DNA from: Wenzhouxiangella sp. XN79A
GTDB taxonomy: Bacteria > Pseudomonadota > Gammaproteobacteria > Xanthomonadales > Wenzhouxiangellaceae
Assembly: GCF_012272825.1 (NCBI RefSeq)
Contig: NZ_JAAWWS010000157.1
Coordinates: 110,968-174,967, forward strand
Length of the DNA: 64,000 nucleotides
Direction: 5' to 3'
Part shown: piece after piece, positions 1 to 64,000 of the stretch
Position numbering within the stretch: the first letter of the stretch is position 1
Layout: every line of letters begins with the position of its first letter
Position numbers and translations under genes: made by a program
The notes under the pieces: model-generated
Databases searched by the model: none
What the model was told of the DNA's origin: nothing
The model's input: only the letters and a program-made list of their open reading frames with translations

Positions 1-361
1 CTTTTAAAAAGCCCTTTTGGGTACTTTTGTGGCGTTTGACAAAAGTACCTCGCCAGAAAGCGGACGAAGTCCGCGTGGCGAAACGCTTGTAGCCCCGGGA
101 AGCAATCACCCCAGGACGAGCAGAACACCAGAAGCAGAACACCCGCCCACCGAAGGGCCGTTCACCGAACCGAGCCGGAACCGACCATCCGGCTTCGCCA
201 AGCGTTCAGAAAGCCCTGTACCCGGCAAGCGCTTCCCACTCCACGGCACGAAGCGATTTTTCGCGCCACGACCCTCACCCGAGGGCGAAGCCCTCGTGGC
301 CGACCGCGTGTGGCCCAGGGAAGCCACCACCCCATCCACCGTTGGCGTCCGTTCGAACGAG
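1..361. repeat. hairpin-rich non-coding segment
   Basis: No credible gene is present. Positions 21-30 and 39-48 form a perfect 10-bp inverted repeat (GTACTTTTGT / ACAAAAGTAC) around an 8-nt loop. A second hairpin follows at 51-80, with an outer arm CGCCA/TGGCG and an inner arm GCGGAC/GTCCGC. A third lies at 265-300 (GCCACGA / TCGTGGC, with an inner GAGGGC-GAA-GCCCTC). Consecutive imperfect hairpins of this kind resemble the dispersed intergenic REP-like elements of xanthomonad-type genomes; that family link is from memory and untested here. Confidence 0.5.
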
Positions 362-961
362 CTACACGGACGCTTCCCGGCACAGCCCCTGTCCCCGAGT
401 GATTTCCCGCACCCCGCGCAGCAGCGCCGAGGCGTTTTCGGCCGGCAGGCGGACGTGGAGGCGGACGCCGTTCGGTGTCCAGCGTTCGTCGAGTTTTTCG
501 CCGTCCAGTTCGTCGACCTGGCGGTGCAGGGCGTCGGCGGCTTCGAAGCCGCCCTCGATGATGCGCTCGACCATCGTGACGATGGCCGCGGTCGGAGCGT
601 CCTGCAGGACGGTCATTGCGGTGCCCCCGTAGGCGCGCGCCAGGCCGCCGGTGCCGAGTTTGGTGCCGCCGAAGAAGCGGCTGACGACGACGATCGAGCG
701 GTCCAGTTCGAAGTGCTCCAGTGCGGCCAGGATCGGCCGGCCGGCGGTGCCGCCGGGCTCGCCGGCGTCGTCGAAGCGGACCCGGTCGTCCAGCTTCCAC
801 GCGAATGCGACGTGCCGGCAGCCTTCGGCCCCGTGGTCCTCGACGAAGCGGGCCGCGTCCTCGGCCGATTCGATCGGGCCGCAGACGCCGATGAAGCGGC
901 TCTTGCGGATCAGTTGCTCGGTGGTCGCGATGCCGGCCAGACGCTTTCTGCCGCCGGTCAT
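362..961 (-). CDS. yigZ: YigZ/IMPACT family protein
   Basis: This 199-residue protein has the length and motifs of the YigZ (UPF0029/IMPACT) family. The N-terminal IMPACT domain spans about residues 15-125. It includes KSRFIG near 20, HVAFAW at 50-55, the DDAGEPGGTAG block at 64-74 and the FGGTKLGTGGLARAYGG loop at 97-113. A C-terminal ferredoxin-like half follows. The family is linked to translation control in eukaryotes, but the bacterial role is not settled. The start ATG overlaps the xseA stop by 4 bp (ATGA), so it is probably the second gene of an xseA-yigZ operon with coupled translation. Confidence 0.92.
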   Translation of the reverse strand: MTGGRKRLAGIATTEQLIRKSRFIGVCGPIESAEDAARFVEDHGAEGCRHVAFAWKLDDRVRFDDAGEPGGTAGRPILAALEHFELDRSIVVVSRFFGGTKLGTGGLARAYGGTAMTVLQDAPTAAIVTMVERIIEGGFEAADALHRQVDELDGEKLDERWTPNGVRLHVRLPAENASALLRGVREITRGQGLCREASV

Positions 962-2313
962 TCGGCGTCGCTCACTTCGCGCACTTCAGCGTCGACGGCG
1001 AAGTCGCGGATGCGGGCCCGGAATCGGGTCCCGGGAGCGAAGTCGTCGCGCTGCGACAGGACGTGATCGTGCTCGTCGAGCAGCACCGCGTAGCCGCGGT
1101 CGAGCACGGCCAGCGGGCTGACCGCGTTGAGCGCGCGTGCATCGGCGCCCAGCCGGGCTTCGGCGCGTTCGAGGCGGCGCCCGACCGCCTCGACCAGGCG
1201 GCGTCGCAGTTCGGCGACGCGACGCTGCTGCTCGCGCAGTCTCGGTGCCGGATGGCGGGCCTGGAGGCGAAGCTCGAGCCCTTCGAGTCGGCGCTGGGCG
1301 CGCTCCGGGCCGCGCGCGGCGGCGCGCCGCAGACGGCGCTGCAGCGCGGCCAGCTGCTCGCCGTGACCCTCGAGCGCGCGCCGAGGGTGGCGCCGACCGA
1401 GCCGCCGGTCGAGTGCGTCCAGGCGTTGCCAGTCCTGCTGCAGACAGCGCTGGGCGGCGCGCCGAAGCCGCTCGGACAGCCCGGCGATCCGGCGCACCAG
1501 GGCCGGGCCGTCGGGCGTGACCGCTTCGGCCGCTGCGGTCGGCGTGGCGGCCCGCTGGTCGGCAACGAAATCGGCGATGGTGAAATCGGTCTCGTGGCCG
1601 ACGCCGGAGACGATCGGCGTCGAGGCCCCGGCGATCGCCCGCGCCAGTCCCTCGTCGTTGAACGCCCACAGGTCCTCCAGCGAACCGCCGCCACGGGCCA
1701 GCAGGATGACATCGTGGCCGCCGCGATCGGCTGCTTGCAGCGCGCGGATCAACCGGGCCGGCGCGGCTTCGCCCTGGACCGGGCTGGCATGGACGCGAAC
1801 CGCCGCGGCCGGCCAGCGCCGCTGCAGCGTGGTCAGGATGTCGCGCAGGGCCGCGCCGGTCGGCGAGGTGACCACCGCGATGCGGTCCGGATACTCCGGC
1901 AGCGGGCGCTTGCGCGCGGGGTCGAACAGCCCTTGGGCTTCGAGCTTCTTCTTCAGCGCTTCGAAGGCCTGCTGCAGTTCGCCGGCGCCGGCCGGCAGCA
2001 TCGCATCGGCGATCAGCTGGCAGTCGCCGCGGGCCTCGTACAGGCTGATCCGACCGCGCACCAGGACCTGGTCGCCGTTGGCCGGCCGGGTCGCGACGTT
2101 GCCGCGGCTGCCGCGGAACAGTGCGCAACGCACCTGGGCGCGGGCGTCCTTGAGGGTGAAGTAGAGGTGACCCGAGGCCGGTTGGGACAGGTTGGAAATC
2201 TCGCCCGACAGCCAGACGCGCGGAAAGCCGGCCTCGAGGTGGGTGCGTACCTCGCGGGCGAGTTCGATCGGCGAGTAGACCGGGGTGTCCGGGCCGGGCG
2301 GGGCGATGGCCAT
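958..2313 (-). CDS. xseA: exodeoxyribonuclease VII large subunit
   Basis: XseA is the catalytic large subunit of exonuclease VII, which degrades single-stranded DNA from both ends together with XseB. The 451-residue product has an N-terminal OB fold (about residues 10-110, with the WLSGEISN and GHLYFTLKD motifs). The catalytic core contains VVTSPTGAALRDI (148-160), LLARGGGSLEDLW (205-217), SGVGHETDFTIADFVAD (236-252) and RAATPTAAAE, followed by an Arg-rich coiled-coil region. The start at 2313 was chosen because family similarity begins there; codons further upstream encode only low-complexity antisense sequence. Its partner xseB lies far away at 35.6 kb. The stop overlaps yigZ. Confidence 0.95.
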   Translation of the reverse strand: MAIAPPGPDTPVYSPIELAREVRTHLEAGFPRVWLSGEISNLSQPASGHLYFTLKDARAQVRCALFRGSRGNVATRPANGDQVLVRGRISLYEARGDCQLIADAMLPAGAGELQQAFEALKKKLEAQGLFDPARKRPLPEYPDRIAVVTSPTGAALRDILTTLQRRWPAAAVRVHASPVQGEAAPARLIRALQAADRGGHDVILLARGGGSLEDLWAFNDEGLARAIAGASTPIVSGVGHETDFTIADFVADQRAATPTAAAEAVTPDGPALVRRIAGLSERLRRAAQRCLQQDWQRLDALDRRLGRRHPRRALEGHGEQLAALQRRLRRAAARGPERAQRRLEGLELRLQARHPAPRLREQQRRVAELRRRLVEAVGRRLERAEARLGADARALNAVSPLAVLDRGYAVLLDEHDHVLSQRDDFAPGTRFRARIRDFAVDAEVREVSDAE

Positions 2314-2426
2314 GCATCGATTATACGGACGACCCCGCTCGCGCGGTCTGCACGGACTGCGTGGACACTGGAGGCCTTCTCGCAGGTCGACCGGGCCGAA
2401 GCCCGGCTCGGCAGAGGCGTGTTCGC

Positions 2427-3827
2427 ATGAACAATCCGGCCCAGGGCGACGACGACGCCGACCGGAGCGACGGTCGGCGCCGATCCGATCGCGATCTGAC
2501 CGAAGGCGCGGTCGGCGGCAAGCTGCTCGGCCTGGCCGGGCCGATGATGTTCGGCATCGCGGCGGTCCTGTCGGTGCAGCTGGTCGATACCTACTTCGTC
2601 GGTCGGCTCGGGACCGATCCGCTGGCTGCGCTGTCGTTCGCGTTTCCGATCGCGTTGACCCTGACCAGCCTGGCGATCGGGCTTTCGGCCGGGACCGCGT
2701 CGGTGGTCGCGCGGGGAATCGGTCGTCGCCGCTGGAACTCGGTGCGCCGCCGGTCCACCGACGCACTGATGCTCGGGGCCGGTCTGGCCACGGTGCTGGC
2801 CGCGATCGGGCTGCTGGCTGCCGAGCCGCTGCTGATGCTGCTCGGCGCGCGTGAACCCGTGCTGGGCCTGGCCGTGGCCTACATGCGGATCTGGTTCGTA
2901 TCGCTTCCGTTCGTGGTCGTGACCATGCTGAGCAACGCGATGGTCCGGGCCAGCGGCGATTCCGTCCGGCCCAGCGCGATCATGGTCGGCGATGCCGCGG
3001 CGAACGTCGCGCTGACCCCGCTGCTGGTGTTCGGCGCCGGCCCGCTACCGGCGCTGGGCATCGAGGGCGCGGCGCTGGGTACGTTGCTTGCGCGCTTCGG
3101 CGCCTCGGGCTTCGCGCTCTGGCTGGTCGTCCGCGGCGAGGGCCTGGTCCGGCTGCGTCTGCCCGACCGGCGGGCGTTCGTCGGTTCGGCCAGGCGGATT
3201 CTCGCCATCGGCGTTCCGGCCGCGCTCGGCAATGCATCGAACCCGGCCGGCATGGCGGTTGCCACGGCCCTGATCGCGGTGCTGGGGTCGCAGACCGTGG
3301 CCGGCTTCGGCGTGGCGACCCGGCTCGAGGCCTTCGCCATTCTGCCGATGCTGGCGCTGTCCTCGGCGATCGGCCCGATGACCGGCCAGAACCTCGGCGC
3401 CAATCGGATCGACCGCGCCCGGCGTGCGCTGGTCGTTGCGTTCCTGCTGTGTGCCGGCTGGTCGGTCCTGCTGGCCGGCGTGTTCGCGGTGTTCGGAAAG
3501 GCCCTGGCCGGGATCTTTGCCTCCGAGCCCGCGGTGGCCGAGGAGGCGGCCCGCTACCTGCACATCGTTCCGATCAGCCTGTGGGGGTACGGCGTGGCGA
3601 TCGTCGCGGCCGGTGGCTTCAACGGTCTTGGTCGGCCGCTGACCGCGCTGGGGTATTCGCTGACCCGCATCCTGGTCTTCTACGTGCCGCTGGTCTGGAT
3701 CGCCTCGCGGATCGACGGCTCGGGTACGGTCTACCTGGCCGTGGCGATCGCCAACGCGCTGGCCGGACTGGCGATCGCGGTGCATTCCCTGCGCTGGCTC
3801 CGCCGCGCCGAGCGCGCGACTCGTTGA
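2427..3827 (+). CDS. MATE family multidrug efflux transporter
   Basis: This 466-residue polytopic membrane protein has about 12 hydrophobic segments in two homologous halves, the usual MATE (NorM/DinF type) architecture. Typical elements are LAGPMMFGIAA, the DTYFVGRLGTDPLAALSFAFP block in the first half and the GFGVATRLEAFAILPMLALS block in the second. MATE proteins export cationic compounds in exchange for Na+ or H+; the substrate here cannot be told. The ATG at 2427 is preferred over an upstream in-frame ATG because the hydrophobic core begins shortly after it and a GAGG-like ribosome site lies just upstream. The N-terminus is unusually acidic and Arg-rich (about 25 residues). It stands alone, divergent from xseA. 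Confidence 0.88.
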   Translation: MNNPAQGDDDADRSDGRRRSDRDLTEGAVGGKLLGLAGPMMFGIAAVLSVQLVDTYFVGRLGTDPLAALSFAFPIALTLTSLAIGLSAGTASVVARGIGRRRWNSVRRRSTDALMLGAGLATVLAAIGLLAAEPLLMLLGAREPVLGLAVAYMRIWFVSLPFVVVTMLSNAMVRASGDSVRPSAIMVGDAAANVALTPLLVFGAGPLPALGIEGAALGTLLARFGASGFALWLVVRGEGLVRLRLPDRRAFVGSARRILAIGVPAALGNASNPAGMAVATALIAVLGSQTVAGFGVATRLEAFAILPMLALSSAIGPMTGQNLGANRIDRARRALVVAFLLCAGWSVLLAGVFAVFGKALAGIFASEPAVAEEAARYLHIVPISLWGYGVAIVAAGGFNGLGRPLTALGYSLTRILVFYVPLVWIASRIDGSGTVYLAVAIANALAGLAIAVHSLRWLRRAERATR

Positions 3828-3831
3828 GTCC

Positions 3832-4896
3832 TCACTGCGCGGGATCGGCCAGCGCGGTGGCATCGCGCGCCGGGTCGACGCGCTCGGCGCGCGGCGGACA
3901 GGCCGCGGCCAGCAATTCGACGAAGCACAGCGTGCCCTGCCGCCACGAGTAGCCCGCCGCGTTCTCGATGCAGTCCTCCGGCGCCACGGCCAGGGCCCGG
4001 AACACCGCCTCGGCCAGGTCGTCGTCCAGCGCGCCGTTGGCGCCGTCGGTGACCAGGTCCAGTGGTCCGGGCACCGGGTAGGCCGCGACCGGCACCCCGC
4101 AGGCCTGGGCTTCGAGGATGACCAGTCCGAAGGTGTCGGTGCGGCTCGGGAACACGAACACGTCGGCCGCCGACAGCGTCTCGGCCAGCGCTTCGCCGTG
4201 GCGGTAGCCGAGGAAGTGGACGTCGGGAAAGCGTCGCTGCAGCGTATCCAGCGCCGGACCGCCGCCGACCACGACCCGCGAGCCCGGCAGGTCGAGTTCG
4301 AGGAAGGCCTCGATGTTCTTTTCCGGCGCGACCCGGCCCATGTACATCGCGATCGGTCGCGGCAGGTCCAGCGCGTCCTTGCCTCGCGGCCGGAACAGCG
4401 CGGTGTCGACCGCGCCGGGCCAGACCGCGAGGTGCTCGAAGCCGCGTTCGCGCAGCACCCGGGCGTGGCTTTCGGAGCGAACCAGGGTGCGGCGCGCCGC
4501 CCCGTGGAAGCGGCGGAGCAGGGCGTAGCTCCAGGCCAGCGGAACCGGTGCGCGCATCCGCAGGTACTCGGGGAACCGGGTGTGGCAGGAGGTCGTGAAT
4601 TCCAGCCCGCGCTTCAGGCACTCGCGCCGCGCGGCCCAGCCCAGCGGGCCTTCGGTGGCGATGTGGATGGCGTCGAACGGGCCGTCCCGGTCGAGGCAGC
4701 GGCGGGCGGCGCGGCGGGCGCCGATCGTCAGCCGGATCTCGGGATAACCGGGACAGGGCAGCGTGCGCTGGCCTTCCGGCGACAGGACCACGACGTCGTG
4801 ACCGAGCTCGATCAGCGTCTCGCGGGTCTGGCTCAGCGTCCGCGCCACGCCGTTGACCTGGGGCGCCCAGGCATCGGAGACCAGCAGCAGCTTCAT
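3832..4896 (-). CDS. GT4-family glycosyltransferase (MgtA/PimB/SqdX-like)
   Basis: This 354-residue GT-B glycosyltransferase has an N-terminal domain beginning with a Rossmann strand and a GVART loop (DAWAPQVNGVARTL, residues 8-21). The C-terminal nucleotide-sugar domain has GRVAPEKN (187-194), FVFPSRTDTFGLVILEA (247-263) and the ACGVPVAAYPVPGPLDLV segment. These signatures match the subgroup that glycosylates diacylglycerol or phosphatidylinositol (SqdX, MgtA, PimB), so a membrane lipid acceptor is likely; donor and acceptor remain unknown. The start overlaps by 4 bp the stop of the LpxH-like phosphoesterase upstream, implying a two-gene operon acting on a common glycolipid pathway. It ends 5 bp from the convergent MATE gene. 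Confidence 0.85.
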   Translation of the reverse strand: MKLLLVSDAWAPQVNGVARTLSQTRETLIELGHDVVVLSPEGQRTLPCPGYPEIRLTIGARRAARRCLDRDGPFDAIHIATEGPLGWAARRECLKRGLEFTTSCHTRFPEYLRMRAPVPLAWSYALLRRFHGAARRTLVRSESHARVLRERGFEHLAVWPGAVDTALFRPRGKDALDLPRPIAMYMGRVAPEKNIEAFLELDLPGSRVVVGGGPALDTLQRRFPDVHFLGYRHGEALAETLSAADVFVFPSRTDTFGLVILEAQACGVPVAAYPVPGPLDLVTDGANGALDDDLAEAVFRALAVAPEDCIENAAGYSWRQGTLCFVELLAAACPPRAERVDPARDATALADPAQ

Positions 4897-5696
4897 GCCG
4901 CTTCGCTCCGGGCCAGTTCGTGCTCCACCGGCGCTTCGGCCGCGCCGGGCCGCAGCAGCTGCAGGCGGCCGTCGCGGTGCTCGACCAGCGCGGTGCAGTT
5001 CTCGACCCAATCGCCGCAGTTCATGTAGATGGTCTCTCCCTCGGCGCGCAGGGCCGGGCGGTGGATATGGCCGCAGACCAGGCCATCGACCCCGTGCCGA
5101 CGGGCCTCGCGGACCGCGGCGTTCTCGAAGCGCTCGATGTAGGCCTGGGCCCGACCGATCCGCGACTTGATCGCGCCGGCCAGCGACCAGTGCTCGCGTC
5201 CCATCGCATCGCGGACCCGGTCCAGCAGACGGCTGAACCCCATCAGCCCGTCGTAGGCGGCTGCGCCGAACGCCGCGGCCAGCCTCGAGTGCAGCACGGC
5301 GGCATCGAACTGGTCGCCGTGCATGACCAGCAGCGTCCTGCCGTCGACGGTCTCGTGGATGATCCGCTCGTGGATCTCGACGTTGCCGAGCTTGAGCTCG
5401 ACGTAGTCCCGTACGACGTCGTCGTGGTTGCCCGGTACGTAGACCACCCGGGTGTCGTGCTTGGCCTTGCCCAGAATCGAACGGACCACGTCGTTGTGGG
5501 CCTGTGGCCAGTGGCGGCGCTTCTTCAGCGACCAGAAATCGATGATGTCGCCGACCAGGTACAGGGTGTCGCAGCGCATCACGCGGATGAACTCGAGCAG
5601 GGCCTCGGCGCGTGCCCCCGGGTAACCCAGGTGGACATCGGACAGCCACAGCGTGCGGACGTGGGTCGGAATGCGGAGTCGGTCGGACGGAAGCAT
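4893..5696 (-). CDS. LpxH-like UDP-2,3-diacylglucosamine diphosphatase family metallophosphoesterase
   Basis: This 267-residue calcineurin-like phosphoesterase of the COG2908/LpxH group carries all metal-binding motifs: SDVHLG (19-24), GDIIDFW (49-55), GNHDD (89-93), MHGDQFD near 126 and GHIHRP near 210. LpxH cleaves UDP-2,3-diacylglucosamine in lipid A synthesis. This protein belongs to a long subgroup often found beside a GT4 glycosyltransferase, so it may hydrolyse another lipid pyrophosphate. The ATG at 5696 is preferred over one at 5723 because a GGAGA ribosome site lies 7 nt before it. A perfect 7-bp palindrome lies 22-37 bp upstream. Confidence 0.85.
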   Translation of the reverse strand: MLPSDRLRIPTHVRTLWLSDVHLGYPGARAEALLEFIRVMRCDTLYLVGDIIDFWSLKKRRHWPQAHNDVVRSILGKAKHDTRVVYVPGNHDDVVRDYVELKLGNVEIHERIIHETVDGRTLLVMHGDQFDAAVLHSRLAAAFGAAAYDGLMGFSRLLDRVRDAMGREHWSLAGAIKSRIGRAQAYIERFENAAVREARRHGVDGLVCGHIHRPALRAEGETIYMNCGDWVENCTALVEHRDGRLQLLRPGAAEAPVEHELARSEAA

Positions 5697-5717
5697 CGAG
5701 GTTCTCCGGTCGGTGTT

Positions 5718-5733
5718 CGTCATCGTGATGACG
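5718..5733. promoter_or_regulatory. palindromic candidate operator
   Basis: CGTCATC-GT-GATGACG is a perfect 7-bp dyad with a 2-nt spacer in the 297-bp gap between the LpxH-like gene and the divergent GNAT-nitrilase gene. It sits 22 bp upstream of the chosen start of the LpxH-like gene. Its size and position fit a dimeric regulator site, but no regulator is known and chance is not excluded. Nothing else stands out in the gap. Confidence 0.3.
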
Positions 5734-5993
5734 CACGCTTGCAGTCCGATGACGCGCGGTTGACGATCGGGTGACAATCCATGGTCAGCCACCATCCTCC
5801 TCCGAGCCGTTCGGGCACGGCGAATCCGGGTGGTCGATCGGGCTGCCGGTGCTGCGGGTATCCGCTCTGGTTCCGGCGCTGGCGCTGGCCGGGTCGCCGA
5901 CCGTTCGTGGGCCGGGTCAGGACGCACGCGAGGCGTGCCGGGTGTACCCTGCACGGCAGTCCCGACCCGCGGCGTATCGCCGCCCTCTCTCGC

Positions 5994-7523
5994 ATGAGCA
6001 CGGAATCCGATCAGCACCGACTGAAGCTTCGCCAGACCCGGCCCGACGACTACGCCGACATCGCCGAGATCATGGACCGGGTCTATCCCGGCAAGCTCGA
6101 CGGGGCCTGGACGCGCGAGCAGTTCGACTCGCAGATGCACCGCTTTCCGGAAGGGCAGCTGTGCATCGAGGACAACGGCAAGGTGGTGGCTGCGGCGATT
6201 TCGCTTAGGGTCAAGTACAGCCGCTGGGGTCACAACCACAAGTACTGGGACATCACCGGCAACGGCTATCTGACCACCCATGATCCGAAGGGCGACGTGC
6301 TGTACGGCGTCGACGTGTTCGTTCACCCGCACTACCGGGCGCTCCGGCTCGGCCGGCGACTGTACGACGCGCGCAAGGCGCTGTGCGAGCAGCTGAACCT
6401 GCGCGGCATCGTGGTCGGCGGACGGATTCCCGGTTATCGGGCGCACCGCGAGGAGATGACGCCGCAGCAATACGTGGCCCGGGTGCGGGCGCGCGAGCTG
6501 GTCGATCCGATCCTGACCTTCCAGCTGGCCAACGACTTCCAGGTGCGCAAGATCATCCGGGGCTACCTGCCCGACGACCAGGAGTCCGACGGCTACGCCG
6601 TGCTGCTGGAGTGGGTCAACATCTATCACACCGAAGACAGCGACATCATCGGCGGCCGTCCGTCCGACGTGCGGGTCGGCGCGGTCCAGTGGCAGATGCG
6701 ACCGACCCGGTCGCTGGAGGATCTCTACGGGCAGATCGAGTACTTCGTCGACGCCGTGTCCGGCTACCAGGCCGATGTCGTGCTGTTCCCGGAGTTCTTC
6801 AACGGGCCGATGATGGCGCCCTGGAACGACCAGGGACCGGCCGAGGCGGTGCGTCAGCTGGCCGGCTACACCGACGCCATCCGCGAGCAGATGCTGAAGT
6901 TCGCGGTCTCCTACAACATCAACATCGTGGCCGGTTCGATGCCCGAGTACGACGGCGAGCAGCTGCGCAACGTCTGCTACCTGCTCCGCCGTGACGGCAC
7001 CTGGGACCGCCAGTACAAGATCCACGTCACGCCCGACGAGGTCAGCTACTGGGGGTTGAAAGGCGGCGACAAGGTCAAGGTGTTCGACACCGACTTCGGC
7101 AAGATCGGCATCCTGGTCTGCTATGACGTGGAGTTCCCCGAGCTGCCGCGGCTGCTGGCCGAGCAGGGCCTGCACATCCTGTTCGTGCCGTACTGGACCG
7201 ACACCAAGAACGCCTACCTGCGGGTGCGCCGCTGCGCCCAGGCCCGCGCGATCGAAAACGAGTGCTACGTGGTGATCTCCGGTTCGGTCGGCAACCTGCC
7301 GAAGGTCGAGAACATGGACATGCAGTACTCCCAGGCGGCAGTGTTCACGCCCTCGGACTTCGCGTTTCCGCACGACGCGATCGCCGCCGAGGCCACCGCC
7401 AACACCGAGACCATGCTGATTGCCGACCTCGACCTCGACAACCTGCGCGAGATCCGCTCGCAGGGTTCGGTGCGCAACCTGCGGGATCGAAGGCTGGATC
7501 TCTACGAGTTGAAGTGGAAGTGA
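5994..7523 (+). CDS. GNAT acetyltransferase fused to carbon-nitrogen hydrolase (nitrilase superfamily)
   Basis: This 509-residue two-domain protein has an N-terminal GNAT acyltransferase fold (about 10-205, with the VDVFVHPHYRALRLGRRL acetyl-CoA loop). The C-terminal nitrilase-superfamily amidohydrolase (about 225-500) keeps the complete triad: Glu267 in FPEFF, Lys342 in YKIHVTP and Cys376 in VCYDVEFPE. Such fusions occur in many bacteria and are annotated as bifunctional GNAT/carbon-nitrogen hydrolases of unknown substrate; a coupled acyl transfer and amide hydrolysis is plausible. The start at 5994 has no Shine-Dalgarno sequence; domain similarity begins near residue 8, so an upstream start seems unneeded. 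It is monocistronic, with hairpin repeats downstream. Confidence 0.9.
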   Translation: MSTESDQHRLKLRQTRPDDYADIAEIMDRVYPGKLDGAWTREQFDSQMHRFPEGQLCIEDNGKVVAAAISLRVKYSRWGHNHKYWDITGNGYLTTHDPKGDVLYGVDVFVHPHYRALRLGRRLYDARKALCEQLNLRGIVVGGRIPGYRAHREEMTPQQYVARVRARELVDPILTFQLANDFQVRKIIRGYLPDDQESDGYAVLLEWVNIYHTEDSDIIGGRPSDVRVGAVQWQMRPTRSLEDLYGQIEYFVDAVSGYQADVVLFPEFFNGPMMAPWNDQGPAEAVRQLAGYTDAIREQMLKFAVSYNINIVAGSMPEYDGEQLRNVCYLLRRDGTWDRQYKIHVTPDEVSYWGLKGGDKVKVFDTDFGKIGILVCYDVEFPELPRLLAEQGLHILFVPYWTDTKNAYLRVRRCAQARAIENECYVVISGSVGNLPKVENMDMQYSQAAVFTPSDFAFPHDAIAAEATANTETMLIADLDLDNLREIRSQGSVRNLRDRRLDLYELKWK

Positions 7524-7788
7524 CCTGAATCCGCTCGCGGCTTCGGGTCATCCCGCAGTGTTCTTCCTTTCAGGCTCGTCCCGGGGCGCCGCAGGCGAAC
7601 CCGGGACTCCCCCGAGAAGGTGCTGTCGTCGAACAGCGCGCCGCTCCGTGGGACGACGAACGCTCGGATTGCCGGGCGAGACGATTCGTCACGAGGTCCC
7701 GGGTTCCTGCTTCGCCGGCCCCGGGATGTTGGTGCTTCTGTCCAGCGTCGGTGGGCGAGTCGGCGAATGCCGGGGTCGAGTTTCCGGC
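7524..7788. repeat. intergenic inverted-repeat element
   Basis: This 265-bp gap between two convergent genes has no coding signal. It contains two related hairpins with CCCGGG-type arms: GTCCCGG (7578-7584) with CCGGGAC (7601-7607), and TCCCGGG (7697-7703) with CCCGGGA (7720-7726). Each loop holds GC-rich sequence with a GCAGGCGAA or GCTTCGCCGG core. The pair looks like two diverged copies of a dispersed palindromic repeat and may also act as a bidirectional transcription barrier. Confidence 0.45.
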
Positions 7789-8559
7789 TCAGGGCGACGG
7801 CGGCCAGGCCGAGGCGTCGATCGTGCTGCGGTACGCGTGGTGGGTGGCGTAGCCCAGCAGCGGGATGGTGACGATCAGGCCGAGGCCGGCGGTGGCGAAG
7901 CCGAGACCGGTCAGGCCGACGATGCAGGCCACCCAGACCGCCATGGCCGGCTTGTTGCGCAGCACCGCATTCATGCTGGTCACGCTGGCGGTGACCATGT
8001 CGGCGTCGCGGTCGACGATCATCGGCAGCGAGAAGGCCGAGATCGCGAACACCACGGCGGCGAAGATCGAGCCGACCGCCGAGCCGATCGCCAGGAAGGT
8101 CAGCAGGCCCTCCAGGCTTTCCTCGACACCGACCGGGAAGAATACGTGCAGCATGAAGGCCGCGCGGACCCAGACCAGGAAGATCACGGTCAGCGCCAGC
8201 GCGAAGATCAGCGCATCGCGGACCACGATCTTCATCCGCCGGGCGGAGCGAGAGAACGACGGCCGCTCGCCGCGCTCGAGCTGGCGGCTGACCGAATACA
8301 TGCCGGTGGCCATCAGCGGTGCGATGAAGACGAAGCCCGACAGCATCGCCATGACCAGGCCGTAGCGACCGGCCTTCCACGACAGGACGGTGACGACCAG
8401 GCTCAGGGTGAACACCAGCAGGCCGTAGACCAGGCTGACCCGAAGGCTCGCGCGGTAGTCGCGCCAGCCGGCCCGGACCCACTCGAACGCGGCGGTGAGC
8501 TCGAGCGCTCGGCACGGAGCAGCGAACGGACGTTGGTCGGCAGGCAGGCTGTCGCTCAT
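7789..8559 (-). CDS. DUF2189 family membrane protein
   Basis: This 256-residue integral membrane protein matches the DUF2189 pattern. It has a soluble N-terminus with an amphipathic FEWVRAGWRDYR segment (about residues 26-38), then roughly six transmembrane segments with conserved APLMATGMYSVSRQLERGERPSF in the first loop. The function of the family is unknown. The ATG at 8559 (MSDSLP) is used rather than one 12 codons upstream, since similarity begins at the APCRALEL segment. It ends at the repeat-bearing gap, and no operon partner overlaps it. Confidence 0.8.
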   Translation of the reverse strand: MSDSLPADQRPFAAPCRALELTAAFEWVRAGWRDYRASLRVSLVYGLLVFTLSLVVTVLSWKAGRYGLVMAMLSGFVFIAPLMATGMYSVSRQLERGERPSFSRSARRMKIVVRDALIFALALTVIFLVWVRAAFMLHVFFPVGVEESLEGLLTFLAIGSAVGSIFAAVVFAISAFSLPMIVDRDADMVTASVTSMNAVLRNKPAMAVWVACIVGLTGLGFATAGLGLIVTIPLLGYATHHAYRSTIDASAWPPSP

Positions 8560-8602
8560 GGCTCGAGTGTAGCCAGCCCCGGCCGGATCGCGCAATCGAC
8601 GA

Positions 8603-9361
8603 TCAGCGGCGGGCCTTCAGCTGTTCGACGACCTTGTTCAGCGTGGCCTGCGTGGCCTCGCTGAACCAGCCTTCGACGAAGCCCTCGATGTCCAGCGCCA
8701 TCGGGTCGTCGAACAAGGCGCACAGGTCGGTCCGGCACAGCGCGCGTGTGGCCTGCATCGAGTGACGCGGCAGGGCGAGGTGGAAGCGGCACCAGGCCAG
8801 GGCCCGCTCGACGACCTTGTCGGTCGGCACGCGCTCGTCGACCAGGCCGATCGCATCGGCCTCGGCGGCGGAAATCATCTGTCCGGCCACCAGGTGCCGT
8901 TCGGCCGGATAGGGCCCGATCAGTCGGGCCAGCGCGCGCTGGATCACCGGCGGCACCACCAGTCCGACCTCGACTTCGTTGAGGCCCAGCTTGTAGGCGC
9001 CCTCGGCCTGGACCCGGTAGTCGGTGAACAGGGCCAGCACGGTGCCGCCGGCCGGGCTGTGGCCGGTGATGGCCGAGACGACCGGAATCGACGAGCGCGC
9101 CAGCGCCTCGAGCAGGCCGAACAGGTCGCCCCAGAACGCGCGCATGCCGTCGGCGTCGAGGGTGAGCAGTTCGGGCAGGTCCAGGCCGGCCGAAAACAGG
9201 CCCTCGCGGCCCGACAGCACCAGCGCTTCGGTGCCGTCGTCCTGGGCCGAGCGCACGGCCTCGAGCAGGGTCTCGACCAGCTCCGGGTTCAACGCGTTGA
9301 CCGGCGGGCGGGCCAGGCGGAGTTCGCGAATGCCGCCGTCGTGCGCGTGGAGTTCGAGCAT
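8603..9361 (-). CDS. enoyl-CoA isomerase/hydratase family protein (ECI1-like)
   Basis: This crotonase-superfamily protein has 252 residues. The oxyanion-hole motifs are FSAGLDLPEL (about 56) and GHSPAGGTVLALFTDYRV (about 103-120). The latter, followed by GLNEVEVGLVVP, resembles mitochondrial delta3-delta2 enoyl-CoA isomerase 1 more than enoyl-CoA hydratase. The glutamate in LNEVEVG would be the catalytic base. A role in beta-oxidation of unsaturated fatty acids is therefore likely, but the exact reaction is inferred. It lies about 40 bp upstream of the DUF2189 gene on the same strand. Confidence 0.82.
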   Translation of the reverse strand: MLELHAHDGGIRELRLARPPVNALNPELVETLLEAVRSAQDDGTEALVLSGREGLFSAGLDLPELLTLDADGMRAFWGDLFGLLEALARSSIPVVSAITGHSPAGGTVLALFTDYRVQAEGAYKLGLNEVEVGLVVPPVIQRALARLIGPYPAERHLVAGQMISAAEADAIGLVDERVPTDKVVERALAWCRFHLALPRHSMQATRALCRTDLCALFDDPMALDIEGFVEGWFSEATQATLNKVVEQLKARR

Positions 9362-9427
9362 CGGTTCAGTCCTGATTCAGCGGGAGCGGCCTAGAGTGTA
9401 CCCGTCCCCAAAGGCCCGGAGGCCGAC

Positions 9428-9856
9428 ATGAAACGCATGCATCGGGTTCTTTCCTTGACGGCCGCGGCCCTGCTCGGGGTCTCGGCGCTGGCCTCGGCGG
9501 GTGGTCCCGGCTACGGCCCTTCGGGCCACTACGGCGATCGCTACGGGTATGGTCCGGGCTACGGCCACCGCGGTCATGGCCCACACCACGGATATCGTTA
9601 CGAACGTCGTCACGGGTCGTACCCTGGCCACCGGCCTGCGCACGGCACCGGCTACCGACACGGCTACCGACATGGGTATCGCCACGGTGCTCGGTACGGT
9701 CATCCGCCGCGCTACCGACACGGGCCGCCACCGCGGTATCGCGGTCACTACGGCCATTCGGGCCATGGTCCGGTGGTGGTGATCCGGCCACCGGTCCCTC
9801 ATGTCCCGTACATCCCGTACTGGAACGGCGGCGTGTCGTTGCACTTCAGGTTCTGA
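9428..9856 (+). CDS. secreted His/Tyr/Gly-rich low-complexity protein
   Basis: This 142-residue protein has a clean signal peptide (MKRMHRVLSLTAAALLGVSALASA, cleavage near 24). The mature part is built from irregular repeats of GYRHGYRH, GHRGHGPHHGYRYERRHG and PPRYRHGPPPRYRGH; roughly a fifth of its residues are His, with many Tyr, Arg and Gly. A hydrophobic PVVVIRPPVPHVPYIPYWNG segment and a C-terminal LHFRF follow. I do not recognise a named family. His clusters suggest binding of Ni, Cu, Zn or Fe, or adhesion to surfaces, but this is inference. An AGGCCCGGAGGCCGAC ribosome site precedes the ATG, and a strong terminator follows at 9906. Confidence 0.75.
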   Translation: MKRMHRVLSLTAAALLGVSALASAGGPGYGPSGHYGDRYGYGPGYGHRGHGPHHGYRYERRHGSYPGHRPAHGTGYRHGYRHGYRHGARYGHPPRYRHGPPPRYRGHYGHSGHGPVVVIRPPVPHVPYIPYWNGGVSLHFRF

Positions 9857-9905
9857 ACCGCCGGCTTCCGACGCGGTTCGCCGGCGAGGACCGCGGAACG
9901 AAGAA

Positions 9906-9932
9906 CGCCCCGGTTCCGGCCGGGGCGTTTTT
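9906..9932. terminator. intrinsic terminator
   Basis: CGCCCCGG (9906-9913) pairs with CCGGGGCG (9920-9927) around a 6-nt loop and is followed by five T. It ends the His-rich protein transcript. Read on the other strand, the same stem is followed by a T-rich TTCTTCG, so it may also terminate the convergent aminotransferase gene. Confidence 0.85.
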
Positions 9933-9961
9933 CGTGTTCGGTGGCGTGGCCGCACGCCCGG

Positions 9962-11467
9962 TCAGGCTGCCTGGTCGACCTGTTTGACCGGCCCCTTCAG
10001 CAGTGCGTCGCGCGTGGCCTCCACGATCAGGTCGACTTCTTCGGAAGTGATGCCGAAGGTCGGCGTGAAGCGCAGCGAGTTCTCTCCGCCGTGGATCACG
10101 TTGATGCCGTGCATCCGCAGGTATTCCTCGGTCGAATTGCTGCCGTAGGCCTTGTATCGACTGCCGTCCAGCTCGACGGAAAACAGCAGGCCGGTGCCCT
10201 GGACCCGGGTGATCCGGCCGTCGAGTTCGGTCTTCAGCCGCTCGAACTTCTCGACGAACTCGCGTCCCCGCTCGACGATGTTGCGGCGAAGCTCGGGCGT
10301 GATCATCGACAGCACCGTGGTGCCGACGTCCAGCGCGCGCGGGTTCGCGGTCATGGTGTTGCCGTAGACCCCTTTCCGGTAGATGGCCGCCGCCCTGGGC
10401 GTCATGCCCAGCACCGACATCGGGTACTGGCCGGCGTTGAGCGCCTTCGACCAGGTCTCCAGGTCCGGTGCAGCCAGATCCTGGAAACCGGGGTAGTCGA
10501 CGATCGACAGCACACCCTGGGCGCGCAGGCCGGCCTGGATCGAGTCGACCAGCAGCAGCGTGCCGTGCTGCTCGGTCAGCTCGCGGGCCAGCGCGTAGAA
10601 CTCGGGATCGAGCGCCGCGCCCGGGTTGCCTTCGCCCATCACCGGCTCCATGAAGGCGGCCTCGAAGAACACGTTGTCGCGCTCGGCCTGGGCGAAGATC
10701 CGGCGCAGGTCCTCGCAATCGTTCGGCCGCACGGTGACCAGGCCCTCGTCGCCTCGGAACGAGGCCAGGTGGGCCTGGTAGGTCTTGCGGGTCGAATCGG
10801 AATAGCGCGCCGGTTTGTCGGTGCGGCCGTGGAAACCGCCGGTCAGCGACAGGCGCTTGATGGTCGCGCCCTCGCGCGCGCCGCCCGGGTCGGTCATCGC
10901 CTTGGCGTTGATATCGGCGATTCGGCCGGCCACGGTCACCGACTCGGAGCCGGAGTTCATGCACAGGAAGCGCTCGAACGGGCAGCCGTCGTCGCGGCTG
11001 TGGCCGAGCTCGGCGCGCAGCACTTCGACGAACTTCAGGTGGCTGAAACTGGGGGTCATGACGTTGGCCATGACGTGCGGCTGGTTCATGGCCGCCAGCA
11101 CCTGTTCCGGCGCGTGACCGAAGCCGAGCATGCCGTAGCCACCGGAGTCGTGCAGCACCGCGCCCTTGGTGGTCACGATCCACGGCCCCTTGGCGGCCAG
11201 GGCGACGTAGGGGTTCACGGCGTCGTCGGCGTAGAAGTTGACGTAGCCGGACTGCAGCTGCCGCTGCTGCTCGACGTCGTCGGCAGCCCACAGTTCGGGG
11301 TAGGCGGATTTCCAGCACTCAGCAACGCTCAGCGCCTGGTCGACGGCCTGGTGCAGGCGGGAATCGCGGGCCGCGAAGCGTTCGATGATCGGGTCGCTGA
11401 GCCCGTGGGTGCGGACCTCGCCGCCGCTGGCGCGCAGTTCGCCCAGTTTCTCGAGAATGGTCGACAT
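9962..11467 (-). CDS. class III PLP-dependent aminotransferase
   Basis: This 501-residue fold-type I class III aminotransferase has the cofactor-binding Asp308 in LLLVDSIQAG and the Schiff-base Lys341 in TWSKALNAG. It also has the MNSGSES (170-176) phosphate loop and the TGGFHGRTDKPARYS segment (209-223). It is about 50-80 residues longer than typical ornithine or GABA aminotransferases because of an N-terminal extension (about 1-75). The insertion pattern resembles lysine 6-aminotransferase-like enzymes, but the substrate cannot be named. It appears monocistronic; BI-1 lies downstream across a gap containing a large hairpin. Confidence 0.85.
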   Translation of the reverse strand: MSTILEKLGELRASGGEVRTHGLSDPIIERFAARDSRLHQAVDQALSVAECWKSAYPELWAADDVEQQRQLQSGYVNFYADDAVNPYVALAAKGPWIVTTKGAVLHDSGGYGMLGFGHAPEQVLAAMNQPHVMANVMTPSFSHLKFVEVLRAELGHSRDDGCPFERFLCMNSGSESVTVAGRIADINAKAMTDPGGAREGATIKRLSLTGGFHGRTDKPARYSDSTRKTYQAHLASFRGDEGLVTVRPNDCEDLRRIFAQAERDNVFFEAAFMEPVMGEGNPGAALDPEFYALARELTEQHGTLLLVDSIQAGLRAQGVLSIVDYPGFQDLAAPDLETWSKALNAGQYPMSVLGMTPRAAAIYRKGVYGNTMTANPRALDVGTTVLSMITPELRRNIVERGREFVEKFERLKTELDGRITRVQGTGLLFSVELDGSRYKAYGSNSTEEYLRMHGINVIHGGENSLRFTPTFGITSEEVDLIVEATRDALLKGPVKQVDQAA

Positions 11468-11533
11468 GTCTACCTCCGGAAAAGCAAGCCGCCGGCGCAG
11501 GGCACCGGCGGAGCCGTCGATTCGTTGATCAAT

Positions 11534-11574
11534 CCGGCATTTTACCAGCCCCCGGGGCGGGGGCCAAATGCCGG
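11534..11574. terminator. large hairpin, probable terminator
   Basis: CCGGCATTT (11534-11542) pairs perfectly with AAATGCCGG (11566-11574). An inner GC stem (GCCCCCG/CGGGGGC) fills the loop. It lies in the 139-bp gap between BI-1 (stop at 11607) and the aminotransferase start. It has the form of a terminator for the leftward BI-1 gene, with A/T pairs near the base of the stem in place of a free T tract. Confidence 0.5.
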
Positions 11575-11606
11575 ACCGGGCAGCGATGCGCCCGGCCCGC
11601 GTCCGG

Positions 11607-12308
11607 TCAGTCCTCGCCGAAGGCGAAGCCGAACAGGTGGAGCAGGCTGGTGAACAGGTTGTAGATCGACACGAACAGCGTCACCGTGGCCATGATGTAG
11701 TTGCGCTCGCCGCCGCGCACGATCTGCTGGGTCTGGAACAGGATCAGGCCGCACATCAGCACGGCGAAGATCGCCGAGACGGCCAGGGACAGTGCCGGCA
11801 GCTGGAAGAAGTACGCGCCCAGGCCGGCCAGGAACGCCACCAGGATGCCGGCGAACAGGAACGAGCCCATGAAGCTGAAGTCCTTTTTCGTGGTCACGGC
11901 GAACGCCGACAGCGCGACGAAGGCGACCGCGGTGGCGGTGAAGGCCGAGATCACCAGTTCGCTGCCGTTGCTGAAGACCGAGATGTAGCTGCTGATGATC
12001 GGGCCGAGGGTCAGGCCCATGAAGCCGGTCAGGGCGAACACCGAGACCAGGCCCCACGCGGAGTTGCGCAGCGCCATGGTCAGGAACAGCAGGCCGAAGT
12101 AGCCGACCAGCGTGATCAGGATGCCCGGATGGCTCCAGCCCTGGCTCATCGACAGCGCCGCGGTGCCGGCCGAGAACAGCAGGGTCATGGCCAGCAGGTT
12201 CCAGGTATTGCGCAGCACGCGACGCGCGTCGTCATCGATGTCGGTGGACGAAGCGGTGCCGGTGTAGGTCGCGGCATGGACGCGCGCTTGATGCCTTGGG
12301 TCGTTCAT
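11607..12308 (-). CDS. Bax inhibitor-1 (BI-1)/YccA family membrane protein
   Basis: This 233-residue protein has seven hydrophobic segments typical of the BI-1/TMBIM family. Characteristic stretches are FMGLTLGPIISSYI (second half of the first bundle) and LFQTQQIVRGGERNYIMATVTLFVSIYNLFTSLLHLFG near the C-terminus. The Asp residue of the pH-sensing pair seen in YetJ is not clear here. E. coli YccA modulates the membrane protease FtsH; other bacterial members are calcium leak channels. Either role is possible. A GAGGAG ribosome site lies about 10 nt before the ATG. HtpX, another membrane quality-control protein, is also in this window but far away. Confidence 0.9.
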   Translation of the reverse strand: MNDPRHQARVHAATYTGTASSTDIDDDARRVLRNTWNLLAMTLLFSAGTAALSMSQGWSHPGILITLVGYFGLLFLTMALRNSAWGLVSVFALTGFMGLTLGPIISSYISVFSNGSELVISAFTATAVAFVALSAFAVTTKKDFSFMGSFLFAGILVAFLAGLGAYFFQLPALSLAVSAIFAVLMCGLILFQTQQIVRGGERNYIMATVTLFVSIYNLFTSLLHLFGFAFGED

Positions 12309-12435
12309 GGTCGAAACACTCCTCGAGGTTCGATTCGGTTGCGGATACGTCGGGGCAGGCTACCACCGCGACGCGACGGTGCGGTGACTGCCGACTCGCA
12401 CCATTGGACCACGCCCGGCGCGCCGGATTCAGTCG

Positions 12436-12461
12436 GGCCCGATCGACGGAACGATCGGGCC
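12436..12461. terminator. hairpin after the penicillin acylase gene
   Basis: GGCCCGATC (12436-12444) and GATCGGGCC (12453-12461) form a perfect 9-bp stem with an 8-nt loop, starting 6 bp after the acylase stop codon (leftward gene). No T tract follows, so it may be an attenuated or factor-aided terminator. Confidence 0.45.
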
Positions 12462-12467
12462 GACCGA

Positions 12468-14717
12468 TCAATCGGGCAGCAGCCGGAGGGTGGACGCGGT
12501 GGCCGCATCGACCGCCGCGCTCGACCACGGTACGGTCCACGGCGTGCCGGACTGCCAGTCGGCCAGGAAGTCGTCGAAATGCGGTGACAGCGGGTGGCCG
12601 GACTGGCCCAGCGCCAGATTCAGCGTGAAGCCGTCGACGTCGGCCCAGTCCATGACGAAACGCATCGACGCCCCGGCCGCGGCGCGCAGTTGTTCGGTGT
12701 GCGGGTCCCAGCGGTGGTAGGTCACGTTCAGCGCGCCGGGCCCGCCGCCGATCGGCAGCGGGCCGCGCGCCAGGTCCAGCCAGCGGTCGAGCAGCCCGGC
12801 CCGGGCCAGCGGATGGGCGATGGTCAGGGTCTGGATCGCGCCCAGCGGCCGGCGCGGGCCGCGCAGCGCGTCGTCCAGGGCCCGTGCGGCCGCAACGTCG
12901 CGCTCGACGACGCTCACCGGCGCCGCGTCCGGCGCGGCCAGCCAGTCGTCCAGCAGGGTCCGGCCGTGGTGCGGATCGACCGGGCCTTCGGCGAACAGTC
13001 GGTCGGGCAGGTATTGCCACCACAGCGCGAACAGCCCGGCGGTCATCGAGTCGGCCGCCATCGTGCCGTCCCAGCCGTGCAGTTCGGCGGCCAGCGGCGT
13101 GCGGCCGGTGCGCTCGGCGACCCCGGCCAGCCAGTCCTTCCACAGCAAGGCTCGCTCGGACACGATGTCGAGCTGCATCGCATGCATCGTCGCGCGGTCG
13201 AGGATCTGGTTGCCGCTCAGCCAGTCGGCCGCGCGGCGCATGCGCAGGTGCTTGTAGAAGCCCGGCATCGGCCAGGCGACGTCGACCGCGGCGTGGTTGT
13301 TGGCGTTGGCCAGCCAGCCCTGCGGCGGGTTGAGCGCGTAGGGACGCGCGTCCGGTGGCAGGAAACCGGCCCAGTGGTTCCGCGGATCGGCGCCGTCCAG
13401 AGTGACGTAGAACCGATCGTGGGTGCGCATCGGCACCGGCGTGGACTGCACGTAGCCGATGTTGCCGGCGCGATCGGAATAGCTCCAGTTGACCGACAAC
13501 GCCCCCATGTTGCTGGCCGCGGCGCGGAAGTCGGCGAAGGTCCGCGCCCGGTTCAGCGCCAGCCCGTTCTCGACCAGGTCGCCGATCGGCAGTTCGAAGC
13601 CTGCCCAGCGCATCACCGTCACCGTCTCGTCGTTCTCGTCGACGATCACGCCGTGCTCGGTGGTCCGAATGGTTTCGCGCACCGTGGCCTCGGCGTTGCC
13701 GATGACGATGTCGACGCTGTGCTCCTGGATCGTGACCGGGCCGTCGGGGCCGCGCAGCAGCGTCTTGCCGCCGTCGAGCCGCTCGAACCTGTAGAACTCG
13801 AACAGGTCGACCGGTGCGACGGTGAACGCGAACGCGACCTCGCCGTTGTGGCCCATCGCGACGAACGGCAGGCCCGGGACGGTGACGCCGACGACGTCCA
13901 GCGTTTCCTGGCTGTGCAGGCCGGCGGCGTACCAGAGCCCGGGGGCCATGGTGGTGTCCAGGTGAGGGTCGGAGGCGTGCAGCGCCCGGCCGCTGGCCGA
14001 GCGCTCGGGCGCCACGACCCAGGTGTTCGAGGCCTCGGTCATGCGCTGGCCGGGCACGCTCGGCACGCCCCAGTCCGGCAGCGTTTCGAGCCACTCGGCC
14101 ATGTCGGGCGCGCCGGTCCGGCCGGCCGCCCGCCAGGCCTCGGCCAGTCGCTGGACCAGCGTGGTCGGATACCAGGTCTGGTAGTAGGCCAGCGTCAGCA
14201 CGTCGGCGACCGTCCACGGCCGTGGCGTACCGCCGAGCAGGACCAGCCCCGGCGGCAGGTCGCCGCGCTCGAGACGGCGGTTGATGCCGTCGACGTAGGC
14301 CTGCAGCAGCCGCCCGGTCCCGGGCGAAAGCTCGGGCGGCTCCAGCTCCACCCGCCGGGCGAAGCCGAAGCGGTGGTGCAGCCGGTCGCTGTCCAGCGCC
14401 CCGGCGCCGACCTTTTCGGCCAGTTCGCCGCGCGCCACCGCGCGCATCAGTTCCATCTGGAAGCCGCGTTCGGCCGCATGCAGCCAGCCCAGCGCGCGCA
14501 GCGCATCGGCGTCGGTCCGGGCGCGGATGCGCGGAATGCCGCGCGCGTCGAACTCGATCTCGACCGGCGCGTCCAGCCCGGTCAGCGTGGCCCGCCCGTC
14601 GGTGTCCAGCACCGTGCCGGCGAAGTACCAACGGCCGCCGAACCACGCGGCGACGATCATCAGGACCAGGGTCAGGCTGCTGGTGATCAGCAGCCGCTTG
14701 AGTGGAAATCGTCGCAT
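12468..14717 (-). CDS. penicillin acylase family Ntn-hydrolase
   Basis: This 749-residue precursor of the penicillin/cephalosporin/acyl-homoserine-lactone acylase family has an N-terminal membrane or signal segment (about 8-28) and an alpha-chain region (about 45-220). Autoprocessing is expected before Ser230 in TEASNTWVV, the N-terminal nucleophile of the beta chain. The beta chain keeps HSQETLDVVGVTVPGLPFVAMGHN and the WLANANNHA motif with the oxyanion Asn. The natural substrate cannot be told: quorum-sensing acyl-homoserine lactones and other N-acyl amides are both plausible. It is exported to the periplasm, stands alone, and is divergent from efpL. Confidence 0.88.
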   Translation of the reverse strand: MRRFPLKRLLITSSLTLVLMIVAAWFGGRWYFAGTVLDTDGRATLTGLDAPVEIEFDARGIPRIRARTDADALRALGWLHAAERGFQMELMRAVARGELAEKVGAGALDSDRLHHRFGFARRVELEPPELSPGTGRLLQAYVDGINRRLERGDLPPGLVLLGGTPRPWTVADVLTLAYYQTWYPTTLVQRLAEAWRAAGRTGAPDMAEWLETLPDWGVPSVPGQRMTEASNTWVVAPERSASGRALHASDPHLDTTMAPGLWYAAGLHSQETLDVVGVTVPGLPFVAMGHNGEVAFAFTVAPVDLFEFYRFERLDGGKTLLRGPDGPVTIQEHSVDIVIGNAEATVRETIRTTEHGVIVDENDETVTVMRWAGFELPIGDLVENGLALNRARTFADFRAAASNMGALSVNWSYSDRAGNIGYVQSTPVPMRTHDRFYVTLDGADPRNHWAGFLPPDARPYALNPPQGWLANANNHAAVDVAWPMPGFYKHLRMRRAADWLSGNQILDRATMHAMQLDIVSERALLWKDWLAGVAERTGRTPLAAELHGWDGTMAADSMTAGLFALWWQYLPDRLFAEGPVDPHHGRTLLDDWLAAPDAAPVSVVERDVAAARALDDALRGPRRPLGAIQTLTIAHPLARAGLLDRWLDLARGPLPIGGGPGALNVTYHRWDPHTEQLRAAAGASMRFVMDWADVDGFTLNLALGQSGHPLSPHFDDFLADWQSGTPWTVPWSSAAVDAATASTLRLLPD

Positions 14718-14833
14718 CGGTCGGCCGTTCGGATCGAGGATTGCGCTCGATTATGCACATCGCACATGCAGGATTCGGCGTCCGGAAATGAACGATAATC
14801 GCGGCCTTTGCCGATCCTGCAGGAGATGCACCC

Positions 14834-15400
14834 ATGCCCAAGGCCAACGAGATCAAGCGCGGCAACGTCATCGAGCACGACGGTCGCGTCTGGGCCGTTC
14901 GCGATGTCTCGCGTTCGGCGCCGACCGCGCGCGGCGGCGGCACGCTGTACCGCTTCAAGCTCGAGTCCATCCCCGGCGGCGATCGCCAGGAACTGACGCT
15001 CAAGGGCGACGACGTGGCGAAGGAGGCCGACCTGGTCCGCCGCCAGTCGAGCTTCTCCTACCGCGACGGCGAGGAGTTCGTGTTCATGGACGACGAGGAT
15101 TTCACCCAGTACCTGCTCGATGCCGAGGCCGTCGGTGACGCGGCCGGCTACATCCGCGACGGCCTCGGCGGCATCTACGTGATGCTGATCGACGGCCAGC
15201 CGGCCGCGCTTCAGCTGCCGCAATCGGTGGAACTGACCGTGGCCGACACCGCGCCGGTCATGAAGGGCGCGACGGCGACCCGCTCGGCCAAGCCGGCGAC
15301 CACCGAGACCGGGCTGGAAGTGATGGTGCCGGACTACATCACGCCGGGGGAGAGCATCAAGGTGAATACGGAGACCGGCGAGTTCATGGGCCGCGCGTGA
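14834..15400 (+). CDS. efpL: elongation factor P-like protein EfpL (YeiP)
   Basis: This 188-residue EF-P paralogue has the three-domain EF-P layout. The loop that reaches the peptidyl-transferase centre reads SAPTARGGGTLYRF and places Arg33 at its tip where EF-P has a modified Lys34. This is the EfpL (YeiP) hallmark, and in E. coli EfpL the same position is also Arg. EfpL relieves ribosome stalling on proline-rich and some other motifs without the EpmABC modification. A GCAGGAG ribosome site lies 8 nt before the ATG. The stop codon merges into the downstream hairpin-repeat array. Bona fide efp and epmB are at 42.3-44 kb. Confidence 0.93.
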   Translation: MPKANEIKRGNVIEHDGRVWAVRDVSRSAPTARGGGTLYRFKLESIPGGDRQELTLKGDDVAKEADLVRRQSSFSYRDGEEFVFMDDEDFTQYLLDAEAVGDAAGYIRDGLGGIYVMLIDGQPAALQLPQSVELTVADTAPVMKGATATRSAKPATTETGLEVMVPDYITPGESIKVNTETGEFMGRA

Positions 15401-15955
15401 TGATCGGCGGAGAGCTACTGCGCAACGCGCCGCGGGCGTCCGGCGGTGCTCGCGATCCTCATGCACCCGAACGTGCACTGCGGTCGCTCCGCTCCGGCGG
15501 CCACTCGCGTCGCGCTGCTCGCTACGCTCTCCGCCGATCATCATCCGTCGATCTGGCGCCGGAGAGGCGGTGTTCGGGATCCTCACGTACCTGGAACGTA
15601 CGCTGCGGTTCCTGCGCTCCGGCGGCCACCGTCCATCGAGCGCTCGCGACGGCGCTCCCCGAAAATTGCCTTCGATCGGATTCGATGCGAACGCCCGGGA
15701 GTGCTCGCGATCCTCATGCAGCTGCACGTGCACTGCGGTCCCTCCGCTCCGGTGGCCACCCGCGGCGCGCGGCCCGCGACGCTCTCCACCGATCATCACC
15801 GTTCGATCTTGCGCTGGAGACGCCGTGCTCGGAATCTTCACGTCCCTGCGGTGTACGCTGCGGTTCCTGCGCGGAGCCTGTCCCGGACTTCGATCCGGGC
15901 GCGGCCATCCGCAGCGCGCCGGGTCGATGCTCTTCGATCATCCGGTGCTTGCCCG
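15398..15955. repeat. four tandem ~125-bp hairpin-bearing repeats
   Basis: The 606-bp gap between efpL and tyrA is filled by four degenerate direct repeats that start at 15446, 15570, 15701 and 15825 (periods 124, 131, 124). Each opens with GTGCTCGCGATCCTCA or a variant, then a short dyad (TGCAC/GTGCA in copy 1, GTAC/GTAC in copy 2, TGCA/TGCA in copy 3). CTGCGGT-CCTCCGCTCCGG-GGCCA follows, and a tail contains CGATCATC. The dyad arms change together between copies. The tail of copy 1 (GCTCTCCGCCGATCATC, ending 15541) is also the inverse of the sequence at the efpL stop (15398-15414), giving a large fold-back. Open frames through it look spurious. Confidence 0.75.
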
Positions 15956-16006
15956 GGCGGACGATTCGACATTGGTTTTCTCCGGGATCGTTCCCATTGA
16001 GCTGCG

Positions 16007-17155
16007 ATGACTGACGCGAAGGAACCGGAACTCGACAGGCTGCGCGCCGAGCTGGATCGGATCGATCGGGCCTTGATCGAGCGGGCGGCCGAGCGGCAGC
16101 GGGTGGTCTCGGAGATCGGGCGGATCAAGAAGTCCGCCGGTCGGGCGCTGCGCGATTTCCGGCGCGAGCGGCAGGTGCTCGACGGCGTGCGCGCACGCGC
16201 CGTCGAGGTCGGGCTGGACCCCGACCTTGCCGAGACGCTGCTGACGGCGCTGATCGAGGCCTCGTTGACCCGCCAGGAGGCCGAACGGGTGGCCGGTTCG
16301 GGACGGGGCAGCGGGCGATCCGCGGTGGTGGTCGGCGGCCTGGGCCGGATGGGCGACTGGATGACCCGGTTCCTGGCCGAGCAGGGCTGGCGCGTGATCG
16401 TGGCCGACCCGGCCGTCGAAACGCCGGGCGACGATGCCGTGCGCGTTCTCGAGGACGCGCCGGCGTCGGCCGAGTTGATCGTGCTGGCCGCGCCGATCCA
16501 GGCCTCGGCCGATCGACTGGACGAGCTGATCGAGCGCGGCAGCGATGCGCTGGTCCTCGACCTGGCCTCGGTCAAGGGGCCGCTGATCGAGCCGCTGAAG
16601 CGCGCCGCCGGCGCCGGTCTGCAGGTGGCATCGATCCACCCGATGTTCGGTCCGGACACCCGCCTGCTGGCCGGACGCCACGTGCTGTTCATGGACTGCG
16701 GCCGCCGCGATGCCGTCGACGCGGCCAGGGCGCTGTTCGCCGACACCATGGCCGAATGCGTCGACGTGCCGCTGGACGCCCACGACGGCCTGATGGCCTG
16801 GGTGCTCGGCCTCTCGCACGCCATCAACCTGGTGTTTGCCGATGCCGTGGCCGGCTCCGGGCGGTCGCCGGACGAACTGGCCGAGGTCGCTTCGACCACC
16901 TTCGGTCGGCAGCTGGCGATCGCCCGTGACGTGACCCGCGAGAACCCGGCGCTGTACTTCGAGATCCAGCGCCTGAACCCGGCCCAGGCCGACGTGCTCG
17001 AGGCGCTGCGCGCTGCCGTCGAGCAGTTGATCGCGGCCGTCGACCGGGGCGATGCCGAGGCCTTCGCCGAGCGTATGATCGCGGCCGGCGACTGGGTCGA
17101 AGGCCACCGACGAGCGCGTCGTCGCCGCACCCATCCCGAGGACATGCAATCGTGA
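16007..17155 (+). CDS. tyrA: bifunctional chorismate mutase / prephenate dehydrogenase
   Basis: TyrA (T-protein) converts chorismate to prephenate and then to 4-hydroxyphenylpyruvate for tyrosine synthesis. The 382-residue protein has an AroQ-type chorismate mutase domain (about 8-92, LRAELDRIDRALIERAAERQRVV and the RQEAERV end). An NAD-binding domain begins near 105 (VVVGGLGRMGDW), followed by the prephenate dehydrogenase helical domain containing ASIHPMFGPD and the GLSHAINLVFAD segment. The Arg-rich tail is short. The start is the ATG directly after the repeat array; it has no clear ribosome site. The stop codon overlaps the GTG start of the sodium channel gene by 4 bp (GTGA). Confidence 0.93.
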   Translation: MTDAKEPELDRLRAELDRIDRALIERAAERQRVVSEIGRIKKSAGRALRDFRRERQVLDGVRARAVEVGLDPDLAETLLTALIEASLTRQEAERVAGSGRGSGRSAVVVGGLGRMGDWMTRFLAEQGWRVIVADPAVETPGDDAVRVLEDAPASAELIVLAAPIQASADRLDELIERGSDALVLDLASVKGPLIEPLKRAAGAGLQVASIHPMFGPDTRLLAGRHVLFMDCGRRDAVDAARALFADTMAECVDVPLDAHDGLMAWVLGLSHAINLVFADAVAGSGRSPDELAEVASTTFGRQLAIARDVTRENPALYFEIQRLNPAQADVLEALRAAVEQLIAAVDRGDAEAFAERMIAAGDWVEGHRRARRRRTHPEDMQS

Positions 17156-18015
17156 ACGCCGACAGCGAAGCCCCTGGACCGTCCCCCTTCGCGCGCCTGC
17201 GCTGGCGGGCTCGCCTCGGCCGCTGGATCGAATCGCGCGGGCCGCGCAACGTCATCATCGGCCTGATCATCTTCAACGCGGTGATCCTCGGCCTGGAGAC
17301 CAGCGACGCGGTCATGGCCCGTTTCGGGACGCTGCTGCTTGCGCTCAACAGCGGCATCCTCGCGATCTTCGTCGTCGAGATCGCGATCAAGCTGGTCGCG
17401 TTCGGTCCGCGCTTCTTCCGTTCGGGCTGGAACGTGTTCGATTTCCTGGTCGTCGGCATCTCGCTGGTGCCGGCCACCGGCCCGCTGGACATCCTGCGCG
17501 CACTGCGGATTCTGCGGGTGCTGCGCCTGCTCAGCCAGGTGCCGCGACTGAAGATGATCATCGAGTCGCTGATGCGCGCGCTGCCCGGCATGGGCTGGAC
17601 GGCGGCGCTGCTGCTGCTGGTGTTCTACATCTTCGCGGTGATGGGCACGATGCTGTTCGGCGAGCGGTTCCCGGAGTACTGGGGCACCCTGGGCCGCAGC
17701 TTCTTCGCGCTGTTCCAGATCATGACGCTGGAATCCTGGTCGTCGGGCATCGCCCGGCCGATGCTCGAGGAGATTCCGCTGGTCTGGCTGTACTTCGTGC
17801 CGTTCATCCTGATTTCGAGCTTCATGGTGTTGAACCTGTTCATCGCGATCATCGTCACGGCAACCAACTCGATCCACGACGACGAGGAAGCGCAGGCGCG
17901 CCGCGAACTGCTCGATGAACTGCGCCGGATCCGCGAACGGCTGGAGCTGCTGGAGGGTGGCCCACGGACTCCCGCCGACCAACGTCAGCAGGAACTGGGC
18001 AAGGACGGGTCGTGA
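17152..18015 (+). CDS. bacterial voltage-gated sodium channel (BacNav/NaChBac family)
   Basis: This 287-residue single-repeat six-TM ion transport protein, which would work as a homotetramer, has an S4 voltage sensor at 113-134 with Arg116, 119, 122 and 125 at the canonical three-residue spacing. The pore selectivity filter is TLESW (192-196), as in NaChBac, indicating Na+ selectivity. S6 carries Asn228 in MVLNLFIAIIV. A charged C-terminal helix (243-268) should form the tetrameric coiled coil. The GTG start overlaps the tyrA stop, so its translation is coupled to an amino-acid biosynthesis enzyme, which has no obvious functional reason. In other bacteria such channels support motility, chemotaxis and pH response. 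Confidence 0.93.
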   Translation: MNADSEAPGPSPFARLRWRARLGRWIESRGPRNVIIGLIIFNAVILGLETSDAVMARFGTLLLALNSGILAIFVVEIAIKLVAFGPRFFRSGWNVFDFLVVGISLVPATGPLDILRALRILRVLRLLSQVPRLKMIIESLMRALPGMGWTAALLLLVFYIFAVMGTMLFGERFPEYWGTLGRSFFALFQIMTLESWSSGIARPMLEEIPLVWLYFVPFILISSFMVLNLFIAIIVTATNSIHDDEEAQARRELLDELRRIRERLELLEGGPRTPADQRQQELGKDGS

Positions 18016-18055
18016 GCCCGAACCGGGCGCCGGGCGCCCGGTTCGCAGCGTCGGG

Positions 18056-19051
18056 TCAGGCGGCCGGTCGAGTCGGCGCCGGGGGTTCGCCGGAGCCGGA
18101 GGCACCGTGCTCGCGCTCCCAGTCCGATGCCTTGTCCTTGAGCTTCGAGAACTTCTTCGACGCGCCGTCGAGCTTGCCCTCCCATTCCGGGTTCGGCTGC
18201 TGGCCCTCGGTGACCTTGAAGAAGACCTGCATCAGCGCGGTCATGCCGACCGGCTCGATGACCGCCTGCTTGATGCCCCAGGCGAACACCACCGCGATGA
18301 TCAGCGCCAGCGGACCGGCGGCCCCCGGGAACAGCGAAACCAGCCCGGCGACCGGCGCCAGGATCAGGAGGAAGACCAGGAAGGTCAGGCCCCAGATCAC
18401 GAAGGCCAGCCAGAAGGCATTCTTCAGGAAGGCCTTGTAGTTCTGCGCGTACAGCACCAGGGCGGTGCGCGAGGTCGCCCAGGGATTGTCCGAGCGGACC
18501 TTCATGTTGTAGGCCAGGATCACCTCGTCGAGGTAGGTCAGCGACAGGTTCACGATGGTGTTGATGAACTTGGCGATGCCCTGGATGCCCGGGATCGGCA
18601 GGAAGTTGGTGATCGTGAAGAACACCCGGTTGAAGGCCTTCAGTACGCCCTTGATCAGCTGGTCGACGCCGAACAGGATGGACGACTCGGCAAAGCGCTC
18701 GCGCACGATGCCCTGGGCGTAGTCGATCTGACCCTTGCCGCCCGGCAGCGATCGGCCTTCCATGAGCTCGACCAGCACCGCGATGTGACCGGCCTTGACC
18801 AGGTAGAGCAGGTATTCGCGGATGAAGTACATGATCGCGCCGGCCACGCCGAAGCCGATCAGGCCGCCGTACAGCCCGCCGGCCTCCGGCTCGCCGCCGA
18901 TCGTGCCGACGCCATAGCCGATCCCGGCGCCGACACCGGTGATCAGTACGTAGGCCAGCGTGATGCCGAAGTAGATCAGGAAGCGGAAGATCAGGAACGG
19001 CATCGTCTTGAGCAGCAGCGAGATGATCTCGCCGAGCTTGAAGTCCATCAT
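18056..19051 (-). CDS. uncharacterised polytopic membrane protein
   Basis: I do not recognise this 331-residue protein as a named family. It has roughly six to seven hydrophobic segments: 17-45, 58-85, then a soluble middle with the GRSLPGGKGQIDYAQGIVRERF stretch (about 98-119), and further segments between 125-165 and 205-275. The last 50 residues are hydrophilic, Lys/Glu-rich (KLDGASKKFSKLKDKASDWERE), then Pro-rich. Gly-rich first segments (ITGVGAGIGYGVGTIGG) look like tightly packed helices. A GAGGG ribosome site lies about 9 nt before the ATG. It converges with the sodium channel and is divergent from the outer-membrane protein gene. Confidence 0.65.
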   Translation of the reverse strand: MMDFKLGEIISLLLKTMPFLIFRFLIYFGITLAYVLITGVGAGIGYGVGTIGGEPEAGGLYGGLIGFGVAGAIMYFIREYLLYLVKAGHIAVLVELMEGRSLPGGKGQIDYAQGIVRERFAESSILFGVDQLIKGVLKAFNRVFFTITNFLPIPGIQGIAKFINTIVNLSLTYLDEVILAYNMKVRSDNPWATSRTALVLYAQNYKAFLKNAFWLAFVIWGLTFLVFLLILAPVAGLVSLFPGAAGPLALIIAVVFAWGIKQAVIEPVGMTALMQVFFKVTEGQQPNPEWEGKLDGASKKFSKLKDKASDWEREHGASGSGEPPAPTRPAA

Positions 19052-19296
19052 GGTCGGAGTCCCTCGGGTTGAATGTTCATGGATCTAGTTGCGGGGTGCA
19101 CTAGAGTACGAGAACCGGCTGCGAAATACGACAGGCGCCGGCCGGGCTTGACGGTCCCGGAAACGCATGCGAATATCGTCTCGGGCGTGGCAGTCCATCG
19201 TGATCGAAATCGAGCATCCGGCATCGACGCCGGTGGTCCCCGTCGCCGTGCGTCGGCTGCGTCCGCATACTTTCCATTCAGTAGAGGACACATCTC

Positions 19297-19866
19297 ATGG
19301 ACTATCGTTGGATCCCCGCCGCTGCACTGGTCGCAGCCGTGATGACCGCACCCCTCTCGACTGCCCATGCCCGGGACGGCATGAGCTGGTCCTGGATCGA
19401 AGGCGGCGTTTCCTGGTTCGATCCGGATGACCTGGATTCGCAGGACGGGTTCAATCTGCGCGGCTCGGCGGCGCTCGGCGATCGCTTCTATCTGCAGGGT
19501 GGACTGGACCGCTGGGACTTCGGCTCCGACGAACTGCACTACTACAAGGCCGGCATCGGCTTCCACAGTGCGCTGTCCGAGTCGGTCTCGACCTTCGTCG
19601 AGCTCTCGTATGCCGGCATCGAACTGGCCGGCACCGACCAGGACGGGGGTCGCCTGGACTTCGGCGTGCGCGCCGCGCCCGGCAACGGACCGATCGAATT
19701 TCGCGGCTACGTCGGCGCCCAGGCCGACGGTTTCGAGGACCCGGAATTCATCGGCGGCGCCGACCTGCTGTTCCGCATCGGCGACCTGTTCGGAATTTCG
19801 GTCGGTGCCGAGACCTTCGAGTTCGATGCCACGATCTATCGGGCGAACCTGCGCCTGAGCTTCTGA
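19297..19866 (+). CDS. small outer-membrane beta-barrel protein
   Basis: This 189-residue secreted protein has a signal peptide (MDYRWIPAAALVAAVMTAPLSTAHA, cleavage near 25). The mature part alternates short amphipathic strands and acidic turns (DRFYLQGGLDRWDFGS, YKAGIGFHSALSESVSTFVELSYAGIEL, LDFGVRAAPGNGPIEFRGYVGAQ). It ends in the strand IYRANLRLSF with a terminal Phe, the usual Bam recognition signature. The mature size suggests an eight-stranded barrel of the OmpW/Ax21-like type; the exact family and function are unknown. An AGAGGA ribosome site lies just upstream. The 245-bp upstream gap otherwise shows no clear feature. Confidence 0.75.
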   Translation: MDYRWIPAAALVAAVMTAPLSTAHARDGMSWSWIEGGVSWFDPDDLDSQDGFNLRGSAALGDRFYLQGGLDRWDFGSDELHYYKAGIGFHSALSESVSTFVELSYAGIELAGTDQDGGRLDFGVRAAPGNGPIEFRGYVGAQADGFEDPEFIGGADLLFRIGDLFGISVGAETFEFDATIYRANLRLSF

Positions 19867-19874
19867 CCGAATGG

Positions 19875-19902
19875 TCCTGCGGTCGGCCGACCGGCCGCAG
19901 GA
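19875..19902. terminator. hairpin between convergent genes
   Basis: TCCTGCGG (19875-19882) pairs with CCGCAGGA (19895-19902), extended inward by CGG/CCG. It lies in the 51-bp gap between the convergent outer-membrane protein and SDR genes and probably stops both transcripts. There is no T tract. Confidence 0.5.
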
Positions 19903-19917
19903 GCCTTGCCCGGCCGG

Positions 19918-20628
19918 TCAGTCGTCGAGCGTGCGCACGTCGACGAACTGGCCGCTTTCACCCGTCTTGAGCTTCTCCAGCAGGCCCAGGATCTGCGCGG
20001 CCGACTCCGCAGGCGACGGCATCGCCTCGGTGCCGCGGGCGTTCTTGAGCTTCTGCACCGACGGGAATTCCTCGCTGTCGACCTCGCCGCACAGGTAGTC
20101 CTGCATGCCGGTGTCGACCAGGCCGGGTGCCAGCGAGGTCAGGTGGGTGTCGGGCATCTCGTGGGCGTAGAGGGCGATCAGGTCGTCGAGGCTGGACTTG
20201 CTCATCGCGTAGGCGCCCCAGCCGCGGCTGAGATTGTGACCGGCACCGGAGGAGATGGCGATGACCTGTTCGACCGGGATCCGGCGCTCGATGAACCAGT
20301 CGAGAATCAGTTTGTTGGCCCAGACGTTGATCCGGAACAGGTGCTCGACGTCGTGCACGTCGGTGGTGTGGAAGTCCTGGATCCGGCCGAGGATGCCGGC
20401 GTTGAGGACCAGCAGGTCCAGCCGCAGGCAGTCCGACAGCAGTCGGTCCATGGCCTCGGGGATGGCGTTGAGGTTGCCCAGGTCGACCTTGCGATCGCGC
20501 AGGCCGTCGTCGTCGTGGATCGGGCAGCCCGATCGGCTCATGCCCCAGACGATGGCGCCCTGGTCGAGCAGTTCACGCGTGAGTCCGAGGCCGAGGCCGC
20601 TGGAGTTGCCGGTGATCAGTACGTTCAT
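19918..20628 (-). CDS. short-chain dehydrogenase/reductase
   Basis: This 236-residue classical SDR has the cofactor motif TGNSSGLGLGL (6-16), LNAGILG (about 95-101) and the catalytic triad Ser in ISSGAG, with Tyr and Lys in YAMSK. The absence of an Asp at the end of strand 2 and the presence of SRSG there suggest NADP(H) preference. The substrate is unknown. It is separated from the S9 peptidase gene upstream by about 40 bp on the same strand and could be co-transcribed with it. Confidence 0.85.
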   Translation of the reverse strand: MNVLITGNSSGLGLGLTRELLDQGAIVWGMSRSGCPIHDDDGLRDRKVDLGNLNAIPEAMDRLLSDCLRLDLLVLNAGILGRIQDFHTTDVHDVEHLFRINVWANKLILDWFIERRIPVEQVIAISSGAGHNLSRGWGAYAMSKSSLDDLIALYAHEMPDTHLTSLAPGLVDTGMQDYLCGEVDSEEFPSVQKLKNARGTEAMPSPAESAAQILGLLEKLKTGESGQFVDVRTLDD

Positions 20629-20670
20629 GGCGAGGGTCGAAGTCTCCGTGTGAGTGAATGCACGCCGGCG

Positions 20671-22743
20671 TCAATCCTCGCTGGACGGATCCGGCACCTT
20701 CTCATCGTAGCGCCCGAACCAGGCCAGGATGTGGCGGATCTTGGACGCCAGCTGGCTGGGCCGGCCGGCGATGCCGTGCGGGGCTTCGGGAATCCGGACC
20801 AGCACCGAGTCGATGCCGCGCAGCTTCAGCGCCTGGTAGTACTGTTCCGATTCCCACATCGGGGTGCGCCAGTCGGCCTCCCCGGTCAACACCATGGTGG
20901 GGGTCGATACGTTGCCGACGCGCGACAGCGGCGATCGCCTCCAGTACTCGTCCTGGGCCTCCCACGGCGGAGCCGGGAACCAGTACTTGTGGAAGAACGG
21001 GGTGAAATCGGCGGTCAGCACGAAGCTGGTCCAGTTGATCACCGGCTTGGCGACCACCGCGGCCCGGAAGCGATCGGTGGTGCCGATGATCCAGGCGGTC
21101 AGCACGCCGCCGCCGGAGCCGCCGGTCACGAACAGGCGGTCGGGATCGGCGATGCCGCGCTCGATCAGCACGTCGACACCGTCGATCAGGTCCTGGTAGT
21201 CGTCGCCGGGGTAGGCATGGTGGATTTCGTTGGCGAAGTCGGCGCCGTAGCTGGTCGAGCCGCGCGGGTTGAGGTAGGCCACGGCATAGCCGGCCGCGGC
21301 CATCAATTGGACTTCCATCGAGAACCGGTCGCCGTAGTCGGCGAACGGGCCGCCGTGGATTTCCAGGATCAGCGGCAGCGCGGTCTCACCGTCGTGGCCG
21401 GGCGGCAGGGCGACCCAGCCCTGGATCTCCAGACCGTCGAGCGAGGAGCGGTAGCGGAATTCCTCGACCGGCGCCAGCTCGCGGTGGTCGAGCAGTTCCG
21501 CGTTGAGCCGGGTCAGCCGGGTCGTTTCGACGCCGCGGCGGCCGACGTCGGCCCGGACCAGGTCGGCCGGGTGGGCCGGTGTGGTGGCGGTGAACACCAG
21601 GCGGTCGCTGCCGGCGTCGAAGGCGCCGCTGGCGTAGGGCCGACCCAGCGTGGTGCCGCCGACGCCGGAGACCAGCCGGGTCCGCGTTCCGTCGAGGTCG
21701 ATGCGGTCGATCACCCCGGTGCCGCGGTCGCTGTAATGAACGTACAGCGCCTTGCCCTCGGCGTCCCAGGCGAAGTCGTCGATCGAGCGGTCGAGGTCGG
21801 CGGTCAGCGATCGGGGTTCGCCGTCGTCGATCAGGTACAGCTCGGTGTTGTGGTAACCGAGCCGTTCATCGTCGAAGCCCAGCCAGGCCAGGCGGTCGCC
21901 GCCCGGTTGAACCGCCGGGGCATTGTCGGGGCCGAAGCGGTCGGTCAGCGGCGTGATCTCCAGCGTGGCCAGGTCGAGTCGGACCAGGTCGGTGTCGTTG
22001 CGCTCCAGCGCGAAGTCCTCGCGCCGGTTGGTCGCGAACACCAGCGATTGCCCGTCGGTCGACCAGGCCGCGGCGCCCGGTTGCGGATAGGGACCTTCGG
22101 TCAATTGACGGGCCGGGCCGCCGTCGGCCGGTACGACGAAGCGCTGGGTCTGGCCGTGCGGCAGGAAGCCCTGGCCGTCGACCCGGAACACCGGCTGCTC
22201 GACGACCCGTGCCGGCGGCGCCCAGTCCGCGCCTTCCGGCGGCTTCAGCGGCTCGACGATGCGTGGCGCTTCGGTCGCCACGAAGCGCCGGAACGCGATT
22301 CGCTCGCCGTCCGGCGACCAGCTCGGGTCCGACGGGGCGTGCGAGCCCGCGGTCAGCGCGGTGGTCCGGCCGGAGTCCAGCCAGAGCACCCGGAGCTGGA
22401 CGTCGCCGTCGCCGCCGTGGCCGATCCAGGCAACGCGCGTTCCATCGGGCGACCAGGCCGGCGAGCCGGCGTGGCCTTCGGCCGGGGTCAGTGCTTGCTG
22501 CACGCCGTCGGCGTCGATCAGCCACAGCTGGCCCCGGTTGCGGTCCCGCATCGCGTCCAGGGTGCGCCGCACGTAGACCACGCGCTCGCCGTCGGGCGAC
22601 AGCGCCGGGGCGTCGGCGTATTCCAGCCCGAAGATGTCGTGGGCGGTCAGCGGCGGGTTCGCGGCCAGGCCGCCGGCGGCGGCCAGCAGCAGGGCGGTCA
22701 GCACCGCGCGCAGTCGGGCCGAGCAGGGTCGGGTCGGGGTCAT
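20671..22743 (-). CDS. S9 family (acylaminoacyl-peptidase-like) serine peptidase
   Basis: This 690-residue exported prolyl oligopeptidase-family enzyme has an N-terminal signal peptide (about 1-28), a beta-propeller built of WD40/TolB-like repeats (ALSPDGERVVYVRR, AWSPDGTRVAWIG, SWSPDGERIAFRR) and a C-terminal alpha/beta hydrolase. The nucleophile is Ser543 in TGGSGGG. The Asp is in VLTGEADWRTP and the His in PEAPHGIAGRP. Such enzymes take oligopeptides in the periplasm or outside the cell, often with N-blocked or proline-containing ends. Its start overlaps the stop of the larger S9 peptidase by 4 bp, so the two form an operon. Confidence 0.9.
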   Translation of the reverse strand: MTPTRPCSARLRAVLTALLLAAAGGLAANPPLTAHDIFGLEYADAPALSPDGERVVYVRRTLDAMRDRNRGQLWLIDADGVQQALTPAEGHAGSPAWSPDGTRVAWIGHGGDGDVQLRVLWLDSGRTTALTAGSHAPSDPSWSPDGERIAFRRFVATEAPRIVEPLKPPEGADWAPPARVVEQPVFRVDGQGFLPHGQTQRFVVPADGGPARQLTEGPYPQPGAAAWSTDGQSLVFATNRREDFALERNDTDLVRLDLATLEITPLTDRFGPDNAPAVQPGGDRLAWLGFDDERLGYHNTELYLIDDGEPRSLTADLDRSIDDFAWDAEGKALYVHYSDRGTGVIDRIDLDGTRTRLVSGVGGTTLGRPYASGAFDAGSDRLVFTATTPAHPADLVRADVGRRGVETTRLTRLNAELLDHRELAPVEEFRYRSSLDGLEIQGWVALPPGHDGETALPLILEIHGGPFADYGDRFSMEVQLMAAAGYAVAYLNPRGSTSYGADFANEIHHAYPGDDYQDLIDGVDVLIERGIADPDRLFVTGGSGGGVLTAWIIGTTDRFRAAVVAKPVINWTSFVLTADFTPFFHKYWFPAPPWEAQDEYWRRSPLSRVGNVSTPTMVLTGEADWRTPMWESEQYYQALKLRGIDSVLVRIPEAPHGIAGRPSQLASKIRHILAWFGRYDEKVPDPSSED

Positions 22744-25160
22744 CGATCGTCTCCTCGTGCGGCGTTGTCGCCGATGGACTGTTCGAACAGCTTCAGAATC
22801 CGGCGGTACTGGTCCAGCCAGCTTTCCGGGTGCACGTAGCCGTGCGGTTCGAGCGGGTAGGAGGCCAGCTCCCAGTCCTGCTTCTCGAGCTCGATCAGGC
22901 GCTGGACCAGCCGGATCGAATCCTTCCAGAACACGTTGTCGTCGAGCATGCCGTGGCTGATCAGCAGGTCGCCGGCCAGGCCGTCGACGAACTCGATCGG
23001 CGAGGAGCGCCGGTAGGCCTCGGGATCGACCTCGGGCGTGTTCAGGATGTTCGAGGTGTAGAAATGGTTGTAGTGCGCCCAGTCGGTGACCGGCCGCAGC
23101 GAGGCGCCGGCGGCGAAGGTCTCCGGCGCTTTGAACATGGCCATGAAGGTCATGAAGCCGCCGTAGGATCCGCCGTAGACGCCGACCCGGGCCGGATCGC
23201 CGTCGTGGTTCTCGACCACCCAGTCCACACCGTCGATCAGGTCCTCGAGCTCGGGCGTGCCCATCTGGCGATAGATGGCGGTTCGCCAGTCACGCCCGTA
23301 GCCGCGGCTGGCCCGGTAGTCCATGTCCAGCACGTGGTAGCCCCGCTCGGTCAGCAGATTGTGGAACATCTGCTCGCGGAAGTAGTAGGGAAACCGGTGG
23401 TGGGTGTTCTGGGTGTAACCGGCGCCGTGTACGAACAGCACCACCGGGCGCGGTCCTTCGAAGTCGCCGCGGGCCGGGTAGAACTTCGTCCAGATCGGCG
23501 CATCCACGTGACGGGACGGAATGCCCACGAACTCCACCGGCTGCCAGTCGATGGTCCTGTAGCGCTCGCTGCGGGTGTCGGTGCCGGCAGTCGGTTCTCC
23601 GCCGTCGATGTCGATCACCGCCGCCTGGGCCGGGAGGTACGGCCCGGAGTGGCGAAGCAGGATCCGCTTCAGTTCCGGGCCGAGCGTGAAGCTCTCCACG
23701 CCCTTGAGTTCGGACAGGCGGGTCAGCTCGCCGCGGCGAAGGTCGATACGGTAGAGATCGTACTCGGTCGGGTGGGCACGGTTGGTCAATGCCCAGGCGA
23801 TATCGGGGTCCAGGCCGAAGGCGATGTCGAACACTTCGAACTCGCCGCCGGTCACGGCCCGGGCCGGGCCGCCCGGGCCTGCGGTGTAGAGGTGGCTGTA
23901 GCCGGACTGCTCGGACAGCAGCCACAGCGTCCGGCTGCCCGGAATCCAGCCGAACTCGTTGAACGACCAATTGATCCAGGCCGGGTCGGTGAGGCGGTGC
24001 CGTTCGGTCAGCGTCGGGCCCTGGTCGGCGTCGCCGCCGGCATCGATCGTCACCGTCCAGCGATCCTTGTTGTCGATCGCGCGCAACTGGACCGCAACGA
24101 TCGAACGGTCCGGGTGCCACTCGACGCCGGCCACCGAAACGGGGCGGGGATTGTCCGCGTCGTGCGCTTCGATGTCCTGCTCGGCCTTCAGTTCGGCGAG
24201 CGGATCCTCGTCGATGCCGGACAGGCTGCCCAGGTCGAGCTCGTGCCGGGTCCGGGTGGCCAGGTCGAGCAGCCAGAGCTGCTGCGGGGTCGGTGGTTCG
24301 CGCCCCACGAGCGTGCGTACGTCCTCGATCTCGACGTAGCCCGACTCGGTGACGAAGCGCGGCATCGCGTCGTTGCGGCCCTCCGCGCTGCCGGCCTTGC
24401 GGACCGCGACCAGCAACCAGCGACCGTCGGACGAAGGTGCGGAGACGACCGGTTCCATGCCCTGGCCGAGGTACCAGGGCGCCGGCGCCCGGCTCGGATC
24501 GGCCGCAACCAGGCCCAGCTCGTGCTCGCGCTGATCGATCCGGCGTTCGCGCTCGCGGGCCAGCGTCTCGAACAGTTCCAGCTGGTGCTGCTCGAGGGCA
24601 TCGTCCGGCTCGGCATCCGGTGGATCTTCGAAGCGCAGGTCGGCCAGGGGCTGGATGACCCGCGTATCGAGGTCGATCCGCCACCAGTCGCGGCCGAGAC
24701 GGACCAGCACGCGGTTCGATGCGCTGCCGAAGCGGGCCGCGCCGGCATCGCCGCTGGCGGTCAGCTGGACCAGCGCCGCGGTGTCGAGCTCGCGCAGGTA
24801 CAGGTTGCCGTCGCGGATCGTCAGTGCACGCCGACGGGCGTCGTCGTAGACCGGGTCGGGTCCGTCGAGGCCGGCCCGTTCATCGGGCATGAGCACCCGG
24901 TGAGCGCCGGTCCGGCTGTCGACCTGCAGCAGGTCGCGGATGTCGGAATCCGCACGCTTGATCCTGGCGGTGTAGTGGCGTCCGTCGAGCTGCCACCAGG
25001 CCGCTTCCACCGGCGGTCCGATCCAGTCCGGATCGGCCATGATCTGCTTCAGGTCGGGGGTCTGCGCGGCGGCCGTGGCAGCGGCCGCCAGGGCCAGTGC
25101 CGAAGCCAGCAGGCGACGCCAGCGGGTCGGCGCGGGGCGGCGAGGGAACGATGGGGCCAC
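22740..25160 (-). CDS. S9B dipeptidyl-peptidase IV-like serine peptidase
   Basis: This 806-residue exported peptidase has a long basic N-terminus, then a signal segment ending in AAAATAAAQ (about 33). A beta-propeller (about 60-540) follows and then an alpha/beta hydrolase with Ser665 in VYGGSYGGFM, Asp in HGMLDDNV and His in EPHGYVHPES. The VEWHPDRSIVAVQL and WINWSFNEFGWIPGSRTLWLLSEQSG stretches are typical of bacterial DPP4 relatives. The Glu-Glu motif that binds the substrate N-terminus in DPP4 is not obvious, so the exact specificity is uncertain. It is the first gene of a two-peptidase operon; the next coding sequence upstream is the end of the sphingolipid operon, 66 bp away. Confidence 0.9.
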   Translation of the reverse strand: MAPSFPRRPAPTRWRRLLASALALAAAATAAAQTPDLKQIMADPDWIGPPVEAAWWQLDGRHYTARIKRADSDIRDLLQVDSRTGAHRVLMPDERAGLDGPDPVYDDARRRALTIRDGNLYLRELDTAALVQLTASGDAGAARFGSASNRVLVRLGRDWWRIDLDTRVIQPLADLRFEDPPDAEPDDALEQHQLELFETLARERERRIDQREHELGLVAADPSRAPAPWYLGQGMEPVVSAPSSDGRWLLVAVRKAGSAEGRNDAMPRFVTESGYVEIEDVRTLVGREPPTPQQLWLLDLATRTRHELDLGSLSGIDEDPLAELKAEQDIEAHDADNPRPVSVAGVEWHPDRSIVAVQLRAIDNKDRWTVTIDAGGDADQGPTLTERHRLTDPAWINWSFNEFGWIPGSRTLWLLSEQSGYSHLYTAGPGGPARAVTGGEFEVFDIAFGLDPDIAWALTNRAHPTEYDLYRIDLRRGELTRLSELKGVESFTLGPELKRILLRHSGPYLPAQAAVIDIDGGEPTAGTDTRSERYRTIDWQPVEFVGIPSRHVDAPIWTKFYPARGDFEGPRPVVLFVHGAGYTQNTHHRFPYYFREQMFHNLLTERGYHVLDMDYRASRGYGRDWRTAIYRQMGTPELEDLIDGVDWVVENHDGDPARVGVYGGSYGGFMTFMAMFKAPETFAAGASLRPVTDWAHYNHFYTSNILNTPEVDPEAYRRSSPIEFVDGLAGDLLISHGMLDDNVFWKDSIRLVQRLIELEKQDWELASYPLEPHGYVHPESWLDQYRRILKLFEQSIGDNAARGDDR

Positions 25161-25193
25161 GGGAATTCCTCGGGGTCGAAAGTCCCCAAGGAT

Positions 25194-25223
25194 ACCGGCA
25201 GCGGCCGGGCCGCCGGTGCCGGT
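25194..25223. terminator. hairpin after the serine palmitoyltransferase gene
   Basis: ACCGGCA (25194-25200) pairs with GTGCCGGT-type sequence ending at 25223 through a GC-rich interrupted stem. It sits just after the stop of the leftward sphingolipid operon and before the S9 peptidase gene. No T tract is seen. Confidence 0.35.
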
Positions 25224-25226
25224 CGA

Positions 25227-26411
25227 TCAGGCCGCCTTCTGCAGCCGGCCGAAGGCGTCGATGATGCGGTCGATCTGGTCCGGGCTGTGCGCCGCGCTCA
25301 GGCTGATCCGGAGCAGGTTCAGGCCCTTCGGCGTGGCGGGGGGGATCATCAGGTTGGCGTAGACTCCGGCGTCGAGCAGGCCGTACCAGTGGGCCAGCGC
25401 CGACTCGCGGTCGGGCATCACGATCGCTGCGACCGGCCCGGGGTCGGCGCTGCCCAGGGTGTAGCCGAGCTCGTTCAGCGCGCCGTAGAGCTGGTGGATG
25501 TTGCGCCACAGCTGCTTGCGCAGGGCCTGGCCGTGAACGACCTTGTCCAGCGCCGTGCGGGTGGCCGCGATCACGGCCGGCGACGGCGAAGCGGTGAAGA
25601 TATATGGCCGGGCGGCCAGCCGGACGTATTCCAGCTCGGCGTGGCGGCTGACGCAGAACCCGCCGATGCCGGCCAGGCTCTTGGAGAAGGTGCCGACGAC
25701 GAAGTCGATGTCGTCGAGCACGCCGCGGTCCTCGGCCACGCCCAGGCCGCGTTCGCCGAACACGCCGAACGAGTGCGCCTCGTCGAGCAGCAGCCAGGCG
25801 CCGTGGCGCTTCTTGACTTCGATGAATGCGTCCAGCGGCGGCTGGTCGCCCATCATCGAATACAGCCCTTCGACCACGATCAGCGCGTGCCGGGCGTCGT
25901 CGCCCAGGCGGGCGAGGCGGCGGTCGAGGTTGGCCGGATCATTGTGGCGAAAGACCACGGTCCGGGCGTGACCCAGCCGCGCGCCGTCGTAGATGCTGGC
26001 GTGCGAATCGCTGTCGAGCAGCAGGTAATCGTCCTTGCCGGCCAGCGCCGAGATCGCCCCGAGGTTGGCCTGGTAGCCGGTCGAGAAGACCATGGCCGAC
26101 GGCCAGCCCCAGGCCCGGGCCAGGTCGCGCTCCAGCGCGGCGTGACTGGCGTAGCTGCCGTTGGCCATGCGTGACCCGGTGGTCCCGGTGCCCTGCTCGC
26201 TGAGCGCTCGACGGGCCGACTCGACGACGTCGGGGTCCATGGTCAGGCCCAGGTAGTTGTTGGTTCCGGCCAGGATGACCCGTCGGCCGCCGATCGTACC
26301 TTCGGTGGCCGAGTGCACGGCGTCGATCGGTGTGGCCACCGGCGGAATCTCGGCGCGATCCAGGTCCGCGCGAGCCTTCGCCACGTCGGCGAACTTGTCG
26401 AACAGGCTCAT
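25227..26411 (-). CDS. spt: serine palmitoyltransferase (alpha-oxoamine synthase)
   Basis: This 394-residue fold-type I PLP enzyme of the alpha-oxoamine synthase family carries the Schiff-base Lys244 in GTFSKSLAGIGG. His137 in DSDSHASIYDG stacks on PLP, and Asp210 is in LLLDEAHSFGVFGERG. Family members make KBL, ALA, KAPA or 3-ketodihydrosphingosine. The context decides: it is the last gene of an operon with an acyl carrier protein, an extended SDR and a fatty acyl-AMP ligase, the same set as the Caulobacter sphingolipid genes. Reaction: L-serine plus a long acyl thioester to 3-ketodihydrosphingosine and CO2, in the cytoplasm. Its ATG overlaps the ACP stop by 4 bp, consistent with acyl-ACP being the donor. 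Confidence 0.88.
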   Translation of the reverse strand: MSLFDKFADVAKARADLDRAEIPPVATPIDAVHSATEGTIGGRRVILAGTNNYLGLTMDPDVVESARRALSEQGTGTTGSRMANGSYASHAALERDLARAWGWPSAMVFSTGYQANLGAISALAGKDDYLLLDSDSHASIYDGARLGHARTVVFRHNDPANLDRRLARLGDDARHALIVVEGLYSMMGDQPPLDAFIEVKKRHGAWLLLDEAHSFGVFGERGLGVAEDRGVLDDIDFVVGTFSKSLAGIGGFCVSRHAELEYVRLAARPYIFTASPSPAVIAATRTALDKVVHGQALRKQLWRNIHQLYGALNELGYTLGSADPGPVAAIVMPDRESALAHWYGLLDAGVYANLMIPPATPKGLNLLRISLSAAHSPDQIDRIIDAFGRLQKAA

Positions 26412-26665
26412 GCTTCACCGTCCTTGCACAGCGGTTCGATCCGGCCGGCAAGTTCGTTCAGGGTACGCGCCTCGGCCAGTACCTCCACCGGGATCGAGAC
26501 ATCGAGCCGGTCCTCGATTTCCATGACCAGGTCCATGATCTGGACCGAATCCAGGCCGATTTCGCTGGTCAGCACGGCGTCGAAATCCACAGTGCCGAGC
26601 TGCGGCAGGGACACGGCGACCGCGTCCTGGATCGCTTGGTGAATGTCGGTTCGGGCGTCGGTCAT
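26408..26665 (-). CDS. acpR: acyl carrier protein for sphingoid base synthesis
   Basis: This 85-residue four-helix carrier protein has the 4'-phosphopantetheine attachment Ser40 in SEIGLDSVQIMDLV. Helix 2 and the acidic EIEDRLDVSIP stretch are typical of ACPs. It would carry the fatty acid activated by the acyl-AMP ligase and hand it to serine palmitoyltransferase. The ATG at 26665 is chosen because it overlaps the SDR stop as ATGA, the pattern at most junctions here; an ATG 12 bp upstream is possible. It is distinct from fatty-acid-synthase ACP, which normally sits with fabG/fabF. Confidence 0.88.
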   Translation of the reverse strand: MTDARTDIHQAIQDAVAVSLPQLGTVDFDAVLTSEIGLDSVQIMDLVMEIEDRLDVSIPVEVLAEARTLNELAGRIEPLCKDGEA

Positions 26666-27594
26666 GCGCGGGTCCATCCGGGTAGGGATTCAAGCGCTTC
26701 GTCCAGGCGCCGGTGCGGCCGCCAGTCCAGGTGCGCGGAAAGCGCGAGATTATCGCAGACCCAGTCAACGTGCCGCAATTCACGCACTTTGCCGGGCGAG
26801 AGCAGCGCGGCGCGGCCGCGCAGCCGGTTCGCGGCCAGCGCCAGCCGGCCGGCGGTGCGCAGCGCCGGACCGGGGATGGCCAGGGTACGGATCCGACCGC
26901 CGCGAACCGTTGCGGCAAGCCGGGCGACCTCGGACCAGGTCCAGCCGCCGTCGGGCTGCGGACCGGCCAGCGCGAACGGCGCGGTCGAAGGGCCTCGGTA
27001 GAGCAGGCGCTCGATCGCGGCACCGACGTCGTCGACATGGACCAGCGAAAAGCGCGCGGTCGCCGGGCCGAGCCGGATCAACCAGCCGCGCGCCAGCATT
27101 CGCCAGAAATCGGCCAGCGCCGGGTCGTCGGGACCGTAGACCGCCGGCGGTCGAAGCACGGTCGACGACCCCGGCAGTCGCTCGCGCCATGCCCGCTCGG
27201 CACCGGCTTTCGAGGCCGTGTACCAGGACAGCTCGGGCCGGGTCGCGGCCAGCGAGGAGACCAGCAGGGCGTGGGCGCCCGGGGCGCGGTCGGCGATCGC
27301 GTCGGCCAGCAGGGCGGTACCGTCGAGGTTGGCCCGCTCGAAGTCCCGCTGCCGGCTGCCGGCGATCGCGCCGGCCAGGTGGACCACGGCGTCGGCGCCG
27401 TCGACCAGGCGTTGCAGCGCGGCGCGATCGGCCAGGTCGCCGACTACGTGTTCGAGCTTCGGATGGTCGACCGTCAGTCGGTCGGGATCGCGCACCAGGG
27501 CGCGGATTCGGGCGGGGTTCGAGGAGGCCAGCAGGCGCGCCAGCGTGGCGCGCCCGATGAAGCCGGTGGCGCCGGTCAGTGCGATGACCGGCAT
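26662..27594 (-). CDS. cerR: NAD(P)-dependent extended SDR, ceramide reductase candidate
   Basis: This 310-residue extended short-chain dehydrogenase (epimerase/dehydratase fold) has the nucleotide loop TGATGFIGRATL (7-18), VVHLAGA (70-76) and the YTASK catalytic pair Tyr125/Lys129. In Caulobacter the NDP-epimerase-like CerR, encoded beside serine palmitoyltransferase, reduces the 3-keto group of the N-acylated intermediate. The same neighbourhood here supports that role, although the fold alone would also fit a sugar epimerase. It starts 3 bp after the acyl-AMP ligase stop and overlaps the ACP start, so it is translated as part of one operon. Confidence 0.82.
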   Translation of the reverse strand: MPVIALTGATGFIGRATLARLLASSNPARIRALVRDPDRLTVDHPKLEHVVGDLADRAALQRLVDGADAVVHLAGAIAGSRQRDFERANLDGTALLADAIADRAPGAHALLVSSLAATRPELSWYTASKAGAERAWRERLPGSSTVLRPPAVYGPDDPALADFWRMLARGWLIRLGPATARFSLVHVDDVGAAIERLLYRGPSTAPFALAGPQPDGGWTWSEVARLAATVRGGRIRTLAIPGPALRTAGRLALAANRLRGRAALLSPGKVRELRHVDWVCDNLALSAHLDWRPHRRLDEALESLPGWTRA

Positions 27595-27597
27595 GGT

Positions 27598-29394
27598 TCA
27601 GTCGGCCGTGTTCAACGCCTGGGTGTGGGGCGTGCGATCGACCAGCTCGCGCGGCAGCACCTCGGTGTTTTCCAGCCCGTTGCGCTTCAGGAAGTCGAGC
27701 CGCGTACCGCTGCGCGACAGCTTGCCCGAGGAGGTCCGCGGCAGGGTGTGCAGCGGAACCAGTTCGATCAGGCAGGCGATGCCGAACTCCGACTGGATCT
27801 GCTGCCTCAGTCGCTCGACCAGCCGGGCCTGGCGGAACGGATCCTGCTCGCGGCACTGCACGACCAGCACCGCGACCTCGCTGCCGTCCTCGGCCGGGAT
27901 CGCGAACGCCGAGGCGTCTTCGGGGCGAACTTCGGGCTGCTGCTCGGCCAGGTACTCGAGGTCCTGGGGCCAGATGTTGCGGCCGTTGATGATCAGCAGG
28001 TCCTTGGCCCGCCCGGTGATGAACAGCGAGTCACCGGCCCGGTAGCCGACGTCGCCGGTGTTCAGCCAGCCGTCGTCGGTCAGCGCTTCGCGGGTGGCGT
28101 CTTCGTTGTTGGCGTAGCCCGACATCACGCTCGGGCCGCGCAGGTAGATCGTGCCGCAGTGACGCTCCGGCAGGATGCGCCCGGACGTGTCGCGGATCTC
28201 GACTTCGTAGTCGGGCAGCGGTCGGCCGCAGTTGACGAACTCGGTGACGCGGGTGTCGGCATCGGCGTCGGCGTCGATCGGCGCGGCGCGGCGCTCGCGC
28301 GCGAGCAGGTCGGCGTCGAGCCGATCGACTTCCAGGCCCTGGGCCAGCGGCGCGAAGCTGACCGCCAGCGAACACTCGGCCATGCCGTAGCAGGGCAGGA
28401 AGGCCGACGGCGAGAACTTCGAAGGCTCCAGCGCTTCGGCGAAGCGATCCAGCCAGCTCGAGCGGATCATCTCGGCGCCGACGCCGGCCACCCGCCAGGC
28501 CGACAGGTCGAAGCGGTCGAGGTCGCCCTCGCGCAGCCGGCGAGCGACCAGCGCGAAGCCGAACGGCGGCGAGTACGAAATGGTCGCGCCGTTGCGTGAA
28601 ATCAGCTCCAGCCAAAGCCGCGGACGCATCGCGAAATCACGCGTGCCGAGGTAGTCGACCGAAAGCTGCGAGACGACCGGGCCGAGAATCAGGCCGACCA
28701 GGCCCATGTCGTGATAGAAGGGCAGCCACGACATGTAGCGGTCGCCGCGGCGGATCTGGACGCCGTACTGCAGGATGCCGGCGAGGTTGGTCAGCACGGC
28801 GCGCTGGGTGATCATCGTCCCGCGCGGAAAGCGGGTGCTGCCCGAGGTGTACTGCAGGTAGGCCAGGTCGTCCGGGGCCGGCGGATCGGGCAGGGCATCG
28901 GCCGGCTCGAGCGCTTCGAAGGCCTCGAGCGTGCCGCTGACCGCCAGGTCCAGGCCCTCGACCGCTTCGGCGAGGAAGGCCTGGAAGTCACGCGAGGCAT
29001 AGGCCGCCCGGGCCCGGCAGTCGATCAGCAGCGCGCGCAGGTGCTTGACGAACGCTTCCTTGCCGCCCAGGTGCACCGCCGCCGGCAGTGGCACCGGGAC
29101 CAGCCCGGCGTACTGGCAGGCGAAGAACATGACATGGAACTCGGGCTGGGTGTCGGCGACCAGCGCGATCCGGCTGCCGCGCGGCAGGCCGAGCGCGGTC
29201 AGGCGCAGCGCGGTTTCGCGCGCCCGCTCCCGGAGCTCGCCGTAGGTCAGCACGGACGTCAGCTGGCCTCGTCCATTGTGGAAGTTGCAGCCCGTGGTTC
29301 CCTGGGCGGCATAGTCCAGCGCTTCGGCGAGGCTTCGGTAGCCGGAGGTCTTCAGCGGCAGCGAATTCTGCGTGGGGGTTGGCTTCAGGCTCAA
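27598..29394 (-). CDS. aasR: fatty acyl-AMP ligase / acyl-ACP synthetase
   Basis: This 598-residue ANL-superfamily adenylating enzyme has the P-loop YTSGSTRFPRGTMI (about 192-205), the A5-like YGMAECSLAVSF motif, TGDVGY, GRAKDLLIINGRNIWPQDLE and the C-terminal RTSSGKLSR lysine. The ECSLAVS motif, and the IING-RNIWPQDLE rather than a CoA-ligase hinge, point to the FAAL group that transfers acyl-adenylate to carrier proteins rather than CoA. The expected partner is the ACP two genes downstream. A TTG start is likely, with an AAGGG ribosome site 9 nt before it; no better in-frame ATG was found. It heads the leftward operon. Confidence 0.87.
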   Translation of the reverse strand: MSLKPTPTQNSLPLKTSGYRSLAEALDYAAQGTTGCNFHNGRGQLTSVLTYGELRERARETALRLTALGLPRGSRIALVADTQPEFHVMFFACQYAGLVPVPLPAAVHLGGKEAFVKHLRALLIDCRARAAYASRDFQAFLAEAVEGLDLAVSGTLEAFEALEPADALPDPPAPDDLAYLQYTSGSTRFPRGTMITQRAVLTNLAGILQYGVQIRRGDRYMSWLPFYHDMGLVGLILGPVVSQLSVDYLGTRDFAMRPRLWLELISRNGATISYSPPFGFALVARRLREGDLDRFDLSAWRVAGVGAEMIRSSWLDRFAEALEPSKFSPSAFLPCYGMAECSLAVSFAPLAQGLEVDRLDADLLARERRAAPIDADADADTRVTEFVNCGRPLPDYEVEIRDTSGRILPERHCGTIYLRGPSVMSGYANNEDATREALTDDGWLNTGDVGYRAGDSLFITGRAKDLLIINGRNIWPQDLEYLAEQQPEVRPEDASAFAIPAEDGSEVAVLVVQCREQDPFRQARLVERLRQQIQSEFGIACLIELVPLHTLPRTSSGKLSRSGTRLDFLKRNGLENTEVLPRELVDRTPHTQALNTAD

Positions 29395-29613
29395 ACCGAT
29401 GTTCCCTTGTTGTTCTGCGTTCTCGCGTAGAATCGCCAGCGAGAGTTTATTGGCAAATCTAATCGACCATTATAAGACGCTGACGTGTCAATGGAAACAC
29501 GTTCGTGACCGTCCCTTGCCGCGACACGTTAGGCGAAGTGCACTTCAAATCGTGTTAATGCCCGCAATTCTGCAACATTCGACCCCGAAATTGCCACCCG
29601 TGCGTCCACGCCC
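29395..29613. promoter_or_regulatory. AT-rich divergent promoter region of the sphingolipid cluster
   Basis: This 219-bp gap between the two divergent operons is markedly richer in A/T than its surroundings (29440-29580). Rightward candidate: TTGGCA (29450-29455), 15-nt spacer, TATAAG (29471-29476). Leftward candidate: TTGCCA (29456-29451), 16-nt spacer, GATTCT (29434-29429), which is weak at -10. The two -35 hexamers overlap at 29450-29456, which would coordinate both operons. These are by-eye matches, and no operator was identified. Confidence 0.45.
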
Positions 29614-30765
29614 ATGACGACGCCGGAGTCGACGATCGAGGTGCGTCCGGTCCGCCTGCCGGCCGACTGGCGGCGATTCCACGCCCTGCCGGTGCGTCTG
29701 TACGCCGGCGATCCGAACTGGGTGCGTCCGCTCGACCTGCAGCTTCGCCAGCAGTGGGCGCCGCGGAATCCGTTCTTCGCCCACGCCGAGGCACAGGCCT
29801 TCATCGCACTGCGCGGCGACCGGGCCGTCGGCCGGATCAGTGCCCAGATCGATCGCCTCAACGACGACCGGGGTCGTCCGGACCTCGGCTGGTTCGGCCA
29901 GCTCGAAGCCGAGGACGACATCGAGGTGTTCCGGGCCCTGGAGCGCGCGGCCGGCGGCTGGCTGGCCGAGCGTGGCCGGACCCGCATGCAGGGTCCGTTC
30001 GACCTGTCGATCAACCAGCAGAGCGGGCTGCTGGTCGACGGCTTCGACTCACCGCCGATGATGATGATGGGGCACGCACGGCCCTACTACGCCGACCGGC
30101 TGGTCGAACTCGGCTTCGAGTCGGTCGCCGAACTGCTGGCCTACCAGGGCGACCTGGAGTTCCGCGATCCGCGCGGGATGCGGCGCGTGCTGGGCCGGCT
30201 CGGCGACCGGCTGAGGCTGGAGCGGGTCGAGCGCGGACGCTTGATGGAGCGGGCCGGGTTGATGCGCGAACTGTTCAACGCGGCCTGGGCCGACAACTGG
30301 GGCTTCGTGCCGATGACCGAGGCCGAGTTCGATCACACCGTGCAGGACATGAAATTGCTGATCCGGCCGGGCTATGTCCAGATCGCCTGGCTCGACGACG
30401 AGCCGGCCGCCTTCATGGTGACCCTGCCCGATCTCAACGAGCTGGTGCGCGATCTCGGCGGCCGGCTGTTCCCGTTCGGTGCGGCCCGCCTGCTGTGGCG
30501 CATCTGGCGCCGCCGGAGCACCCGCGCCCGGGTGCCGCTGATGGGGGTGGCGCCGAAGTACCAGCGCTCGATCACCGGCGCGGCGCTGAGTTACGCGATG
30601 GTCGCCGACACCCGGGATCACCTGAAGGCCGACGGCGTTGAATGGACCGAGCAGTCGTGGATCCTGGAGCAGAATCGCGGGATGCGCTCGCTGATCGAAT
30701 CGATCGACATGCATGTGGCCAAGCGCTATCGCGTCTTCGAACGCTCGATCGGGTCGTCGGAATGA
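29614..30765 (+). CDS. bcerS: GNAT-fold ceramide synthase homologue (bCerS)
   Basis: This 383-residue protein is of the type usually annotated as GNAT N-acetyltransferase of about 380 residues. Visible elements are VRLYAGDPNWVRPLDLQ (26-43), AFIALRGDRAVGRISAQID (64-82), GPFDLSINQQSGLLVDGFDSPPMMMM (about 128-153) and a late GVAPKYQRSITGAALSYAMV acyl-CoA-loop-like motif. The bacterial ceramide synthase of Caulobacter (CCNA_01212), which N-acylates the 3-keto sphingoid base, has this size and fold. Its position divergent to serine palmitoyltransferase makes the assignment strong. No Shine-Dalgarno sequence precedes the ATG. Its stop overlaps the nucleotidyltransferase start (ATGA). Confidence 0.83.
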   Translation: MTTPESTIEVRPVRLPADWRRFHALPVRLYAGDPNWVRPLDLQLRQQWAPRNPFFAHAEAQAFIALRGDRAVGRISAQIDRLNDDRGRPDLGWFGQLEAEDDIEVFRALERAAGGWLAERGRTRMQGPFDLSINQQSGLLVDGFDSPPMMMMGHARPYYADRLVELGFESVAELLAYQGDLEFRDPRGMRRVLGRLGDRLRLERVERGRLMERAGLMRELFNAAWADNWGFVPMTEAEFDHTVQDMKLLIRPGYVQIAWLDDEPAAFMVTLPDLNELVRDLGGRLFPFGAARLLWRIWRRRSTRARVPLMGVAPKYQRSITGAALSYAMVADTRDHLKADGVEWTEQSWILEQNRGMRSLIESIDMHVAKRYRVFERSIGSSE

Positions 30766-31589
30766 CTGCCCCGGTCTCGAAGGCCACGGCTCCGGCGGCG
30801 GCGTCGAGGCCGGCGATCATCGTGCTGGCCGGCGATCGCGGTCCCGGGGACCCGCTGGCTGCGTCCGCCGGCGTGGCCGGAAAGGTGCTGGTCCCGGTCG
30901 CCGGGCGGCCGATGCTGGCCCACGTGCTCGATGCGGCCCGCGGGCTGGGGGACGATGTCGCAATCCGGCTGGTCTGCCCGGCGCGGCCCGAATACACGGC
31001 CGTCGCCGAGCCGTTCGGCGGCTGCGCCGGCAGTCTGCAGACGGTCGAACCCGCATCGGGTCCGGCGGCCAGCGTGGCTGCGGCGCTGGCGACCCTGCCG
31101 GCCGACGGACCGGTACTGCTGCTGACCGGCGACCACCCGCTGCTGACTCGGGAGTGGCTGCGCGGCTTCCTCGCCGCGGCCGAAGCCACCGGCGCCGACG
31201 CGGTGGTCGGACTGGCCGATGCCGATGCCGTTCGGGCCCGCTTTCCGGAAGGCCGGCGGACCCGCTACCGCTTCGCCGACCGCTCGGTCTGCGGCACCAA
31301 CCTGTTCCTGTTCCGGACCGCGCAGGGCCGCCGGGTGGTCGAGACCTGGCAGGCGTTCGAGCGCGATCGCAAGAAGCCGTGGCGGATCGTCGGCCGACTC
31401 GGCCCGGTCGACCTGCTGCGCTACCTGCTGCGGCGACTGAGCCTGGCCGGCGCGTTCGAGGCGCTGTCGCGGCGTCTCGATGCGCGCGCCGCACCGGTCA
31501 TCGTGCCGTGGCCGGAAGCGGCGGTGGATGTCGATACGCCGGCCGACAAGGTGCTGGTCGAATCGGTCTTCCGGCAACGCGCGTCGTGA
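30762..31589 (+). CDS. MobA-like nucleotidyltransferase in the sphingolipid operon
   Basis: This 275-residue NTP-transferase domain protein has an N-terminal nucleotide loop (IIVLAGDRGPGDPLAASAGV, then KVLVPVAGRPMLAHVLDAAR). The acidic metal site is in LLLTGDHPLLTREW, and VDVDTPADK lies near the end. MobA, IspD and CTP:phosphocholine cytidylyltransferase-like enzymes share this fold. The loop reads AGDRGPGD instead of the common AGG-SSRMG, so it is a divergent branch. Located between ceramide synthase and LptF with 4-bp overlaps on both sides, it is best explained as activating a head group for the ceramide, but the substrate is unknown. Confidence 0.72.
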   Translation: MTAPVSKATAPAAASRPAIIVLAGDRGPGDPLAASAGVAGKVLVPVAGRPMLAHVLDAARGLGDDVAIRLVCPARPEYTAVAEPFGGCAGSLQTVEPASGPAASVAAALATLPADGPVLLLTGDHPLLTREWLRGFLAAAEATGADAVVGLADADAVRARFPEGRRTRYRFADRSVCGTNLFLFRTAQGRRVVETWQAFERDRKKPWRIVGRLGPVDLLRYLLRRLSLAGAFEALSRRLDARAAPVIVPWPEAAVDVDTPADKVLVESVFRQRAS

Positions 31590-32653
31590 ACCGGCTCGAG
31601 CGCTACGTCGCCCTGCAGCTGCTGCGACCGATCTTCGGCGTGTTCTTCGTCGCGCTGCTGGTGATGCTGGCCTATTACTTCTCGAGCTACCTCGCCGATG
31701 CGGTGATCGAGCGCCTGACCATCGACGCGGTGGCCAAGCTGGCCACGCTCAAGCTCGGCCTGTTCTTCGACGTGCTGATCCCCGGCGCGATCTTTCTCGG
31801 CGCGATCACCGGTCTCGGCCGGCTGCAGAGCGGCTACGAGATGACCGCAATGGCCGCCGCCGGCGTCGGCCGGACGCCGGTGGTGCGGGCCGTGCTGGCG
31901 ATCGCGCTGATCGGCCTGCTGCTGGTGGCCGCGCTGACCCACCTGTTCCGACCGTGGGCCTACGAGACGCTGTATTCGATGGAAGGCGAGCTGGTCGCGC
32001 GGGTCGATCTCGGCCGGGTCGAGCCGGGGCGCTTCGAGATCGGCGACGCGGCCTGGGTGATCTTTGCCGAGGCGCGCGACGGTGATGCGCTGGTCGATGT
32101 GATGGTTCATCAGCAGACCCCGACCTATCGCAACCTGCTGCGCGCGGAGCGGCTGGAGCAGCAGACCGCCGTGGACGGCTCGATCGCGCTGGAATTCAGC
32201 GGCAACGTGCGGTCCTGGCGCTTGCAGCAGGACGGCGCGACCGACCTGGTCGGCTCCAGCGAACGGCTGCGCGTGCAGTTCGATCCGCCGGCATCGGTCG
32301 AGCCGTCGCGCAAGCGTCGTGCGCTGTCGTTCGAACAGCTGCTGGATGCCGCCGGTCCGCTGGAGTGGGGTGAATTGCAGTGGCGCACGCTGATGCCGCT
32401 GTCGGTACCGGTGCTGGCGCTGCTGGCGCTGGCGATCGCGCGGATCGAACCGCGTCACGGCCAGACCTCGCGGGTACTGCTGGCCACGCTGCTGGTGACG
32501 CTGTATTTCGCCGCGATCGGCACCCTGGCCAATCGCGTGGATGCCGGCACCATGTCGATCTGGCCGGGCCTGTTCTGGGCGCCGCTGGTCGTGCTGCCGC
32601 TGGTGCTGGGCCGGCTCTGGCGGTCCTGGCGCGGCCCCGGGGCGCCGATATGA
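31586..32653 (+). CDS. lptF: LptF-like permease (YjgP/YjgQ family)
   Basis: This 355-residue inner-membrane permease of the LptF/LptG family has six transmembrane segments (about 12-35, 55-80, 96-116, then 270-290, 298-318 and 325-345). They flank a periplasmic beta-jellyroll domain (about 120-260). The LERYVALQLLRPI start and the YEMTAMAAAGVGRTPV coupling helix are typical. The GTG start overlaps the nucleotidyltransferase stop (GTGA), and the stop overlaps the next permease. LptF normally works with LptG and the ATPase LptB to extract lipopolysaccharide. Here it is embedded in a sphingolipid operon rather than beside pepA, the usual gammaproteobacterial site, suggesting a sphingolipid cargo. 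Confidence 0.85.
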   Translation: MNRLERYVALQLLRPIFGVFFVALLVMLAYYFSSYLADAVIERLTIDAVAKLATLKLGLFFDVLIPGAIFLGAITGLGRLQSGYEMTAMAAAGVGRTPVVRAVLAIALIGLLLVAALTHLFRPWAYETLYSMEGELVARVDLGRVEPGRFEIGDAAWVIFAEARDGDALVDVMVHQQTPTYRNLLRAERLEQQTAVDGSIALEFSGNVRSWRLQQDGATDLVGSSERLRVQFDPPASVEPSRKRRALSFEQLLDAAGPLEWGELQWRTLMPLSVPVLALLALAIARIEPRHGQTSRVLLATLLVTLYFAAIGTLANRVDAGTMSIWPGLFWAPLVVLPLVLGRLWRSWRGPGAPI

Positions 32654-33714
32654 GCGTGCTCGACCGCTATCTGCTCGGTCGCCTGCTGCGCGGCTACCTC
32701 GGCATGGGTCTGGCGGTGGGCGCGCTGGTCTGGCTCATCGCGCTGCTCGAAGCGCTCGGTGCCGACAACGGCGGCGGTGCACTGGCGACGCTGTGGCAGG
32801 CGAGTGCGGCGGTGCCGATCCGCCTGATCGACCTGCTGCCGGTGGTCACCGTGCTGGCCACCGCCAGCGTGCTGGCCGCGCTGCAGGCCCAGCGAGAACT
32901 GGTCGTGGTCCGCGCCGCGGGCATGTCGCTGCTGCACGTGACCCGGCTTGCGCTGGTCCCGGCGCTGGGCGCGGCGCTGCTGGCGCTGGCGGCACTGCAG
33001 TTCCTGGCACCGACGCTGAGCCCGGCGACGGGCGACCGGGTCGAAGCCGGCGCGCCCGGGGACACCAGCCTGTGGCACCCCTGGCACGGCCTGTGGGTGC
33101 GCTCGAACGCCGACTTCATGAACGTGCGCCGGTTCGATCCCGGTCAGTTGCCCGGCGACATCGCGATCTACGAATTCGACGACCAGGGCCGGCTGGAACG
33201 CCAGATCCGGGCCGAACGGGCGGTACCGGCGCCCGAGCGCTGGACGCTGGAAGAGGTGCAGATCAAGACCCTGGATGGCTCGGAGGGGCCGCGAATCGTG
33301 CGTCATGAGCAGTATCGCTGGGACTCCTTCCTGACCGCCCGGCAGCTGGAGCTGTTCCGCCAGCCGCCGGCCAGCCTGCCGTTGACCGACCTGTGGACCT
33401 ACGTGGCCAGCCTGGAGGAACGGGCCCAGGATGCCTCGGAATTCGAGCTGGTGCTGTGGCGGCGGATCACCCTGCCGCTGGCCGGGCTCGGAATGGTGCT
33501 GATCGCGGCCGCGCTGGCCGCCTCACCCGGCAAGGGGCGGGGCTTCAGTCTGAAGCTGGTCGCGTCGGTCGGCGTCGGCCTGGGCTATCACCTGCTGGCC
33601 GGCATGGCGGGGTTCTTCGCGCTGGTCACCGATCTGCCGCCTGCGCCGGTGGTGCTGGTGCCGCCGCTGCTGCTGGTGGTCGGCGCCTCGGTGTTGCTGG
33701 TCCGGTCCCGCTGA
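32650..33714 (+). CDS. lptG: LptG-like permease (YjgP/YjgQ family)
   Basis: This 354-residue partner of the preceding permease has an LptG-type start (SVLDRYLLGRLLRGY), the QRELVVVRAAGMSLLHV coupling segment (about 85-101) and the GLWVRSNADFMNVRRFDPG start of the jellyroll domain (about 150). Six transmembrane segments are present. It begins within the LptF stop codon (ATGA), so the two should be made in equal amounts, as expected for a heterodimer. The last gene of the bCerS-nucleotidyltransferase-LptF-LptG operon. Alternative: these are the only LptF/G genes of the genome and serve lipopolysaccharide; the window alone cannot exclude this. Confidence 0.85.
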   Translation: MSVLDRYLLGRLLRGYLGMGLAVGALVWLIALLEALGADNGGGALATLWQASAAVPIRLIDLLPVVTVLATASVLAALQAQRELVVVRAAGMSLLHVTRLALVPALGAALLALAALQFLAPTLSPATGDRVEAGAPGDTSLWHPWHGLWVRSNADFMNVRRFDPGQLPGDIAIYEFDDQGRLERQIRAERAVPAPERWTLEEVQIKTLDGSEGPRIVRHEQYRWDSFLTARQLELFRQPPASLPLTDLWTYVASLEERAQDASEFELVLWRRITLPLAGLGMVLIAAALAASPGKGRGFSLKLVASVGVGLGYHLLAGMAGFFALVTDLPPAPVVLVPPLLLVVGASVLLVRSR

Positions 33715-33744
33715 CGCCCGCGGTCGCCTGGCCCGAAACGAAAT

Positions 33745-33766
33745 CGACCCGGCAGGGGCCGGGCCG
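33745..33766 (-). terminator. terminator after the HiPIP gene
   Basis: On the minus strand CGGCCCGG pairs with CCGGGTCG (one G-U pair) around a 6-nt loop, followed by ATTTCGTTTC. It lies 27 bp downstream of the hip stop codon, in the gap to the convergent lptG, and may serve both transcripts. Confidence 0.5.
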
Positions 33767-33792
33767 ATCGATGGAACGCGATGCCGGGTCGG

Positions 33793-34119
33793 TCAGCCGG
33801 CGGCCTTGACCCAGGCGCTGCACCAGCCGTCCTTGTTGACCAGCTTGCCCGGGAAGATCGCGCAGCCGATCCATTCGCCGTCGCCGCCCTGGGCGAGCTG
33901 GCAGTTGGCGCAATTCTGCGAAACGTCGTGCGAGGCGAACTTGCCGTTGTCGACGTCTTCTGTGTTGTGCACATAGCCCAGCGCCGAAGCCTGCGGATCG
34001 GACGGGTCGAGCTGTTCCTGGGCGAAGGCGTCGCCGAAGCGCGTCATCGTCGGCAGGATCAGGGCCAGCGAACCGGCGCCGGCCAGCTTGAACAGATTTC
34101 TCCGGGAACACTTCGACAT
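33793..34119 (-). CDS. hip: high-potential iron-sulfur protein (HiPIP)
   Basis: This 108-residue periplasmic electron carrier has a twin-arginine signal (CSRRNLFKLAGAGSLAL, residues 4-20; cleavage near AFA-QE at 33). The mature domain of about 75 residues has the four [4Fe-4S] ligands Cys70, Cys73, Cys86 and Cys100 in the C-x2-C-x12-C-x13-C pattern of HiPIPs, plus the conserved Tyr49 in LGYVHNTEDVD. HiPIPs donate electrons to photosynthetic reaction centres or terminal oxidases; no such partner is nearby. The gene is monocistronic, with an AGGAGATC ribosome site and a Fur-like sequence about 110-145 bp upstream. Confidence 0.95.
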   Translation of the reverse strand: MSKCSRRNLFKLAGAGSLALILPTMTRFGDAFAQEQLDPSDPQASALGYVHNTEDVDNGKFASHDVSQNCANCQLAQGGDGEWIGCAIFPGKLVNKDGWCSAWVKAAG

Positions 34120-34225
34120 GGGATCTCCTTGGGCGTGATGCCGTTGTGGGTTTTGAGCGTCGATGCAGTGTGCAGTTTACTGTATGTACGGACGCTGAAC
34201 CGCGATTCGATCGTCACGCCGCGAT

Positions 34226-34264
34226 GATCATTCGCATTCGTAAGTCATTCTCATTATTGAATAA
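34226..34264. promoter_or_regulatory. Fur-box-like site upstream of hip
   Basis: This A/T-rich block in an otherwise GC-rich genome reads on the minus strand with AATAATGAGAATGACTTACG and then AATGCGAATGATC. It resembles the repeated hexamers of Fur boxes (GATAATGATAATCATTATC). It lies about 107-145 bp upstream of the hip start, in the 275-bp gap before the fasciclin gene terminator. Iron control of an iron-sulfur protein would make sense. The match is imperfect, and the distance is longer than usual for direct repression. Confidence 0.35.
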
Positions 34265-34330
34265 TTCGCGTTTGCTCCTGGGTCCGCGCCGGGCTCGCCG
34301 CAGGCCGTTCGAGCGCTTGCGTCGGACACG

Positions 34331-34356
34331 AAAAAAGCGGGCGGAAGGCCGCCCGC
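34331..34356 (-). terminator. intrinsic terminator of the fasciclin gene
   Basis: On the minus strand AGCGGGCGG pairs with CCGCCCGCT around a CCTT loop and is followed by six T. It begins about 39 bp after the fasciclin stop codon, a textbook rho-independent terminator. Confidence 0.9.
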
Positions 34357-34394
34357 TCGAATCGATCGTCGCCGGCGTGCCGGCGGTGGACACC

Positions 34395-34880
34395 TTACGG
34401 AAGAATGACCGAATCGATGACGTGGATCACGCCGTTGCTGGCCATGATGTCGGTGGTGATGACATTGGCGTCGTCGACCTTGACGCCGGCATCCGACACG
34501 GTGATGTCGATGTCCGACCCCTGGACGGTGGTTGCCGAGTCGAGTTCCACGACATCGGCCGCCGTGACCTTGCCGGCAACCACGTGGTAGGTCAGGACCG
34601 CGGTCAGCTGTTCGGTGTCGGCCAGCAGCGCGTTGAGCTGATCGGCCGGGATCTTGGCGAAGGCCTCGTCGGTCGGGGCGAAGACCGTGAACGGGCCTTC
34701 GCCCTTCAGGGTTTCGATCAGGCCGGCGGCTTCGAGCGCGGTGGCCAGGGTGGTGAAGGAACCGGCTTCGACGGCGGTGTCGACGATGTCCTTCTTGTTG
34801 CCGTGATGATCGGCCAGGACCGGTGCGGCCAGGGCAAGGGCCAGCAGCGAGGCAAAGGCGATGCGAGTAGCAGCGTTCAT
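34395..34880 (-). CDS. secreted fasciclin (FAS1) domain protein
   Basis: This 161-residue protein has a signal peptide ([23 protein letters not shown], cleavage near 23) followed by a short His-rich DHHGNKK stretch and a single FAS1 domain (about 30-161). The H1 motif is [17 protein letters not shown], the central block is [15 protein letters not shown], and the H2 motif [13 protein letters not shown] ends the protein. FAS1 proteins mediate adhesion or bind polysaccharides; bacterial ones are often abundant secreted proteins. A perfect AAGGAG ribosome site lies 7 nt before the ATG, suggesting high expression. Confidence 0.93.
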
Positions 34881-34900
34881 GGTGCACTCCTTGAGTGGGA

Positions 34901-34906
34901 TTTATA
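34901..34906 (-). promoter_or_regulatory. -10 element candidate for the fasciclin gene
   Basis: TATAAA on the minus strand, about 21 bp before the ATG, would give a short leader holding only the AAGGAG site. No strong -35 lies at 17 nt; a TTGCGC lies about 20 nt upstream. Confidence 0.35.
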
Positions 34907-34969
34907 GTCGGTCCGTGGTTCGGACTGCGCAAGTCTCGGGGTACGACATCGTTTTCCTGTCGAGTTTTG

Positions 34970-35605
34970 ATGAAGGTGCGATCAAGAAACAGTGAGGGAA
35001 GCGTCAAGACGCTGCTGCCCGAACACCAGCGGGACGCGGCGGGACTGGCCTATCGGCCCGACTGGATCGCGGCCGCACGGGCCGCCGTGCTGTTCGAACG
35101 GCTGCACGCCGGGGTCGACTGGCAGGCCAGGACGATCCGGATGTTCGGGCGCAGGCTCGAGCAGCCCCGGCGGATCGCGTTCCAGGGCGACCCCGGGGTG
35201 GTCTATCGCTATTCCAACGACGATTACCATGCCGAAGCCTGGCATCCCGAGGTCGCTGCGCTGCGCGACCGGCTTTCGCAGCTTCTGGGTGTGTCGTTCA
35301 ACAGCGCGTTGCTGAACCTGTACCGCCACGGCAGCGATTCGATGGGATGGCACGCCGACGACGAGCCGGAGCTGGGCGATCGGCCGGTGATCGCTTCGGT
35401 CAGCCTCGGTGCCATGCGGCGGTTCGTGCTGCGCTCGCGCGCCGAGCCGGCGCGGAAGATCGAACTCGAACTTGCGCCGGGCAGTCTGCTGGTGATGTCC
35501 GGCGACCTTCAGCGGACCTGGCAGCACCAGGTGCCGAAGACCGCCCGTCCGGTCGGGCCCCGGATCAATCTGACGTTTCGTCGGGTCCAGCCTCCGGCGC
35601 GCTGA
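34970..35605 (+). CDS. AlkB-family 2-oxoglutarate/Fe(II) dioxygenase
   Basis: This 211-residue AlkB/ALKBH2-like demethylase has the iron ligands His128 and Asp130 in GWHADDEP and His186 in WQHQVPK. The 2-oxoglutarate-binding Arg pair is in RINLTFRRV (Arg198, Arg204). PGVVYRYSNDDYH near the start is the nucleotide-recognition lid. It would repair N-alkylated DNA bases. The ATG at 34970 is chosen because similarity begins soon after; an upstream ATG at 34895 would run into the fasciclin promoter. Its last 41 bp overlap the end of xseB tail to tail, an uncommon antisense overlap between two DNA-metabolism genes. Confidence 0.9.
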   Translation: MKVRSRNSEGSVKTLLPEHQRDAAGLAYRPDWIAAARAAVLFERLHAGVDWQARTIRMFGRRLEQPRRIAFQGDPGVVYRYSNDDYHAEAWHPEVAALRDRLSQLLGVSFNSALLNLYRHGSDSMGWHADDEPELGDRPVIASVSLGAMRRFVLRSRAEPARKIELELAPGSLLVMSGDLQRTWQHQVPKTARPVGPRINLTFRRVQPPAR

Positions 35606-35825
35606 GGCTGTCGTCGTCGAGCAGCGTTTCGACCTGCTGCTGTGCTGCGTCGAGCATCGTCCGGCAGTCCTGGCTCAGCGCCACGCCGCGCTTGAACCGC
35701 TCCAGCGACTCGGCCAGCTCGAGGTCGCCGGTCTCCAGCGCCTCGACCAGCGATTCCAGTTCCGCCAGCTTCGCTTCGAACGACGGCTCGGCGGTGGTCG
35801 ACGAGGATTCGGGGGCTTCGCTCAT
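35565..35825 (-). CDS. xseB: exodeoxyribonuclease VII small subunit
   Basis: This 86-residue helical protein has the XseB pattern: SFEAKLAELESLVEALETGDLELAESLERFKRGVALSQDC and then a long helix ending in an acidic tail. Several XseB helices wrap each XseA in exonuclease VII. In many gammaproteobacteria xseB precedes ispA and dxs; here it follows tilS by 31 bp on the same strand, and no isoprenoid genes are near. The 3' end overlaps the convergent alkB gene by 41 bp. Confidence 0.92.
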   Translation of the reverse strand: MSEAPESSSTTAEPSFEAKLAELESLVEALETGDLELAESLERFKRGVALSQDCRTMLDAAQQQVETLLDDDSLSAPEAGPDETSD

Positions 35826-35856
35826 GGGTGCTGCTCCGCAGAGGGTCCGACCCGGC

Positions 35857-37182
35857 TCATTGCGCGGGCGAGGCATAGGGTACCAAGCCGGCCGGGGCGG
35901 CATGCCAGTCCGGCGCCGCGGCCAGCCGGGATGGATCGTGCCAGCGCCCGCCGACGGCCGCCACGCGACCGGCCACCCGCAGCACCGGCAGTCGATGCCG
36001 GCGCCACGGCGGAACGCCGGCCATCCGCAGCAATTCCGCGACGCGCTGGGTCGGGCCGTCGGGACGAAGGCGCATTCGATCGCCGGCCCGGAACGCGCCG
36101 GCCGTGACCGCTTCGTTCCCCTGCCCGCCGACGGGCAGGCCCGAGAGTCGGCCCAGGCCGTGCGGCAGAGCCAGTTCGGTCGTGCCCGGCACCAGCTCGA
36201 TCGACCAGTTCGCCGGGACCGGGTCCGGACAGCGATCCCGCCACAACCGGTCGCGCCAGGCGCGCAGCTGCACGGCATCGACGGTCACGGCGGGGCAGCG
36301 GTCGGCAGCAGCGTCCCTGCACTGGCGGCGAAACTCGTCGAACCGGTCCGGTGGTGGCGGCGCGTCCGGCGCCAGCCAGCGGCGCAGGGCTTCGAAGGCG
36401 CGGGCCGACTCGAGCCGCAACCAGGCCGCCAGATCCAGCGTCGACTCGCGGCCGCACGGCGAATCGCAGCGCAGCGACACCAGGTCGGCCCTGGCCCGGA
36501 CCTCGACGGCGTCGGCCGCGTTGCCTTGCGCCACGCGGGCGCGCTCGATCGCGCCGCGGTAGCCCCGACCCCAGCGCTGTTCCAGCCGCGGCAGCACCTC
36601 GTGCCGCAGGTAATTGCGATCCGGATCGGTCGATGCGTTGGTCGGGTCCTCGATCCAGTCCTGGCCGGCGTCGTGCAGTTCCTGCTGGAGCGCCTCGCGC
36701 GGCCAGGCCAGCAGGGGGCGGCCGAGCCAGCCCCGGCCAAGCGGCCGACGCACCGGCATCCCGGCCAGTCCGGCCGGGCCGGCACCGCGCAGCAGCTTGA
36801 GCAGCAGCGTTTCGACCTGATCGTCGAGGTGATGGGCCGTCAGCACGGTGTCGTCGTCGCCGAGCCGGCCGGCCAGCGCGGCGTAGCGCGCATGGCGAGC
36901 GGCCGCCTCGGGGCCCGAGGCCAGGTCGAAGGCCGCCGGATCCAGCACCAGGGTTTCGAACGACACACCGAAGCGGGCCGCGATGCGCCCGGCGCGGGCG
37001 GCCCGAGCCGGGCTGTCCGGATCGAGTCGGTGGTCGACGTGAATCGCCGACAGGCGCGCCGCCAGGCCGGCCTCGATCAAGCGTTTCAGCAGGCAGACCG
37101 AGTCGGCGCCGCCGCTGAACGCGACGATCAGCCGACCTGCGTCGGTCCAGGCGGCCGCATCGAGCCGCGGCCGGTCGTTCAC
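35857..37182 (-). CDS. tilS: tRNA(Ile)-lysidine synthase
   Basis: TilS adds lysine to cytidine 34 of the AUA-decoding tRNA-Ile. The 441-residue protein has the PP-loop SGGADS (23-28), [19 protein letters not shown] and the [17 protein letters not shown] motif, followed by the C-terminal tRNA-binding domains with [14 protein letters not shown] start at 37182 overlaps the accA stop as GTGA. accA-tilS is a conserved gammaproteobacterial neighbourhood. Confidence 0.95.
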
Positions 37183-38138
37183 TCGCGTTCCAGCGCGCCC
37201 AGCTGCATCAAGCGATCGTAGCGCGCTTCGAGCCGCTCGCTGTCGGTCATGCGATCCAGCGTCTCGAGCTGGCTGACCAGCAGTTCCTTCAGCCGCTGGG
37301 CCATTTCGTCGGGGTTGCGGTGAGCGCCGCCCAGTGGTTCGCGGATCACGCTGTCGATCAGGCCCTGGGCCTTCAGTTTTTCCGCGGTCAGGCCCAGCGC
37401 GCCGGCCGCGATCTCGGCCTTGTCGGCGCTCTTGTAGAGGATCGATGCGCAGCCCTCCGGCGAGATCACCGAATAGATCGAGTACTGCAGCATGTTGGTC
37501 CGGTCGCCGACACCGATCGCCAGCGCGCCGCCCGAGCCGCCTTCGCCGATCACCGTGCAGATGATCGGAACCCGGAGCCTGGCCATGACCAGCAGGTTGC
37601 GCGCGATCGCCTCGGACTGGCCGCGCTCTTCGGCGCCGACGCCCGGGTAGGCGCCCGGGGTGTCGATGAAGGTGAAGATCGGCAGGCCGAAGCGGTTGGC
37701 CATCTCCATCAGGCGCTTGGCCTTGCGATAGCCCTCCGGGCGCGGCATGCCGAAATTGCGGTGGATCTTCTCCTTGGTGTCGCGGCCCTTCTGGTGCCCG
37801 ATCACCATGCAGGCGCGGCCGTCGATCGCGGCCAGGCCGCCGACGATCGCGTGATCGTCGGCGAACATCCGGTCGCCGTGCAGTTCCTGGAAGCGGTCGA
37901 AGACCCGGGGAATGTAGTCCAGCGTATAGGGCCGCTCGGGATGGCGGGCCATCTGCGAGACCTGCCAGTCGGTCAGGCCGGAGAACACCGACTCGATCCG
38001 TTCGGCGCACTTGGCTTCGAGCCGCTGGATTTCCTCGTCGAGGTTGAGTTCCTGGCTGGTACCGACGTTGCGCAACTCGGCCAGCTTGGCTTCCAGCTCG
38101 ACGATCGGCTGCTCGAAATCGAGGTGGTTGGAGGTCAT
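37179..38138 (-). CDS. accA: acetyl-CoA carboxylase carboxyltransferase subunit alpha
   Basis: AccA has 319 residues, the normal length. It forms the carboxyltransferase of acetyl-CoA carboxylase with AccD, providing malonyl-CoA for fatty acid synthesis. Conserved blocks include [65 protein letters not shown] and [16 protein letters not shown]. It is followed by tilS (4-bp overlap) and xseB. gluQ lies 88 bp upstream on the same strand. Confidence 0.97.
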
Positions 38139-38226
38139 GAGGCCTGCAAGAGACGAAGGGAAGACGACGGAGTATAGCGACCGCGCCGGACGACCGGAAC
38201 CCGGTCCGGTCGCTCGACCGCCCTGG

Positions 38227-39120
38227 CTACAGCTCGAACGGTTCGGTCGGAATACGTCCGGTGGCCCAGCTGGCCCGCGCCCAGGCCCACAGTGCGTCCA
38301 GCGTTCGCCGTCCGGCCGGCGGCGGGTGACCGAGCACGCGCAGCGCCAGGGCCAGCGCTTCGGCGGCCGGGCGCGCAGTCACCGGATCGGCGCCGCTGGA
38401 CTTCGACAGTTTGCGGCCGCTGGAATCGACCACCAGCGGCAGGTGCAGCCAGCGCGGCGGCGTTCCGCCCAGCGCCCGGTGCAGCGCCTGCTGGCGACCG
38501 GCCGAGTCGATCAGGTCGGCGCCGCGGACGACTTCGGTGATGCCCTCGTGCAGGTCGTCGACCACTGCCGCCAGCTGGTAGGCATGAAAGCCGTCGGCGC
38601 GCCGGATCACCACGTCGCCACAGGTTTGCTCGAGGCGCTCCTCCCAGGCGCCGCGCAGCGGGTCCTGGACCCGGACAGGCTCGGCCGGCACCCGGAACCG
38701 CACGCTGCGCGCCGTCCGGCCCGGCGGCAGTCCACTGCGGCAGGTACCCGGATAGACGCCCGACGACGGCAGGTCGGCCCGGCTGCAGCCGCAGGCAAAG
38801 GCCAGGCCGTCGGCGAGCAGGCGCTCGACGGCGGCCGCGTGGCGCGGCGTGGACCGGCGCTGGTAGCGGACCGGCCCGTCGGGCGCCATGCCGAAGCGGG
38901 CCAGCGTGGCCAGCTGGTCCTCGGCTGCCCCCGGCACGACCCGCGGCGGATCGATGTCTTCGATCCGGACCTGCCAGAGGCCGCCGTGGCTGCGCGCCTG
39001 CAGGTAGCTGCCGACCGCCGCGACCAGCGAACCGAAATGCAGCGGGCCGGTCGGCGACGGCGCGAAGCGGCCGCGGTAACCGGTCGGCGGTCTCTTGTCT
39101 TCCGGGACGGAAGCGTCCAT
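38227..39120 (-). CDS. gluQ: glutamyl-Q tRNA(Asp) synthetase
   Basis: GluQ is a shortened glutamyl-tRNA synthetase lacking the anticodon-binding domain; it glutamylates queuosine in tRNA-Asp. The 297-residue protein has the HIGH-like [12 protein letters not shown] (20-31), a zinc-site region with Cys in CGCSR and GTCR, and the KLSKS-type KLSKSSG motif. The length and missing C-terminal domain separate it from GltX. Its start is only 38 bp from the divergent htpX start, so the two promoters must overlap. Confidence 0.93.
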
Positions 39121-39158
39121 ATTCGGGCTGATTTCCTTCGAGACTCGGGTCTGCCGAC

Positions 39159-40043
39159 ATGATGCGACGAATCGGACTGTTCCTGGCCACCAACCTGGCC
39201 ATCCTGGTCGTTCTCGGGTTCGTGATGAACCTGATCGAGCCCTGGCTGCGTGCCCAGGGCATCGACTACAACTTCGCCTATACGCTGATCTTCGCCTTCC
39301 TGTTCGGGATGGGCGGCGCCTTCATCTCGCTGTTGATGAGCAAGAAGATCGCGCTGATGTCGACCGGCGCGAAGATCATCCAGCAGCCGTCCGGCGAGGT
39401 CGAGCGCTGGCTGGTGAGCACGGTCGAGCGCCAGGCGCGCGAGGCCGGCATCGGCATGCCCGACGTGGCGATCTACGAGGCGGCCGAGCCGAACGCCTTC
39501 GCCACCGGCGCCTCGCGCAACAAGGCGCTGGTCGCGGTCTCCACCGGGCTGCTGCGGGCGATGCGCAGGAACGAGGTCGAAGCCGTGCTGGCCCACGAGG
39601 TGTCGCACGTGGCCAACGGCGACATGATCACCATGACGCTGCTGCAGGGCGTGCTCAACACCTTCGTGCTGCTGCTGTCACGGGTCCTCGGCCAGATCAT
39701 CGATCGCGCCGTGTTCCGCAACGAACGAGGCTACGGACCGGGTTATTTCCTGGTGGTGTTCGTGCTGCAGATCGTGCTCGGCATCCTGGCCAGCATCATC
39801 GTGATGGCCTTCTCGCGCTGGCGCGAGTTCCGGGCCGATGCCGGCGGGGCCCGGCTTTCGGGTCGGCAGAACATGATCGCGGCGCTGGAACGCTTGCGCC
39901 AGAGCCAGCAGCCGGGTCAATTGCCCGAGGCGGTCGAGGCCTTCGGAGTGCGCGGCCGGACCGGCATGGGCTTCAAGCGCCTGTTCATGAGCCATCCGCC
40001 GCTGGACGAACGGATCCGCGCGCTGCACGACGGCGCGGTCTGA
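39159..40043 (+). CDS. htpX: membrane zinc metalloprotease HtpX
   Basis: This 294-residue M48B protease has two N-terminal transmembrane segments (5-25, 38-60). The catalytic HEVSH motif is at 146-150 (zinc ligands His146 and His150, base Glu147). Two further membrane segments lie at 160-178 and 195-218, and the third ligand region is in WREFRADAGGARLS. FMSHPPLDERIRAL ends the family pattern. HtpX removes misfolded inner-membrane proteins alongside FtsH and is often induced by envelope stress (CpxR); no CpxR box was identified in the 38-bp gap. Confidence 0.96.
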   Translation: MMRRIGLFLATNLAILVVLGFVMNLIEPWLRAQGIDYNFAYTLIFAFLFGMGGAFISLLMSKKIALMSTGAKIIQQPSGEVERWLVSTVERQAREAGIGMPDVAIYEAAEPNAFATGASRNKALVAVSTGLLRAMRRNEVEAVLAHEVSHVANGDMITMTLLQGVLNTFVLLLSRVLGQIIDRAVFRNERGYGPGYFLVVFVLQIVLGILASIIVMAFSRWREFRADAGGARLSGRQNMIAALERLRQSQQPGQLPEAVEAFGVRGRTGMGFKRLFMSHPPLDERIRALHDGAV

Positions 40044-40049
40044 GCCGCA

Positions 40050-40070
40050 GGCCCGGCACCTCGCCGGGCC
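40050..40070. terminator. bidirectional hairpin between htpX and the FimX-like gene
   Basis: GGCCCGGC (40050-40057) and GCCGGGCC (40063-40070) form a perfect 8-bp stem with a 5-nt loop, between two convergent genes. There is no T tract on either side. Confidence 0.5.
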
Positions 40071-40093
40071 GGTTCGGCGCGCATCGCGGCGGA

Positions 40094-42136
40094 TCACTCG
40101 TCGCGGAGGAAGTCGTCCTGGACCAGGGTGATGCCGAACTGCCACAGTGCGGCCAGGTCGGCGGTGTTCTCCACCGGCGGTGCGATCACCTCCACGGCAT
40201 GGCTCTTGGCGTCTCGGGTCAGCGCCTCGAGCGCGGCCCGGGCGGCGTCTCCCTTGCCGAGCGCGCCGGCGAGGTTTCCTTCGAGCTTGATGAAGTCGAA
40301 GCTCAGGTTCTTCAACAGCATGTCGATGCGGGTCTCGAGCTCCACGCCGAGCAGGGCCAGCCGGACACCGCGAGCGACGAAGCGATTGGCGAAGCGCTGC
40401 ACCTCGCGCAGGCTTTCGCGGATCTCGGGTTCGCGGACGCCGACGATCAGGCGCTGGCCGGGCATCTGCCCGCTTTCGATGCGTTCCTGCAGCCAGTCGC
40501 AGAAGGTCTCCTCGGTGATGCTGGGCAGCGACAGACCGACCAGCACGTCGGCATCGTCATCGTCCATGCCTTCGCCGCCGATCACCCGTTCGAGCAGGTC
40601 CCGGTCCAGGTCGGTGGCCAGGCCGGTCTTCACCGCCGCGGCGCGGAACGCGGACGGCAGGATGACCTCGTCGCTGCCTTCGACGCGCAGGCGCGCTTCG
40701 GTCTCGATGATCCGGAACTCGTCGTCTTCCATACTGGTGATCGGAAGGTGGATCAGCCGGAATTCGCGGTTGTTCAGCGCGTGGCGCAGGCGCTCCGACC
40801 ACTGCGCCAGGTCATCGCCGTCGGCCGCTTCGGCGCTGGGCCGGTAGCGGACGTAGCAGTTGCCGCCGGTGCGCTCGGCCTCGTGCAGTGCGCCCTGGGC
40901 CTGGGCCAGCAGCTCATCGCCGCTGAACATCTGGCCGGTGCCCAGTGACAGGCCGACGCTGACGGTGATCGTCGGCGACTTGCCGCCGATCTCGAGGATC
41001 TTGCCGGAGAAGTGTTCGACCAGCCGGGTCGCCAGCGCAACGGTGTCGCCGCGATCGGCGGTGCACTGGCACAGCGCGAGCACGTGATCGGACAGCCGGG
41101 CCGGATACAGGCCTTCGTCGACCACTTCGCCGAACAGTTCGGCCATCTGCTTGATGATCTGGTCCGAGGCCGCGGCGCCGACCTTCTTCTGCAGGCTGGC
41201 GTAGTCGTCGATGGCGACCAGAAGAACGGCGACATGGGTGTCGTCGTCGATCGAGGCGGTGACCTCGCTGAGCGTGGCGATGAACGCCTGGCGATTCATC
41301 AGGCCGGTGACCAGGTCGCGCGAGCGCAGCTTTTCGAGCTCCTGCTGCAGTTCCTCGGAGTCGCCGAGGGCGACCTGTTCGCGAATCATGATCTGGGTGC
41401 AGGCCTCGCCGTCGTAGCGGGCCGGCGAGAAGTCGGCCCGGGCGCGGAATTCGCTGCCGTCGGCGCGCTGGGCCTGGACGTCGATCGGCGCGTCGGGAAT
41501 CTCGCCTTTCGACAGGGCGCGCAGCAGGGTCTTCAGGTCGGTGCCGTCGTTGGCGGCCGGCAGCAGGTCGAGGATGGAAAACCCTTCGAGCTCGTCGAAT
41601 CCGGCGTAGCCGAACTGTTCGAGGTAGCTCGGGTTGGCGTAGATGTGCAGGCCTTCGTGCAGATAGGCGATGGCCTCGCGCGAGGATTCCAGCAGCAGGT
41701 TGTAGCGTTCCTGGATGTCGCTGACCTGGCGCAGCGCCTCGGTCTGCTCGCGGCCGGTCGCGATCAGCCGGGCGCGTTCGCGGATCAGCCGCGCCGCGTT
41801 GCGCGGATCGTCGACGCGCGCGATGCCCTCCATCGAGACCTGGGCGGCGGCCGCGGCGGACTCGGGCTCGGGGTCGGCCAGCGCCAGGATCGGCGGCGCC
41901 GCGGACTGGTTGCGCAGCGCGCGGACCAGCGGATCGAGCAGCGCGTGGCTGCCGGCATGAACGTGGATGACCGCGAGGTCGATCCGGCCTTCGTCCAGCG
42001 TCCGGCTGATCGCGTTGGGCGTATCGGCGAACTGGAAGATCAGCGTCGCATCGCCGACCGCAGTCTCCAGTTCACTGACGATGCCGGGGTCGTCGTCGAC
42101 GATCAGTAGATTGAGTCGATCCTGGCGTTCCGCCAT
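40094..42136 (-). CDS. fimX: FimX-like degenerate REC-PAS-GGDEF-EAL regulator
   Basis: This 680-residue protein has the four domains and length of FimX, the c-di-GMP-binding regulator of type IV pilus assembly. The REC domain (about 8-125) reads IDLAVIHVHAG where a phospho-acceptor Asp is expected, so it cannot be phosphorylated normally. A PAS domain spans about 140-260. The GGDEF domain (about 275-430) has LSDHV at the signature loop, so no cyclase activity is expected. In the EAL domain (about 440-680) the signature is EARL and the later catalytic D-x-x-K region reads FDFIKLEG, so phosphodiesterase activity is doubtful. It is likely a c-di-GMP effector. A GGAGGAG ribosome site precedes the ATG. 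Confidence 0.85.
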   Translation of the reverse strand: MAERQDRLNLLIVDDDPGIVSELETAVGDATLIFQFADTPNAISRTLDEGRIDLAVIHVHAGSHALLDPLVRALRNQSAAPPILALADPEPESAAAAAQVSMEGIARVDDPRNAARLIRERARLIATGREQTEALRQVSDIQERYNLLLESSREAIAYLHEGLHIYANPSYLEQFGYAGFDELEGFSILDLLPAANDGTDLKTLLRALSKGEIPDAPIDVQAQRADGSEFRARADFSPARYDGEACTQIMIREQVALGDSEELQQELEKLRSRDLVTGLMNRQAFIATLSEVTASIDDDTHVAVLLVAIDDYASLQKKVGAAASDQIIKQMAELFGEVVDEGLYPARLSDHVLALCQCTADRGDTVALATRLVEHFSGKILEIGGKSPTITVSVGLSLGTGQMFSGDELLAQAQGALHEAERTGGNCYVRYRPSAEAADGDDLAQWSERLRHALNNREFRLIHLPITSMEDDEFRIIETEARLRVEGSDEVILPSAFRAAAVKTGLATDLDRDLLERVIGGEGMDDDDADVLVGLSLPSITEETFCDWLQERIESGQMPGQRLIVGVREPEIRESLREVQRFANRFVARGVRLALLGVELETRIDMLLKNLSFDFIKLEGNLAGALGKGDAARAALEALTRDAKSHAVEVIAPPVENTADLAALWQFGITLVQDDFLRDE

Positions 42137-42311
42137 GCCTGCTCCTCCGCCGCGTTGTCGGCGAGATTCCGTTCCGTGGACGGCGCCGCGATCCGGTCCG
42201 ATCCAGCCTCGTTCGGATTCCCGTTCGAATGGTTCTGTTCTCGTCCTTCCCCCGTTGCCGCCGCATTCTACGCCGACCGCGCCGCCGGCGCGACGTCCGC
42301 GGCGCGCCCGG

Positions 42312-43313
42312 CTACAGCACCGGCAGCTTGTACGGCGCGCCGGCCCGTTCGCGGACCAGCCGGGGAACCAGGTAGCCGGGCAGCACGACGCGCAGGGCGT
42401 CCACCAGGCCGCGCGCGCGCGGCTCGTCGACGTCGAAGTGCGCGCTGCCCGCGACCCGGTCGAGCAGGTGCAGATAGTAGGGCAGGGCGCCGGCCTCGAA
42501 GCCGGTCTCCATCAGCGCCTGCAAGCGCTCGGCGTCGTCGTTGACGCCGGCCAGCAGCACGGCCTGGTTCAGCACCCAGGCGCCGGCATCGCGCAGCCGG
42601 CCGAGCGCGGCCGCGGCCGCGCCGTCGAACTCCTGTGCATGGTTGGCGTGGACGACCACCACGCAGTCCCAGGGCAGCCCGGCCAGCCAGTCGGTCAGGC
42701 CGGCGTCGACCCGGGCGGGCAGGGTCACCGGCATCCGGCTGTGGATGCGCAGGCGGCGGATGTGACCGAGATCGAGCAGCCGGTCGGTCAGGCGCCGCAG
42801 GCGATCGGTGGTCAGCATCAGCGGATCGCCGCCGGACAGGATGAGCTCGCTGACTTCGCGGTGCGCGCGCAGGTAGTCGGCCAGCGCGTCCCACTCCGAC
42901 GGCACGGCCTGGGCTTCGGAATAGGGAAACTCGCGCCGGAAGCAGTAGCGGCAGTGGATGGCGCAGGCGCCGGTGGTGATCACCAGGACCCGACCGGTGT
43001 ACTTGTGCAGCAGGCCGTGCCCGGCGCGGCTGGCCGTATCGCCGACCGGGTCGGCGCTGAAGCCTGCCACATCGATCCGCTCCCGGGTCAGCGGCAGGAC
43101 CTGTCGCAGCAGCGGGTCGTCCGGGTCGCCGGGCCGCATCCGGTCGCTGAACGCGCGCGGCACGCGCAGCGGAAACGGGCTGTCCGGGTCCAGTCCGACG
43201 GCACCGGCATCGAGACCGAGATGGGCCAGCAGTGCATGGCCGTCGCGCCACCCGTCGCGCAGCTGCTGCTGCCAGTTCAGGGTCGACGAGGATGGCTCCG
43301 GGACAGGTATCAT
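42312..43313 (-). CDS. epmB: EF-P (R)-beta-lysine 2,3-aminomutase
   Basis: EpmB isomerises lysine to (R)-beta-lysine, which EpmA attaches to Lys34 of EF-P. The 333-residue radical SAM enzyme has the cluster motif Cys117-x3-Cys121-x2-Cys124 (GACAIHCRYCFRREFPY), the LSGGDPLM motif and PLP-binding HLLDRVAGSAHF near the C-terminus. The first 80 residues match EpmB rather than the longer clostridial KamA. The ATG at 43313 is divergent from efp, leaving a 108-bp shared promoter region. epmA is not in the window. Confidence 0.95.
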   Translation of the reverse strand: MIPVPEPSSSTLNWQQQLRDGWRDGHALLAHLGLDAGAVGLDPDSPFPLRVPRAFSDRMRPGDPDDPLLRQVLPLTRERIDVAGFSADPVGDTASRAGHGLLHKYTGRVLVITTGACAIHCRYCFRREFPYSEAQAVPSEWDALADYLRAHREVSELILSGGDPLMLTTDRLRRLTDRLLDLGHIRRLRIHSRMPVTLPARVDAGLTDWLAGLPWDCVVVVHANHAQEFDGAAAAALGRLRDAGAWVLNQAVLLAGVNDDAERLQALMETGFEAGALPYYLHLLDRVAGSAHFDVDEPRARGLVDALRVVLPGYLVPRLVRERAGAPYKLPVL

Positions 43314-43421
43314 AGCGGGCTTGATTCGAAACGCGACGGGTCGGTCGCAGGCAACGGGCGCGGGCCGGTCCCGCAGCGAGCCCCATTGTAGAAGACCGGC
43401 AAGCAAACCAGTGGAGACAAC

Positions 43422-43991
43422 ATGGCAAGTTACGGATTGAACGACGTCAAGAACGGCCTGAAGGTGCTGATCAACGGCGATCCCCACACCATCACCGACA
43501 CCGAATTCGTCAAGCCGGGCAAGGGTCAGGCCTTCACCCGCTTCAAGGTCCGCAACCTGAAGACCGGCCGGGTGGTCGAGAAGACGATCAAGGCCAACGA
43601 AACGCTCGAGGGCGCCGACGTGTTCGAAAAGGAGGTCCAGTACCTCTACTCCGACGGCGAGTTCTGGCACTTCATGGACCCGGACAGCTTCGAGCAGCTG
43701 GCCGCCGACGCGTCGGCCATCGGCGACAACGCCAAGTGGCTGAAGGAAGAGGACCGCTGCCAGATCACGCTGTTCAACGGCGAGCCGATCACCGTCATGC
43801 CGCCGAACTTCGTCGAGCTGAAGGTGGTCCAGACCGACCCCGGCGAGCGCGGCGATACCTCCGGGGGCGGCGGCAAGCCGGCCGAGCTGGAGACCGGCGC
43901 GGTGGTCCGAGTACCGCTGTTCATCAACGAAGGCGAAGTGCTGCGCATCGACACCCGTTCCGGCGAGTACGTCTCGCGCGTCAAGGACTGA
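43422..43991 (+). CDS. efp: elongation factor P
   Basis: EF-P has 189 residues and enters the ribosomal E site to help proline-proline bond formation. The three domains are complete. The modification loop is [11 protein letters not shown] with Lys34 as the target, matching the EpmAB type (beta-lysylation), in accord with epmB divergent next door. The ATG follows a GTGGAGACAAC ribosome site. Its stop is 7 bp before the deaminase gene start, which may be co-transcribed. Confidence 0.97.
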
Positions 43992-43998
43992 TCGCCCG

Positions 43999-45327
43999 AT
44001 GGGTCGTCAGGCGCTGCTGCCCGAATGGGTGGTCCCGGTCGTTCCCGAAGGTCGGGTGCTGACCGGGACCGCGGTGGTCCTGGACGGCGAGCGCATCGAA
44101 GCGCTGGTGCCGATCGCCGAGCTCGACGCGGCCTGTCCGGACGCCGAGCGCATCGATCTGCCCGGCCGCGCGCTGATGCCGGGGCTGGTCAACATGCACA
44201 CCCACAGCGCGATGGCGCTGCTGCGCGGGCTGGCCGACGACCTGCCGCTGATGCGCTGGCTCGAAGACCACATCTGGCCGGCCGAAGGTCGACTGATGGG
44301 GCCGGACTACGTGCGTGCCGGCACCGAGCTGGCGATTGCCGAGATGCTTCGGGGCGGTACCACGACCTTCAACGACAACTACTTCTTCCCCGACGTCACC
44401 GCCGAGGTCGCGGTCCGGGTCGGCATGCGGGCCGTGGTCGGAATGCCGGTGATCCGGTTTCCGACCGCCTGGGCGCAGACCGAGGACGAGTACTTCCGCC
44501 GCGGGCTGGAGGTCCACGAGCGCTTCCAGGGCGAGCCGCTGGTCGGCGTCACCTTCGTCCCGCACGCGCCCTATTCGGTCGACGACTCGGCCTTCGAGCG
44601 CATCCGGACGCTGGCCGAGGAGCTCGACCTGGTGGTGCACCTGCACCTGCTGGAAGCCGCCGGCGAGATCGAGTCCAGCCGGCGCGAGCACGGCATGCAT
44701 CCGCTGGACCGGCTCGAGAAGCTCGGCCTGCTGGGGCCGCGCCTGCTGGCGGTGCACATGACCCAGCTGAGCGCCGCCGATATTCTGCGGCTGGCCCGGG
44801 CCGGTGTCCACGTGGTGCACTGCCCGGATTCGAACCTGAAGCTGGCCAGCGGCATCTGCCCGGTCGCCGAACTGGACGCCGCCGGCGTCAACGTCTGCAT
44901 CGGCACCGACGGCGCGGCCAGCAACAACGACCTGGACCTGCTGGCCGAGACCCGGCTGGCCGCGCTGCTGGCCAAGGGCCGCTCGGGCAATCCCGAGGCC
45001 GTGCCCGCCGCGCGCGCGCTGTCGATGGCCACTCTTCACGGCGCGCGGGCGCTGGGCATGGAAGATCGGATCGGCAGCATCGAAGCCGGCAAGCAGGCCG
45101 ACCTGGCCGCGATCCGGCTCGACTGCATCGAGACCGAACCGGTTCACCACGTCATCTCCCAGCTGGTCTATGCCGCGCCGCGGTGCCAGTTCACCGATGT
45201 CTGGGTGGCCGGACGGCGGCTGCTGAACGACCGGTCGCTGACCACGCTGGACGAGGCCGCGCTGCTGACCCAGACCCGGAATTGGCGCCAGCGGATCGCG
45301 ACCCTCCCGACCGAGGCCGACGCATGA
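43999..45327 (+). CDS. mtaD: 5-methylthioadenosine/S-adenosylhomocysteine deaminase-type amidohydrolase
   Basis: This 442-residue TRZ/ATZ-family metal-dependent hydrolase has metal ligands in NMHTHSAMALLRG (about 64-76), the central His residues in VHLHLLEAAGEIE and AVHMTQLS, and the final Asp in CIGTDGAASNNDLD. The N-terminal and C-terminal small beta domain brackets the barrel. The Pseudomonas homologue lies directly upstream of ubiG and deaminates methylthioadenosine. The same order here supports MtaD, though related enzymes use other aminopurines. The ubiG start overlaps its stop by 4 bp. Confidence 0.88.
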   Translation: MGRQALLPEWVVPVVPEGRVLTGTAVVLDGERIEALVPIAELDAACPDAERIDLPGRALMPGLVNMHTHSAMALLRGLADDLPLMRWLEDHIWPAEGRLMGPDYVRAGTELAIAEMLRGGTTTFNDNYFFPDVTAEVAVRVGMRAVVGMPVIRFPTAWAQTEDEYFRRGLEVHERFQGEPLVGVTFVPHAPYSVDDSAFERIRTLAEELDLVVHLHLLEAAGEIESSRREHGMHPLDRLEKLGLLGPRLLAVHMTQLSAADILRLARAGVHVVHCPDSNLKLASGICPVAELDAAGVNVCIGTDGAASNNDLDLLAETRLAALLAKGRSGNPEAVPAARALSMATLHGARALGMEDRIGSIEAGKQADLAAIRLDCIETEPVHHVISQLVYAAPRCQFTDVWVAGRRLLNDRSLTTLDEAALLTQTRNWRQRIATLPTEADA

Positions 45328-46091
45328 ACAGCTCTTCTGCCCCCGAATCCGAATCCGAAGCCCGTCCCGCCGGCGACCTCGTGACCGACCGGGAAAACCT
45401 CGACCCGCGCGAGACCCGGGCCTTCGACCGGCTGGCGTCGCGCTGGTGGGATCCCGAGGGCGAGTTCCGCCCGCTGCACGACATCAACGGTCCGCGCGCC
45501 GACTGGATCGAACAGCGCGCGGCGCTCGACGGCGCCGCGCTGCTCGACGTCGGCTGCGGCGGCGGCCTGTTGACCGAAGCGATGGCCGAACGCGGTGCGC
45601 GCGTCACCGGCATCGACCGGGCCGGCAAGGCACTGAAGGTGGCCCAGCTGCACCGGATCGAGTCGGGTCTGGAGGTCGACTACCGCGAGGTCACCGCCGA
45701 GGCGCTGGCCGCGGAGTCGCCGGGCGCCTACGATGTGGTCACCTGCCTGGAAATGCTCGAGCACGTGCCCGAGCCGGCCAGCGTGGTCCGCGCCTGCTTC
45801 GCGCTGGCCCGGCCCGGCGGCCAGCTGTTCTTCAGTACCATCAACCGCTCGCCGCTGGCCTGGGCCACGGCCATCGTCGGTGCCGAGTACCTGCTGCAAC
45901 TGCTGCCGCGCGGCACCCACCGCTACGATCGGCTGATCCGGCCGTCCGAACTGGCCGGCTTCGTGCGCGCTGCCGGCGGTGACGTGGTCGAGATCGCCGG
46001 CATGCACTACAACCCGTTCTCGCGCAGCGTGCGCATCGACGGACGGCCGCGCGTCAACTACCTGCTGCACGCCCGCAAGCCCGAGGCATGA
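45324..46091 (+). CDS. ubiG: ubiquinone biosynthesis O-methyltransferase
   Basis: UbiG performs both O-methylations of ubiquinone synthesis using S-adenosylmethionine. The 255-residue class I methyltransferase has motif I LLDVGCGGGLLTEAMA (about 73-88), EMLEHVPEP (motif II) and the C-terminal ISPSEL-like RPSELAGF region. The phrase FDRLASRWWDPEGEFRPLHDINGPR near the N-terminus is diagnostic. It starts within the stop of mtaD, and its stop overlaps the start of the HAD phosphatase, so the three are co-translated. Confidence 0.96.
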   Translation: MNSSSAPESESEARPAGDLVTDRENLDPRETRAFDRLASRWWDPEGEFRPLHDINGPRADWIEQRAALDGAALLDVGCGGGLLTEAMAERGARVTGIDRAGKALKVAQLHRIESGLEVDYREVTAEALAAESPGAYDVVTCLEMLEHVPEPASVVRACFALARPGGQLFFSTINRSPLAWATAIVGAEYLLQLLPRGTHRYDRLIRPSELAGFVRAAGGDVVEIAGMHYNPFSRSVRIDGRPRVNYLLHARKPEA

Positions 46092-46771
46092 CCGGCTCCG
46101 CCCTGCGCGCCGTGCTGTTCGACCTGGACGGCACGCTGGCCGATACCGCGCCCGACCTGGTCGGCGCGGTCGCCCGGCTGCGCGCGCGGCTGGGCCTGGC
46201 CGAGATCGATCTCGGCCACCTGCCGCCGCTGGCGGGGCAGGGTGCGCTGGCGCTGATGGCTGCCGGCGTGCCCGAACTCGACGAGGCGCAGCGCGAGGTC
46301 TGGCGATCGGCCTACCTCGAGGACTACCGCGCCCACTGCTGGGACGACAGTCGGCCCTTCGACGGCGTGCCCGACCTGCTCGAGCGACTCGACGCGATGG
46401 GCCTGAAGATCGGCGTGGTCACCAACAAGCTGCGCGCGCTGGCCGAGCCGCTGATCCGCCGGGCCGGTTGGGCCGACCGGGTCGCTGCGCTGGTCGGCGG
46501 CGACGACACGGATCGTCCGAAGCCGGCTCCGGACCCGGTCGAACAGGCCTGCCGCCTGCTCGGTGTCGCGCCCGGCGAGGCGGTGATGGTCGGCGACGAT
46601 CGGCGCGACATCCAGGCCGGCCGCGCCGCCGGAAGCCGGACCGTCGCTGCGGCCTGGGGCTACCTGGCAGCCAGCGAGGATCCGGCCGGATGGGGCGCGG
46701 ATGCCCTGATCCGGCGCCCGATCGACCTGCTCGCCGCGCTGGCCGAGATCCAGACCGGAACGCTGCGATGA
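46088..46771 (+). CDS. mupP: HAD-family phosphatase (MupP/Gph-like)
   Basis: This 227-residue HAD hydrolase with a helical cap has motif I LFDLDGTLADTAPD (nucleophile Asp15), motif II VTNK, motif III Lys in RPKPAPDP and motif IV GDDRRDIQAGRAAG. It would be called phosphoglycolate phosphatase by similarity. However, the ubiG-adjacent copy in Pseudomonas is MupP, the MurNAc-6-phosphate phosphatase of the cell-wall recycling route with AmgK and MurU. Synteny favours MupP; sequence alone does not decide. It overlaps ubiG and hslO by 4 bp each. Confidence 0.8.
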   Translation: MTGSALRAVLFDLDGTLADTAPDLVGAVARLRARLGLAEIDLGHLPPLAGQGALALMAAGVPELDEAQREVWRSAYLEDYRAHCWDDSRPFDGVPDLLERLDAMGLKIGVVTNKLRALAEPLIRRAGWADRVAALVGGDDTDRPKPAPDPVEQACRLLGVAPGEAVMVGDDRRDIQAGRAAGSRTVAAAWGYLAASEDPAGWGADALIRRPIDLLAALAEIQTGTLR

Positions 46772-47682
46772 GCGACGATCCGCGCGAGCCGCCGACCGGC
46801 GATCATCTCCAGCGCGTGCTGCTCGAAGCGGCCAACGCGCGTTGCGTGGTCGTCCACCTCGATCGCGTACTCGCCGAGGTGCTGGCCCGCGGGCCGTATC
46901 CGCCGGCGGTGGCCGGTCTGCTCGGCGAAGCGCTGGTCGTCACCGCGCTGTGCTCCAGCGGGCTGAAGTTCGAAGGACGGATCAGCCTGCAGCTGCGCAG
47001 CGGCTCGGCGCTTTCGCTGCTGATGGCCGATTGCACCGACGACGGCGGCCTGCGCGGGCTGGCGCGCTTCGATGCCAAGGCCCTTGCGGCCGGGTCGGCC
47101 GGGTCGGTGGATCTTCGCAGGCTGGCCGCCGGCGGCACGCTGACGATGACGCTGGAGCCGTCCGATCGCGGCCAGACCTACCAGGGCATCGTGCCGCTGC
47201 TCGGTAGCGGCATGGCCGAAGCGATGGAAGCCTACTTCCGCCAGTCCGAGCAGCTCGAGACCCGCATCCGGGTGATCGTCCGCGACGGCGCAGCGGCCGG
47301 AATCCTGCTGCAGAAGCTGCCCGGCGAGGCGCCGGACCCGGACGGCTGGAACCGGCTGGGCCGGCTGCTCGACACCGTGTCGGTCGACGAGTTGCAGGCC
47401 ACCGACTCGGCGACCCTGCTGCACCGCCTGTTCCACGAAGAGCCGCGCCGGCTGTTCCCGGCCCGGCCGCTGGCCTTCCACTGCCCGTGCTCGCGCGAGC
47501 GCGTGATGGCGGTGCTGCGCAGCCTCGGCGAGGCCGAGCTCACCGATATCCTCGAGAGCCGGGGCGAGGTCGACGTCGACTGCCAGTTCTGCAACGAGAA
47601 CTACGCCTTCGACCGGCTGGACCTGGAACAGCTGATCCGCAACGACGCCCCCGAGGTGCCCGATGGCGGAAGCATCCACTGA
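46768..47682 (+). CDS. hslO: redox-regulated chaperone Hsp33
   Basis: Hsp33 holds unfolding proteins under oxidative stress. The 304-residue protein has the family core and the C-terminal redox switch, Cys239-x-Cys241 (HCPCSRER) and Cys272-x2-Cys275 (DCQFCNENY), which bind zinc when reduced. The C-terminus extends a little past the switch. It starts within the stop of the HAD phosphatase, and its last 20 bp overlap the start of the next gene. Confidence 0.95.
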   Translation: MSDDPREPPTGDHLQRVLLEAANARCVVVHLDRVLAEVLARGPYPPAVAGLLGEALVVTALCSSGLKFEGRISLQLRSGSALSLLMADCTDDGGLRGLARFDAKALAAGSAGSVDLRRLAAGGTLTMTLEPSDRGQTYQGIVPLLGSGMAEAMEAYFRQSEQLETRIRVIVRDGAAAGILLQKLPGEAPDPDGWNRLGRLLDTVSVDELQATDSATLLHRLFHEEPRRLFPARPLAFHCPCSRERVMAVLRSLGEAELTDILESRGEVDVDCQFCNENYAFDRLDLEQLIRNDAPEVPDGGSIH

Positions 47683-48523
47683 GTCGTCGCTGGACTGGTG
47701 TCGGGCGCGCTACCTGGTGCCCGGGCACCCGCTCACCCTGACCCTGCCGTACGCCGATCCGGCCGATCGCGACGCGCTGCTTGCGCTGCGCGCGCTGATC
47801 GGCGAGATCGCCGCGGTGCCGGGCGATGTCTCCGAGCCCGACGTCGCGCGGCGCAAGCTGGGCTGGTGGATGGACGCGCTCGACGACCACTTGCCGCACC
47901 CGGTGATCCAGGCCTATCTCGAAAGCGGCGCGGCCGAGCGCGCGCCGACCCGAATGCTCGGCGGACTGGTCGCGGCGGTCCGCGCCACCATCGATGCGCC
48001 GCGCTTCGATACCGAAGCCGAGCTCGACCGACATGCCCGCGCACTGGCCGCGCCCGCCGCGCAGGCCGAGGCAGCGCTGGTCGCGCCCGACGGTGTCGAC
48101 ACCACGGTGGTCGAAGAACTGGAGCGGATGGCCGCAGCGGCCTACCGGATCCGGCTGGCCCGCGACCTGGTGCTGGACGCGCGCCACGGTCGCTGGTCGG
48201 TGCCGCTGGAGCTGCGGGCGGAGTTCCAGCTCACCCGGGCCCAGGTCGCCGAGGGTGACGCGCCGCACCGCGTCCGCGCGCTGCTGGCCCACCTGGCCGG
48301 TCAGGGCGTGCAGGCGATCGAGGCCGGGCGCCAGGCGCTGCCGACCGCGGCCGCCTGGCGCCATCGCCACGCCGTGCTCACCGCCGAGCTCGACCGCCGG
48401 CTCGGGCTGTTGCTGGTGCGCAAACCGTCACGGGCACTCGAGCAGCGCCTGTCGGCGTCGGGACCGCGTGCGGCATTCGGTCTCTGGCGACAGGCCCGGC
48501 GGCTGCGTCGAGCGGCCCGGTAG
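47663..48523 (+). CDS. squalene/phytoene synthase-like protein with degenerate motifs
   Basis: This 286-residue all-helical protein of the squalene/phytoene synthase superfamily is closest in look to the NDUFAF6-like branch. The first Asp-rich motif (normally D-D-x-x-D) is replaced by LRALIGEIAAVP (about 32-43). The second survives only as LARDLVLDARHGRWSVPLE (about 166-184). Catalysis of prenyl transfer is therefore doubtful. It begins inside the end of hslO (20-bp overlap), so it is the last gene of the mtaD-ubiG-mupP-hslO run. Its function is not known. Confidence 0.7.
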   Translation: MAEASTESSLDWCRARYLVPGHPLTLTLPYADPADRDALLALRALIGEIAAVPGDVSEPDVARRKLGWWMDALDDHLPHPVIQAYLESGAAERAPTRMLGGLVAAVRATIDAPRFDTEAELDRHARALAAPAAQAEAALVAPDGVDTTVVEELERMAAAAYRIRLARDLVLDARHGRWSVPLELRAEFQLTRAQVAEGDAPHRVRALLAHLAGQGVQAIEAGRQALPTAAAWRHRHAVLTAELDRRLGLLLVRKPSRALEQRLSASGPRAAFGLWRQARRLRRAAR

Positions 48524-48688
48524 GCCGGCTGATCGCACTCGGGTTGCCCGGCCGGCGGCATTGACGAGCCTGAAGGCCGCGGTTCGTTCGGTCGCCGAAC
48601 CGAGGTCGCCGGATCGGGTGCCTGCACGGTCTGGACGGTGTCGTGCAAGGTCGGTCGATGAATCGCGTGCCGGCAGACACCCGCTCCA

Positions 48689-48717
48689 TTGCGGCGGTCG
48701 GACCGGCTGCCTATACT
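48689..48717 (+). promoter_or_regulatory. sigma70-type promoter for the subtilase gene
   Basis: TTGCGG (48689-48694), exact 17-nt spacer, TATACT (48712-48717), about 58 bp before the ATG at 48776. This is the only good match in the 252-bp gap after the squalene synthase-like gene. Confidence 0.5.
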
Positions 48718-48775
48718 GGCCGCCGGCTTCGCCGACGTCGCGGCGGTGCCCGGTTCGAATTCCAAGGGAGTTTTC

Positions 48776-51700
48776 ATGACGCGTTTCTCGTTTCGCAGCC
48801 CCGTTCCGGCTGCACTGCTCGTTCTTCTGATGTCCAGCTCGGCGCTGATCGCCGGCGAAATCAAGTTCACCGCCCCGGAATCGGCGCGCCTGCCGGCCAA
48901 CGCCGAGCTGCGCACCATGGCCGACTACGGCAACTACCGGCTGCATGCGCTGCCGGAAGACGCGTTCCGGGCCTGGCAGCGCAGCGGGCTTCCCGACGGC
49001 GTCCAGCCGCTGCCCGAAGCCAACCGCCTGCTGTTCGACGCCCAGCCCTTCGACACTCTGACCGGGGCGATCGAGGTGCCCGAGGGATGGAGCCGAGTCG
49101 CGCCGCGGGGCGAGACCCTGCAGATCATCCAGTTCGTCGGGCCGGTCCGCAGCCAATGGCTCGACCAGGTCAAGGCCGCCGGCGCCACGCCGGTGCACTA
49201 CGTTGCCAACTACGGCTACCTGGTCTGGGCCGATGACGCGGCACGAGAGCAGCTCGATGCCATGGCGGCCCAGCGCTCGGTGCTGCAGTTCAGCCAGCCG
49301 CTGCCGGCATTCTTCAAGCTGGGGCCGGCGATCGGCCGCCGGATCGACAAGGCGCAGTCGCCCGATCGCGTGGTTCCGGTCACGATCCAGATGATCCGCC
49401 ACCCGGCGGCGGCCGATACCCAGCAGTTCCTCGACGGCCTGGCCGAGCGCAAGCTGGCCGACTGGTCGCCGGTCCTGGGCTTCCAGAACGCGCGCTACGA
49501 GGTGCGCATCGACGATCTGCGGACCATCGCCGAGCGTCCCGATGTCTACTGGGTCGAGGAATACCTTCCGCGCGAGCTGTTCGACGAGGTGCAGAACCAG
49601 ATCGTGGCCGGCAACTTCAACGGCGACCAGAGCGGTCCGTCGGGCACCGGCTACCTGGGCTGGCTGACCGGGCTCGGGTTTTCGACCGACCACGCCGATT
49701 ATCCGACCGTGGTCGTGGTGGACGACGGGACCGGCAACGGTGCCGTCAATTCCGGTGACCCGACGCTGCACGTCGACGGCGACATCGCCAACCCGTCGCG
49801 ACTGCAGTTCGTGACCAGCTGCCACAGCGTCAGCAGCGCCGAGAGCATCGGCGGTCATGGTCACATCAACACCAGCATCGTCGGTGGTTACGACGAGCGG
49901 ACCGGTTTTCCGTTCGAGGACCCGAACGGCTATCAGCGCGGCCAGGGGGTCAACCCGTTCGCGTCGCTGGCCAGCACCCGGATCTTCGCCCCGGGCTTCG
50001 ACCTGACGGGCTGCGGCGGCACCGACACCGGCACCATCCAGCACACCTGGCAGCAGGGCGGGCGGATCAGCACCAACTCCTGGGGCTGTTCGGGCTGCGC
50101 CGGAAGCTACGACGACGGCTCCCAGGCCTACGATGTCGGGGTTCGCGATGCCGATCCGGCTGCGGCCATGAACCAGGAACTGATGGTGCTGTTCGCGGCC
50201 GGCAATTCCGGTCCGTCGACCGGCACGGTCGGCACCCCGGGCAACGGCAAGAACATGCTGACCGTCGGTGCGTCGGAGAACCAGCGACCTTCCGACGAGG
50301 ACGGCAACTGGACCGACGGTTGCGGGACCGGGCCGAGCGGCGCCGACAACGCCATGGACGTGATCGGGTTTTCCAGCCGCGGTCCGTCGCCGGGCGGACG
50401 CGTCAAGCCCGAGACGATCGCGCCGGGAACGCACATCCAGGGGACCGCCAGCACCAGCGGCAACTACGACGGCAGCGTCGTGTGTGACGCCTTCCGCCCG
50501 AGCGGCCAGTCGGTGTTCGCCGCCTCCAGCGGCACCAGCCACTCCACGCCGGCGGTGGCCGGGGTGACGTCGCTGGCCTGGTGGTGGCTGGAAAACGCCA
50601 CCGGCATCCAGCCGGCCAACCCCGGCGCCCCGGTCACGCCGAGCCCGGCGCTGCTCAAGGCCTACGTGCTGGCCCATCCCACCTACCTGACCGGTGTGTC
50701 GGGGGGCGACGACCTGCCGAGCAACGTGCAGGGCTACGGCATGCCGAACATGAACCTGATGTTCGACGACGCCCTGAAGGTGACCGTCAACCAGGACGTG
50801 CTGTTCGACAACAGCGGCGAGGACTGGAGCATGAGCGTCTCGGCGGCCGATCCGACCCGCCCGGTGCGGGTGATGATGGTCTACACCGACCAGGCCGGCG
50901 CGATCGGCACCAGCCCGCAGGTCAACGACTTGAACCTCTCGGTCGAGGCCGCCGGACAGACCTACCTCGGCAACGTGTTCAGCGGCCCGTGGAGCACGAC
51001 CGGCGGCAGCGCCGACAGCGCCAACAACTACGAGGCCGTGTTCTTCGACGCCGGCACCGTCAGCGCGTTGACCGTGACCGTGTCGGCCTTCAACATCGCC
51101 GGCGACGGCGTGCCGAACGTCGGTGACTCCACCGATCAGGATTTCGCCCTGGTCTGCTACAACTGCGTCCAGGAGCCGACCTTCACCCTGTCCGGCTCGC
51201 CGGCCGAGGCAGCCATCTGCACACCGGACGATGCGGCGTATTCCATCGATGTCGGCGCCGTGCTCGGCTTCTCCGATCCGGTCTCGCTTTCCGCCGTGGG
51301 CAACCCGGCCGGAACCACGGCCACGTTCGGATCGAGCAACGTCACGCCGCCGAACACCACCTCGCTGACCATCGCCAACACGGGCGCGGCTGTGGCCGGC
51401 GAGTACACCGTGACCGTCGATGGCGTCAGCGGCGGAACGAGTCGATCCGTGGAGCTGGCTCTCAGCGTCTTCACCGCGGCGCCCGCGGCACCGTCTCCGA
51501 GTGCACCGGTCGACGGCGCCACCAACGTTCCCCAGCAGGCGACCCTGGAATGGGGCGCGGTCGCGCAGGCGTCGGAATACACGGTCGAAGTGGCCGACGA
51601 TCCGGCGTTCTCCAACATCCTGTTCTCCACGACCACCGACGCGACATCGGCGGTCACTTCGCCGCTGCCGAGCAACACCGAGCTGTACTGGCGGGTGTCG

Positions 51701-52375
51701 GTCGCCAACCAGTGCGGTAGCGAGGTGTCGTCGACCCGCTCGTTCATCACCGTGGCGCTGCCCGGGGATTGCTCGATCGGCAGCACGCCCGAGGTGCACC
51801 TGATCGAGGACTTCGAGTCCGGCGCCCCGGGCTGGACCACTGGAGGAACGGGCAGCACCTGGGTGCTGCAGAGCGCGCAGGTCAACAGCGGCACCCAGGC
51901 CTGGCACGGCGAGGATGTGCCGTCGGTCAGCGATCAGCTGCTGACCACGCCGCCGATCGCACTGCCGGCCGACACCAGCGCACACAGCTTCCAGTTCTGG
52001 AATCGCCAGGAGATGGAAGACGGCGGCTCGGGCTGCTTCGATGGCGGATTGCTGGAGATCAGCACCGACGCCGGTGCGAGCTGGTCGCAGCTGCCGAATG
52101 CCGTGATGCTGACCGACCCGTACGACGGCCCCATGGACGATGGCTTCAGCAACCCGGCCGCCGGCCTGGATGCCTGGTGCGGCGATCCCCAGGAATGGAT
52201 GAACTCGATTGTCGATCTCGGCGCCTATGCCGGCGAGACCGTCCAGCTGCGCTTCCGCCTGGCCACCGACTCGTCGGTCGGCAAGCCGGGCTGGTGGATC
52301 GACGACATCCGCGTCCAGAGCTGCGCGACGGTCCAGACCGAGACGGTGTTCGAGGACGGGTTCGAGAGCCCGTAG
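48776..52375 (+). CDS. secreted S8 (subtilisin/kexin-like) peptidase with C-terminal modules
   Basis: This 1199-residue exported protease has a signal peptide (about 1-27) and a propeptide-like region (about 30-280). The S8 domain has catalytic Asp316 in VVVVDDGTG, His361 in GGHGHIN, an oxyanion Asn in FAAGNSG and Ser588 in SSGTSHSTP. Downstream are a beta domain (about 680-790, VRVMMVYTDQAGA), two Ig-like/fibronectin-like modules (about 805-1000), and a MAM/jelly-roll-like domain (about 1010-1185) starting IEDFESGAPGW. It ends in TVFEDGFESP, matching the tag on the 1703-residue protein. An AAGGGAG ribosome site precedes the ATG. Confidence 0.92.
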   Translation: MTRFSFRSPVPAALLVLLMSSSALIAGEIKFTAPESARLPANAELRTMADYGNYRLHALPEDAFRAWQRSGLPDGVQPLPEANRLLFDAQPFDTLTGAIEVPEGWSRVAPRGETLQIIQFVGPVRSQWLDQVKAAGATPVHYVANYGYLVWADDAAREQLDAMAAQRSVLQFSQPLPAFFKLGPAIGRRIDKAQSPDRVVPVTIQMIRHPAAADTQQFLDGLAERKLADWSPVLGFQNARYEVRIDDLRTIAERPDVYWVEEYLPRELFDEVQNQIVAGNFNGDQSGPSGTGYLGWLTGLGFSTDHADYPTVVVVDDGTGNGAVNSGDPTLHVDGDIANPSRLQFVTSCHSVSSAESIGGHGHINTSIVGGYDERTGFPFEDPNGYQRGQGVNPFASLASTRIFAPGFDLTGCGGTDTGTIQHTWQQGGRISTNSWGCSGCAGSYDDGSQAYDVGVRDADPAAAMNQELMVLFAAGNSGPSTGTVGTPGNGKNMLTVGASENQRPSDEDGNWTDGCGTGPSGADNAMDVIGFSSRGPSPGGRVKPETIAPGTHIQGTASTSGNYDGSVVCDAFRPSGQSVFAASSGTSHSTPAVAGVTSLAWWWLENATGIQPANPGAPVTPSPALLKAYVLAHPTYLTGVSGGDDLPSNVQGYGMPNMNLMFDDALKVTVNQDVLFDNSGEDWSMSVSAADPTRPVRVMMVYTDQAGAIGTSPQVNDLNLSVEAAGQTYLGNVFSGPWSTTGGSADSANNYEAVFFDAGTVSALTVTVSAFNIAGDGVPNVGDSTDQDFALVCYNCVQEPTFTLSGSPAEAAICTPDDAAYSIDVGAVLGFSDPVSLSAVGNPAGTTATFGSSNVTPPNTTSLTIANTGAAVAGEYTVTVDGVSGGTSRSVELALSVFTAAPAAPSPSAPVDGATNVPQQATLEWGAVAQASEYTVEVADDPAFSNILFSTTTDATSAVTSPLPSNTELYWRVSVANQCGSEVSSTRSFITVALPGDCSIGSTPEVHLIEDFESGAPGWTTGGTGSTWVLQSAQVNSGTQAWHGEDVPSVSDQLLTTPPIALPADTSAHSFQFWNRQEMEDGGSGCFDGGLLEISTDAGASWSQLPNAVMLTDPYDGPMDDGFSNPAAGLDAWCGDPQEWMNSIVDLGAYAGETVQLRFRLATDSSVGKPGWWIDDIRVQSCATVQTETVFEDGFESP

Positions 52376-52400
52376 CCGGCAGGCCCCTGCAACAAGACAA

Positions 52401-52430
52401 AGGCCCGGGACGTCCCGGGCCTTTTCTTTT
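52401..52430. terminator. intrinsic terminator
   Basis: AGGCCCGGGA pairs with TCCCGGGCCT around a CG dinucleotide and is followed by TTTCTTTT. It ends the subtilase transcript 26 bp after the stop. The A-rich left side (ACAAAGG) makes it partly active for the convergent patatin gene too. Confidence 0.88.
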
Positions 52431-52454
52431 CTTCAGCGCCTGTGGGCCTCGGCC

Positions 52455-53684
52455 TCAGAGATCTTCGAGCAGCCGATCCAGCCGGTCGAGGTTGCGCGCC
52501 AGGCTGTTGCCCAGCGGGGCGAGGTAGGGCGGTTCCTGGGCCAGGCTGGTCTTGAGCGTGCGGTGTTCTTCCAGTGCCGCGCGGTCCGGGGCCAGGTCGT
52601 AGGGGGCGAGGAACTTCTCCAGATCGTCGGCGCGGGTCAGCAGCTCGCGGCGGGTGTGCTGGTAGGCGTGTTCGGCCAGGTCGCTGCGGCTGGAGTAGCT
52701 GAACATGTTGGTGAAGAACAATCGCTCGTCGTGTCGATCGGGCTCGACCAGCAGGATCGAGGATTCCGGGAACTGGCTGGCGTACTTGGAGATGCCGATC
52801 TGCATCCGCGACTGGATCAGCGCGCGGAAGGTCTGGGCCAGCACCAGCGGCAGGCCGCCGTCGATCATGCGTTCCTGGTCGATCTGCATCCGCTCGGGGT
52901 CCTGCGCGGCATCGAACGGCACCAGCGGGTTGACGCCGATCAGCAGGTCGACGCCGTCGTTGAGCGCGACCGAGGCGTGCAGGGTGCGGCGCAGGGCGCC
53001 GTCGACGTAGTAGCGGTCCTTGATCCGGACCGGCGGATACAGGCCGGGCAGGGCGGCCGAGGCCTGGACGGCGCGCGAGATCGGTACATCGTCGAGACCC
53101 GGTTCGCCGAAGCGCACCGCGCCGCCGGTGTTCAGGTCCATCGCGACGACTCGCAGCGTGGTGTCGAGCTCGCGGAAATCGTTGGTCCGGCCGGGCCTGT
53201 CGAGGACCCGGGCGACGAAGTTGTGGATGGTCTCGTTGTCGAACACGCCGGTCGGCAGCACCCGGCTGAGGCCGCCGATCGATTCCAGTCGGCCGAGATG
53301 CGACGGGTGCCGGATCGCTTCGGTGATCAGTGCCCAGAACGCGCCCGGCGTGTTGCGCACGCGGTCGGTGAATTCGCCCAGCGCCGGGCGCAGGAACGAC
53401 TCGGGTTCGAACGTGAATTCCGCACCCTTGGCGCCGAGAAAGACCCGGCACATCTGGCTGGTCGTGACCTGGTTGGCCAGGCTGGCGGCCAGGAACGCGC
53501 CGGCGCTGACCCCGACGTAGTGGTCCAGCTGATGCAGACGGAGGCCTGAAATGCCCTCGTTGACGGCCTGCAGCGCGCCGAGTTCGTAGATGGCGCCCAG
53601 CGGACCGCCGCCGGCCAGGGCCAGGCCGATTCGCGGCGCTTTGCGTCCGCTGCGCCGTTTTCCGGCGGGATTCAGAGTCAGCAT
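52455..53684 (-). CDS. patatin-like phospholipase
   Basis: This 409-residue patatin-domain protein has the oxyanion loop ALAGGGPLGAIYELGAL (22-38), nucleophile Ser60 in GVSAGAF and the catalytic Asp in YYVDGALRRT. It has no signal peptide; the first 17 residues are basic. The C-terminal half (about 250-409) is helical and charged (SYSSRSDLAEHAYQHTRRELLTRADDLEKF) and not part of the catalytic domain. Patatins hydrolyse acyl chains of phospholipids; the physiological substrate is unknown. It appears monocistronic and convergent with the subtilase gene. Confidence 0.9.
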   Translation of the reverse strand: MLTLNPAGKRRSGRKAPRIGLALAGGGPLGAIYELGALQAVNEGISGLRLHQLDHYVGVSAGAFLAASLANQVTTSQMCRVFLGAKGAEFTFEPESFLRPALGEFTDRVRNTPGAFWALITEAIRHPSHLGRLESIGGLSRVLPTGVFDNETIHNFVARVLDRPGRTNDFRELDTTLRVVAMDLNTGGAVRFGEPGLDDVPISRAVQASAALPGLYPPVRIKDRYYVDGALRRTLHASVALNDGVDLLIGVNPLVPFDAAQDPERMQIDQERMIDGGLPLVLAQTFRALIQSRMQIGISKYASQFPESSILLVEPDRHDERLFFTNMFSYSSRSDLAEHAYQHTRRELLTRADDLEKFLAPYDLAPDRAALEEHRTLKTSLAQEPPYLAPLGNSLARNLDRLDRLLEDL

Positions 53685-53790
53685 GAGGAATCGCTCATGA
53701 ACATCCTGATCATTGTAACGCCGCCGGACGCGTCTCGGCCGTGTGGCTTGCTATCCTGACGTCCTGACCGTTCGAGGAGGTGCCATCGAA

Positions 53791-54243
53791 ATGACAGCGA
53801 CTCCGGGCCGACCGGCCCCCGCTTTCGAGTTGCCCGACCAGGACGGAGCGACCTGGTCGCTGGCCGAGCATGCCGGACAGCGCCTGCTGCTGGTGTTCTA
53901 CCCGGGCGACGACACGCCGGTCTGCACCCGGCAGCTGTGCGAGTACCGCGATGGCCTGTCGGAATTTCAGGGCCTGGGCGTGGAGCTTGTCGGCATCAGC
54001 GGCGACGACGCGGCCTCGCACCGGCGGTTCCGTGACAAGCACGATCTGCCGTTCCCGCTGCTGACCGATGCCGACCTGGCGGTGGCCGCGCAGTACGGCT
54101 GCAAGGGCCTGCTGGGCATGAAGCGCGGCGTGTTTTTGCTCGACGAAGCCCAGGTGATCCGCTACGCCCACGTCGAGGCGGTGGCGGTGTTCCGCCGCGG
54201 CCGCGACGAGCTGGTCAAGGAAATCCGCGCACTCGAGGCATGA
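53791..54243 (+). CDS. bcp: thioredoxin-dependent peroxiredoxin (Bcp/PrxQ)
   Basis: This 150-residue peroxiredoxin has peroxidatic Cys45 in YPGDDTPVCTRQLC and resolving Cys50 five residues later, the PrxQ/Bcp arrangement. It reduces hydrogen peroxide and organic hydroperoxides with thioredoxin. A GAGGAGG ribosome site lies about 11 nt before the ATG at 53791. The stop overlaps the start of the following unknown gene (ATGA). Confidence 0.92.
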   Translation: MTATPGRPAPAFELPDQDGATWSLAEHAGQRLLLVFYPGDDTPVCTRQLCEYRDGLSEFQGLGVELVGISGDDAASHRRFRDKHDLPFPLLTDADLAVAAQYGCKGLLGMKRGVFLLDEAQVIRYAHVEAVAVFRRGRDELVKEIRALEA

Positions 54244-54983
54244 GCAGCACCGACCGCAACGGCACCGAGCATCTCGCCCGGCAGGTGGAGGCCAGCCTGG
54301 CGCTGGTCGGGCGATTGCCGTCGACGGACCCGGCGCTGGCCGCACTGCAGCGCTGGCAGCGGGCCCGCCTGGACGCGACCTATGCCGACCTGGCCGCGCA
54401 GGACATCTACCGCGATGCCTGCGTGTTCTTCCTCGACGAGCTCTACGGCGGCAAGAACGTCACCGAGCGCGATCGGCAGCTGGAGCGCGCCCTGCCGGTC
54501 ATGAAGCGCTTCCTGCCCGACCACCTGCTGTTCGCGGTCGGCGAGGCGATGCGGCTGCAGTGGATGAGCCTGGACCTCGACGCCCGGCTGGCCGCGCGCA
54601 TCGAGGGGCCGCTGGACCAGCCCGAGTACGCCCGGGCCTATCGCCGACTGGAGGCCTGGGACGAGCGCGAGGAACAGATCCGCCTGATCGGCGAGCTGGG
54701 TGACCTGCTGGTCGAGACGGTGCGCAAGCCGATGATCCGGCGGCTGGTGCGCTGGATGCATCGCCCGGCGGTCGCGGCCGGTTTCGGCCGGCTGCAGGAG
54801 TTCCTGATGGAGGGCCTGGACGCGTTCGCGGTGATGGGCAAGGACGGGACGTTCTTCGTCGAGACCATCGTCGAGCGTGAACGCCGGGCGCTGGAGGCCA
54901 TCCGCGACGGTGCCGACTGGCCGTTCGAGCCGTGGATCGGCCACGGGCCGGTGCCGCCCGACGACTCGTCGTCCGACGTCTGA
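54240..54983 (+). CDS. conserved helical protein of unknown function with FFLDELYGG motif
   Basis: This soluble, almost entirely helical protein has 247 residues. I recognise no enzyme motif. The most conserved-looking part is DIYRDACVFFLDELYGGKNVTERDRQLERALPVM (about 55-88), the sort of block seen in conserved proteobacterial proteins of unknown role. Later parts are rich in Arg and Glu (RRLEAWDEREEQIRLIGELGDLLVETVRKPMIRR). It is coupled to bcp by a 4-bp overlap, suggesting a link to peroxide stress. It could also be a helical scaffold; no membrane segment is seen. Confidence 0.6.
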   Translation: MSSTDRNGTEHLARQVEASLALVGRLPSTDPALAALQRWQRARLDATYADLAAQDIYRDACVFFLDELYGGKNVTERDRQLERALPVMKRFLPDHLLFAVGEAMRLQWMSLDLDARLAARIEGPLDQPEYARAYRRLEAWDEREEQIRLIGELGDLLVETVRKPMIRRLVRWMHRPAVAAGFGRLQEFLMEGLDAFAVMGKDGTFFVETIVERERRALEAIRDGADWPFEPWIGHGPVPPDDSSSDV

Positions 54984-55027
54984 GCGCCGGAGTTCGCCGT
55001 GTTCGCCTGCACCCCAACCCCGCTCCG

Positions 55028-56233
55028 ATGAACGGATTCATCGAGCATCACGCATCGACGCTGGCGCTGCTGGCCGTCGGCGTGCTGCTGATCGCCATCC
55101 TGCTGGTGCGGGTCGGGCTGCGCGGACGCTGGCTGCCGCCGATGGTGGCCTACATCGGCCTCGGCCTGCTGCTCGGGTTCGTGCTCGACCGGGCTGCCGG
55201 CGAGGAGGTCCGCACGGTGTTGCCGGGACTGCGGCTGCTGGCCGAGGCCGGCCTGGTGATGCTGCTGTTCAAGGCCGGCCTGGAAGCCGATCTGAAGGAC
55301 CTGCGCGCACAGCTGCCCAATGCGCTGGGCATCTGGTTCTGGAACGTCGTGATCAGCGGCCTGGCCGGCTATGCCGCGGCGCGCTGGTGGCTGGACCTGG
55401 ATGCCTTCTCGTCGCTGTTCGTCGGTGTGGCGATGACCGCGACCAGTGTCGGCGTCAGCGTCGGCTTGTGGCAGGACGCCGGCCGGCTGGACAGCCACGA
55501 GGGAAGCCTGCTGCTCGACCTGGCCGAGCTGGACGACCTCAGTACGATCGTGCTGATGGCGGTTCTGGTCGGCATGGCCCCGCTGCTGGCCGCGGGCGAG
55601 TCGCTGATCCAGCCCGAAGCCGGGGTCGTGCTGCTGCAGGTCGTCGGCACGCTGGTCGGCTTCCTGGTCCTGGCCGGGGTGTTCTCGGTCTGGCTGGAGC
55701 CGCGCCTGACCGCCTTCTTCGAGCGCCACGAAACCGATCACGAGCCGGTGATCCTGGTCGTCGCGGTCGGTTTCCTGATCGCGGCCCTGGCCGAGCTGGC
55801 CGGGTTGTCGCTGGCCATCGGCGCGTTCCTGGCCGGGCTGGCCTTTTCGCGCGACAACCGGGTCGCGCGCGAGCGACCGGTCATCCGTGGGCTGTACGAC
55901 TTCTTCAGCCCGTTCTTCTTCGTCGGCTTGGGCCTGATGGTCGAACTCGACGCGTTCGCCGGCGTCCTGCTGCCGGCGGCGCTTCTGCTGGTCGCGGCCA
56001 TCGGCGGCAAGCTGCTCGGCGTCGGTCTTCCGGCCCGGCGGCGCCTGGGCGGGGCCGGCGCGCTGCTGCTGGCCGCGAGCATGGTGCCGCGCTCGGAGAT
56101 CGCGATGGTCGTCATGCAGCGCGGCCTGCAGGTCGGCGTCGACGAGCGTGCGTTCGCCGCCATGGTCGTCGTGTCGGCCGGCACCGTGCTGTTCGGAGCG
56201 CTGCTGGTCCCGGGACTGCTGCGGCGGACGTAG
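55028..56233 (+). CDS. CPA2 family cation:proton antiporter (Kef/RosB type)
   Basis: This 401-residue membrane protein has about 12 transmembrane segments in the CPA2/Kef fold. Landmarks are the LLFKAGLEADLKDLR segment (about 79-93), MTATSVGVSVGLWQDAG (about 137-153) and LLLDLAELDDLSTIVLMAVLVGM with the conserved Asp pair expected in the ion site. The second-half motifs are LAIGAFLAGLAFSR and FFSPFFFVGLGLMV. The C-terminal RCK/TrkA domain of KefB and KefC is absent, so gating by NAD or glutathione is not expected. Substrate (Na+ or K+) is unknown. The gene stands 44 bp after the FFLDELYGG protein and could be co-transcribed. Confidence 0.87.
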   Translation: MNGFIEHHASTLALLAVGVLLIAILLVRVGLRGRWLPPMVAYIGLGLLLGFVLDRAAGEEVRTVLPGLRLLAEAGLVMLLFKAGLEADLKDLRAQLPNALGIWFWNVVISGLAGYAAARWWLDLDAFSSLFVGVAMTATSVGVSVGLWQDAGRLDSHEGSLLLDLAELDDLSTIVLMAVLVGMAPLLAAGESLIQPEAGVVLLQVVGTLVGFLVLAGVFSVWLEPRLTAFFERHETDHEPVILVVAVGFLIAALAELAGLSLAIGAFLAGLAFSRDNRVARERPVIRGLYDFFSPFFFVGLGLMVELDAFAGVLLPAALLLVAAIGGKLLGVGLPARRRLGGAGALLLAASMVPRSEIAMVVMQRGLQVGVDERAFAAMVVVSAGTVLFGALLVPGLLRRT

Positions 56234-56356
56234 CGGTCGATCGCTCGCCGGGGACGGGTCGCTGCCGGGCGCAGGGCGCTACTGACGATCGCCGAACGAA
56301 GGGTTGTCGTGCCGTAGTGCGTATAGGCCATCGAACTCTCGCGATTCGAGATCCTC

Positions 56357-59300
56357 ATGATGCAATCGGACTGTCCGCCTCTCCACGTTCGGCCGCCCCG
56401 GCCGCGTCATCGCCACGAACGGCTGCGTGGCCTGGGGGTGTGTCTCTTACTGCTGGCCGCCGGCCTCCTGACGACACCCGGCCTTGCGCAGACCACGATC
56501 ACTACGACCGACGGACGGGTCGAGGGGCCGCTCTACGTCAAGGCCATCAATACCGGGGCCGGGGACTTCTTCGGTCGCAGCGTGGCGGCCGACGGCGACA
56601 CCTTCGTCGTGGCGGCGCCCCTGGAAAGCTCGGCATCGGCCGATGACCCGTCGGACGACTCGCTGACCAGCTCGGGGAGCGTGCATGTCTATGTTCGCGA
56701 GCCGGACGGAGACTGGCAACACCAGGCCTTTCTGAAGGCCGACAATGCCGGTTCGGGGGACACGTTCGGGTCGGCCGTGGCCCTTTCGGGCGACACGCTG
56801 GTGATCGGAGCCGCCGGCGAAGGCAGCGCCGCTTCCGGCGTCGATGGCAACGGTTCCGACAACACGGCGCCAGGGGCGGGCGCCGTCTACGTGTTCGTGC
56901 GCGACGGCAATGGCACCTGGACCCAGCAGGCCTACCTGAAGGCCTCGAACCCGGACGCCGAGGATGGCTTCGGGTCGTCGGTCGACATCGACGGGGACCG
57001 GATCGTGGTCGGGGCGCCCTTCGAAGACAGTTTCTCGACCGGCGTCGACGGCAACCAGCTCGACGACACGGTGCCGGATGCCGGTGCGGCCTACGTGTTC
57101 GTGCGCGACGAATCGGGGAACTGGACGCAGGAGGCCTACCTCAAGGCCCATAACACCGGTGCCGGCGACCAGTTCGGTTCGTCGGTCGGCATCACCACCG
57201 GCACTCTTCGCGACATCGTCGTGGTCGGAGCGCTGGGCGAAGACAGCTCGGCCACGGGGATCGACGGAGACGGATCCGATGATTCCCTGCCCGACGCCGG
57301 CGCGGCCTACCTCTACTACATCGAGACCTTCGAGCCGAACGAACCCTGGATCTACGCCGACTACCTGAAACCCAGCGAAGCGTTCGAGCGTGCCCGCTTC
57401 GGCAGTTCGGTGGCCATCGACGGCAGGGACGTGCTGGTCGGTGCGCCCTATCACGGCGTGGGCGAGATCGGCGCAGCGTTTCTCTTCAAGGAGAATGCTT
57501 CGATCGACAGTACCTTCGAGTACGCCTATATCGTGGCACCGAACGCCGACTTCGGCGACCTGTTCGGCGGTGGGGTCGATGTGCGCGGAGGGCGTATCGT
57601 CATCGGCGCCCGGGACGAAGCGAGCGGTTCGGCGGGCGTGGACGGCAATCAGGCGGACAACTCGACGTTGAATGCCGGCGCCGCCTATGTCTATCAGCCC
57701 CTGGGGGGGCGCCTCTGGCACACGGCATACCTCAAAGCGAACAATCCGGACCCGAACGACTATTTCGGCTCCGGCGACGTTGCGATCGGCAATGAGTTCG
57801 TCGTCATCGGAGCGCACCTCGAGGACAGTGCATCCGTCGGCATCGGGGGCAACCCGCAAGACGACTCGCTCTCGCAGGCGGGTGCAGCGTACGTCTACGA
57901 CGCGCCCGCCATCTATACGATGTCCGTCGATATCGAGAACCTGGCCGGCAGCGGCATGCGCGGACGCCTGAACGGTGTCGAACGGAACGCTACCTCACCG
58001 GGCCCCGCTTCAGCGATCGGTTTCAACGAGCCGGCGCTGTTCGACGGCGATGAGTACACGTTCGAAATCATCCAGCAACCCTCCGACCCCGATCAGATCT
58101 GCGAACCGTTCACGATCACCGGGGTCATCGATGGCCCGCCCGAGGATCTGATCGTGACCTGTCCCGTGATTCCTCCGCCCCCGTCCTATCCGGTCGGCGG
58201 CGCGGTCACGGGGCTGGTCGGCAGCGGCCTCGTGCTGCGGCTGAACGATGGCGACGACCTGAGCATCGCCGGCAACGGGGCGTTCGAGTTCTCGAATCCG
58301 CTCGAGCAAGGTGGGTCCTACGGCGTCACGGTGGCCTCGCAGCCCACCTCGCCCGACCAGTTCTGCGTCGTCGGGCAGGGTGCCGGGATCGTCGGGGAGG
58401 GGCCGATCGACGACGTCGAGGTCCGCTGCGCCCAGCCGTTGCCCGTGGCTGACTACGCCGTCGATGCCTACATCAAGGCGACCAACACCGACAGCCGTGA
58501 TGAATACGCCTCCTCGATCGCGCTGGACGGCAACACGCTGGTCGTCGGCGCGCCCGGGGAGGATTCCGCGATCGGCGGCATCGGCGGCCCGCCGGCCAAC
58601 AACGCCGGCAACGGCAGCGGTGCGGTCTACGTCTACGTCCGGGACGAGCTCGGCGGCTGGACGCCCCAGGCCTACATCAAGGCGCCGTTCCCCGAAGACG
58701 GCGATGCCTTCGGTTCTGCCGTTGCCCTGTCCGGCGACACGCTGGCGGTGGCGGCGATCGGCGAGGACAGCGACTCGACGGGATTCAACGGCGATCAGCT
58801 CAACGACGACGCGAGCGACTCCGGCGCGGTCTACGTCCTGACGCGCAATGGCAGCGGCCAGTGGCTCTACGAGGCCTACCTGAAGCCCTCCAATACCGAT
58901 TCCGACGACGAGTTCGGCGCTTCGCTGGCGCTCGACGGCGATACGCTGGTGGTCGGCGCGCCGGCCGAGGACGGTGCGGCGCCGGGCGTGGACGGCGACG
59001 ACGCCAGCAACGACGCGCGGGATTCCGGCGCGGCCTACGTGTTCGTTCGAGACGGGACGACCTGGTCGCAACAGGCCTACCTGAAGGCGACGAACCCCGA
59101 TATCCAGGACGACTTCGGCAACGCCGTCGCCCTCCGGGGCGATCGAATCGTGGTCGGCAGCCCGGGCGAAGACAGCTCGTCGAACGGCGTCGACGCCAAC
59201 CCCCTGGACAACGAAGCGCCGGCCGCCGGCGCCGTCTACGTGTTCGATCGCTTCGGCACGACCTGGACCCCTTCGGCCTACATCAAGGCCCTGGACCCGG

Positions 59301-61468
59301 AGACCGGCGATCAGTTCGGGGACGCCGTGGCGCTGACCGACGAATGGCTCGCCGTTGCCGCGTATCGTGAGGACGGGCCCGGCAACGCGACGTTCGAAGC
59401 CGGCACGGTCTACCTGTTCGAATGGAGCGGCGCGGCCTGGGCGGCGCGCGGCAAGCTCCGGCCAACGCACCCGGACGCCGAAGACCAGTTCGGCATCGAC
59501 ATCGACCTCGACGGCGACCGGCTGGTGGTCGGCGCCTGGCTCGAGGACAGCGCATCGTCCGGCGTGGGCGGCGACGGCAGTGATGATTCCCTGACCAGGG
59601 CCGGGGCCGCCTACCTGTTCCGCTTGTTCGACGGCGCCTGGCAGTTCGAACACTACCTCAAGCCGTCGGTCACGGACTTCAACGACCAGTTCGGGAGAAC
59701 GGTCGCCCTGTCCAACGGGCTGATCGCCGTCGGTTCGATCGCCGAGGATGGTTCCTCGACGGGCCTCGGCGGTGATCCGCTCGACAACGCAGCGACCTCG
59801 GCCGGCGCGGTCTGGACCTTCGACGCGACGCGGACGACGATCGGCGGCCAGGTCGATGGCCTGGCCGGCAGCGGGCTGGTGCTGGAGCTGGTCGGCGTCG
59901 AAACGCTGCCGGTCGCGTCCGACGGAAGCTTTACCTTCGCGACCCCGGTCGCCAGCGGCTCGCCCTGGGAGGTCCGGGTCGCGGCCTCGCCCACGGGGCC
60001 CGACCAGACCTGTGAGGTCGTCAACGGGTCGGGCGTGCTCGGCAGTCAAGCGGTGGTCGATGTCCAGGTCGACTGCAGCAGCGGGTTCACGATCGGCGGC
60101 ACCGTCGTCGGCGCTGAAGGACCGGGTCTCGTGCTGCGAAACGCCGGCGAGGACCTGACGATCACGGCCAACGGCGCGTTCGCGTTCGTCCAGGCCGTGG
60201 CCGACGGCGGAGCGTACGCGGTCAGCATCGTCTCGACGCCCGATTCACCGCCGCAGCAGTGCCAGCTGATCAACGGCAGCGGTACGGTGCAGGGTGCGCC
60301 CGTCTCCGATGTGCAGGTGCAGTGCCAGACCCTGTATCGGGTCCGGGGGGACGTCGCCGGCGCTGCCGGTCCGGGCCTCGTGCTGCAGAACAACGGCGGC
60401 GATGACCTGACCATCACGTCCAACGGGCCGTTCCAGTTCGAGGGCCTGCTGCTCGACGGCGAAGCCTATGCCGTCACCGTGCGCTCGTCGCCCGCCTCAC
60501 CGCCACAGAACTGCATCGTCGGCAACGGCAGCGGAACGGTCCAGGGCCAGAACGTCGTCGATGTCCAGGTCACCTGCCGGACCTTCCACGCCATCGGCGG
60601 CACCGTCACCGGCGCGGCCGGCCCGGGACTGGTGCTGCAGAACAACGGCGGCGACGACCTGGCCATCGCGGCCAACGGGCCGTTCCAGTTCGGCCAGCTG
60701 CAGCTGCCGGGCTCGACCTACGACGTGACCGTGCTGTCGGCACCGAGCAGTCCGGAACAGCTCTGCCGCGTGCTCGACGGCAGCGGTACGGTCGGCCAGG
60801 GCGATGTGACCGACATCGTCGTCCAGTGCCGGCTGGCGCGCCGCATCGGCGGTACGGTGACCGGGCTCGAGGGCAGCGGCCTGGTGCTGGAGCTCAACGG
60901 TGAAGCCCAGCTGCCGATCTCGACCAACGGACCGTTCCAGTTCCCCGATCCGATTCCGGACGGGTTCACCTACGACGTGACCGTCGTCGGGTTCCCGCAG
61001 GCCCCGGAGCAGGCCTGCACGGTCACCAACGGCAGCGGCACGGCGAGCGGCGGCGACGTCGCGGATGTCGCGATCGCCTGCGAGACGACGGCCGAGACGG
61101 GCCGGATCCGGTTCCGGACCGGGCTGATCGAGGTCGACGAGGCCGACGGGATGGCCATGGTCGAGGTCGAACGGGTCGGCGGCACGGACGGTGTGATCGA
61201 GGTCGCCGTCGTCAGCCAGGCCGGTTCGGCCGTCGAAGGCGTGGACTACCTGGCGGTGAACGAGACACTGATCTGGGCGGACGGCGATGCAACGGTGTGG
61301 CCTGTGGCCGTGGGCCTGGTCGACGACGTCGACGCCGAGCCCGTCGAGGACTTCGAGCTGGTGCTGGTGCGGCCGTCGTATCAGACGCCGCTGGGCAGTC
61401 CGGCGACCGTCTCGATCCGCATCTTCGACGACGAGACCGTGCTGTTCGCCAGCGGATTCGAGGATTGA
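56357..61468 (+). CDS. giant secreted protein: two 7-blade FG-GAP propellers, ~83-residue beta modules, Calx-beta
   Basis: This 1703-residue protein has an atypical Arg/His-rich N-terminus, then a signal core (GVCLLLLAAGLLTTPGLAQ, about 27-45). Blades of the form Y-[LI]-K-[AP]-N-x-D-x-x-D-x-F-G-x-x-V-A follow and end in VVGAPxEDS, with D-x-D-x-N-type Ca2+ loops, as in integrin-alpha FG-GAP repeats. Seven blades lie at about 58-520 and seven at about 700-1155, separated by two ~83-residue beta modules. Five more modules (1160-1576; [IV]GG-TV-G-x-x-GLVL...NGSGTV..V.DV.V.C) follow, then a Calx-beta domain (about 1580-1690) and the end VLFASGFED. Adhesive or matrix role is inferred. Start codon uncertain between two adjacent ATGs. 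Confidence 0.85.
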   Translation: MMQSDCPPLHVRPPRPRHRHERLRGLGVCLLLLAAGLLTTPGLAQTTITTTDGRVEGPLYVKAINTGAGDFFGRSVAADGDTFVVAAPLESSASADDPSDDSLTSSGSVHVYVREPDGDWQHQAFLKADNAGSGDTFGSAVALSGDTLVIGAAGEGSAASGVDGNGSDNTAPGAGAVYVFVRDGNGTWTQQAYLKASNPDAEDGFGSSVDIDGDRIVVGAPFEDSFSTGVDGNQLDDTVPDAGAAYVFVRDESGNWTQEAYLKAHNTGAGDQFGSSVGITTGTLRDIVVVGALGEDSSATGIDGDGSDDSLPDAGAAYLYYIETFEPNEPWIYADYLKPSEAFERARFGSSVAIDGRDVLVGAPYHGVGEIGAAFLFKENASIDSTFEYAYIVAPNADFGDLFGGGVDVRGGRIVIGARDEASGSAGVDGNQADNSTLNAGAAYVYQPLGGRLWHTAYLKANNPDPNDYFGSGDVAIGNEFVVIGAHLEDSASVGIGGNPQDDSLSQAGAAYVYDAPAIYTMSVDIENLAGSGMRGRLNGVERNATSPGPASAIGFNEPALFDGDEYTFEIIQQPSDPDQICEPFTITGVIDGPPEDLIVTCPVIPPPPSYPVGGAVTGLVGSGLVLRLNDGDDLSIAGNGAFEFSNPLEQGGSYGVTVASQPTSPDQFCVVGQGAGIVGEGPIDDVEVRCAQPLPVADYAVDAYIKATNTDSRDEYASSIALDGNTLVVGAPGEDSAIGGIGGPPANNAGNGSGAVYVYVRDELGGWTPQAYIKAPFPEDGDAFGSAVALSGDTLAVAAIGEDSDSTGFNGDQLNDDASDSGAVYVLTRNGSGQWLYEAYLKPSNTDSDDEFGASLALDGDTLVVGAPAEDGAAPGVDGDDASNDARDSGAAYVFVRDGTTWSQQAYLKATNPDIQDDFGNAVALRGDRIVVGSPGEDSSSNGVDANPLDNEAPAAGAVYVFDRFGTTWTPSAYIKALDPETGDQFGDAVALTDEWLAVAAYREDGPGNATFEAGTVYLFEWSGAAWAARGKLRPTHPDAEDQFGIDIDLDGDRLVVGAWLEDSASSGVGGDGSDDSLTRAGAAYLFRLFDGAWQFEHYLKPSVTDFNDQFGRTVALSNGLIAVGSIAEDGSSTGLGGDPLDNAATSAGAVWTFDATRTTIGGQVDGLAGSGLVLELVGVETLPVASDGSFTFATPVASGSPWEVRVAASPTGPDQTCEVVNGSGVLGSQAVVDVQVDCSSGFTIGGTVVGAEGPGLVLRNAGEDLTITANGAFAFVQAVADGGAYAVSIVSTPDSPPQQCQLINGSGTVQGAPVSDVQVQCQTLYRVRGDVAGAAGPGLVLQNNGGDDLTITSNGPFQFEGLLLDGEAYAVTVRSSPASPPQNCIVGNGSGTVQGQNVVDVQVTCRTFHAIGGTVTGAAGPGLVLQNNGGDDLAIAANGPFQFGQLQLPGSTYDVTVLSAPSSPEQLCRVLDGSGTVGQGDVTDIVVQCRLARRIGGTVTGLEGSGLVLELNGEAQLPISTNGPFQFPDPIPDGFTYDVTVVGFPQAPEQACTVTNGSGTASGGDVADVAIACETTAETGRIRFRTGLIEVDEADGMAMVEVERVGGTDGVIEVAVVSQAGSAVEGVDYLAVNETLIWADGDATVWPVAVGLVDDVDAEPVEDFELVLVRPSYQTPLGSPATVSIRIFDDETVLFASGFED
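59840..61084 (+). repeat. five tandem ~250-bp intragenic repeats encoding beta modules
   Basis: Copies begin at 59840, 60092, 60341, 60593 and 60845 (periods 252, 249, 252, 252), within the giant secreted protein. Copies 3 and 4 share long near-identical stretches around CTGCAGAACAACGGCGGCGA (starting 60381 and 60637), suggesting recent duplication or gene conversion; copies 1 and 5 are more diverged. Confidence 0.85.
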
Positions 61469-61474
61469 CAGGAA

Positions 61475-61502
61475 ACCGCCCGGGCCGAGAAGCCCGGGCG
61501 GT
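61475..61502. terminator. hairpin between convergent genes
   Basis: ACCGCCCGGGC (61475-61485) and GCCCGGGCGGT (61492-61502) form a perfect 11-bp stem with a 6-nt loop between the giant protein gene and the sugar dehydrogenase gene. Flanking T tracts are missing. Confidence 0.65.
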
Positions 61503-61528
61503 GCAGTGGCGATTCCGGCAGCGTCTGC

Positions 61529-62689
61529 TCAGCCCGCCGGGCGGATGCGCCAGACGCCGTCGTTGCCCTCGCCGTTGTCGGTGACCAGGTAGATGAAGCC
61601 GTCCGGGCCGACGCGCACGTCGCGCACGCGGCCGACTTCGCCCTGGATCAGGCGCTCTTCGTGGACCACCTCGCCGTCTTCCCAGACGATTCGACGGATC
61701 TGCTCGGTGGCCAGGCCGCCGGCGAGGAAGTTGCCTTGCCAGGCCGGGAAGGTGTCGTCGACCAGCACGGCCAGGCCCGACGGGTGCAGGCCCGGCGTCC
61801 AGTCGATCACCGGATCGACGATGCCGGCCATCGAGCGGCGGGTGTAGTCGAAGTAGCGTTCCTCGGTGCGGTAGTCGCGGCCCCGCGAGACCACCGGCCA
61901 GCCGTAGTTCGCGCCGGGCGTCATCAGGTTCAGTTCGTCGCCGCCGCGCGGGCCGTGCTCCGTCGACCACACCTGGCCCGTTTCCGGATGGACCACCAGG
62001 CCCTGGATGTTGCGGTTGCCGGAGGTCCAGATCTCGGGGCGCGCATCGCTGCGGCTGGCAAAGGGATTGTCGGCGGGGATGCTGCCGTCGTCGTTCATGC
62101 GCAGCAGGGTGCCGGCGTGATCGTTGAGGTCCTGGGCGCGCGGCGGCTCGGCGCCGCGATCGCCGATGCTCATCAGCAGCGTGCCGTCGGGCAGCCACGC
62201 CAGCCGCGAGCCGTAGTGGCGGCCGGGGGTCGAGAAGCGGTCCTGGATGAACACCTGCTCGACGTCGACCAGCCGGTCGCCGTCGAGCCTGCCGCGCGAC
62301 AGGGTCGTCGCGGAGTCGACGCCGTCGGGGCCGGCCTGCGACCAGCTGAAGTAGACCCAGTCGTTCTCGCCGTCGCCGTAGTCGGGATGGGTGACGACAT
62401 CGAGCAGGCCGCCCTGGCCGCGGGCGGCCACCTCGGGCACGCCGTCGATCTCGGTCACGTCGCCGTCGAGCGTGACCCGCAGCAGGCGGCCGGGCCGCTC
62501 GGTGACCAGCAGGTCGCCGTCGGGCAGGAAGGTCAGCGCCCAGGGTTCGCTGAGGCCCTCGGCGATGGCCTCGAGTTCGATCGGCTGGTACTCGGTGCGC
62601 AGGCGCTCGGCGGCAGCGGGCAGCGACGCGATCGCCAGGCCCAGCGCGGCGAGGACGGCAGACGTCGAACGGGAACGGAATCGCAACAT
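61529..62689 (-). CDS. PQQ-dependent aldose sugar dehydrogenase (YliI/Asd type)
   Basis: This 386-residue secreted six-bladed propeller of the glucose/sorbosone dehydrogenase family has a signal peptide ending near AAA-ER (28). It carries family motifs LSEPWALTFLPDGDLLVTERPGRL, GQGGLLDVVTHPDY, HYGSRLAWLPDGTLLMSIGDRG, the TSGNRNIQGL and TEHGPRGGDELN blocks, and NYGWPVVSRGRDY. These are the PQQ- and Ca2+-binding segments of the E. coli YliI group. It would oxidise aldoses in the periplasm and pass electrons to the quinone pool; PQQ synthesis genes are not in the window. A CTGGAG ribosome site lies 8 nt before the ATG. Confidence 0.92.
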   Translation of the reverse strand: MLRFRSRSTSAVLAALGLAIASLPAAAERLRTEYQPIELEAIAEGLSEPWALTFLPDGDLLVTERPGRLLRVTLDGDVTEIDGVPEVAARGQGGLLDVVTHPDYGDGENDWVYFSWSQAGPDGVDSATTLSRGRLDGDRLVDVEQVFIQDRFSTPGRHYGSRLAWLPDGTLLMSIGDRGAEPPRAQDLNDHAGTLLRMNDDGSIPADNPFASRSDARPEIWTSGNRNIQGLVVHPETGQVWSTEHGPRGGDELNLMTPGANYGWPVVSRGRDYRTEERYFDYTRRSMAGIVDPVIDWTPGLHPSGLAVLVDDTFPAWQGNFLAGGLATEQIRRIVWEDGEVVHEERLIQGEVGRVRDVRVGPDGFIYLVTDNGEGNDGVWRIRPAG

Positions 62690-62812
62690 CGTGGATCTCC
62701 AGGGTCGATAATGCTTCCGATGATAGCCGACCGGCGCTTTGTTCCCGTGTCGGCGGTCGGCTGCGATACCCTGACGGCCCTCGCCACCGGACGCACCGGC
62801 CAAGGACTGCCG

Positions 62813-64000
62813 ATGACCGATGCCCCGCGCCGCGGGCTGCCGCCCGCCGGCCGCTTCGCGCTGACGGCCGCGCTGTGCTCCAGCGTCGGCCAGACCTTCT
62901 TCATCGGCCTGTTCGGGGCCGAGTTCCGGGCCGCGTTCGGGCTGAGTGACGCGGCCTTCGGCACGCTGTACTCGTCCGCGACCCTGGTCAGCGGACTGAC
63001 CGTGTTCTGGCTGGGGGCCGTGGCCGATCACGTCGCGCTGCGCCGGATCGCCGTGGTCGTGGCGCTGGTGCTGGCCGCGGGTGCTGCGGTCGTGGCCACG
63101 GCGGCCACGCCGCTGCTGTTCGCCTGCGGGCTGTTCCTGCTGCGCCTGGCCGGGCAGGGGCTGCTCGGTCATCTGGCGGTGGTCGCGGCCGGCCGCTTCG
63201 CCACCGTGCGGCGCGGCCGCGCGCTGGCCATGGCCAGCTACGGCTTCATCGTCGGCGAGGCGCTGTTTCCCTTCGCATTGGCGCTGGCGCTGGAATCGCT
63301 GCACTGGCGCGCGGTCTGGTGGAGCCTGGCCGCCGTCGCCGCACTGGTCGTCGCACCGCTGCTGTACGTGCTGGCCCGGCCGCTGGTCGGTGATCCGTCG
63401 GCCGAAGGCGACGGAGACACCCCGGTCGCGCCGCCGCGGATCGGCCGCGGCCGTCTGCTGGTCGACCCGACCTTCCTGCGCATCCTCGCCGTGGTGCTGG
63501 TGCCGCCGGTGGTGGTGACCGCGCTGTTCCTGCACCAGGCGGCGATCGCCGAGCGCCAGGGGTGGGCCATGCTCGCCGTCGGCCAGGCCTTCGCGCTGTT
63601 TGCCGCCGCCCAGTTCGCCGCGTCGTTCGCCGCCGGTCGGTTGATCGACCGCTTCGGGGTCCGGCCGCTGCTGCGGATCGAGCTGGTGCCGCTGGGCCTG
63701 GCCCTGCTGGCGCTGGGTGGGCTGGCGCCGGGGCCGTCGCTGTGGGCGATGTTCGCCGGGCTGGGCCTGACCGCCGGGCTGAACTCGGTGCTGGCCGCGG
63801 CAGTGTGGGTGGAGTTCTACGGCACCCGCCAGCTGGGCCTGGTGCGCGGGGTGTACATGGCGTTGATGGTGGTCTCGACCGCGCTCGGGCCGGTGGCGCT
63901 GGGGCTGCTGCTGGATGCCGGGGTCGCGCTGTGGAGCATCGGGCTGGTGGTGGCCGGCTACGCCGCGCTGGTGCCGCCGCTGGCCACGCCTGGGCGAACT
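62813..64000 (+). CDS. MFS transporter (partial, cut by window end)
   Basis: The first 396 codons of a major facilitator superfamily protein, open to the last base of the window. About eleven or more hydrophobic segments are visible, with the loop 2-3 motif GAVADHVALRRIAVV (near 70), an Arg-rich RFATVRRGRALAMASYG (near 130) and the second-half loop AGRLIDRFGVRPLLR (near 280). It lacks a recognisable drug or sugar signature, so the substrate is unknown. The ATG at 62813 has no clear ribosome site; the true start could lie elsewhere. Confidence 0.8.
   Translation, partial: MTDAPRRGLPPAGRFALTAALCSSVGQTFFIGLFGAEFRAAFGLSDAAFGTLYSSATLVSGLTVFWLGAVADHVALRRIAVVVALVLAAGAAVVATAATPLLFACGLFLLRLAGQGLLGHLAVVAAGRFATVRRGRALAMASYGFIVGEALFPFALALALESLHWRAVWWSLAAVAALVVAPLLYVLARPLVGDPSAEGDGDTPVAPPRIGRGRLLVDPTFLRILAVVLVPPVVVTALFLHQAAIAERQGWAMLAVGQAFALFAAAQFAASFAAGRLIDRFGVRPLLRIELVPLGLALLALGGLAPGPSLWAMFAGLGLTAGLNSVLAAAVWVEFYGTRQLGLVRGVYMALMVVSTALGPVALGLLLDAGVALWSIGLVVAGYAALVPPLATPGRT

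Follow-up and report, generated by a model that had tools for sequence, protein, structure and literature searches.

The closest described system is the Caulobacter crescentus region CC_1168-CC_1152. According to the accessible portion of PMC11324152, it contains aasR, cerR, acpR, spt and cerS, the kinase gene CC_1160 together with CC_1161, LptC2, LptF2 and LptG2, and CC_1153 and CC_1152; the LptC2/F2/G2 set and a CofC-like nucleotidyltransferase are thus already on record. The same portion describes, for Azotobacter vinelandii and Pseudomonas luteola, contiguous orthologues of the genes that Caulobacter needs to make ceramide, and states (2024) that the route of bacterial sphingolipids from the inner to the outer membrane is unknown. 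A bacterial sphingolipid flippase or transporter had likewise not been identified, according to PMC11087976 (2024). Comparison of genomes makes this route to the outer membrane testable. The window analyzed here, a stretch of 64,000 nucleotides from Wenzhouxiangella sp. XN79A, fairly likely carries the core of the proteobacterial sphingolipid pathway, with its lipid then exported through a second LptF/LptG pair.

A divergent locus for probable ceramide synthesis

The eight genes in two arms that an earlier note had described are all present, and its outer ends, 25227 and 33714, are correct (Table 1). The note called them joined mostly by 4-bp overlaps, and this is so for four of the six junctions: all three in the right arm, and the last in the left arm, which in transcription order has a 3-bp gap, a 16-bp overlap and a 4-bp overlap. 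A promoter scan of the divergent region found one sigma-70-like site, where 0.4 are expected in shuffles; this is not significant and therefore is not counted as evidence.

Table 1. Features of the divergent locus, in window positions.
Feature	Position	Strand	Remarks
spt, serine palmitoyltransferase (SPT)	25227..26411	-	NF047599 equivalog, PDB matches, A. beijerinckii orthologue
acpR-type acyl carrier protein (ACP)	26408..26677	-	PF00550 47.1 bits
cerR-type extended SDR	26662..27594	-	PF01370 64.5 bits
aasR-type fatty acyl-AMP ligase / acyl-ACP synthetase	27598..29394	-	TTG start; NF006624 762.3 bits, cut-off 600
divergent intergenic region	29395..29613	.	219 bp between the two arms
cerS, bacterial ceramide synthase family, tandem GNAT fold	29614..30765	+	fold and orthology
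nucleotidyltransferase, CC_1153 type by position	30762..31589	+	PF12804 62.1 bits
lptF2, second, sphingolipid-linked LptF	31586..32653	+	GTG start; PF03739 150.4 bits
lptG2, second, sphingolipid-linked LptG	32650..33714	+	PF03739 191.7 bits

Clustering by chance was considered and ruled out, since the eight genes lie in one stretch in 19 of the 31 fetched relatives of the Wenzhouxiangella-like family (the window's family) and orthologous loci exist elsewhere. The other 12 relatives comprise seven in which a contig ends within the cluster and five real exceptions. The same layout, frequently with additional genes inserted, occurs in other families of the class; the divergent order, with extra genes, is seen in loci of Azotobacter beijerinckii, Pseudomonas asuensis and Stutzerimonas.

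Enzyme families, orthology and gene order are established here by sequence comparison. The five-gene ceramide set is all present and linked, and the earlier note's equation of its first five proteins with the Caulobacter set is borne out by homology and synteny. SPT scores 590.7 bits against NF047599, the NCBI SPT equivalog (cut-off 500), its top PDB matches put SPT 2x8u at 414 bits and KBL 1fc4 at 214 bits, and it is 57% identical to its A. beijerinckii counterpart. On these comparisons the alpha-oxoamine synthase is a true serine palmitoyltransferase. The ACP is syntenic with that of A. beijerinckii (40% identity over 65 aa), as is the SDR (42% over 303 aa); the latter reached no cut-off among the NCBIfam models and is predicted to be a keto-ceramide or 3-ketosphinganine reductase. 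The acyl-AMP ligase, 52% identical to its A. beijerinckii counterpart, is predicted to load the ACP. CerS itself matched nothing in Pfam or NCBIfam, and a PDB sequence search with its profile found nothing; the PF00583 GNAT cut-off is passed by two of four relatives. Its AlphaFold2 model (pLDDT 94.1) has the tandem GNATs 2wpw, 7q3a, and 5kf1 as best Foldseek matches. The protein is 45% identical to CerS of A. beijerinckii, against which orthology was judged and whose congener A. vinelandii is the published case, and it is orthologous to CerS of the SPT clusters in Azotobacter, Pseudomonas and Stutzerimonas. Fold and orthology together support its prediction as a ceramide synthase.

The nucleotidyltransferase, predicted to activate a head-group precursor, has a model (pLDDT 93.9) whose fold matches 2dpw, GlmU, IspD and CMP-KDO synthetase. 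Residues R26, D124, D256 and D258 are invariant in 50 sequences, and K41 is kept in at least 90%. For these structure alignments, 54 of the 75 rows available for CerS and 49 of the 64 for the nucleotidyltransferase were used, together with the window's own; translations with internal stops, and best matches of odd length or covering <70% or <75% of the query, were excluded from alignments and trees. Further candidate head-group and transport genes are grouped at a second locus of the genome, on contig C19: a DAGK-type kinase, a Tam41-like cytidylyltransferase homologue, an MsbA-like ABC exporter and an ELM1 relative that itself has no Pfam match. The Tam41-like homologue is presumably of CpgC type, since it adjoins the kinase and since CC_1161 is reported to resemble CDP-DAG synthase. 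Searches of the whole window and of locus L115, with one query each, found no match to the CDP-alcohol transferase (CpgA) or a CpgD-type second nucleotidyltransferase of the CPG2 (ceramide diphosphoglycerate) pathway.

The second LptF/LptG pair and its distribution

The genome has a second LptFG pair, in a separate clade from the LPS pair and linked to cerS. Among gammaproteobacteria, the LptF and the LptG of linked pairs fall into one clade each (SH-aLRT 99), apart from the pepA-linked LPS pair, in trees from which pieces <260 residues and duplicates were removed. The genome's own LPS-type pair adjoins pepA, as in 18 of 18 LPS-type loci of the family; pepA is found in none of the tested cluster loci, the window included. 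The sphingolipid-linked LptG clade includes pairs belonging to clusters of Azotobacter, Nitrosomonadaceae and Desulfobulbaceae, in a tree built on a chosen subset of the rows, with nine named loci of the window's family omitted. One pair in the sphingolipid-linked clade (L206 of genome G260) is not near CerS. LptC appears once in 39 of the 43 family genomes, our own included, and zero times in four; a second copy was found in none.

The tie of the pair to synthesis, as the earlier note had it, stood up in the family sample of 43 genomes, counted on those at least 90% complete and including our own. At least three LptF/LptG genes are present in 20 of 20 CerS-positive and 0 of 5 CerS-negative genomes. 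SPT over the cut-off, and the Tam41-like gene, which is unlinked in our genome, show the same 20/20 versus 0/5. The five CerS-negative genomes form one clade, so Fisher p-values overstate the independence of these counts. For the nucleotidyltransferase, whose co-occurrence the note proposed to test, there are exceptions: the cluster lacks it in four genomes, drawn from two genera of the window's own family, which have only weaker homologues elsewhere (112-161 bits). In the class sample (n = 276), at least four PF03739 copies occur in 11 of 16 strong CerS-positive genomes and in 0 of 260 others. At most six or seven candidates were scored per genome, so some copies may be missed; scoring all candidates in 15 CerS-positive genomes gave identical counts. 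Linkage is strong, though not the fixed one that the note envisaged: among the matches listed, LptF2/G2 lies within 10 kb of CerS in 30 of 38 named loci of at least 21 kb and is lacking in eight (the 42 of 80 named loci <21 kb are left out). In genome G289, CerS is present and the sole LptFG pair, on another contig, is of LPS type. Distances discriminate nothing: CerS correlates with LptG2 at r 0.757 and with LPS-type LptG at r 0.76, which reflects shared descent only.

Within the window's family, all 32 rows retain LptF E84 and R292, the latter an ATP contact. Arg stands at LptG R136 in 5 of the 30 sphingolipid-type rows, versus 18 of 18 LPS-type rows. As far as the available text of the two sources goes, R136 is a lipid A phosphate contact (PMC6744409) and E84 an LptB contact (PMC5548808). 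A changed lipid A contact was considered as a general mark of sphingolipid-type LptFG and rejected, as it holds in the window's family only. At LptF K317 the family's LPS-type pair, too, has no basic residue (Leu in 14 of 18); several contact residues, e.g., LptG K34, are variable everywhere.

A proposed pathway and its alternatives

In a presumed order of reactions, the acyl-AMP ligase would charge the dedicated ACP with a fatty acid, and SPT would take the first committed step, condensing the ACP-borne acyl group as donor with serine to 3-ketosphinganine. CerS would then N-acylate and CerR reduce, giving dihydroceramide. The nucleotidyltransferase would supply a nucleotide-activated head-group precursor, and the C19 kinase, which resembles the ceramide kinase CpgB, the Tam41-like protein and others would build a phospho-head group, its structure being likewise presumed. 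The ABC exporter and the ELM1-domain relative of C19 probably flip and decorate the lipid, roles that we assign provisionally. Judging from the genes, the spare LptF2/LptG2 pair then probably carries the finished lipid outward: with the single LptC and an LptB presumably shared with the LPS system, it would move the sphingolipid out of the inner membrane to the Lpt bridge. The pathway is not the self-contained one that the earlier note proposed: the genes for the kinase and the cytidylyltransferase-like protein lie on another contig, and LptC is present once.

That the alpha-oxoamine synthase and GNAT protein belong instead to biotin, threonine or antibiotic-type acyl transfer is very improbable. 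BioF and KBL models do match the synthase, below their cut-offs, and the window's CerS has no family model. However, the SPT-specific cut-off is passed, SPT structures lead KBL by 200 bits, and orthologous clusters exist in other genomes; a KBL, BioF or ALAS identity for the synthase is thereby rejected, and the homology check that the earlier note proposed leaves both identities standing. More plausible, but still less likely than not, is that a sphingolipid is made and exported but with a head group other than phosphoglycerate, namely a phosphoceramide formed by the kinase and Tam41-like protein with ELM1-type, glycosyltransferase-like decoration. This refines the pathway above and does not exclude it. 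The kinase, Tam41-like, ABC and ELM1-relative genes sit together, and homologues of the A. beijerinckii CDP-alcohol transferase and second nucleotidyltransferase are absent from the window and L115, but the absence is that of one query each and the ELM1 relative lacks a Pfam match.

On export, it is unlikely that LptF2/LptG2 is a second LPS exporter, a paralogue or backup merely located beside sphingolipid genes, with the sphingolipid leaving otherwise, for instance by the MsbA-like ABC exporter and a different bridge. Both proteins do score just below LPS-family cut-offs (LptF2 212.8 bits against TIGR04407, cut-off 230; LptG2 234.5 against TIGR04408, cut-off 240), and beyond the window's family the basic lipid A contacts are largely retained (Arg/Lys at LptG R136 in 14 of 16 sphingolipid-type rows and at LptF K317 in 14 of 16). 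In three genomes (G175, G274 and G152) the sphingolipid-type pair is the only one found and LpxC is present, so that it can apparently serve LPS and the clade is not strictly sphingolipid-only there. Against this, in both the family and the class sample the presence of LptF2/G2 tracks CerS, and sphingolipid clusters of another phylum, in Desulfobulbaceae, hold LptG of the same clade. A bolder reading, possible but rather doubtful, is that the sphingolipid-type LptFG is an extractor on a shared LptB/LptC/LptA/LptD bridge that travelled with synthesis across classes and phyla. In the Immundisolibacter-like genomes, which are among those with this sole pair and LpxC, and in at least one other lineage, it would have replaced the LPS pair, so that one LptFG would load both LPS and sphingolipid onto the same bridge.

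Comparison with known systems

The earlier note thought the system worth describing, but the cluster with its LptF2/LptG2, together with examples from gammaproteobacteria, had appeared in print by 2024, as the accessible part of PMC11324152 establishes. What is new here is the LptFG clade, the matching presence and absence of synthesis and permease genes, and the Immundisolibacter-like genomes in which a sphingolipid-type pair is the only one found and LpxC is present; these are natural test cases for the transport of two lipid classes over the Lpt bridge.

Like the Caulobacter region, whose lptF2 and lptG2 are CC_1156 and CC_1155 in strain NA1000, the locus has five ceramide genes, a CofC-like nucleotidyltransferase adjoining cerS and a second LptF/LptG. 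Unlike it, the window's family lacks LptC2, as do A. vinelandii and P. luteola in the consulted part of PMC11324152, and has its kinase and CC_1161-like genes at a second locus. The window's LptFG clade does not include the linked pairs of most alphaproteobacteria sampled; an AU test joining all sphingolipid-linked LptG, of alpha and gamma type, in one clade did not reject a single origin (p 0.147; 43 of 106 rows). The A. beijerinckii locus (L251) has the same divergent SPT-ACP-CerR-FAAL and CerS-NT-...-LptF2-LptG2 arms. It also has an ABC gene, a second nucleotidyltransferase, a CDP-alcohol transferase, a kinase and a Tam41-like gene, and the window has the eight core genes only. The DAGK-type kinase of the second locus is like the ceramide kinase CpgB, and the window's nucleotidyltransferase shares its class with the phosphoglycerate cytidylyltransferase CpgD, as a match of class and not of direct comparison (PMC10331486, PMC12275187). 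By its position adjoining cerS, it corresponds to CC_1153 and not to CpgD (CCNA_01210, taken as CC_1152). Finally, LptF2/LptG2 shares permease family PF03739 with the LPS exporter LptB2FG (E. coli lptF/lptG, L295) and keeps LptF E84 and R292, but it forms a separate clade, lies beside cerS and not pepA, and in most of the window's family has lost LptG R136.

The eight-gene cluster and its products

All eight genes claimed in the earlier note are present with both ends exact, four running leftwards and four rightwards from a 219-bp gap. The genome itself is 3.75 Mb in 171 contigs. In the family-model search, serine palmitoyltransferase (SPT) scores 590.7 bits with NF047599 (cut-off 500) and the fatty acyl-AMP ligase (FAAL) 762.3 bits with NF006624 (cut-off 600), and the other products are matched as an ACP, an extended SDR, a MobA-like nucleotidyltransferase, LptF and LptG. 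The solved structures nearest to SPT are serine palmitoyltransferases, with 2x8u at 414 bits versus 214 bits for KBL (1fc4). The GNAT-like protein, here CerS, has no match in the same model search; it is predicted to be a tandem GNAT by fold, from a model with a pLDDT of 94.1 whose best Foldseek matches are 2wpw, 7q3a and 5kf1. CerR of Caulobacter is placed in the periplasm in a passage of PMC11087976, whereas the window's CerR-like protein has no signal peptide visible by eye.

Coordinates of the cluster, its neighbours and two loci elsewhere
Stretch	Coordinates	Feature
Window	20671-25160	Two peptidase genes of the S9 family (prolyl oligopeptidase type), immediately downstream of spt
Window	25227-33714	Eight-gene cluster
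Window	26662-27594	CerR-like protein, Rossmann motif at the very start
Window	33793-34880	HiPIP gene and fasciclin-domain gene
L115 (own genome, contig C19)	4673-11556	Second sphingolipid locus: DAGK-type kinase, Tam41-like homologue, MsbA/HepA-like ABC exporter, ELM1-relative ORF
L052 (family member)	1321-4342	NeuB-like synthase, PseF-like cytidylyltransferase and GFO/IDH oxidoreductase adjoining SPT

Conservation and joint presence with CerS

CerS was found in 32 of the 43 genomes of the window's family, probably a Wenzhouxiangella-like one within the Gammaproteobacteria. Among the 31 relatives fetched, 19 have all eight genes in one stretch, seven have the cluster cut by a contig end, and five are real exceptions. 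Four of these (G006-G009, from two genera) lack a nucleotidyltransferase at the cluster and have weaker homologues elsewhere (112-161 bits). In the fifth, G005 (L039, L040), the in-cluster CerS is gone and may be replaced by a divergent CerS-like gene on another contig, beside tryptophan genes; its product is 27% identical to the window CerS and 55% to the CerS-like protein of G159, whose locus also contains SPT and LptF2. Downstream of the cluster, the family mostly has HiPIP, AlkB, TilS and AccA genes, and HiPIP is the next neighbour of LptG2 in most.

CerS matches appear in 25 of 276 genomes in the class sample (16 of them above 440 bits) and in 35 of 299 in the phylum sample. In 38 named loci, each at least 21 kb long, the genes lying within 10 kb of CerS include SPT in 29, LptF2 with LptG2 in 30, the nucleotidyltransferase in 31, a Tam41-like gene in 20 and a kinase in 19. 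Two Gemmatimonadetes bins (L259, L271) have CerS with SPT, ACP, FAAL and a kinase, and no LptF2/LptG2 match within the stretch examined. CerS clusters also occur in two metagenome bins titled Klebsiella pneumoniae (L283, L293); these titles look wrong, since L293 groups with Nitrosomonadaceae pairs in the LptG tree.

Among family genomes at least 90% complete, 20 have CerS (own genome included) and five lack it; at least three LptF/LptG matches, an SPT exceeding its cut-off and a Tam41-like gene are each found in 20/20 of the former versus 0/5 of the latter. Over all 43 genomes, the corresponding counts in the 32 with CerS are 30, 29 and 28, with 31 for a nucleotidyltransferase above 100 bits, versus zero of 11 without CerS in every case. 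The two LptFG exceptions (G001, G038) are incomplete genomes in which the cluster pair alone is visible. Because five genomes lacking CerS group together as a clade when LPS-type LptG is compared, the pattern may reflect a single event in which two unlinked loci were lost together, and p-values for presence and absence are to be read with caution. With at most seven candidates scored per genome, four or more PF03739 (LptF/LptG) copies were counted in 11 of the 16 strong CerS genomes of the class sample versus none of the 260 others, 18 of which have three.

The permease pair

The LptF and LptG trees are maximum likelihood trees from a short search, with SH-aLRT as the sole support. Sphingolipid-linked LptF and LptG of Gammaproteobacteria separate from the LPS-type pairs, with one clade for each protein (support 99); these clades also include the G225 pair, which may or may not be linked, and one unlinked pair of G260. 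With the named loci, the LptG clade (99) gains Azotobacter, Pseudomonas, Stutzerimonas, Nitrosomonadaceae, Desulfobulbaceae and Acidocella clusters. A second linked-LptG clade (support 100) contains most alphaproteobacterial and the Burkholderiales (Variovorax, Ramlibacter) sequences. An AU test on 43 of 106 rows is compatible with both clades sharing one origin (p 0.147), so we do not claim two. In the own genome the LPS-type pair adjoins pepA, an arrangement seen at 18/18 LPS-type loci in the window's family; no tested cluster locus has pepA.

We consider it probable that the cluster comprises a ceramide core with LptF2/LptG2 exporting the sphingolipid. The alternative, that the pair is a spare LPS exporter adjoining sphingolipid genes, seems rather unlikely. 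The contact residues listed in PMC6744409 and PMC5548808 bear on both. Within the window's family, LptG R136 is Arg in 5/30 sphingolipid-type rows versus 18/18 LPS-type rows, LptF E84 and R292 are retained in 32/32 rows, and LptG R301 is Lys in 22/30 and Arg in 8/30. From the alignment, the loss of R136 with E84 and R292 kept would fit an altered substrate on the same engine. This is not general: outside the family, 14/16 sphingolipid-type rows have a basic residue at R136, and other contact residues vary among LPS-type pairs as well. As the change is limited to the window's family, which favours the spare exporter, we slightly lowered our estimate for sphingolipid export and slightly raised that for the alternative.

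Genomes with one pair are a complication, yet the most interesting result of the comparison. G175, G274 and G152 (L075, L076, L080) each have just two PF03739 matches, both in the sphingolipid-type clade and ~2-6 kb from CerS, and all have LpxC, which was found in 24/24 genomes tested (own included). G175 and G274 are of one genus, G274 being a single contig and 100% complete, and they group with Immundisolibacter (L282; support 100, LptG tree). Unless the search overlooked an LPS-type pair, these pairs would carry both lipids. G159, with two PF03739 matches and a sphingolipid-type LptF adjoining SPT, may be a further case.

The second locus and published systems

The earlier reading of a ceramide pathway was largely right, but not in its claim of novelty, nor in calling the pathway self-contained, as the kinase, Tam41-like and ABC exporter genes are on C19 and LptC is single. 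The Tam41-like homologue has no Pfam match and scores 334.6 bits with a profile of its relatives; the ABC exporter reaches the threshold of none of the 25 NCBIfam models among the matches listed. The ~750-aa ORF that follows has no Pfam match of its own; its relatives (43-71% identical) have an ELM1 domain over cut-off in 4/4 tested, and 2/4 resemble GT8 weakly, under the cut-off. The 19 family loci of this kind (L115-L133) add a desaturase in 16 and an LpxL-like acyltransferase family gene in 12 (both members tested are LpxL-like); no such acyltransferase gene is called in the own genome.

Related clusters hold a CDP-alcohol transferase and a second nucleotidyltransferase, whereas the window and L115 have no homologues of either, so judging from gene content the head group may differ from diphosphoglycerate. 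The gene group tabulated for L052 also adjoins SPT in family members L217-L220 and L275, and a NeuB-like gene does so in another family (L088, L089); these genes may point to an acidic sugar in the head group, or be neighbours by coincidence.

Portions of PMC12275187 and PMC10331486 identify CpgD as a phosphoglycerate cytidylyltransferase and CpgB as a ceramide kinase. Sphingolipid transporters are described as not yet identified in the relevant part of PMC11087976, and among the open-licence PMC titles listed in searches on the subject, apart from PMC11324152, none treats a sphingolipid-linked LptF/LptG pair. The comparison contributes a defined LptFG clade, presence and absence shared with synthesis, and single-pair genomes, which make the open transport question directly testable. 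Sections of PMC11324152 describe a Caulobacter region with five ceramide genes and six head-group genes (including CofC-like CC_1153), propose its LptC2/F2/G2 for transport, and report that A. vinelandii and P. luteola have clusters that are contiguous. In contrast to Caulobacter with its LptC2, family genomes carry at most one LptC (single in 39/43, not found in four, never double). The cluster type is thus already published; the window represents a trimmed and split example.
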